Source of the DNA: Argopecten irradians
Lineage: Eukaryota > Mollusca > Bivalvia > Pectinida > Pectinidae
DNA length: 64,000 nucleotides
Assembly (NCBI RefSeq): GCF_041381155.1
Contig: NC_091137.1
Span: forward strand, 23,791,655-23,855,654
Reading direction: 5' to 3'
Shown in pieces: positions 1-64,000 of the stretch. Numbering within the stretch: position 1 is the stretch's first letter; every line of letters starts with the position of its first letter. The translations under genes were made by a program, and so were the position numbers. Under the pieces are notes generated by a model. The model saw only the letters and a list, made by a program, of their open reading frames with translations. It searched no databases and was not told the DNA's origin.

Positions 1-780
1 TATGACCCCCACCCCCCCCCGGGGGGGGGGGGGGGGGGGGGGGTGTGGGAGGGGCCAAAAGTGGTAGAATTGACTAAAATTTCAAAAATCTTCTTCTCCA
101 CTCAAAGATGTGATAGAATTAAATACTCTTCATAGATGGAAAGGTATCAAGCTCATCTAAATGTGAATTATATGACCCTATGGTCTCAGGTTTCCCCCTT
201 GGGAGGGGGTTAAATTTACTATAGTTTATATAGTGAGACCAAATTTTGAGTATTATTTGGTTATTTATAATAGAAAATTTGTCAAATGTTGTCATAACTA
301 TCCCTATGAGATGTCAATTGAATCCTATTAACATTTTTTTCATGACTGACCCCCAGGGGCCTTAGGGGCAGGGCCCAAGCTAAAACTTCAAAAAATTTCT
401 TCTGAAATTCTGGAACTGGTAGAATCAAATACTCTTCTTAGATTGAAAGGTTTTACGGTCCTTTGCAAAAAATTGTGAATTTTATGGCCCTGGGATCTCA
501 GATTTTCCCCTGGGGAGGGGGTCAAATTTACTATAGTTTTATAGGAAAAACAAATTTATGAACATTATTTGCTTTGTTTTCATAGGAAATTAGTCAAACT
601 GGGTTAGAATTATTTGTCTGAGAAAGCATTTTAACATCATATCCATATTGGTCCTTGCTGACCCCCAGGGACCAGAGGGGCGGGGTCAAAATGGGTCAAA
701 ATGGCTAAAATTTCAAAATCTTCTTCTGAATTCACAGTTTTGATAGAAACAAATAATCTTCATAGATTGAAAAGTGAAAT
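1..780. repeat. Degenerate tandem repeat, unit about 313 bp
   Basis: Three successive blocks begin with TGACCCCCAGGG-like sequence near 3, 346 and 659. Each continues with the same landmarks: a TTCAAAAATCTTCTTCTG-like stretch, TAGAATCAAATACTCTTC, a CCTGGGGAGGGGGT-like stretch, and TTTACTATAGTTT. The third copy is truncated. A poly-C/poly-G run sits at 12-43. A diverged fragment of the same unit is visible at about 10120-10215. It is a dispersed repeat relic and I see no coding content. Confidence 0.75.
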
Positions 781-21990
<21,210 letters not shown>

Positions 21991-22685
21991 AGAGTATGAA
22001 TGAAAATAGTTAAATGTGTACGAGTATGTTCGTCCCATTCTTTGTGCATATAGTTATTTACTTTTAAAACCATATAGTATACAAATGTGTGAAAAAAGGT
22101 GTACATGTAAAGGTGATCTATAAGCAATATTTCATATTGTAAATATGACTTCTTTATATGTCTTGTTAGTTCGGTTATTGAATATCATTGCAATACGTAT
22201 TCATAACAATGATGATTAATCTTAAAATCATTATGGTTATCATTTAAATACTGTTTTTAATTATTCTTGTTTGAGTAATAAAACAGCACTGTGGTGTATT
22301 AACGATAACTTGCGTAAGTAAGGTTATTATGTATTTTTCAACATATGTATCGCCATAAAGTTATGCTACATATTTTTTGTCAGAATTCTTCACTAATTAC
22401 AATTATTTCTGGTTTACAATATACAACAGTTTACATGTACATAAATAGAACTAATTCTGGTACTATTTTTATTATACGTCAACACAACGTGCTCGTTATA
22501 TTGTCTACTTTTAATTTCTAAAAGCAGAAAAATTGAGGAAAAACATATTTGTATTATTTTGAAACGGGGTAAACGCATGATATATCTTACATTCATAACT
22601 CTTAAAGTAAATTTCTTTACAAATGTATTTCTGTTCTAAGGTGTTTCAACTGTCTTAAATAAACTTTATTTTTCCATAAAGTATT
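21991..22685 (+). promoter_or_regulatory. Gene A 3' untranslated region with two polyadenylation signals
   Basis: AATAAA occurs at 22278-22283 and at 22658-22663. The second is followed directly by ACTTTATTTTTCCATAAAG, a small inverted repeat also found after the polyadenylation signal of locus B. I take the second signal as the main one. Confidence 0.65.
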
Positions 22686-23985
22686 TGTTATTGTTAAATA
22701 TTAATGCATGTATACAGCGAAAGGTTACAAATGGAGTGCTAGATATGGTTTACTTTCCATATTTATTCTTGTCATTTACGACAGAGATGTAAAGAAGTAT
22801 CTGTATTTTTTAAACTTTCGAGAAAACATTTTCAACAACAGCACCGACTATGTACTACAGTGATTACAACTGAATATTGATGTGAATATAGAAAGATTAA
22901 AATGAAAAATGATGATACTGCTAATCATAATAATGGATATTATTTGCATTCGAAACCACATTGAGTCAAAGACCGTTCTCACAAATTGCCGTACAAATGA
23001 AATGTAGGGTATCCAGTATAGACAATACAACTCAATTAGTATGTGATGTTTTTGCATACACGGTAGAGATCTCACAGAATAGTAAATCGTATCACAGAAT
23101 AAACATAGAAAATAAATCTATATACAGGTATGGTCACTCAAACATAAAAACTGATGTTGTATATAAGAGACTATATTAAGATAATTAACACATGGATGTG
23201 TCTGTAGGTTTCCGTTGATACTACACAAGCCTGTAATGTAATTTGACCTAATCAATAACGCGCTAATGTTATAGGTATATGCTACTGTTCTTGGAGTCAG
23301 TTGTGTCGTAAAATTCCAGAAATCTTAATATGATATGATTAATTATTCATTTAATAATAAGTTATTTTTCTGCATTTCTTCCAAAAAATAAAATAAATGT
23401 ATTTTCACTAAAATGGGAAAAAAGGTTATAATTCTACACCTAAATGCTTATCAAATTCACCTTAGTGAACCTATGAAAGATGTACAGCAAAAATTAAGTT
23501 GATATACATATAAAACTACAAATGTTGTCGCACCGGCGAATTCAGTGAAAATATTTGAAGTAAAAAACGATGAAATTTTACCTCCCTACAAAGTGAAAGA
23601 ATTGCACTTTTTTAAAAAAAAACAATGGTCGCCAAATTGACCATTGCTTACCATAGGTGTGTAACAAATTCTACAAGCAATATAAATCTATTTTTACATA
23701 TTTATTATACGACAACTTGCTATACAAATCAAGACAAATAAGTTTTTGAAAATCACAAAAACTATTTGACTAATGTTGAAACGATACTTCAACGAGACTG
23801 AAATCTCACAAGAGCAGACCCTTAAAATTGTAGACACAGTGGGTGAAATGGAGACGTTCGTCTATCCCGTAATCAACCACCTTGAAGTTGTTAAATACGT
23901 ATAAATTATATGGCTCAAAAGCATCAGAATGAAATTAAAACACTTCTAGGTTTAAGAATGTAATGTCGTTTATAATGTGTAAACT
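22686..23985. other. Intergenic, nothing recognised
   Basis: AT-rich spacer between the 3' end of gene A and the 47-bp minisatellite. Short chance open frames only. Confidence 0.5.
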
Positions 23986-25287
23986 GTTAACCATTGGTAC
24001 GTTTACCGTATAGCCTGGTATTTTGTAGACTGTCAATTTAAGGAATGTGAACCGTATAGCAAGTTCCTTTTGTCGACTGTCAATCAATGGGATGTTTACC
24101 GTATATCTTGGTAATTTTGCATACTGTCAATCAATGGAATGTTTACCGTAAAGCAAGTTCCTTTTGTAGACTGTCAATCAATGGAATGTTTACCGTATAG
24201 CAAGTTCTTTTTGTAGACTGTCAATCAATGGGATGTTTACCGTATAGCAAGTTCGTTTTGTAGACTGTCAGTCAATGGGATATTTGCCGTATAGCAAGTT
24301 CCTTTTGCAGACCGTCAATCAATGGGATGTTTACCGCGTAGCCTGGTAATTTTGTAGACTGTCAATCAATGGGATATTTACCGTATAGCCTGGTAATTTT
24401 GTAGACTGTCAATCAATGGGATGTTTACCGTATAGCCTGGTAATTTTGTAGACTGTCAATCAATTGGATGTTTACCGTATAGCAAGTTCCTTTTGTAGAC
24501 TGTCAATCAATGGGATGTTTGCCGTATAGCAAGTTCCTTTTGTAGACTGTCAATCAATGGGATGTTTACCGTATAGCCTGGTAATTTTGTAGACTGTCAA
24601 TCAATGGGATGTTTACCGTATAGCAAGTTCCTTTTGTAGACTGTCAATCAATGGGATGTTTTACGTATAGCAAATTCCTTTTGTAGACTCAGTCAATGGG
24701 ATGTTTGCCGTATAGCCTGGTAATTTTGTAGACTGTCAGTCAATGGGATGTTTACCGTATAGGCAGTCCCTTTTGTAGACTGTCAATCAATGGGATGTTT
24801 GCCGTATAGCAAGTTCCTTTTGTAGACTGTCAATCAATGGGATGTTTACCGTATAGCAAGTTCCTTTTGTAGACTGTCAATCAATGGGATGTTTACCGTA
24901 TAGCTTGGTAATTTTGTAGCCTGTCAATCAATGGATGTTTACCGTTTAGGCAGTTCCTTTTGTAGCCTGTCAGTCAATGGGATGTTTACCGCGTAGCCTG
25001 GTAATTTTGTAGACTGTCAATCAATGGGATGTTTACCGTATAGCAAGTTCCTTTTGTAGACTGTCAATCAATGGGACGTTTACTGTATAGCCTGATAATT
25101 TTGTAGACTGTCAGTCAATGGATGTTTACCGTATACCCAGTTCCTTTTGTAGACTGTCAGTCAATGGGATGTTTACCGTATAGCCTGGTAATTTTGTAGA
25201 CTGTCAGTCAATGGATGTTTACCGCATAGCCAGTTCCTTTTGTAGACTGTCAGTCAACGGGATGTTTGCCGTATAGCCAGTTCCTAT
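23986..25287. repeat. Minisatellite, period about 47 bp, about 28 copies
   Basis: The unit reads TTTTGTAGACTGTCAATCAA, TGGGATGTTTACCGTATAGC, then one of two endings: CAAGTTCC or CCTGGTAA. The two endings are interspersed along the array. Point changes (CAGTCAATGG, GTTTGCC) become more frequent towards the right end. Confidence 0.93.
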
Positions 25288-25435
25288 CACGGGTCTTAAT
25301 TTTCGCGATTTGAACTACAAACGATGAAATTAGATTGTTAACTGGCAATCTCAACCATTGTCATTATTTTGCGGATCAAATTTTGATGACCCACTGAATA
25401 GCGAAATTATCATCCCCGCGAAAATAACCGGCTGT
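25283..25435. mobile_element. TTTTCGCGGG-type MITE relic
   Basis: Begins near CACGGGTCTTAATTTTCGCG and ends CCCGCGAAAATAACCGG, with a TTTTGCGGATCAAATTTTGA stretch inside. It resembles the element at 7137-7331 and separates the minisatellite from the microsatellite. Confidence 0.5.
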
Positions 25436-25446
25436 ACGATATTCAC

Positions 25447-25585
25447 AAACATACAAACACAAACAAACATAACACACACAAACACACTCAAACACAACAT
25501 ACCCAAACACACACAAACACATACAAACACAACACACACAAAACACACACAAACACAACATACCCAAACACACACATACTCGTGC
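25447..25585. repeat. CA-rich microsatellite (ACACAAACACA type)
   Basis: Imperfect repeats of ACACACAAACACA, AACATACCC and similar. The same motif type forms the longer tract at 42005-42565. Confidence 0.9.
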
Positions 25586-26150
25586 AACATACATGTTGAG
25601 GTATGTTGTTTTTAACTTGCATTGCGAGGTATGTGTTTTCCGCTTCTAAAATGTAGTAGCCTGTGGTGTGAAATAGAAGGTAATGGGATGTGGTTGATGT
25701 TTATCGTTTTCACAATATATAAAATTAACGCGGTGCTCCGCAAATGTCACCAACACTATACATAGTTTTAGAGGTATTTACAACAATCTGCAGTTCTACA
25801 GAGGTACTTCCTTATAAGGAATTATCACATACTCGTACACAAAATTAGTACATCTTACCGAGAATAAATCAAATTATTGCGTACAAATAATTGCAATTAA
25901 ACCAGTATCGTAGTCTGTATTTTAATCTAGTTATCAGAAACTATGATTTTTTTCTATAGAGATGCCATGAATATTCCACTTTGGTTTCGAATAAAATCAA
26001 CATTGACCAGTATGGTAAACCACGAACTTTGGTTAAATATATACATGCCAAAACAATTTCCAACGTTTGAACACATCTGCCAGACCGAAGTTTTTAGAGC
26101 GAGCTCGAGAGGTAGACAATGCCGCTGAAACATTATGGACAAATTTGCAG
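25586..26150. other. Spacer, nothing recognised
   Basis: AT-rich sequence between two tandem arrays; no gene or element supported. Confidence 0.5.
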
Positions 26151-26159
26151 TGAATATTA

Positions 26160-27290
26160 GCGTGGTATGAATACTTCTCACAAGTTTGGAGTATATACTA
26201 CCGAGGTATGAACCCTTTTGATGAGTTTACTATGTATGCTACCGAGGTATGAACACATCTGACGAGTTTACAATGTATACTACCGAGGTATGAACACTTC
26301 TGATAGTTTACAATGTATGCTACCGAGGTATGAACACTTCTGACAGTTTAAAATGTATACTACCGAGGTATGAACACTTCTGACAAGTTTACAATGTATA
26401 CTACCGAGGTATGAACACTTCTGACAAGTTCACAATGTATACTACCGAGGTATGAACACTTCTGACAAGTTTACAATGTATACTACCGAGGTATGAACAC
26501 TTCTGACAAGTTTTTACAATGTATACTACCGAGGTATGAACACCTCTGACAAGTTTACGATGTACAACTTACCGAGGTATGTATACTACCGAGGTTATGA
26601 ACACTTCTGACACGTTTACAATGTATACTACCGAGGTATGAACACTTCTGACAAGTTTACAATGTATACTACCGAGGTCGATGGAACACTTCTGACAGTT
26701 TACAATGTATACTACCGAGAGATGAACACTTCTGATAGTTAACAAGGTACAACTACCGAGTTGTATGAACACTTCTGACAAGTTTTACAATGTATACTAC
26801 CGAGGTATGAACACTTCTAGATAGTTAACAAGATACAACTACTGAGGGTATGAACACTTCTGACAAGTTTACAATGTAAACTACCGAGGTATGAACACTT
26901 CTGAACACTTCTGATAGTTAACAAGGTACAACTACCGAGGTATGAACACTTCTGACAAGTTTACAATGTATACTACCGAGGTATGAACACTTCTGATAGT
27001 TAACAAGGTACAACTACTGAGGTATGAACATAGACACTTCTGACAAGTTTACAATGTAACCTTCCGAGGTATGAACACCTCAGACAAGTTTACAATGTTT
27101 ACTACCGAGGTAAGAACACTAGTACTTCTGACAAGTTTACAATGTATACTACCGGGGTATGAACACTTCTGACAAGTTTACAATGTATACTACCGAGGTA
27201 TGAACACTTCTGACAAGTTTACAATGTATACTACCGAGGTATGAATACTTCTGACAAGTTTACAATGCTATCCTACCGAGGTAAGATGAA
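26160..27290. repeat. Minisatellite, period about 41 bp, about 27 copies
   Basis: The unit reads TGAACACTTCTGACAAGTTT, ACAATGTATACTACCGAGGT, A. A variant with TGATAGTTAACAAGGTACAA recurs between about 26735 and 27015. Indels are concentrated in the right half. Confidence 0.93.
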
Positions 27291-27469
27291 CATTATTTAT
27301 TACTCTGCGCAAGTATCTTGTATGTAGGTAATCAGGTGGAAAACAGTTTTGCTAGAGGCCGTTGTCCAAATGATCACTTCACGATATTTTCGGGAAAAAT
27401 ATAGATGTATGGCATATGACTATAGATCTGTGAAATAATTCACATAGTTCACTCCTGTGTCACCTGGGC

Positions 27470-27763
27470 GCCCCCCCCCGCCCCACCCGCTCACACGCGG
27501 ATAGATTCTACATCTCAAATTTAAATCGGTGTGGGAGAGACGAGAGAGCTTCCGGGGGCTGGGTCACCAATATGGCTTCTTTGCATTGGACCAATGGCCC
27601 AATAGGGTCTCTAGACGGCCCAACCCAACCCCCCCACCCTCACCCCCCCCACCGCACACAACCCACCCCCGCCCCCCCCCCCCCCAACCCCCCCAACCCC
27701 TACATCTTGACTTATAATATGCGCTCCTCCCCCCCCCCCACCCCCACCAAAATCTGTATCCGC
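27470..27763. repeat. C-rich low-complexity tract
   Basis: Runs of C with A, such as CCCCCCACCGCACAC and CCCCCCCCCACCCCCACC, bracket a short unique segment. Proline-rich open frames here are an effect of composition. Confidence 0.85.
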
Positions 27764-29020
27764 CCCCTGTTATATGCAAGACTGTAAAGAAAAAATTACA
27801 TTATATCTCAAGATTTTATTTACTGAAACAAAAAATGGCATCGTATAATTTTCAGTGCGGAACTTAAAACTGCAATAGTCGCATGAAGGAGTTCACTGAT
27901 ACTGAACTAGTAGTTCCGTGCATAATTCATGTGAAATGGGAATTACAAATTCTTGTGACAATAAAGCTATGCATTGCATTCAAAGCTTATTTTTGTCGAT
28001 ATATTCATTTCCATAAACAGTTGCTCAGAATCAAATACAATACAGCATTGAAGTTAAACCTGTTGTATAACCTATGAAGAATATAAGCCTACTTGAGACC
28101 TTTCATGTGTAGAGATGTGTGGTTAAAAAACATGTACTGGTATATAATGAACTGTTTCATATCTTTCAAAAACAGAAAAAGAAAAAGAAGTTTATGATTT
28201 CATCGAGGCAAAAAAGAGGTTTTTTCACCCATTAAGCCATCTTCTCGATGGTGTATAATATAACATAGACTATTGCTACTCGAAAATAACGAACTAAACC
28301 TTTCCAGAAATCACTTTTTTTAAACTTGCTAAGTTGTACCATTTTTGATAACCTGAATGTTCACATTATAAGATTGACAGCTTTGTTTTCAGCCTCATTA
28401 CATCTAAATCAAACGTGAGCAGCCTCCATCGTGAGTATTTCTTATTAATAAATCCTGGAATTATGGAAACCTCTAGGAAAAGAATGACAGTATCGAGTTA
28501 AGACGATGCATCTATATAGCTCTGAGAAGATGAGGGGGTGTTTTCTCGCTTTGTTCCAGGCATCTACTTCTTGTGATTGGATTCATGATTTTATTTGGAG
28601 GCGAAGAAACCACTTAGAGAATTGAAAGAAACAACTTACTCTGTTCTAATACATCATCGCATGTTCTACTATGTCCAGTTACTGGAGGAGGTTGTCTTCA
28701 AGATATTGTTATCCTTACAAAACCTGACTTACTTTTATTCATATAAACTAGTGCATGGTCAGAGTTAGAAACTTTCACCTTTTATCAAATTTCAAAGTTA
28801 ATTTCTTTATTTTGGGAATCTGGAGCTATGGAACAGCCATGGGACATGATAAGTCACTTACCCAGTTTGTAAATAGATACTATCTCTACTAAGTAAACTC
28901 AAAAGTGAAATTTAACGTCAACATCAAATAATCTCAAAGTTTTGAGAAAAGAGCAACCTCAATGTGTACCATAATTAATCAACAATGCTAACTGAGATCA
29001 GGTACAGAAAGCAAACTGAT
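27764..29020. other. Intergenic, nothing recognised
   Basis: AT-rich spacer before the retrotransposon tail. No exon or array supported. Confidence 0.45.
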
Positions 29021-29412
29021 TTTACCTAATTTACAACCATAGACAATGAGAAAATCATTCAGCTACTCTGGAGTTGTGTCGTTGAATAATCTTCCCCTTC
29101 ATATAACAAAATCTACATGCCTTGTAACTTTTAAGTAAAAGTTAAAAAATTATTTCCTTTCAAGCTTTAATATTTTAAACACATACATTACCAACTTACA
29201 ATAATGATTGTACTTTTATCTGTACAGTATGTACTGGTAATGTCATTAATTTCACTTGTGTCCATCGTTTCCATATCAATTTTGATTGTCATGTTATGTA
29301 TTTTATTGATTCTAATCAATTTATTTGTGTTTTAATGAGGGACATTTAGAAGATTAGCTCCATGCTAAATATGTCACCCTCAGTAAATAAAGTATTATCA
29401 ATCAAGAAATGT
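29021..29412 (+). mobile_element. 3' end of a decayed non-LTR retrotransposon
   Basis: In one + frame, 29058 onward reads FSYSGVVSLNNLPLHITKST and, after a gap and one stop codon, KLKNYFLS. This matches the conserved C-terminal end of many LINE reverse-transcriptase ORFs (F-S-Y-x-G...W-N-x-L-P). It is followed by a 3' tail with GGACATTTAGAAGATTAGCT, CCATGCTAAATATGTCACCC and AATAAAG, ending in a short TCAATCAAG repeat. It has internal stops and is inactive. Confidence 0.65.
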
Positions 29413-29619
29413 GCTTAAAGTTGGATTTGACATCCAATTAACATCTACATACCGTAGAAGCTTAAAATAATATTTAAAAAGTCCATCAAACACTTTAACA
29501 GTTAAAAAGAAAACATCCATTTTGATGACTGTTTGTAAAGATAAATCGTAGTAAACCATATCACCTTCTTATGTTACAGTATTACTTGGATACATAAACT
29601 AACAATGTGACTGCTGGGT

Positions 29620-29843
29620 TTACTTTTCCTGTCCTTTCATCATTTTTTTGGTTTTTATTTTCTCCCTTGTAATCCAATTATGAATGGTGTTTTTTATTTT
29701 CTTCCACTCCAATTTCTTCAGGCAGCTATGAGCAGCAATTGCTTTGTCACATTCATTCCTTTTGAGCTCCTTGCGAAGCTTGACATTTTCCTGAAAAACC
29801 TGCCTCAGGCATTCTTCTTGACTCTTGTTCAACTTGATTTGCC
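29620..29843 (-). CDS. Gene D terminal exon: charged helical tail
   Basis: Acceptor CTTTAACAG in phase 1; ends TAA at 29622-29620. Encodes GQIKLNKSQEECLRQVFQEN, VKLRKELKRNECDKAIAAHS and a Lys-rich end. The heptad-like pattern suggests a coiled coil followed by a basic tail. Confidence 0.78.
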
Positions 29844-32800
29844 CTGTTAAAGACAAACACAACTCTTTTGTTTTCAATTTTAAAGGAAACATGTATAAAG
29901 CTATTCATGGTATTTTGCTTATGTTTCTTAATATAATGTTTCAAATACATTTGATTGTAGTACAATAAGAATGCAATTCAATATATGAAGCAGCAATGAG
30001 GTTTTTATTTTACATGTATTTATGACCTACATGTATATTGGATTTTAATAGACAGAGCAATGCTATATGTCCCTGATACAAGAATCTTGCATGGTAATAT
30101 AAACAATGGTAATAAATACACAGTTATAATATATATCTAATATAAATCAATTTGATTTTATGATAATGGTCCTGCCTCACTAAGGGCTGTTCCAGTAAAA
30201 CATATATGGTAGGGGGGGGGGGGGAAGGCACTTTGAAATTGGGAGGCCCACCGATAGAAGTGATTTTCAATTTTGTTGACCCACACACATATCTATTTTT
30301 TTGTGAACAAGACCATGGCATAGAAGCGATTTAATTTTTTATTTCACTCCGATTTGTATTTGGATTTACACATTTTGATTTCTAGATCACCAAATAGAGT
30401 CTATGGACTAAAATTAGCACTTGTATATGCGTGCAGATGAACATTTTGTTGTTGATTGCTGCATCTAATACTAAATTTGTATAAGGGTACAATCCTTGTA
30501 GAACCAGCCGTAAAAATCTTCTAGAACATACTGAAGTGTTCTGCGAAGCATACGATGCAAAAGTTGACATCTGAACATTCACACACTTAAGCTTGTGATA
30601 CTGCTAACTTGTTCCTTAACTTAATTACCAGTGAATTTAAATAAAGATCTGTTATTTTGACCAAAACTAATCTTTTGTTTCATTTTGTACCATTTGTCAA
30701 GTTTGAATGAATAGTAATAGTGTTTTAGGGATGTAAATAGTCCTCTTTATTATTTCAAAATACTGCATGAAATAAATTAATTCGTTTTTTATTGAAGATG
30801 AACTACACATTAAATATTGTCAGAAATTAACATTTTTTTTCAATATTTATTTTTGTATTTTTGTAGTCAGGATGACTAAGCAACATTATAAAACATAAAA
30901 CTTGCATTTTATTTCAAAAGGTTACAAATGCTTCAGATAGACCCACCCACAGAAGTGATTTTATTGAAACGCCACCCTGGCCACAGAAGTGACTTTTATT
31001 TTGAACCCACCATGGCACATACTATTTTTTAAAGTGCCTTCCCTGGGTGCCATATATGAATTTGCTGGAACAGCCCTAACACATAGTATGTTGGTCTAGA
31101 CTGGACCCTGTGCAAACTGGAAAACTGTCGCATGACAAAAACTAAGCTACTGATCCCAGGCGGGCGGCTGCATATTTCATTTATCTCAAAAGATTATGAT
31201 TAATGTACCTGGGACCCCCCCCCCCCCCCGCTACTTACTGTCGTGATTAATAAGATAAATTGTCTATACTTTTTTTCTTGAAAACCATACTTTAATTTAG
31301 AAGAGTGATAAACTAGAAAATATGTTGAGAGCCCAGTACAAAAGTAAAACTATGTCACACGTGGCGAACCAATCCCCCGCCCTATCATATAAAGAAATTC
31401 ACATCCAGTTCACCACTTTTGTGCCAAAGATTGCGATGTCAAGTACTAGACTGATAAAGAGAATTCTAAGGGGGAACTTTACCTATATTGGTATATCGTA
31501 GATATTAGACACAAATGTTCCTCTTTCCTGAAACGCATGAATACTTAATACATCAATTATAAACCCATGAGAGATCTATGAGAATTTTAGGATCAGTTCA
31601 CTTTGTAAGTTCGGTGTATAAATAGCAGTGTACTAATCTATAATTATCAAAATCCAAAATGGACCGAGCCCTGTTGGCCTATCGTCGTATGACAGAATGT
31701 TCTAGACACAACTTCCATCAATGGATGTGCCTTGTAAGGAAATGGAGAATGTGGAGAAGGATCCCTTTGAGGTAACTATCTGAGAACTAGCAGATTGATA
31801 ACAGAATAACCGAATCAAACGGAGCGAATTCATAGCATGACCAGCCCTGGCGGCCATCTTGTTGTCACTATTTCATACTCATAATTCCAATATGAAACAC
31901 TAGGAAACAAAGGAAACCCATACATATTTAATATTTGTAGACGAGAATTGCCAAATCAGTACATTCTGATAAATTGCAGCAGTAACATATCGATTCTCTC
32001 TTTAAACTATTAAAATCCAGGTTGGGCTGTCCCATTGGCTATTTTTGTTGACAGATGAGTTTCCAAAAATGCAATATGCATAACTATATATTCATAATAA
32101 TGAATTTGTGACAGATCCCATCTCGAATCAGTACTTTCTGAGTAATAGCGAGAACAATCTTTTAACCATCATTTATACAAAGATAGTTGGAATAGAGTCA
32201 CAACTAGAGTCCTAGGGAAAGCATTTTATAATTTTAGAAAGATTCAGTACTTTTGAGAAATAACGATAACAAGAATTGTTAATTGTAGGACGGAAGGAAG
32301 GATGGACGGATGCAGAAGTGTTTTGAAATCGAGCACAATTATCTTGAATGATAGTGGTGGGAGCGAAAAAAGGAAAACAAACATATTATCGTAAATAGGT
32401 TCAACTGAGTGCTACACACCATTTATAAGTGAAAGACCAATCTTCTTGCAATTTAAGAATCATGATGAATCATTTCGCAAGAGAAAATAAAGAGCATTTG
32501 GAATGTATTTGATCTCAGTTTATCACAGGACCTAGTTTCTTTTTTTCTATGCTATATTTAGATGAATTATATAAATAAGTTTGTATTCTCTATAAACTGG
32601 AAACTTGCATTAACTGGACAATGGACAAGGTAATTCTGACATCTGGTTTAGACAAACTACACTACACAATATCATGAATAAACAATTACAGTTCATACAA
32701 TGTTGAAACAAACCTTTCCGAGTGGAATGATGTGATCTTTCAGAAAGACTACTTTCCTTTGCAGATTTAGATCTCTTAGCAGAACATGATCCCTCAGTTT

Positions 32801-35800
32801 GATTTGATCTCTTCAGAGGATTAGGATTTGCTGGAATATATAAAATATTCGCTGGAATATATAAAAGTAAAGAAAATTCTAGATATTGCCACACAAATAG
32901 TATTTTTTTAGACCAAGCACCTTTGATCAGATGCCATAGAAAATTTCAGGTTTGTAATGATCTTTGAAGTTAGGTGTCAAAAGATAGCTTCTTGCAAAGA
33001 AAAACATCACTTATAATTTCTAGAATTATAAAAACAATATGTTTATGTGATGATTTAGAGCTTTCAAAACTATAATATGCAATATTTTCCTTAACGTTGC
33101 AAGGATATTTTGTTACCTATAATATATATCAAAGAATACTTAGTGTTTCTATGTAAGCCTATAGAAACCTTCAATTAACAATTACATTTCTTACCATCAA
33201 TTGGATGGTTTTCCATGTCATTATCACTGGATTCAGACTGTTCAAGTTCAATACCATGCAGTAACTCATCGCCACCTTCAGGTTGATCATCAAGCTCCAA
33301 GTCTATAAACCAATACACAAAGTTTAATGTCCCTATAAAATTTGGTTCATGTGAATTATTTTCTTCAAAAAACAAATTATACTCATATGAATGTTTACAT
33401 TACTACATAGTGCTTATGCACTTTCAATTTGTCTAGACCCTTGATATTTGAAATTATATGAGTCAGAGTGACAGCCACACACAAGAGAATGATTTTAACA
33501 AGTTGTCTATGACTTGTTTTGCATTTGTTACTGATCAGCTAAATTTAAACTTTCATTTATAAATCATGATGTCGGAAAATTCTGACGAAACTTGATTACC
33601 GATTTCTTACTCTATTAATTGGTCAAACACCTCAAACCAACGATACTCGACTAACTCCATTAATCGGAACACCACTATTAGACATATTTGAAATAACAGA
33701 ATGAATGGAAACTAAAACTGTAAATGTTTTCCATGAGTATATCATTAAAAACTGATAGACAGCTGCAGGTTGAAGATCAGTGTACTATATGTGTACGGTA
33801 TATAAACACATTTACGATATGGTCCACAACAATTGGTCTTTGCCTAGGATATGTCACAAATAATTTCGTTATGTATCTACCTTCATCAACTTGAATTTCT
33901 TCAATGGATTTCCCGCTGTATCTGGCAACATCTCCATTATCAAATGCTGTCAGTAACCTTCCCATTCTTGCAACCTGTAAGGTTTCCTGTGGTAGCCTGT
34001 AGAATGACCTATGAACCGCTATGTCATGCCCTAAAAAACCAGCAATGTTTTCCAAGTCATTTTTTGTCAGGTTCAAAACCTGGCTTACAGTTGCCACATG
34101 CTTACGAAGTTGGGTGCTTGTAAGGTTTTCAGGCACCGTAAGTTTTGCTTCTCTACCAAAGCGTCTGAGGCAGTCGGCACTTCTGATTGGATTGAGGGAG
34201 TCAAATGATGACCTAGGGAAAACGTACTTGTTATCTACATGAACACCAGCAGCATCTCTGTATTTCATAAGACATTCTATGCTTTTCTGAAGGGTGGTAG
34301 TCAACAGGACCGGAACAATGCGTCCCCTTTTTCCTCGAATTTCTACTCTTTCAAAGGTAGAGCATAGGGCTTTTTCCATTGGGCTTAATGATTCCTCAAT
34401 GTCTTTCAGACAACTTCCGGATTTCTGCCTTTCTTGGTAATCTTTTAGGGTGATCCTTTCTGCCTCACCCCCTCGTCTCCTGTTGAACAGCACAAGCCGA
34501 GCTAATGTTACTTGGTTCAAGGTATTCCAAGTTTCTTTTGTGAAGGTTTTTTTCAGGCTTTCTGTTAGGTTACTACTCTTTTCTTTCAGGTATTCCTGAA
34601 CTTTTTTTATGTCCTCTGTCAATGGCAAAAGTTGTCCTTTGTTCATCTTTGCTGTGCTCAATGTTTGAAGGGCCATGCCAGATACAGAATCTGTCCACTC
34701 CATTTCACACAATGACAGAAAAGCATCAGATTTTGATCCCAAAGATGTGTCTTCTGTCATCAAAGCATTTGCTTTCTGGATCATGGCACACTTCTTCAAC
34801 AGATGACCTATCTTTAGAGCAAGGGATGGATTTGAGAATTTGTTTTCACTGCAACTGTATCCACAAAGATGTCTAGTTGATTTAAGAACTGTGGGAAATC
34901 CGGTAAGAACTGTGGGAAATTTTTCTGGTTTTAGTACATCCGCAAGAGAGTTAATGTCTGTGTCAACTTCCCGTGCACTTAATAGGAAACGTCCTAACTC
35001 CCTCATTTTCTGACTTACATACACAAACAGATGCGGTAAGTGTCCATGCTTTTGGAAAAGTTTCTCTCCTAGGCGAATTATTGTGGCATCATTGCGCACA
35101 ACTTGTGTAACTTTGTCAGCTTTCATATGGCCAATGACCTTTTTCTGCAAAGCGTCACAGACATCTACTGAAGCAGGAAGCAAGAGATTAGCCTCTGACC
35201 TCAAATGCTTCATATGTGTATCATTTTTTCTGAGTGAGCACACCCTCCTATGTCTCCAAAGATTAGATTTCAGAAAAAAACCAAGACAATCCTCACATGG
35301 TAAGTAGTCCTCTGGTGAGAGTTTATTATCCTCATTCCTTGTCCAAGTTACAAATATTCCACTTCCAGTTTTTAACACATCTGTGTTGTGATGATAGTCC
35401 CCACTATTTCGTAACTTCAATAAACCTAGCCTTCTTTCTTCCGACTTCACAGGATATGATAAGATCCTCTGGACTTCAGTTTCATTTTTGTGCGGTCCAA
35501 AGTAGTGCTTAGTGATATTAGTATAGCCCTCATGACAGTATAAACAAAAATGTTTTTTATCCCAAACTCGCACACCATCCTTATTATTTGAGTTTTGAAC
35601 AAGTAAGCCATTACTACTTGGATCTTTTTTCTGAATTTTGGTGTTATGCAAAGCAGTAAATGGAATGATAGTCGACATTGTGTCATCATCTGAATCATCA
35701 ATAACATCACTCTCCAACTCTGAAGTTGTTAAAACAAAATCTGGATCTGCATCACTATCCCCATCAAAAAAGGATTCATCATCTGATGCCTGATCCATTT

Positions 35801-38800
35801 CTAATTCAGGAAACAAAGGTTGGTCGAAGTCTGAAAAATCTTCAGAGTCTGAGGACTGTTCAATGAGTGAAAACGATTTCTGATTAATATAGGAACATGA
35901 AGTCTGGCTCATGTCTGGACAGGAGGAAGTTTTCACAAAGTCTGGAGGATCTGGCTGGTTTGTGTCAACATCTGGAGGCTTAGACTGGTTTATGACAACA
36001 TCTGCAGGATTTAGCTGGTTTATATCAACATCTGTAGGATCTGGCTGGTTTGTGTCAAAATCTGTAGGATTTGGTTGGTTTGTGTCAACATCTGTAGGAT
36101 CTGGCTGGTTTGTGTCAACATCTGTAAGATTTGGCTGGTTTGTGTCAACATCTGTAGGATTTGGCTGGTTTGTGTCAACATCTGTAGGATCTGGCTGGTT
36201 TGTGTCAACATCTGTAGGATCTGGCTGGTTTGTGTCAACATCTGTAGGATCTGGCTGGTTTGTGTCAACATCTGTAGGATCTGGCTGGTTTGTGTCAACA
36301 TCTGTAGGATCTGGCTGGTTTGTGTCAACATCTGTAGGATCTGGCTGGTTTGTGTCAACATCTGTAGGATCTGGCTGGTTTGTGTCAACATCTGTAGGAT
36401 CCTTGGCTGGTTTGTGTCAACATCTGTAGGATCTGGCTGGTTTGTGTCAACATCTGTAGGATCTGGCTGGTTTGTGTCAACATCTGTAGGATCTGGCTGG
36501 TTTGTGTCAACATCTGTAGGATCTGGCTGGTTGGTGTCAACATCTGTAGGATCTGGCTGGTTGGTGTCAACATCTGTAGGATCTGGCTGGATGGTGTCAA
36601 CATCTGTAGGATCTGGCTGGTTTGTGTCAACATCTGTAGGATCTGGCTGGATGGTGTCAACATCTGTAGGATCTGGCTGGATGGTGTCAACATCTGTAGG
36701 ATCTGGCTGGTTTGTGTCAACATCTGTAGGATCTGGCTGGATGGTGTCAACATCTGTAGGATCTGGCTGGATGGTGTCAACATCTGTAGGATCTGGCTGG
36801 TTGGTGTCAACATCTGTAGGATCTGGCTGGATGGTGTCAACATCTTGAGGATCTGGCTGGTTTGTGTCAACATCTGTAGGATCTGGCTGGTTGGTGTTAA
36901 CATCTGTAGGATCTGGCTGGTTTGTGTCAACATCTGTAGGATCTGGCTGGTTTGTGTCAACATCTGTAGGATCTGGCTGGATGGCGTCAACATCTGTAGG
37001 ATCTGGCTGGATGGTGTCAACATCTTGAGGATCTGGCTGGTTTGTGTCAACATCTGTAGGATCTGGCTGGTTGGTGTTAACATCTGTAGGATCTGGCTGG
37101 ATGGTGTCAACATCTTGAGGATCTGGCTGGTTTGTGTCAACATCTGTAGGATTCGTCTGATGCATGTCAACATTTGAAGAATATGGCTGTTTTATGTCAA
37201 CATCTGGTGGAATTGGCTGGTTTGTCTCTGTACACCCTGTAACATCAAGATATACTACAATAGTAATTGTCCAATTTTGAAGCTGTCCTTATAAAGTTTT
37301 TGCTTTATTCATTGTATTTATTGCCTTTTTTAATCACCAAAGCATTGCTAAATATTCCTTTCAGTTGTGAAATCTGTATCTATTTGTAGCCCTGTTTTTT
37401 TCATCAAATTTTTCACTTTCCAGTGAGTTTATCGATGAAGTATTTTGGATGTAACCGATAAAGATATGATCATTGTCTAGGGCACAATATAGGAAATGAT
37501 TGTTTTTACATATAATGTGAAGATAGAATTGAAGTTGGCAGAGGGAAAAGTCGGCTTATGTCTTCAACAATACGCTGGTACATTGATATGTATACAACCT
37601 ATATTTAAAGATAATTTATCCTACCTCTTTGTTGAAGCATCATCATATCCCTCCTATATGTTTTCTTATATTCTGCAGACAATTTCACTGCAAGTTAAAT
37701 AGAAATCAGTGCAATAATGATATCACAGTGATTATAATACCTAATCTACATATGATTAGCATTGAATGAGATGTTCTTTTAAATGTGCAGTTCACTTTAA
37801 TAATATGCCATGTCTTTTTATTTTCAAACTTAAATATGATAATGAAAATTATCACTTTGCTTAAACAATTTCATAGTATACAATTTCTGTAAAGTATATG
37901 ATATGCTTTGTCAAAAAACATACGTAAAGACCTCTTGATCCTAGGATCATCTTCAGATGACGGCATTGGACACCAATTACCCTTTGTCAATGGTATGCTA
38001 CAAGGCAAAGGGGAGAGATATGAAAACTGCTGTATTTTAAGATTCAGGTTAAAACAGCAACAAAAGGAAACAGAAAAACTTAGGATAGTGATCTAGTTCG
38101 TTTACAGTGTTCCTGCCATTTTTGACTAGATGTTGATGAGAACAAACAGGGACTTTAATGAGATCACAATTAATAATTTATTAATAGTTGGTAATAACAT
38201 AAGAAACTTGATTTAAAAGTTATTTACATCATATCATCTATATTCAGTATTAATAAGCATGCTTACCTAACCTCATCTTCCTCATTGAGGAAAGTTCCAC
38301 ATGTACCTCCATCAATCACATACCCCGGCCACCAGATGCCACCATTTATTTTGATCAGTATCTCACCTACATATACAGCTACAGGTTCATGTATAGCTGA
38401 AAAAAAAGAAGTTATATTGTTTGTCATTAATGGAATTTCATTATAATGAAGTTTAATGAATGAAAAAACCAACAAACAATGATAAATCCTCAGAGTAAGG
38501 CGCTGAACATTTTTAGCTCACCTCTCAAAAACAGAAAGAGAGAGGGGGGAGGGAGCTTATCAGTGATATCACCCTGGCATCTGCATGCCCGTCAGCGTTG
38601 GAAATGCCCAGGTTATGGTTTTTGGTGCAAGTGTTGAAATACTGTTATTTGAAACAACTGACATTGAAATCAATAGTAATTTTGGTATATATATAATTAT
38701 AGTGATAGATATGGAAAATCATTTTAAGGAAGAAAATGCTGGATTTTGAGAATTTCAAGACTAAAGAGGTCCACTGAAATGGCTAAGTTAAGACTTTGGT

Positions 38801-39538
38801 GTAAGTGGAGGGGCGAGCTTGTTATAAACATTCTAAAGAGCTGAAAGCTTAAGTAAGTCTTTATACAATCCATTTGAAAGCAGAAGTGTTCATGTAACAC
38901 ATCTAAGTTAAAGTTCACGTTCATTGACTTATATGTGTAAAATTAAAATGGATCGTGACACAGTTAATACATTTATTTTATTTATTGGTTTTGCTTATCT
39001 TCCACAAACTAAATATACATGTAGCTAGTTTGGAACCCTGCAATTACAACCTTACACATGCTGGATAGTGTCATACCAGCTACATATGCTCCATTCAACC
39101 ATCCATTCATAATCATAGCAATGCAAGATTGAATAAGTAAATCTCTGGTACTTGAACTTATTGCAATTTTGTTTTGTTCATAACAATGTCAATGTTTTGA
39201 ATAAAAAAATATATATGAATTATAAACAAAAACAAAAACATCCATCATTTTAATGTATATGTCCAATGTGGTACATGTGCTGAACATAAATGTAAACACT
39301 TAGCACCCAGTTATAAATGATCTTTCAATAAATGGTATAAAGGCACTGATTTAATATATATAGGCTGTAATAAAAAAATATATATGAATTATATGAACCC
39401 CAGTTGATATCTAGCTATATTTTAAAATGGAATAAATGAAGAATCAAGGATGTGCACATGTCGAACTACAATAAAATAATTATTACCATTCTCCTTTTTC
39501 TTTTTTGACATTGGTCCTGTTTTCTTTTTCCTCCCCAT
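29620..39538 (-). CDS. Gene D: PWWP/Tudor-like, decapeptide-repeat, zinc-finger, tyrosine-recombinase-like protein
   Basis: Eight exons on the minus strand: 39538-39487 (ATG), 38396-38267, 37997-37924, 37687-37625, 37236-33881, 33302-33195, 32830-32714 and 29843-29620 (TAA). All junctions are GT-AG and phase-compatible, about 1,373 residues if a 2-bp insertion near 36401 is ignored. Order: Lys-rich N-terminus, a PWWP/Tudor-like segment, about 42 Asp/Pro decapeptides, an acidic region, C2H2- and C2HC-type zinc motifs, a tyrosine-recombinase-like domain, acidic and Ser/Lys-rich segments, and a charged helical tail. Basic motifs and zinc fingers suggest nuclear location. The recombinase part resembles Crypton-type elements, but its active site is incomplete (see the exon entry). 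The intron-rich structure suggests a host or domesticated gene; an intron-bearing Crypton remains possible. Confidence 0.78.
30184..31076. mobile_element. Non-autonomous PIF/Harbinger-like element, 893 bp
   Basis: The left end GGGCTGTTCCAGTAAAACAT, ATATGG, GGAAGGCACT is mirrored at the right end by AGTGCCTTCCCTGGGTGCCA, TATATGAATTTGCTGGAACA, GCCC, about 46 bp of inverted repeat. TAA flanks both ends (30181-30183 and 31077-31079), the 3-bp target duplication typical of PIF/Harbinger. Sub-terminal CACAGAAGTGA motifs are repeated. No transposase frame is present. Confidence 0.8.
31480..32310. repeat. Degenerate tandem repeat, unit about 180 bp
   Basis: The landmark GAGCCCTGTTGGCC, AGCCCTGGCGGCC, GGGCTGTCCCATTGGC recurs at about 31668, 31843 and 32025. 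The landmark TCAGTACTTTCTGA recurs in between. It ends near GGACGGAAGGAAGGATGGAC, a common trailer of bivalve dispersed repeats. Confidence 0.55.
32714..32830 (-). CDS. Gene D exon: Ser/Lys-rich segment
   Basis: 117 bp, phase 1-1. Encodes ANPNPLKRSNQTEGSCSAKR, SKSAKESSLSERSHHSTRKG: basic and Ser-rich, with possible nuclear-localisation clusters (KR, AKRSK). A second acceptor TTCCAG lies exactly 21 bp upstream (see findings). Confidence 0.75.
33195..33302 (-). CDS. Gene D exon: acidic segment
   Basis: 108 bp, phase 1-1, acceptor GTTTATAG, donor GATG|GTAAGA. Encodes DLELDDQPEGGDELLHGIEL, EQSESSDNDMENHPID, strongly acidic. It joins in frame to the donor at 33881. Confidence 0.75.
33303..33880 (-). 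other. Gene D intron; alternative read-through 3' end of the large exon
   Basis: The frame of the large exon stays open past the donor GAAG|GTAGAT to a stop at 33777. An unspliced transcript would therefore end with about 34 other residues. The spliced form is preferred because all downstream exons fit in phase. Confidence 0.55.
33881..37236 (-). CDS. Gene D large exon: decapeptide array, zinc motifs, tyrosine-recombinase-like domain
   Basis: Acceptor GATGTTACAG in phase 1. From about 37215 to 35937 it encodes a repeated decapeptide (consensus DTNQPDPTDV, variants TIQ and QDV). A 2-bp insertion near 36401 (GGATCCTTGG in place of GGATCTGG on +) shifts the frame within the array. Next come acidic Ser/Asp stretches, a C-x2-C-x9-H-x4-H motif (35546-35490) and CEDCLGFFLKSNLWRHRRVC (35297-35238). 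The recombinase-like region (about 34520-33999) has NRRRGGEAERITLKDY for the first Arg box, RGKRGRIVPV for the Lys strand, LTSTQLRKHVAT for the H-x-L-R box, and FLGHDIAVHRSFY with the final Tyr. The first His of the second box is Thr, so full activity is uncertain. The second Arg, LGH and Tyr are present. Resembles Crypton-type recombinases by motif order. Confidence 0.8.
35937..37215. repeat. 30-bp coding minisatellite, about 42 copies
   Basis: The + strand unit reads GGATCTGGCTGGTTTGTGTC, AACATCTGTA. In-phase variants change single codons (TTGGTG, ATGGTG, CTTGAGG). The 30-bp period preserves frame on the minus strand as ten residues per unit, so the array is read as part of gene D. The + strand frames (SGWFVSTSVG type) are by-products. 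Confidence 0.92.
37625..37687 (-). CDS. Gene D exon 4
   Basis: 63 bp, phase 1-1, acceptor TAACTTGCAG, donor AGAG|GTAGGA. Encodes KLSAEYKKTYRRDMMMLQQR, a basic helical stretch. It joins in frame to exons 3 and 5. Confidence 0.68.
37924..37997 (-). CDS. Gene D exon 3
   Basis: 74 bp, phase 2 in and phase 1 out, acceptor GCCTTGTAG, donor TTAC|GTATGT. Encodes SIPLTKGNWCPMPSSEDDPR, IKRSL. The phase fit with both neighbours is the main support. Confidence 0.66.
38267..38396 (-). CDS. Gene D exon 2: PWWP/Tudor-like segment
   Basis: 130 bp, phase 1 in and phase 2 out, acceptor CTTTTTTTTCAG, donor TTAG|GTAAGC. Encodes EPVAVYVGEILIKINGGIWW then PGYVIDGG. V-G-x-x-(hydrophobic)-x4-G-x-W-W-P-G-x-V is the core of PWWP and related Tudor-type chromatin-reading barrels. 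Only one exon (43 residues) is covered, so the fold is inferred from a short motif. Confidence 0.7.
38510..38840. repeat. Degenerate bivalve-type dispersed repeat
   Basis: Begins TTTTTAGCTCACCTCTC, followed by GGGAGCTTATCAGTGATATC and CCCGTCAGCGTTGG, and later GGGGCGAGCTTG. It resembles the dispersed repeat family found in many bivalve introns. Lies in gene D intron 1. Confidence 0.45.
38841..39486 (-). other. Gene D intron 1, remainder
   Basis: AT-rich intron between the start exon and the PWWP-like exon. The phrase AAAAAAATATATATGAATTATA occurs twice (about 39203 and 39373). No gene recognised. Confidence 0.45.
39487..39538 (-). CDS. Gene D exon 1: start codon and Lys-rich N-terminus
   Basis: Begins at ATG (39538-39536) and encodes MGRKKKTGPMSKKKKEN, with donor AATG|GTAATA in phase 1. 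The start is chosen because the frame joins exon 2 cleanly. CTTGATTTAG lies directly before the ATG, so an intron in the 5' untranslated region is possible. The Lys clusters could act as a nuclear-localisation signal. Confidence 0.68.
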
Positions 39539-39540
39539 CT

Positions 39541-42004
39541 AAATCAAGAAAAATATTACATTAAAAAAAGAAAGCAAAGTAAAGTTCCAATTAATTTAAG
39601 TGTCAAATTCAATATAGATGTATGCATACAATATGAACATTTCTGTGTACTATTTGTCAGTCCGGTCAGTCATCTATAACGTCATGTGCGTACACATGTG
39701 TATACCTTGTGGATATATCCTACATATATAGTACTGGTATGTCACATCATTGCGTTTTTATGAAAGGACTTCATTTGTAGAGTAGAAACTTTTGGCACAG
39801 AGTACACCCCGACAACACACTAGACAACCCTTTAAATGCTTTTTATCATGGATAGGGGCATATTATATGGCATAGTTATGTTAGTCTGGTAGATCCAGGC
39901 CTCAAAGTAACATTTTAAGAAATTATACTGGTCACATGGCAAGTGACCACTGCATTTTACTTGCCAGGTGTCCAGATCAGTGTTGTCAGGATATTGAACA
40001 TGTCATGTTCAGTATGCAATATAAAACATTCACCAAAACTGCTATTGCTATATATATGCATGTGCATATTTCCTTTTATAATTTGTAGTTAATTGTAAAG
40101 AGTGTTAAAAGGACTAAATGAAGATTGGAAACAAATTCATTTGCAACTAATTATAAATAATCAACCATAAAGTATAAAATTTGTTTTCTGATTAGTTATT
40201 GACAAGTAAAACCCAGTAAAATTGTCAAATGATTAAAACATCCTTAATCAATGCAATCCAGTACAAAAATAAAAGAAGCATATGAAGTTTTCTGTAATCA
40301 TCAAAATAATTACTGCCGATTAACAAAAGATGAGATTTAGCTTTACTTATAATTACTGTAAAGACATGTGTATCATGGTATTGATCCATGCACCATATAA
40401 TTGACATTTTTTCCCTTATTTGATATTAGGTAAACAAGATTCTATAAGTTCCACACATAAATAATTACTCAGCAAATCTAGAGGAAGTCATCAATATTCT
40501 TCAAATCGAAAAATCTAGGGAAACATCGTTTCAATGCAGCTTGATTTCTGAAGTCTTTTTTGAGCAGTTTAATACAAAAACAAATCTAAGGTCATTAAGA
40601 CGTTTGAATATAATGGTAACTATATATAATCAAGCACCTTGGTAATACTGATGCAAATGTATACAAATAAGAAAAACATTTTTTCCCCCTGATTTTTCAT
40701 TCGCCACATGGCGATATGGAACATTTTTAAACTTGCCTTGGGAATTTTTAATTGCATATACGAGTAAATAACTTTCAACTTTGAGGTCTGTGATTGCCTA
40801 ACTAGGGCGGTAATTAATCTATAAGGTAAAACCTCCTTGTCTTCCCAAATGGCAAATTTGACGGCACAGAGGTAACTGCAATGGAATCCTCGATGTCTAT
40901 GTTAGACAATAAGCTGATGCTTTTGGTCCAGAATTCATTTTAACAAACGATAATACCAAAATTTAAATTACACAAGAAAACTTAACTTAAAATTTCATTT
41001 TTGCTCCCATTGCCAATTAACTTGTTTTTGTGATTTTGGGAGGTAGCATCTGTTTCGCAAGTAATGTATTGAGCAGCTGCACTCATTGTATATTTCATAA
41101 CTTTATTCCGTTGGAATCTGTGGTAAGACATCTTAAAGACATCATTTAAACTATTTTTTATGAATATTGTACAATAAAATGACTTTGATATATTACAAAA
41201 TGAAAGTGATCCTTAGCAAATTTGAGCAGTATTAGATCTCCCGAGACCATTCTTAAAATCTTAAAACTCATATAAAAACAAACTTTCCAATAAGCCACAT
41301 AGGTTACTATCAACTGCTTCAGGAGCCATGCATCTGCTCTGCAGTTTCTGGAATATTTCTGTGTTTATTTTAAATCTTACCTTTAATCAAAAGTAAAACT
41401 TTTCCCAAGCTTAGACCATCACATCAAATCATAAATAAACACATCAAAATCATTAAAAAGAACAAAATTGAATTGCGGCAGTAAAATGCCAGCTGCATCA
41501 TAAAATATCAAAAAGTTGAATCCACAAATAAAAAAATCTCTAAGACATCAAACTCAAAATCTGAACAAAAGGTACACAGTTGGGAGTATTCAAAGTCGGA
41601 ATATAAAACCAATGAAGCCGAAAGGAATGTCGCTGGGTCATGGTTCAAACAAAATTAAAGAAATCGTGTGTAAATGAAGAAATAAAATTTTGAAATATTT
41701 AAAAAAAAAGCATCAATCTGAAAAAAAAAAGAAAAAAAGTAAAAATTTTGTTGTAATAATACACAAAAAACTAAAGTCATGTTTCGCGTTTTGTACCTTT
41801 TTATTGACCTGGTCCACATGGACATTTATAGTCTTTTATATGAAAAAAATATATTAACACCACAGAAATGTAGATACACATGTAACTAAAGACTTTATTT
41901 TGTGTGTTTCTTGCTATTTTTTCATATAAAGACTATACATGTCCCTGCATTAGGCCATTTAATTGTCCCTAATTAACTATATAAACCACTCGTGTTTGTT
42001 GTAA
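39541..42004. other. 5' flank of gene D, nothing recognised
   Basis: About 2.4 kb of AT-rich sequence that should hold the gene D promoter. An A-rich stretch lies at about 41700-41750. CTTTTATATGAAAAAA and TTTTTTCATATAAAG (near 41834 and 41918) form a loose inverted pair. No promoter element can be assigned with confidence. Confidence 0.45.
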
Positions 42005-42565
42005 TACACACACACAAACACACACACACACAAACACACACACACAACACACACACACACACACACAACACACACAAAACAACACACACAACACACACAA
42101 ACACACACACGCAAACACACACAAACACAACACACACAAACACACTCAAACACAACACACACAAACACAACACACACAAACACACACAAACACAACACAC
42201 ACAAACACAACACACACAAACACACTCAAACACAACACACACAAACACAACACACACAAACACACTCAAACACAACACACACAAACACAACACACCATAC
42301 ACACACAAACACAACACACCCAAACACACAAACACACACAAACACAACACACAACACAACACCCAAAACACACACAAACACAACTCACCTAAACACACAC
42401 AAACACAACACACCCAAACACACACAAACACAACACACCCAAACACACACAAACACAACACACACAACACACACAAACACAACACAAACACACAAACACA
42501 CAACACACACAAACACACACACACAACACACACAAACACACACAAACACACACAAAACACAACAG
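42005..42565. repeat. CA-rich microsatellite, about 560 bp
   Basis: Imperfect ACACACAAACACA, AACACAACACAC and AACACACTCAAACAC repeats. Frames on both strands stay open for this reason (His/Thr on +, Cys/Val on -) and are not genes. Confidence 0.95.
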
Positions 42566-43282
42566 TGTTAGTGTATGAATTGGGACAAGGTTTGATATAG
42601 TGTCCCTTTCATTACAATGAGGTTATCAATTGTTCGCCAAAGCTGGGTGGTACAGAAGGGTCAAGATTGAAAACATTTATAAGTAGGAGTAAGTTTCTGT
42701 TTTTCGTTTTTTTTTTTTTTTTAGTTTAAATGATAAAATGTATGTTTAAAGTTATATGAGCTATTACTGGCCGATAATTTTACAAGATATTTTTTCTTAG
42801 TAATCTATCAAAACCCATTATAAAAGGTTTAATAAATTAAGCTTTGAAAGCCATTCATATAGACAGACAGACATGTAGTTAAGAAATTAGTTACACAAAA
42901 TGTATGCACTGTAAACTTGTGTTATGGCGTATGTATGCTAAGATGAAAAACAAATGTTAATAAATCACTTTACTATTACAAATAACACTGTAAACATGTG
43001 AAATGAAATTGAAGTATATACCCAAACATTTGGACTTCTTTAATTTTTTTTCCGATAATGTCGATCCGGAGAACAACTACATACCAGTTGAACACATCTG
43101 GAAGTAAGAAGCAATGCTGAATCAAATTCACAAAAAATGTGCCTTAGAGTTATTGATACTATCAAATATGTTTTGTCTTTTTTCGCTGCTGGATGGATTC
43201 TTATATTTCTTATATAAAGGTAAACACATTTTTCCATGTAATATATATGAAAGTGATTTGTATAATGTATGACTTTCCCAGT
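42566..43282. other. Spacer, nothing recognised
   Basis: AT-rich, with a T run near 42706-42722. No gene supported. Confidence 0.45.
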
Positions 43283-44078
43283 ATTGTATTGAACATGGTG
43301 AGCGCGAAGGCTATTGAAATCATTTGAACATGCATTTTGGCGCCATTTTGAGGATATCTAGTGCTTGTATAAATAAAGCTTGCCAAGTGCCGCCCGATAT
43401 TTTCTCTCATACCTATAGTTATATAATGGCTGGTATTTGGCGATACACTCATGTCGGCTGAGGTTGTATTGCATGGCTAGTGTATTGCATGGCTAGTCAT
43501 GCAATAAAGTGCCGTGACATCACAGCGTCAACAAAATTACTATTTTTTCGGTAAAATTTTAATGGTTTTTTTTTTCAAAATTTAGCCTGGGTTTACTTTA
43601 ATAGATATAATCAATGGTATGTAATATTCTTGTATGGAGGATTAACTTGCAGTCGGGGTTTTCTTCGTACTTATTTAAAAAATGGGGGGTATCATATTTG
43701 TAAAATTTCACCCTCGGGAACACAAAATGTTGTAAATTCCTCGGTAATGATCGGGGTTTTCAACATTTTGTGACCCTCAGGTAGAATATCCCTATCATTC
43801 ACACTGAAATTTTACGATTAGGATATCCCACATTATAAAATTATTACGAAGAGTATAATATTGACCATGGTTAGTGCGAAGGCAATTGAAACCAGATTAT
43901 TCGGCAGTAGTTAACGGTATAAGATTGCTTTCCTGTAACAGTGCTGTAGGTCGTTTAGTCAACTGTAATTTAAAAGATGAGACTGTTTTAACGTTAAGAA
44001 AGCTAAATCCGCCTTATGAGAATATCTAGTGGTGGTACCAGAAAAGCTTGCCAAGTGCCGCACGATATTATAGCCCCA
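43283..44078. repeat. Direct repeat pair with a foldback between
   Basis: Copy 1 (43290-43410) carries TTGAACATGGTGAGCGCGAA, GGATATCTAGTG and GCTTGCCAAGTGCCGCCCGATATT. Copy 2 (43855-44075) carries TTGACCATGGTTAGTGCGAA, GAATATCTAGTGG and GCTTGCCAAGTGCCGCACGATATT, with extra sequence inside. At 43684-43830 CCTCGGGAACACAAAATGTTG and CAACATTTTGTGACCCTCAGG form a hairpin; the outer parts TAAAATTTCA/TGAAATTTTA extend it. Confidence 0.65.
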
Positions 44079-44343
44079 ATTTCACACACAACTAATGACA
44101 GAGGTATCTAGAGAGAATACAACAACATATACAAGAAAAGAAAATATACAGTTAATTTAATATTCAATATTATTTAAGCAGACTAATTTGTTGATTGTGA
44201 TGTTATTACCTTAAAACCATTTATACCATTTCAAAAACGTGTATTGCTCCGAGCGCATGGGTTTTACAGCAAACTCGTGCATGGAAAAAACTATCCTTAC
44301 CCTTTGTGGTTAGAGAAAAACACAAATTCATTTTTTCTTACAG

Positions 44344-44622
44344 TGACAACTCCTTCTCCATGTACCACAGACGATATTGAAAACGCAGAAGCATTGTTGT
44401 GGCAAAACAGCCTTATATCAGGTTCGAGCGCGCATACAGTATCAGAATGTATAAGAAATGAATGTCGCCCACCGACTTATGGTATCATCACAGAGGCAGC
44501 AGTGACTAGCAGATTGTCAGAGGAACACGACTCTGGCGTCGACTGTGCTTCCTATGAGAAAGGAACAATAGCAGCTGTGGTAGAATCACCTGGTAAAACG
44601 TTCCATAGATGTATATGTCCAG
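44344..44622 (+). CDS. Locus B exon: 93-residue six-cysteine domain
   Basis: 279 bp after TTTTCTTACAG. Encodes VTTPSPCTTDDIENAEALLW, ECIRNECRPPTYGII and HRCICPG. All six cysteines of the copy at 19042-19320 are kept. Confidence 0.83.
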
Positions 44623-46156
44623 GTATGTGAAAATACTTAATTACACAAATTAATTTGTTCAAATTAATATGTTGTGTCCATGGTGATGAGCACATCATAT
44701 AATTATTAAGTAGTGGTTCTTCAAGCAATACATCCACGCATTGATTTTAAGTTTAAGCAATTGTGTATAATATTTAGAATGATAAATATAAATGATAACT
44801 CGTTCCTTTTTTGTACATGAATGACATTAACTAAACTGGGAGAATGTTGCTCATATACCTATTATATTACCAAAGCAAAAATGTTCAAGATTAATTCCCA
44901 TGATGTTGTTTCAAAACAGGATGTTAAGTTAACCGGAACGTATGGTTCTACCTTAGTTTTACATATTCAGTATCTTCTGTACTAATACCTGTTGTGTTTT
45001 TGTAACGAATTATTTAGTCGGTCTTGAAGCCAGATATCCTTTTTGATGTATTCATTAGTTTTTAAATCATGAATACTATAGAAAATAGCACTTATGTTTC
45101 GTTTTTGTTCCATTGTGCCGCATTAGGTTTTACCTGCGGATTAGGTCAGACAAAGTGTGCCACTTCGGGAGAGTGTATAGTGAACGAGAGGGTATGTGAT
45201 GGTCAACGTGACTGTAGTGACGGTTCGGACGAGGGCAGTTGTGGTAAGTTAAAATCCCACCAAGCAGTTCAAAGATAGGAGAGCTGATTGCTTATCATTC
45301 CCCATGAAAGATATCCCGCATTTGGTTATTGTAGTTATCTTCTCTTACCGATATGTTTTGATTGTGATGCTGTGTGCATACAACGTCGTATCATTTAAGA
45401 GAAAACGACATGGGTTTTGCTTACGGATTGATTACGTCACAACAGCTACCTACCTACATAACTCATTAATATGCAAAGATGGTGCTTCAGTATCGCCCGT
45501 CTAGCTCGGTTTTTCAAATAAAAACCACACTTAAAATCATGTGCACACAATATATTTCTCTTTCGTTGTAGATGAAATGTTGATCCTAACAGAACAGCAG
45601 AGCGGTGGAATCGTAATGATATGGTATAGGACCCTAACAACACTTGTCTGTGACCATGGTACAAAATTCACCGACCGTGAAGCTCGAGTAATTTGTAAAG
45701 CTATGGGATTCAGGTATATACAATGAACATTTCTGTTTTAAAATGCTGACGTCGTCATCACTTTTCTTGTTTCTTTCTTAATTTCAGATATATTTAACAA
45801 CGTCGTAATCGTAAATGAATTGTAATAAATGCTAAATGAGGACACTTCTTGTGGTCAATAAAAACAACTTTCCATACAATTTGAGTTGTGTGTAAAAAGT
45901 AAAAAGATCATTTTAGCCGTACATCTGTGTGTCTTTGTTGACAGTTTTGAAGGTTTCACTGCTTATACAGTTTCCTAATTTGCGTTGCAGGGGTGGTACT
46001 CGATCTTCTTCTGGAAGGAAAGTCCTCGATACAAAAGCATGGCTCAGCCTTACCTGCAGCGAAACTGCGACATCGATGTCTGAATGTGAACAGGAATGGA
46101 TTGTGTTCCGACACGCATGCGCCAGTATGATACCAGCAGCGGTCAATTGTTACTAA
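44344..46156 (+). CDS. Locus B: duplicate of the last four exons of gene A
   Basis: Exons 44344-44622, 45127-45243, 45572-45713 and 45991-46156 match the gene A exons at 19042, 19749, 20436 and 21822 in order and phase. The first three also match in length exactly; the last ends with TAC TAA, one codon shorter. Encoded are the 93-residue cysteine-rich domain, an LDLa domain and the degenerate SRCR. Exons are much better conserved than introns, and no frameshift or stop interrupts them, which suggests constraint. No upstream exon (signal peptide, SRCR, Ig or six-cysteine) was found back to 39541. It may be a 5'-truncated gene, an alternative 3' cassette spliced to upstream exons of gene A in phase 1, or a decayed copy. 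Gene D lies between A and B on the opposite strand. Confidence 0.75.
45127..45243 (+). CDS. Locus B exon: LDLa domain
   Basis: 117 bp, acceptor GCATTAG. Encodes FTCGLGQTKCATSGECIVNE and VCDGQRDCSDGSDEGSC, a complete LDLa with the DCSDGSDE calcium cluster. Confidence 0.9.
45335..45480. mobile_element. Foldback MITE family F, copy 3 (inverted)
   Basis: TAGTTATCTTCTCTTACCGA, ATTGTGATG, GAGAAAACGACATGGG, GATTACGTCACAACAGCTAC and ACATAACTCATTAATATGCA match family F of 7863-8040 in reverse orientation. It lies between the LDLa and SRCR-like exons of locus B. Confidence 0.55.
45572..45713 (+). CDS. Locus B exon: degenerate SRCR-like domain, N-terminal half
   Basis: 142 bp, acceptor TTCGTTGTAG, donor TTCAG|GTATAT. 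Encodes DEMLILTEQQSGGIVMIWYR, LTTLVCDHG and REARVICKAMGF. Lacks the WGT of canonical SRCR, as does the gene A copy. Confidence 0.8.
45991..46156 (+). CDS. Locus B terminal exon: degenerate SRCR-like domain, C-terminal half, and stop
   Basis: Acceptor TTGCGTTGCAG. Encodes GGTRSSSGRKVLDTKAWLSL, TCSETATSMSECEQEW and HACASMIPAAVNCY, then TAA. It is very close to the exon at 21822-21990 even at third codon positions. Confidence 0.87.
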
Positions 46157-47015
46157 GTGGACATACAGTGTATTGTACGGTTTGTTTGTTTTAATGTCTT
46201 TATGTATACACTTATTCACTTTAAAAGCACAACTCATCATTAGAAAAGGTTAATGTAAAACAATGACAACACTTTCAGAGTTGTCATTATCATTCTTATC
46301 ATAACAACATATTCTAGATACTCATATAATAAGATATGTTAATGCAATTACTGAATAATAATTCAATCTTAGTTCATTCAGTTCATAAGGGAAACATTTC
46401 GTTGCCATCTATAACATTACTTCTTAATGGGCGACATAATAGTGTTATGAATCCATAGAAAATATCCCATCGATACTTTTTTATATTTGTAACGAGATTA
46501 TCTATACAATATTTTAAATCACGTTTACGCTTCGCGTTTCATTCTGTGTACATTCAGATTTCATTACATCTCATAACATTAAACGTATGTTTGATTGAAT
46601 CTAATAACAATTGAATGTCAAAAAATATTGTTGAAATTGAAAATTGAAATTGTAATTGAAATTTCATCTCTATGTGTTCTAATTATGATAAACGTTTGCA
46701 TTCACTAGTTCTATCTTAAATAATGTATCCTGATTGTAATTCATGATTCATATACGTTTCAGTATAGTACATCTTCTATATTTTCAGTATAAGATTGTGT
46801 TAATACGTGACTATTGACAGCCTTTAACTGATTCATTATGAATGTAATACGATTTACTGCTAGGAGGTGCTGATATTATATAACGTTATCAATGTAATAT
46901 GCTTCTTATATTCTTAAATTTTGAAAAAAATGTTCTCTCCGGAAGTAAACGTGTTTACCATTTGAGAGTGTTTCAACTTTCATTAACAATAAAACTTTAT
47001 TTTTCCATAAAGACT
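46157..47015 (+). promoter_or_regulatory. Locus B 3' untranslated region and polyadenylation signal
   Basis: AATAAA at 46988-46993 is followed by ACTTTATTTTTCCATAAAG, the same 19 bases that follow the gene A signal. GTGTTTCAACT also precedes both. The rest of the region has diverged. Confidence 0.6.
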
Positions 47016-47152
47016 GGTTTTATTGTTTAATCAGAATGCAAATATAAAGATGGTAGATTGATGTTCCACAATATGTGGTTGTTTGATATGGTACTCATTT
47101 CACACTCGAATTAGGGAATTCTATTAGTTAAAAAGACATCAGCCAGTAACTT

Positions 47153-47290
47153 TGTTTCAAGTTTCAAGTTTCTTTATTCCGCGGGCCTTACGTCCAATAG
47201 GCAAAACATACATACATACATGGTTACAATATACATACATACATACATACATACATACATACATACATACATACATACATGGTTACAATA
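47153..47290 (-). mobile_element. 3' tail of a non-LTR retrotransposon plus CATA microsatellite
   Basis: On the minus strand a (TATG)n run leads into TTTTGCCTATTGGACGTAAG, GCCCGCGGAATAAAGAAACT and a terminal TTGAAACTTGAAAC repeat, the layout of a LINE 3' end. On + it appears as TTTCAAGTTTCAAG...ATACATACATACAT. Only the tail is present. Confidence 0.55.
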
Positions 47291-48090
47291 TACAATATAA
47301 TTATATAGGAGATTAATTGTTAAACTCTGCATAATGAAACCAAACCCAGTTACTTTGAATAAGTCAATGTCATATAGGGATTTAATTTACGCAATTGAAC
47401 AGCCAATGATGACTCTTCACAAAACGAAGAATTATTCATTCGCGACGAAAAAAAGTTAAAATAAACATAAAAACTGTCAGAGTTAATCTTATTTAATCAG
47501 ATAAGATATTTAGATATGTATTTATTTTCAGTAAAAACTAATATATAGCGTAACTACATAAAGTATTTGTACTTGGCCACATGTGTGAACACGGTGACCG
47601 TTGTGCAGCGAGGTGAAGCTGACGTACGCTTTTTACAGTCAATGCATGGAGTGTGCCGAAGTAGTCTAACACCGGTGTTCAAGTACCTCAACGTGTCATC
47701 TGATTAATTCCAGCTCTTCAAAACGCATAGCGTAAGTATATTCAAGAGCTGGTTTTAATCAGATTGCTCAATGCGTTTGATTGACGATATTAAGTCCTTG
47801 GGGCCATTGTGAACATCTACGGTAGATGCACCGATATATGGAACAACTTTACTTGTGTTTGGTGAGATAAACTATGATTATATAAACATATTAAACACCA
47901 GGGGGTGCAGTTGTTGGTGGTTAGGAAAGGTCAGTACACTCCACTCTGGCGTCCTCACCATGGTTACAGTTCTCATCCCCCAAAGAACTTGCCTCTCACT
48001 CCTGTATACGATCCTCCTTTCCTTCACATCCGACGTCATCCAGTCACTTCGGTTCCTTTATGAAAGTCCGTTCATGTAAGAAACGGGATA
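47291..48090. other. Spacer, nothing recognised
   Basis: Intergenic sequence between locus B and gene C. GAGCTGGTTTTAATCAGATT and AATTCCAGCTCTTC near 47707-47765 form a partial inverted pair. No gene supported. Confidence 0.4.
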
Positions 48091-48258
48091 ATTTAACGCG
48101 TTAACATCTAATGCGTTGAACACACTTTTAACGCGTTGAAACTGTATTTAACGCGTTAAATGCGAACGCGTTAACATTTAACCCATTAAATGTTTTATCG
48201 CGTCAATAATTATTTTATCACGTTAACATTTTACGCGTTAAAAGTAACGCGTTTAACT
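48091..48258. repeat. Cluster of AACGCGTT palindromes
   Basis: About nine copies or near-copies of TTAACGCGTTAA lie in 168 bp, spaced irregularly at about 15-25 bp (variants AATGCGTTGAA, TTATCGCGTCAA, TTATCACGTTAA, TTTACGCGTTAA). CpG-rich motifs stand out in this AT-rich region. It is not an even-period tandem array. Confidence 0.75.
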
Positions 48259-48394
48259 TGACAACCAATAAGAAACGTCGTTATGTTGGCATATAGGAAA
48301 TTGCACTTTTCGCCTTTCCCATAAACATGTGTTATATGGTTCTTTTTTCAAATTATCCCTGTGTCTGTTTTAATGTAAAAATGTTATCTTCATG

Positions 48395-48505
48395 TTGTTT
48401 TTGATTCCAAAGCTACGTCATCAGTTTGTGTGGTACAATAACGTTTTATTTTCTCCAAGACCAAACATGACGTTATGCTCACAAACGCATGACGTCACAA
48501 TGAAT
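48395..48505. mobile_element. Foldback MITE family F, partial copy 4
   Basis: AGCTACGTCATCAGTTTGTG, ACGTTTTATTTTCTCC and TGCTCACAAACGCATGACGT, CACAAT match the centre and one arm of family F. The outer ends are not recognisable. Confidence 0.45.
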
Positions 48506-50372
48506 CCTGTCCTATCCTATTCAGTACAACAGTAATGCAACTATATTTCATTAACCGTAAAAGGTGATGTTTGTTTTAAACTAATTTTTTTCTAAGTTAA
48601 TCTTTATGAAATTCATGACGATTTATGAAAACCAATTCAGATACTGAAAATCGAACTTAAGTTTATTGATCGCAAGCTGTTCTGAATACTTTAAATTTTA
48701 AACTGCTAAGATATATCAAATACCGCTAAATTTATATCCATTTTGAACAAAAAAATCAAATATCAAATCTGTGTATGTTTTTTATCACAAAAAAAAAACC
48801 CCAAAAATGGTATGATTTGATGCCATTGCCAACACTTTGACAACACAGTATTTTGAAAACCAACGACGTTATACATGTATAATACAGTATACTGGATGTG
48901 TGAAAACTTTATTCGAATACATAATAATCTTCTCCAACCCATTTTTTTTTGTAATTTTGTCATTATCTTAATTTTATTTGAAACAATTCGTCGGAATATT
49001 TGTGATAATAATATGTAATTATTCATACTCTTCAGAAAATAATACAGTTTGACGACATAAAACATGATTTTGATATCGTTTTGGATAAAAAAGGGAACAC
49101 TGTCTTACACATCTACAGGGAAATTTCAATTGGGTCAAAGCAGAAGCCCCTGGGACCATTTGAATTTTTTGAACGTAGTTCAAGGGTTGGTATTAATGTT
49201 GCTACATGTAACATTTAGTTTATTTTTTTTCTCCATTTTTCGTGAATGTGAATATAACTTACAGTGAAATAGTATATTGCTATGCTTATTCCGTATCTCT
49301 TTCGACGTACATGCATCCTTGATAATCAGGGGGTTACTATCAGTGTCGCTATATTCATCCTCGGGTTATGTCATAGCAAAACTTAAGAAATTTGAAGGAA
49401 TTAAGCACTAACCAGTTACAGGTATTATTATTATTACGTACCATTATTTGTTTCTGTTGTTGTACATCATGGCCAATACCACAAGTTTTTCTATTGCCTT
49501 CAGTTTTATTATGATATAGTATATGCAATATAGGACTGTTTTGAAACCCTCTTATATGTGTGATTTACCTGAAATTCCATAGCTTAAAATACGTATACTT
49601 TGGAACTAGTCAATCATGAATCGTGTAAATATTAAACAATCCAAGCCATTCATCATCATTCCAAAGAAATCAATAAAGACGCATTCACAGTTTTCTTATT
49701 TTCTGTCTGCATTTAATTTGAGGTGAGTGAAATGTAGGCCTAAAAGGTAGGAGGTAGATCAAAGGGTTTGGGGCGTTATCGGGTCAAATATATTACATGT
49801 ACCTAGTCAATGCAGCCTACAGAAGAAACAGTACTAATTTATTATATCTGACATGTACAAACTGCACCAATCTTTTTTCGACATTTATACATCATTCCAG
49901 GGAACAAGTACATATTTACGTAACAAACAAGAGATCCAACAAAGGATGTCACAATATCCAACATTGATAGATAAAGCAAAGGAAACATTGACTTTCTCCT
50001 GCTCATCTTGACTTCTCCATTAAAACTAAAATAAAATCTCAACACATAATAGGCAAATTCATTTACAGAATTTCCAGATTGTAGCACATGAATATCTGAT
50101 TTTTTCCTCTTTTTTCATTAATCAAACAGGGGTATTTGCGCTATATTGAAGTCAGACAGGTGAAGACAACGAGTATACTTTTACTTGACAAGGAATACGA
50201 CATATAGTATACCGTATATAGGGACCTCTCAGACGAAAAGTTCATTTAGGCTTATCAGTACGAGGCTTAACGAGGGGCAACATAATAAAAAATGATTTAA
50301 TCAGTTCATATTATCCTCTTTTCAAAGCGAGAATATATAAATACTAAACACAATATGCAACAGAACAAATGA
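48506..50372. other. Intergenic, nothing recognised
   Basis: AT-rich spacer before the 3' end of gene C. Open frames here show no domain or splice support. Confidence 0.45.
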
Positions 50373-50378
50373 TTTATT
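50373..50378 (-). terminator. Candidate polyadenylation signal of gene C
   Basis: TTTATT on + gives AATAAA on the minus strand, about 560 bp past the gene C stop codon. No other support. Confidence 0.3.
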
Positions 50379-50939
50379 AGATTGCCTGATGCCAATATAA
50401 TGCAATCCACTGTGGAATCATAAAAATATCATATTTATAGTTCCTGATTATTTGACTACGACTGATCTGTGATTAAAACCTTTCTCGTCGCCCCTATGGC
50501 TCTGATCTTGAATCTCTGAAATAAACACATGACTGAAAAATGTAAAGCGACAGTATGTGCTTACGATCACGGAACTTTTTAATTTCGACTTGATAAATTC
50601 TAACTCGACTGAGGTTATTATATGAGAGTAAGGAAAAGGCTACAGCTCATTTAATGCCACTTTCACTGTTCCTTCTTCAAAAACGATTTTGGTCCAAAGA
50701 AATCCTCATTCGTAAAGTGAACTCAAAATTTGTTTTTTTTTATCATTTTTAAATGTTTAATTGCCAACAAAAAATACATATATGTGTCATTTAAATAATG
50801 ATTGGCAATCACAGATTAAGAAGGGAATGCCTATGCTTTCCTGATATTTCACCTATTTCTCTTTGAATATGTTCAATAAATATTTCAAAATGTCTTTGAT
50901 TGAGGGAATTTCTTACTATCCGTCAATAATATACATACA

Positions 50940-51057
50940 TTAACCACAAATGCTCTGTAACATATCTCTGGTAGGGACAACAGCCTGGTTAAAGGTTGTG
51001 TCTCCATCACAGGATGCTGGCAGGTTGTGTAAACATTCTGTAAACTCTGGATAGACG
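50940..51057 (-). CDS. Gene C terminal exon: six-cysteine module 2, C-terminal half, and stop
   Basis: Acceptor CTATTTTAAG in phase 2. Encodes [17 protein letters not shown], 20 residues, then LQSICG and TAA at 50942-50940. The stop comes right after the Cys-Gly that closes each module. Confidence 0.85.
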
Positions 51058-54000
51058 CTTAAAATAGAAAATGAAAAACAAAGATTAATGATATAAAATA
51101 TAAATGGTTAATAAACAGGTGTACATGTGTAGATGAACAATGTATATGCATCTTAAATGCGAAAACAAAAGTTTACAATGTTTAGACGATGTCTCTTTAC
51201 ATTCGATATACACGTATAGGTACAAAACTGGTTATAATAATAATGTGTTGAATGAAAATGTAAATGATTTACATATCAATAGAATCGTCGATATGGTCAT
51301 TCATATAAAGAACGAATTCCGATCATTTTTACTTAAGATATACGTTACAGTTATATGCACACATACACAGAGAGAGACATCGTCATGTATCAAAAGATCT
51401 AACGCTTAAGCAATCATTATATAACTTCAACACAGACAAAATGATGTATCAGCTAAACTTAATTTGAAATCAAGTGTAAGGTACATGTTACCAGGTGTTT
51501 TCTCCAGGACACACTTTTAAACACTCTTAAACAACCATGAAAACAACGATTTTTTTTGCATAACGAGCACGGCATATTAGTATGTACATTGTATATTGAT
51601 TTCGAATTGATTTGCGATTTTAAACGAGATATAACAATAATTAATATATGAACAATTTCATCATAAAGACAATAAAAACAAATATATACATCTTTTCTGT
51701 AGATGGGAAACTTTAAGTTATGTTCTGTAATGTTTATTCAGCAAATCAAGAAGTACTTTTTATTGATGTCCACCACCAAACTATACGTATATTTTGAGAA
51801 TATTTAAAATGTATAAGTTTTAATTTTACAGTCAAACCTCAAATTGGAGTTTTGTAACATACTGCCAATACCATTATGTTAACGTCTACAGTGTAGTGAA
51901 ATGAGTACATATGGTCAGACAATGAAACCATATCGAACTTTCACTTTCACTTTCATAATGTATTAGTCATTATATAGTGACTTCCTTAGATATATTATCA
52001 TCTAAATAAAAATTATACAATCAAACAATCAAACATGATTGATTGTACTGATGAATGATTTTCACAGTTTAAGTCATCAAACGTCAATAGGTTGCTGAAA
52101 AACAACTCACCTGCACATCTGACCCATATCTGTTTCTGAAGTCTGAACATTGGTCATGATCTCAAGGCATGGCATGAATATCAAGACCGGACAACTACCA
52201 GTTGTATCCACGGCAGTCACTGTGGAATTAAGAGTGGATTCAGGAGTGGTTTAACTTAACTGAGCAATGGAAATTTGAGGGAAAAAATAAAAATAAAGTC
52301 TTAAGCCTATTTATAGATTAGAAAGGTGACAGACACAAAATATATAGAAAGCCTGACATTCCGATATCAGTCAACTTCACTGAATTAGTCTGTAGATACG
52401 AAATCTATTATTTAGTTAAACATAATATATGTTTACTCAGCGTTCTTTGTAATGATCAAGCAAGATGTGAAATCGGTGATTTTAGAGTTGACTGATAGGA
52501 TATATTACAAACTAATATCATGAAAACCCATACCAAAGGTTGTTAAGATAGTTCAAATTCTTCTTTATGAATTATCTATTAGTAATTATTTTTAATTTTT
52601 AAATAGTATTTGTAATTATTAATGCGGCTTCAATTATAAGAAACAGTTCAATGATATTAAATGACAACTTATTAAAAGTATTACATTCCATGACGAAAAC
52701 ATGTGAAGTCAGTTATAAATATCAATCCAACCATTACAATATTTCGCATTATTCTTTAAGTATTATAGTTATAATTTCCTTCCTCAGGGAAGCCAGTTGG
52801 TGAAGGAGGAGTGGAACCTTCTAGAAACATAACATTACAGCATTGAATATTCATATACACTCATTCGGTCCGTATCTAACATAATTTAGAGCAAACTCGT
52901 TATTTGTGGATGCACTAATTTCTGCTTTTTCGTAAATTCCGAAAACATTTATTCGGGGGAGATCAAATGGTCTTAAATCCATTATACAATTCAGTTTATT
53001 TGTACGCTTACTCGCGAATAATTTGAATTCAATTTTGAAATATCTTGCAGAATTACACGAAAATGTGCATCTGGTAAAAATGAGGTTGTTTACATTTAAT
53101 ATAGAAAATTTCAAAAAAAAAAAGGAAAAGAAAAAATGAAAAGGAAGATATAAAATAAATTGCGACAAGCTGCCTTTCCATCGATTTTTCGATTTTGAGC
53201 TGTACTGGATTATGAAGAACGTTTAATGTTTCCATAACTTTGATGAAGGCCATTTCGAAAAACGTAATAATAATTTTACATTTTCATTTACGCGTGGATG
53301 AAGTGGCGAAATATTCTAATAGTTAATTATTCAATTTTGAAAAACATAAATATACAGTTTAAACGGCCATTTCTGCGAAATAGTATTGCATCATAGCAAG
53401 ATCATGTTATTTTGATTTGTTAAATGGAGAATTTCAAAAATGATATTTAGTGTTTAATGATTAAAGCGGTAACAATTATTTATAATCACCAATGCTACCA
53501 CACATGGCATCGATGGTCTGGGTCTGGAGTTCCATCTGTTGTCGCATTGAGCTGTCCATACAGGATTGTGGGAGGGAGTTAATACAAGACATAAACTGTG
53601 GGTACGCCTCCCTGTCAAAAATATACAACTTACGTTAACATGTCTACGCCATCCTAAAACTATTATAACTGTGCGGTCACCTGCCTGTAAACATTATAAT
53701 AAAACTGTTAGCACACCTGTCAAAACAATAATTTTACTTATTTAACATCTATCTAAAGTTAAATGAAACATAGATGCAATTTTTCATAAAAAACTATTTG
53801 TTAATTAATAAAACCATTCTGTAGACATGTCATTACAGATATGAAAAAAGAAGAATCGTTCGCTATACACTTAAGAGCATAAGCATCATTATGGTTTTCT
53901 GACCCATTATATTATAGATATGAATTATCATTTATTATTCTTGTTTTTTAAAAAAGCTAAAAAGAAATCAAAGTTTACATGAACATCAATATGAAATAAA

Positions 54001-57000
54001 GCAAAAAAAGGGACATCTTTCACTTCTTACGTGCACATGTGATTTAAGCCAGCAGGACTGGTGACAGTTGACATATCAATATTTGTGACGTGGTCCAGAC
54101 AGGCCAGAGCTTCCAGAATGTCACAGTGTGCACCTGAAGTTGTGAAACGTACTCACTACAACGTTTACGTTACACCAGATACAGTCGAACGTACTCACTA
54201 CAACGTTAACGTTACACCAGATACAGTCGAACGTACTCACTACAACGTTTACGTTACACCAGCTACAGTCGAACGTACTCACTACAACGTTTACGTTACA
54301 CCAGATACAGTCGAACGTACTCACTACAACGTTAACGTTACACCAGATACAGTCGAACGTACTCACTACAACGTTTACGTTACACCAGATACAGTCGAAC
54401 GTACTCACTACAACGTTTACGTTACACCAGATACAGTCGAACGTACTCACTACAACGTTAACGTTACACCAGATACAGTCGAACGTACTCACTACAACGT
54501 TTACGTTACACCAGATACAGTCGAACGTACTCACTACAACGTTTACGTTACACTAGATACAGTCGAACGTACTCGTTACAACGTTAACGTTACACCAGAT
54601 ACAGTCGAACGTACTCATTACAACGTTTACGTTACACCAGATACAGTCGAACGTACTCACTACAACGTTTACGTTACACCAGATACAGTCGAACGTACTC
54701 ACTACAACGTTAACGTTACACCAGATACAGTCGAACGTACTCACTACAACGTTAACGTTACACCAGATACAGTCGAACGTACTCATTACAACGTTAACGT
54801 TACACCAGATACAGTCGAACGTACTCATTACAACGTTTACGTTACACCAGATACAGTCGAACGTACTCACTACAACGTTAACGTTACACAGATACAGTCG
54901 AACGTACTCATACAACGTTAACGTTACACTAGATACAGTCGAACGTACTCATTACAACGTACGTTACACAGATACAGTCGAACGTACTCATTACAACGTT
55001 TACGTTACACCAGCTACAGTCGAACGTACTCACTACAACGTTAACGTTACAGCAGATACAGTCAAACGTACTCACTACAAGATCAACGTTACACTTGATA
55101 CAGTCGAACGTACTCACTTCAACGTTAGTTACACCAGCTACAGTGTACTCACTACAACGTTAAAGTTACACCAGATACAGTCGAACGTACTCACTAAACG
55201 TTAACGTTACACCAGATACAGTCGAACGTACTCATTACAACGTTAACGTTACACCAGATACAGTCGAACGTACTCATTACAACGTTTACGTTACACCAGA
55301 TACAGTCGAACGTACTACTCATTACAACGTTTACGTTACACTAGATACAGTCGAACGTACTCATTACAACGTTTACGTTACACCAGATACAGTCGAACGT
55401 ACTCACTACAACGTTTACGTTACACCAGATACAGTCGAACGTACTACTCACTACAACGTTAACGTTACACCAGATACAGTCGAACGTACTCATTACAACG
55501 TTAACGTTACACTAGATACAGTCGAACGTACTCATTACATTACAACGTTACGTTACACTACACAGATACAGTCGAACGTACTCACTTCAACGTTAACGTT
55601 ACACTAGATACAGTCGAACGTACTCTCATTACAACGTTAACGTTACACCAGATACAGTCGAACGTACTCATTACAACGTTTACGTTACACCAGATACAGT
55701 CGAACGTACTCATTACAACGTTTACGTTACACCAGATACAGTCGAACGTACTCACTACAACGTTAACGTTACACCAGATACAGTCGAACGTACTCACTAC
55801 AACGTTAACGTTACACAGATACAGTCGAACGTACTCATTACAACGTTAACGTTACACCAGATACAGTCGAAACGTACTCTCTACAACGTTTACGTTACAC
55901 CAGATACAGTCAAACGTACTCACTACAACGTTAACGTCACACCAGATACAGTCGAACGTACTCACTACAAACTTAACGTTACACCAGATACAGTCGAACG
56001 TACTCACTATAACGTTTACTTTACACCAGATACAGTCGAACGTACTCACTACAACGTTTACGTTACACTAGATACAGTCGAACGTACTCACTACAACGTT
56101 AACGTTACACAGATACAGTCGAACGTACTCACTACAACGTTTACGTTACACCAGATACAGTCGAACGTACTCACTACAACGTTAACGTTACACAGATACA
56201 GTCAAACGTACTCACTACATACAATCGTTTACGTTACACTGATACAGTCGAACGTACTCACTACAACGTTAACGTTACACCAGATACAGTCAACGTACTC
56301 ACTACAACGTTTACGTTACACTAGATACAGTCGAACGTACTCACTACAAGTTTACGTTACACTATACAGTCGAACGTACTCACTACAACGTTTACGTACT
56401 ACATACAGTCGAACGTATCACTACAGTTTACGTTACACAGATACAGTCGAACGAATCACACTAGTTCGTACACAGATACAGTCGAACGTACTCACTATCA
56501 ACGTTTACGTTACACCAGATACAGTCGAACGTACTCACACTACTATGTTTACGTTACACTAGATACAGTCGAACGTACTCACTACTATGTTTACGTTACA
56601 TAGATACAGTCGAACGTATCACTACTATGTTTACGTTACACTACAGTACAGTACACTAACGTCGAACGTAAGCACTACTATGTTTACGTTACACTAGATA
56701 CAGTCGAACGTACTCACTACTATGTTTACGTTACACTAGATACAGTCGAACGTACTCACTACTATGTTTACGTTACACTAGATACAGTCGAACGTACTCA
56801 CTACTATGTTTACGTTACACTAGATACAGTCGAACGTACTCACTACTATGTTTACGTTACACTAGATACAGTCGAACGTACTCACTACTATGTTTACGTT
56901 ACACTAGATACAGTCGAACGTACTCACTACTACGTTTACGTTACACTAGATACAGTCGAACGTAAGCACTACTATGTTTACGTTACACTTAGATACAGTC

Positions 57001-60000
57001 GAACGTAAGCACTACTATGTTTACGTTACACTAGATACAGTCGAACGTAAGCACTACTATGTTTACGTTACATATAGATACAGTCGAACGTAAGCACTAC
57101 TATGTTTACGTTACACTAGATACAGTCGAACGTAAGCACTACTATGTTTACGTTACACTAGATACAGTCGAAACGTAATCACTACTATGTTGTTTACGTT
57201 ACACTAGATACAGTCGAACGTAAGCACTACTATGTTTACGTTACACTAGATACAGTCGAACGTAAGCACTACTATGTTTACGTTACACTAGATACAGTCG
57301 AACGTAAGCACTACTATGTTTACGTTACACTAGATACAGTCGAACGTAATGCACTACTATGTTTACGTTACACTAGATACAGTCGAACGTAAGCACTACT
57401 ATGTTTACGTTACACTAGATACAGTCGAACGTAAGCACTACTATGTTTACGTTACACTAGATACAGTCGAACGTTATCACTACTATGTTTACGTTACACT
57501 AGATACAGTACGAACGTAAGGCACTACTATGTTTTACGTTTTACATTAGATCAGTCGAAACGTAAGCACTACTATGTTTACGTTACATTAGATACAGTCG
57601 AACGTAATCACTACTATGTTTACGTTACACTAGATACAGTCGAACGTAAGCACTACTATGTTTACGTTACACTAGATACAGTCGAACGTAAGCACTACTA
57701 TGTTTACGTTACACTAGATACAGTCGAACGTAAGCACTACTATGTTTACGTTACACTAGATACAGTCGAACGTAAGCACTACTATGTTTACGTTACACTA
57801 GATACAGTCGAACGTAAGCACTACTATGTTTACGTTACACTAGATACATCGAACGTAACACTACATGTACGATACAGTCGAACGTAAGCACTACTATGTT
57901 TACGTTACACTAGATACAGTCGAACGTAAGCACTACTATGTTTACGTTACACTAGATACAGTCGAACGTAATGACTCCACACTACTATGTTTACGTTACA
58001 CTAGATACAGTCGAACGTAATCACTACTATGTTTACGTTACACTAGATACAGTCGAACGTAAGCACTACTATGTTTACGTTACACTAGATACAGTCGAAC
58101 GTAAGCACTACTATGTTTACGTTACACTAGATACAGTCGAACGTAAGCACTACTATGTTTACGTTACACTAGATACAGTCGAACGTAAGCACTACTATGT
58201 TTACGTTACACTAGATACAGTCGAACGTAAGCACTACTATGTTTACGTTACATTAGATACAGTCGAACGTAATCACTACTATGTTTACGTTACACTAGAT
58301 ACAGTCGAACGTAAGCACTACTATGTTTACGTTACACTAGATACAGTCGAACGTAAGCACTACTATGTTTACGTTACACTAGATACAGTCGAACGTAATC
58401 ACTACTATGTTTACGTTACATAGATACAGTCGAACGTAACACTACTATGTTTACGTTACACTTAGATACAGTCGAACGTAATCACTACTATGTTTACGTT
58501 ACACTAGATACAGTCGAACGTAAGCACTACTATGTTTACGTTACACTAGATACAGTCGAACGTAAGCACTACTATGTTTACGTTACATTAGATACAGTCG
58601 AACGTAAGCACTACTATTTTACGTTACATGATACAGTCGAACGTAATCACTACTATGTTTACGTACACTTAGATACAGTCGAACGTAAATCACTACTATG
58701 TTTACGTTACACTAGATACAGTCGAACGTAACACTACTATGTTTACGTTACACTGATACAGTCGAACGTAAGCACTACTTATATGTTTACGTTACACTAG
58801 ATACAGTCGAACGTAATCACTACTATGTTTACGTTACATTAGATACAGTCGAACGTAAGCACTACTATGTTTACGTTACACTAGATACAGTCGAACGTAA
58901 TCACTACTATGTTTACGTTACACTAGATACAGTCGAACGTAAGCACTACTATGTTTACGTTACACTAGATACAGTCGAACGTAAGCACTACTATGTTTAC
59001 GTTACATTAGATACAGTCGAACGTAAGCACTACTATGTTTACGTACACTAGATACAGTCGAACGTAAGCACTACTATGTTTACGTTACACTAGATACAGT
59101 CGAACGTAAGCACTACTATGTTTACGTTACACTAGATACAGTCGAACGTAAGCACTACTATGTTTACGTTACACTAGATACAGTCGAACGTAAGCACTAC
59201 TATGTTTACGTTACACTAGATACAGTCGAACGTAAGCACTACTATGTTTACGTTACACTAGATACAGTCGAACGTAAGCACTACTATGTTTACGTTACAC
59301 TAGATACAGTCGAACGTAATCACTACTATGTTTACGTTACACTAGATACAGTCGAACGTAAGCACTACTATGTTTACGTTACACTAGATACAGTCGAACG
59401 TAAGCACTACTATGTTTACGTTACACTAGATACAGTCGAACGTAAGCACTACTATGTTTACGTTACACTAGATACAGTCGAACGTAAGCACTACTATGTT
59501 TACGTTACACTAGATACAGTCGAACGTAAGCACTACTATGTTTACGTTACACTAGATACAGTCGAACGTAAGCACTACTATTTTACGTTACACTAGATCA
59601 GTCGAACGTAAGCACTACACGTTACATAGATACAGTCGAACGTAAGCACTACTATGTTTACGTTACACTAGATACAGTCGAACGTAAGCACTACTATGTT
59701 TACGTTACACTAGATACAGTCGAACGTAATCACTACTATGTTTACGTTACACTAGATACGTCGAACGTAATCACTACTATGTTTTACACTATCAGTTACC
59801 TTTTTACTTACACTAGATACAGTCGAACGTTACACTACTATGTTTACCTTACACTAGATACAGTCGAACGTAAGCACTACTATGTTTCCTTTACATTAGA
59901 TACAGTCGAACGTAATCACTAAAGCGTTTACTTTACACTAGATACAGTCGAACGTAAGCACTACTATGTTTACGTTACACTAGATACAGTCGAACGTAAG

Positions 60001-63000
60001 CACTACTATGTTTACGTTACACTAGATACAGTCGAACGTAAGCCATAAGCCAGATGTGTCCTGTCAGTATTGATAACCACTCTTTACATGTTTCTTATGA
60101 AACATTACACAATAATATTGACAAATTCTACGAGATTGTTAACTATTTTAATTGATAATGTTAGATTACCCAATGATATGACTAGACGATTAATCATGTA
60201 CTGTATTTACGCTATACACTTACCCGAGCTGGTGTGACGTAAGTTAAACGAATGAAATACATAACCTCAAATACTTGAGATATTGGTTTTCGGGTCCAGA
60301 TCAAGCACAATGTAAACATGTTACTGTTAGAGCGATAAGTTGCTTTATCCCACTCTTGCAGGTCAATGGGCAGTATACAAGACGTGGCACCGCTAGTGTG
60401 AAATGGCAGACAGTAAGGGGATTTTGACATTTCACATACTGTAACTAAAGTGGGCTTTTTCGGTTGAAATAAACTACCTAACACCAGCGATGTTATCAGC
60501 ATAGTTTCTTTAGGGAACAACCAACTAAATGAAAAAAGACCTTCGAAATGGCCCCTGTGTATACAAGATTGAGCCCAGGATAGAATTTTAACCCGGTCGC
60601 TTGGACCCAAACTTTTTTCTATCTAGTGTTATTAGAGAACATAGACTTTAATTATAGAACACAATATCTAACTATTATTCTTTTGGTTTAATAATACATT
60701 ACAAAATTTTAACAAAATTTAACACTGTGGTCTATGTAAAAGTATTTAGTTGGTTGTTCTCTTTATATAAATATTACATCCATATGGTAAGAACTTGGAC
60801 TGGAAATGGAAAAGTGCATATTGTAAACTGTTATAATTAAGAATGATGCATAAGCGTGTTCATTGTAAACATGCTTTACTGTATAGGTTTATCATTGATT
60901 GTATGGTTAATAATTTGTTTGCATACCTGTTGGCTGTGGTGTTGTTATATCATATCCATCACATATAATGCCTACATCTTCGCTGTGTCCACAGTTCTCA
61001 TTTCCCCAGCCGTTGAATGAACAGTACGAGAGGGCGGATTCGTCGCCAGAACATGCTAAGTTGTCCATCCATATAGTTCCTGATCCAGGACTAAACTGTA
61101 CGATTCTCTGATTCCCATCGTCACTGCAGATAAGATCAGCATTAAAGTCACTACACATTACTTTCAAATTACTTGGTTAGTTGATGACGGTATAGAGAAC
61201 ATAACATAAAGTCTGGCCTTTTTCCCAATCATTTTGATTGTTTAATATTACAATAACAGGATTGAAATGATCGCAGTTATAATTGGGTAACACCTGCATT
61301 AATCAAATAGTCATTAACAAGAACTAATAACATAAGCTGGGCCGTCCACAATGACAAACAGCGGTAGAATTAAAACAATACGTGTCGGATACCTTATAAC
61401 ACTCTTCGTCGAAGCTACACTGTTGATCAAACCCTACGTCGAAGCTACACTGATGATCAAATCCTACCTAGAAGTTACACTAATGATCAATTTCTGCGTC
61501 GAAGCTACACTGATAATCAAACTCTACGTCGAAGCTACACAGATGATCAAACTCTACGTCGAGGCTACACAGATGATCAAAGTCTACGTCGAGGCTACAC
61601 AGATGATCAAAGTCTACGTCGAAGCTACACTGATGATTGGATCCCTTTACTTTGTTTTCATTTGTTTCAGGCTCATAATGTGATATTTTGTCATGTGTTT
61701 ATTAACCACAATTTCGGTAGGAGATATAAAATCATTAGGTGATGTCAAATCGTTAGAATATATCACATGCTTTAGATGTCAAATCTTTAGATATCAAATC
61801 TTTAGATGTCAAATCTTTAGATGTCAAATCGTAAAACTATATCAAATCGTTAGGAGATATCAAATCGTTAAGAGATATCAAATCGTTAAGAATTGTCAAA
61901 TATCAAATCGTTAAGAGATATCAAATCGTTAAGAATTGTCAAATCGTTAAGAGATGTCAAATCGTTACGATATACCAAATCGTTCCGATATACCAAATCG
62001 TTACGATACATCAAATCGTTACGATATATCAAATCGTTAAGAGATGACTAATCGTTAAGACATGTCAAAAAGTTAAGAGATGCCAAATCGATACGATATA
62101 TCAAATTGTTAAGAGATGTCAAATAGTTATGAGATGTCCAAATGTCCGGATACATTTAATTGTTATGAGATATCATATTGCATTCATTTGACTATGATAT
62201 TAAAAATCAACATCCCAATTACATCATATTTGTCCAATAGAAACATATCATCAGAATTTAGTGTTTTCATTAATCAATAACGAAGAACATAATAAATAAA
62301 TATATAAAAAGCAAATTATTTAAAGGAAAACTTAATAATGAATATTTTATAAATACCTGAATCCTAACTGTCGACAAGCTACACGGAGATCACGGCTATC
62401 GAAATCATCATCACATACTGTTCCCCACACACCATCATGGTACACCTCCAGTCGTCCCGAGGAGTTAGTGGACCCTCCAAAAAGGCGCAGCGGAGCTAGC
62501 TAGAAATACATTTTACATCGGAAATATGTTAGAACATGTAGAGATAATAGGTTAAATTAAACTAAAGATAACATTTTTTCCACCACACCTGTTTCGCGTC
62601 CACCACTAAACTGTTTCGCGGTCACAACAGTAAAGCTACCCGGTTACTTAGTCAGAATGTATAAAAAGAGGAGTTAAATCGCACAAGAAGGCAGTTGAAG
62701 GCAATTTTCTTTTTTTGTCAATCAAACCTGTAATATACACTGTAAGCGCTATTACCTTCCTACAAGTACTGTCTAATAACAAATGTTTGTCTTGTGGTCA
62801 TAGGCTATTTTTGTAATGGCATAGGTCCTAAACAGTTCTTTTGGATCATGGAGTAGAGATTAACAAAATCTTTATGGCAATTTAGAATAAGTTGTGCGTG
62901 ACAAGTATCGAATATGTGTGGAAAGCGTTGTTTATAGTAGAATACTCAATGGTACGGATGGGTTTCGTTCCAGATATATCTAGTATTCTAAAAACAAAGT

Positions 63001-64000
63001 TCATATTGATTCTTTTATACATGACTTTTTGACTACAGAATTTGTAACACCAAAACATTTATTGAAACGTTTTGTAAACCGATTTGTAGCATATTTTGGG
63101 GACAAATTGTATAAAAAAGATGAGTTAATTCGTTTTGCTACCGCACAAAGTAAGCAAGTGGAAATTATACGGTATTTATTTGTTTTTGAGCATTATTTGT
63201 ATTATGTTAAGTTGTGGAAAAGTCAGTAATGACATTGTGCTCCACGTTTCAGTCGCGTGTCCAAAGTGTTTCAATCTCGTGACCTAATTTGATACTCCAT
63301 GGGTTACTATCACTGATGTTGACCTACCCCTGGACTATGCCATTGTGAAACTGGATACATTTCAGGAGAAAAAATACGAATCACAGACCTACAGAAACTT
63401 CCTTGACAGAGTGATGCCCAACTTCAAAGCAACACAATCAACCACAGTGTGCATTTATACAATTCCTTTCATGTACATCAAATTATCAAATTACTCGTGT
63501 CTTCTGTTGCCTCTAGTGTTACTATAAGATAGTCCATGGGTAGATATAACGCAAGTGATAGCAACCCATGAAGTATCGCGGATATTACCTCTCTAATGTT
63601 GGATGGAGAGAGTGAAAGCTATAGAGGTTCCCTCTAATTTTGTGTTTACATATTTATTTGACAAAAGACAACGTTACCATTTTATTTAGAGACCGTCCAT
63701 GTCTGCAACGGCATCAGTATGAATGGAAAAATCTGATAGTGATTATCTCTATAAATATTCATGGAATGTCGGGAGAAATGATTACAAGATAGACTTTTCT
63801 GTGCCTTATGATTCATTGATGGTTTAAATGTGTTTTTGTAAATTGATGAAACACAAGTAATGATTGATTGATTGACACAATATCTTGAAAAGAGGAAATA
63901 AAGAATGTCTCTTGGTCTGTTTTTCTATACCTTTGTGTGGTGGGAGTGGTAGTGTGTCATCTCTATCACATACAATGCCCACGTCTTCGGTGTGTCCACA
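50940..64000 (-). CDS. Gene C: SRCR/six-cysteine mosaic protein, 5'-partial
   Basis: Minus-strand exons in transcript order: 64000-63931 (continues past the edge), 62495-62357, 61123-60927, 54133-54031, 53611-53490, 52219-52111 and 51057-50940 (TAA). All junctions are GT-AG and phases agree. Domains: end of one SRCR, one complete SRCR, six-cysteine module 1, six-cysteine module 2, stop. Compared with gene A it lacks LDLa, Ig, the 93-residue domain and the degenerate SRCR between or after these parts, and it lies in the opposite orientation, so it is a related but rearranged paralogue. The intron between SRCR and the first module is about 6.8 kb and almost filled by the 42-bp satellite. The protein is probably secreted; its N-terminus is outside the window. 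Confidence 0.8.
51058..52110 (-). other. Gene C intron, featureless
   Basis: Phase-2 intron inside module 2. AT-rich; no element recognised. Confidence 0.5.
52111..52219 (-). CDS. Gene C exon: six-cysteine module 2, N-terminal half
   Basis: 109 bp, acceptor TTAATTCCACAG, donor TGCAG|GTGAGT. Encodes [18 protein letters not shown] (C-x7-C), then 17 residues to GQMC. Confidence 0.83.
52220..53489 (-). other. Gene C intron
   Basis: Phase-1 intron between the two modules. It holds a possible cryptic terminal exon at 52820-52756 (see findings). Otherwise AT-rich and featureless. Confidence 0.45.
53490..53611 (-). CDS. Gene C exon: six-cysteine module 1, C-terminal half
   Basis: 122 bp, the same length as the three matching exons of gene A. 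Acceptor TTTTTGACAG. Encodes [18 protein letters not shown], 19 residues, then IDAMCGSIG. Donor ATTG|GTGATT. Confidence 0.86.
53612..54030 (-). other. Gene C intron, featureless
   Basis: Short AT-rich phase-2 intron inside module 1; nothing recognised. Confidence 0.5.
54031..54133 (-). CDS. Gene C exon: six-cysteine module 1, N-terminal half
   Basis: 103 bp, acceptor CAACTTCAG, donor TGCAC|GTAAGA. Encodes [11 protein letters not shown] (C-x7-C), then 21 residues to NHMC. The 42-bp satellite starts about 12 bp upstream of its acceptor. Confidence 0.83.
54146..60040. repeat. Satellite array, 42-bp unit, about 140 copies, two subfamilies
   Basis: Type A (about 54146-56500): unit GTACTCACTACAACGTTAAC, GTTACACCAGATACAGTCGA, AC, with TTAAC/TTTAC alternation. 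Type B (about 56520-60040): unit GTAAGCACTACTATGTTTAC, GTTACACTAGATACAGTCGA, AC. Indels cluster at 54890-56650, around the A/B border, and near 57480-57570, 58600-58800 and 59580-59820. Because 42 is a multiple of three, long stop-free frames arise on both strands; none has a start context, domain or splice support. The array lies in a gene C intron. Confidence 0.95.
60041..60926 (-). other. Rest of the gene C intron right of the satellite
   Basis: Unique-looking sequence between the satellite and the SRCR exon. A 132-codon minus-strand frame at 60610-60212 has no recognisable domain. Confidence 0.45.
60927..61123 (-). CDS. Gene C exon: SRCR domain, C-terminal half
   Basis: 197 bp, acceptor TTATCTGCAG, donor ACAG|GTATGC. 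Encodes [37 protein letters not shown] and [12 protein letters not shown]. The short Thr/Pro tail (ITTPQPTG) resembles the linkers of gene A. Confidence 0.9.
61394..61640. repeat. Tandem repeat, 30-bp unit, about 8 copies
   Basis: Unit GTCGAAGCTACACTGATGAT, CAAACTCTAC, with changes such as CAGATGATCAAAGTCTAC. The 110-codon + frame over it is a product of the 30-bp period. Confidence 0.88.
61728..62150. repeat. Tandem repeat, about 18-bp unit, about 23 copies
   Basis: Unit GATATCAAATCGTTAAGA with variants GATGTCAAATCTTTA, GATATACCAAATCGTTAC and GAATTGTCAAATCGTTAA. Degenerates at both ends. Confidence 0.85.
62357..62495 (-). CDS. Gene C exon: SRCR domain, N-terminal half
   Basis: 139 bp, the same length as the two matching gene A exons. 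Acceptor TTTCTAGCTAG, donor TTCAG|GTATTT. Encodes [31 protein letters not shown] and RVACRQLGF. Confidence 0.9.
62496..63930 (-). other. Gene C intron with one TIR element
   Basis: Phase-1 intron between two SRCR domains. GTTTCGCG and CCACCAC motifs repeat near 62580-62620. The element at 63291-63576 is annotated separately. Confidence 0.45.
63291..63576. mobile_element. TIR element family G, copy 2
   Basis: The left end GATACTCCATGGGTTACTAT, CACT is mirrored by AGTGATAGCAACCCATGAAG, TATC at the right end. The interior aligns with 16550-16843, including CTTCTGTTGCCTCTAGTGTT and TCAACCACAGTGTGCATTTA. A 60-codon + frame inside reads [20 protein letters not shown]; copy 1 keeps part of it (KAIQSTTVYHY), so the element may have captured or retained coding sequence. 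Confidence 0.68.
63931..64000 (-). CDS. Gene C exon: end of an upstream SRCR domain, cut by the window edge
   Basis: From the edge it reads [20 protein letters not shown] then PHK, the end of an SRCR domain with a short Pro linker. Donor AAAG|GTATAG, phase 1, joins in frame to 62495. Confidence 0.85.

Follow-up and report, generated by a model that had tools for sequence, protein, structure and literature searches.

Gene D of Argopecten irradians, with a PWWP-like segment and a tyrosine recombinase, probably belongs to a mobile element found at CA microsatellites

Closest described systems

The closest precedent found was the telomere-repeat-inserting tyrosine recombinases of endogenous nimaviruses, as characterized in the available parts of their description (Kawato and others, PMC10871703). 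According to these parts, the C2H2 part of the nimaviral recombinases is arm-binding, the elements lie in telomere repeats, and predicted multi-exon relatives of the recombinases occur in 28S rDNA. For animal Cryptons, the accessible text of Kojima and Jurka (PMC3212892) gives neither terminal repeats nor a C-terminal domain, and the DUF3504 genes are stated there to have lost the tyrosine and the second arginine.

The window, a stretch of 64,000 nucleotides from Argopecten irradians (contig NC_091137.1, positions 23,791,655 to 23,855,654), contains an eight-exon gene, gene D, with a PWWP-like segment and a tyrosine recombinase. With the nimaviral recombinases, as excerpted from PMC10871703, it shares the C2H2 zinc-binding part, the insertion into simple repeats and, as in some of their relatives, the multi-exon structure. 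Compared by description, the nimaviral elements are large, many-gene viral genomes in (TAACC)n, whereas the elements studied here measure 17–18 kb, had one gene found in them, lie in (CA)n and carry the PWWP-like segment. Cryptons and DUF3504 genes, as portrayed in the same portion of PMC3212892, likewise feature a tyrosine recombinase in animals, in DNA elements or in genes that descend from these. Unlike the DUF3504 genes covered there, the window gene has kept the tyrosine and the second arginine (LRKH, FYRLP); unlike the animal Cryptons, one of the two families described below has an imperfect inverted repeat (16/21) and both have a conserved C-terminal exon. The label Crypton-like, which a sequence-only reading of the locus had applied to the recombinase, was not borne out: DUF3504, the Crypton-derived domain, had no match in any Pfam scan of the family proteins, and the size, microsatellite target and subterminal arrays differ from what that portion reports for animal Cryptons.

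Fungal Starship giant transposons, in the summaries at hand, are also large elements with a tyrosine recombinase gene. The Starship captain gene bears DUF3435, for which the window protein had no Pfam match. Starships mobilise many cargo genes, whereas no cargo was present among the frames scanned here. In the literature searched, which leaves most subscription journals outside, no paper was found that treats PWWP and Crypton together; in the text available of PMC11244446, PWWP and a tyrosine recombinase both appear, in separate contexts. Among the papers on CA-targeting, giant or molluscan elements listed by a search with most subscription journals and Repbase beyond its range, PMC10871703 alone, in the parts available, described anything similar.

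Gene D and its recombinase

Gene D is encoded on the minus strand and comprises the following features (window positions).

39487..39538, minus strand: exon 1, with the basic start MGRKKKTG; GT-AG borders and phases
38267..38396, minus strand: exon 2, PWWP-like segment ILIKINGGIWWPGYVIDGG; splice borders, weak profile matches and related exons on other contigs
37924..37997, minus strand: exon 3; splice borders and two further matches on contig C51
37625..37687, minus strand: exon 4; splice borders and phases
33881..37236, minus strand: exon 5, with the acidic repeat, the zinc-binding motifs and the recombinase
35941..37225, minus strand: 30-bp array in exon 5, approximately 43 copies, encoding TDVDTNQPDP-type repeats; frame broken near 36400
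35490..35546, minus strand: zinc-binding motif 1, CLYCHEGYTNITKHYFGPH; C, C, H and H invariant in 3/3 rows of alignment A1
35238..35297, minus strand: zinc-binding motif 2, CEDCLGFFLKSNLWRHRRVC; C, C, H and C invariant in 3/3 rows of alignment A1
33990..34484, minus strand: recombinase catalytic region, with NRRRGGE at 34484, RGKRGR at 34337, TQLRKH at 34115, LGHD at 34034 and FYRLP at 34004
33195..33302, minus strand: exon 6, acidic linker
32714..32830, minus strand: exon 7, Ser/Lys-rich linker; end placed one base over by eye, to GT
29620..29843, minus strand: exon 8, conserved C-terminal domain containing EWKKIKNTIHNWI, then stop

The eight exons of the sequence-only reading, with GT-AG borders and matching phases, were confirmed after the one-base shift in exon 7. 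An open frame across all of them was not: two extra bases near 36400, in the exon 5 array, place the upstream exons (from exon 4) and the recombinase in different frames, so that the assembled window does not encode one continuous protein. The frame of exon 5 was broken in all three copies of the window family in the assembly, with breaks on C973 and C172 unlike that of the window; the breaks may be genuine or may stem from misassembled repeats. In the second family, the large exon was open in two of the five copies with a left end. In the copies on C3, C13 and C4:5.0 Mb, the recombinase exon was followed downstream by a counterpart of exon 8 (63% identity, E 4e-24).

Outside the repeat, the exons of the window differed from those on C973 at 3 of 2807 aligned bases and from those on C172 at none. 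The introns differed at 2 of 1835 bases for introns 2–6, by 1.1% for intron 1 and by 8–10% for intron 7. Since introns 2–6 are nearly identical too, the similarity of the exons is by itself no sign of selection, and the claim of purifying selection on gene D was dropped, these introns being as similar between copies as the exons. Selection is neither shown nor excluded by this pattern of divergence.

Within exon 5, the two zinc-binding motifs and, after them, the recombinase residues R, K, LRKH, LGH and Y were found in the proposed order. A 315-aa stretch around the window recombinase matched Pfam Phage_integrase with E 4e-6 and a score equal to the cut-off (27.1 bits); longer stretches of the window protein scored 24 and 25.1 bits, below it. 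Alignment A1 comprised three family members, with identities to the first of 49% for the second and 38% for the third; one of the three had a Phage_integrase match. R, K and LRK were common to all three rows, and LGH/MGH and the tyrosine to both rows reaching that far. From the tyrosine recombinase signature R-K-H-R-H/W-Y, the residues R, K, R, H and Y were present in order, with His-II replaced by Thr. This substitution had been read correctly from the sequence and, since all three aligned members carry Thr at this position, does not represent decay of gene D. A single-sequence AlphaFold prediction reached a pLDDT of 34 only, and a PDB profile search returned five matches at E up to 1, none of them a recombinase. 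Ten pattern matches to relatives in viral contigs were obtained, of which none was confirmed, and no relatives were found in phages. Proteins similar to gene D are presumably common in the gene sets of fish, cnidarians and molluscs.

The exon-2 peptide (40 aa) had PWWP as its only Pfam match, a weak one (E 0.21; 12.6 bits, with the cut-off at 25.6). PWWP matches covered about the first 20 profile positions only, with scores (12.6 bits for the window, and 14.7 bits for a paralogous exon) below the cut-off. The sole PDB match of the spliced N-terminus was PWWP2B (E 0.39, weak), and PWWP was again the only Pfam match of the paralogous exon on C651 (E 0.046, weak); queries of 64, 89 and 128 aa from the spliced N-terminus had no Pfam match. 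When the N-terminal exons were used as the query, PWWP-like exons were located upstream of recombinase matches, on the same strand, on C10 (approximately 13 kb, E 0.0019), C651 (12 kb, E 0.0023), C2 (9 kb, E 0.0072) and C416 (14 kb, E 1.3e-4). The matches on C10, C651 and C2 cross a TAG, as expected of a match extending beyond the exon end. As the C10 and C651 blocks are near-identical, these represent about three independent cases. Further PWWP-like exons, with no recombinase match among those scored, occurred on C51, C219, C422 and C298 (E 0.26). C51 carried two copies of exon 3 and a single copy of exon 2, adjacent to the same acidic repeat. A PWWP-like exon was looked for in the C3 family and not found.

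The proposed fusion of the PWWP-like segment to the recombinase was supported by the location of the window-family exons inside one block and by the same arrangement on four more contigs. At the gene level the fusion is likely; a chromatin-reading role of the segment is only a proposal. We consider it unlikely that the PWWP-like exons are part of a separate gene merely upstream of the recombinase. Such a gene would fit the broken frame between the two parts in 3/3 copies, the weakness of the domain match and the result for the C3 family, but the splice phases of the PWWP-like exons and the recombinase exon match, the same-strand exon lies 9–14 kb upstream in the cases listed above, and C51 has retained exons 2 and 3 next to the acidic repeat.

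Copies, termini and target

The genome (846 Mb, 1508 contigs) was searched for the recombinase, and 76 of 132 candidates were scored, so that the counts are lower bounds: at least 80 matches at no fewer than 49 places on at least 29 contigs (matches within 10 kb joined). The features of the copy in the window were as follows.

25449..25576, no strand: left half of an AC-rich array, the putative insertion target (TRF)
25577..42005, no strand: mobile element, window copy, right-truncated; full length estimated at approximately 18.4 kb; block also on C973 and C172
25577..25595, plus strand: left terminus, TACTCGTGCAACATACATG, directly after CACACA; identical junction at C973:3908
26138..27292, no strand: 41-bp tandem array with CGAGGTA, candidate recombinase arm sites
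42006..42562, no strand: right half of the AC-rich array; approximately 2.6 kb with the right terminus of the element is missing from the window copy

The block at 25577–42005 recurred on C973 and C172, and outside it only short dispersed repeats matched (66–81% identity). Mismatches to the window amounted to 0–2.3% per region outside 27.3–32.7 kb and 6–10% inside, in addition to large gaps in the arrays. The left ends of the window and C973 copies both followed directly after CACACA and had different flanks. C973 and C172 were rejected as haplotigs of the window locus, as their flanks differ from those of the window. The right end of the window copy was likewise rejected as a true terminus: C172, which lacks a left end, extends approximately 2.6 kb further, to an end (near 45107) that aligns with the right end of the second family and meets an imperfect CA tract, and the estimate for the full element follows from this end. 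Of 103 20-mers, the left and right arrays of the window had 16 in common in direct orientation and none with the reverse complement, and thus resemble a single array that the insertion has split. No second full-length match to the right flank of the window was obtained among the best 40 of 3523 candidates scored. With its frame broken by the 2-bp insertion and its right terminus missing, the window copy looks like a broken, dead insertion.

Approximately 0.9 kb of the window (30183–31076) was absent from C172, owing either to a deletion there or to a nested insertion in the window. Two open frames flanking the element (18819–19343 and 44187–44630) contained segments with 67% identity over 96 aa, which places it between paralogous host exons. 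A weak SRCR match (E 0.024) was located at 20375–20803, and a 42-bp minisatellite of approximately 134 copies at 54146–59784.

The left flank on C973 (C973:1001-3850) corresponded to C16:19584509-19587351 at 98% over all 2850 bases (best 40 of 14579 candidates scored). Beyond this flank, the CA tract on C16 was unbroken and gave way to a short TA tract and then to other sequence, with no element, unlike C973, in which the CA tract leads straight into the element. The C973 contig ends inside the element, and the empty site on C16 covers the left side only. In the genome, the right flank on C16 had only itself as a full-length match (best 40 of 1101 candidates scored).

A second family, with a recombinase 49% identical to that of the window, was represented by four copies with both ends, on C3, C4 and C13. 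End to end, these copies measured 17.2 kb (C3), 18.2 kb (C4) and 17.4 and 18.4 kb (C13). Blocks of approximately 17 kb shared by C3, C4:5.0 Mb and C13 were mostly 97–99% identical (88% in one 3.4-kb stretch), and their flanks were unrelated; the C4:5.0 Mb copy lacked the right terminus. The left terminus of this family, TACCCGTTTACCAAG, is related to that of the window family.

A left-end pattern containing CA was dropped as proof of CA targeting because it is circular. The left ends of the second family were therefore sought with a pattern preceded by 16 unspecified bases (first base not G) and CA not required, which gave five matches against one in the control. Four of the five lay directly after (CA)8, and the left end at C4:5.02 Mb came after (CA)6-CGAA, i.e., a short interruption. 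As background, (CA)7 with at most one mismatch directly preceded 150 of 602832 strand positions (2.5e-4) in the sequence retrieved. The right-end search gave seven matches against three in the control, and four of the seven had a same-strand left-end partner 17–18 kb away. Three of these four paired right ends met a CA run: those on C3, C4:4.98 Mb and C13:31.2 Mb were followed by ACACACACAC and that on C13:15.7 Mb by ACACATG. Among the three unpaired matches, CA followed on C19 and not on C1 or C6. The right ends of the two families align with each other. The C3 ends match each other as an inverted repeat, imperfectly, at 16 of 21 bases, with a score reached by 0 of 300 shuffles; for the window, the right end of which is not the true end, an inverted repeat was unclear (26 of 300 shuffles). 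The termini thus lie directly at a simple repeat, as in repeat-inserting tyrosine recombinase elements, and CA targeting is well supported by these sequence comparisons.

Element-like left ends after CA (here with CA as part of the pattern) were also noted at C8:11012146 and C14:32757421, with no recombinase match nearby among those scored; these are possible non-autonomous copies. The blocks on C7, C10 and C651 were rejected as mobile copies, the C7 border (near 34836038) being a 10-N scaffold gap; these near-identical blocks may be misplaced haplotypes. C563/C14 gave no sign of mobility.

Both families have subterminal CGAGGTA arrays. In the window copy, 24 of 29 GAGGTA occurrences lay in the first tenth, and in C3 the first tenth held 13 of 15 and the last tenth the other 2. 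In a ranking of 1169 hexamers by enrichment in the initial 2 kb of C973 and C3 over the interiors, ACCTCG and GAGGTA (together CGAGGTA) took the top two places. The two families have different tandem units (41 bp in the window, a spacing of approximately 73 bp in C3), with one 20-base stretch alike. By analogy with arm-binding integrases, the arrays may be binding sites.

Nature of the element and its rivals

The CA-tract termini in two families, the unrelated flanks, the left-side empty site on C16, the CGAGGTA arrays and the one multi-exon gene, which runs from the right side of the element toward the left, led us to interpret the block as a mobile element, with high confidence. Gene D is probably the single gene of this mobile DNA element and not a tamed host gene. 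More specifically, the sequences make it very probable that gene D is the sole gene of a family of DNA transposons of approximately 17–18 kb, driven by the tyrosine recombinase and inserting into (CA)n microsatellites.

Domestication of the recombinase in a host gene had been suggested by the sequence-only reading. It would require the copies to be segmental duplications or leftover haplotigs, and we regard it as very unlikely. The eight-exon structure is in its favour, as is the near-identity of the exons outside the repeat (3/2807 differences between the window and C973) next to differences of 0.7–8% in intron 1, intron 7 and the outer parts; however, with only 2/1835 differences in introns 2–6, the exon figure holds no evidence of selection. 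The window flanks are unlike those of C973 and C172, the copies end at CA tracts, and C16 has an empty CA site. Near-identical copies with termini, at odds with a host gene, were largely found. Descent from part of an endogenous large DNA virus would account for the combination of a C2H2 domain with a tyrosine recombinase and for the simple-repeat location, both reported for nimaviruses in the sections of PMC10871703 available, but the paired ends are just 17–18 kb apart. In one C3 copy, three of the four other open frames of at least 100 aa within the element were scanned; they had no Pfam match at E 0.1 and contained no viral core genes, short spliced genes between the termini being possible. 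A viral origin is, in our judgement, very improbable.

For the mobile element, the following sequence of events is conceivable. The zinc-binding part would bind the CGAGGTA arrays as arm sites, and the recombinase would pair a CA-containing junction of a circular form of the element with a chromosomal CA tract. Conservative strand exchange would then leave CA at both sides. Less surely, the PWWP-like segment might tether the recombinase to a chromatin state and thereby bias which CA tract is chosen. Animal genomes commonly contain CA microsatellites. We tentatively propose, as a plausible reading, a non-viral superfamily of animal DNA transposons that combines PWWP-like chromatin reading with a zinc-binding part on CGAGGTA arm-site arrays and uses the CA tract as the crossover, any CA microsatellite being a potential att site. 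If this is true, a recombinase that places 18 kb of DNA without a long fixed site would choose its target in a way unusual among enzymes of this class and could account for some microsatellite-linked structural variation, and the steering of a tyrosine recombinase by a chromatin reader would become testable.
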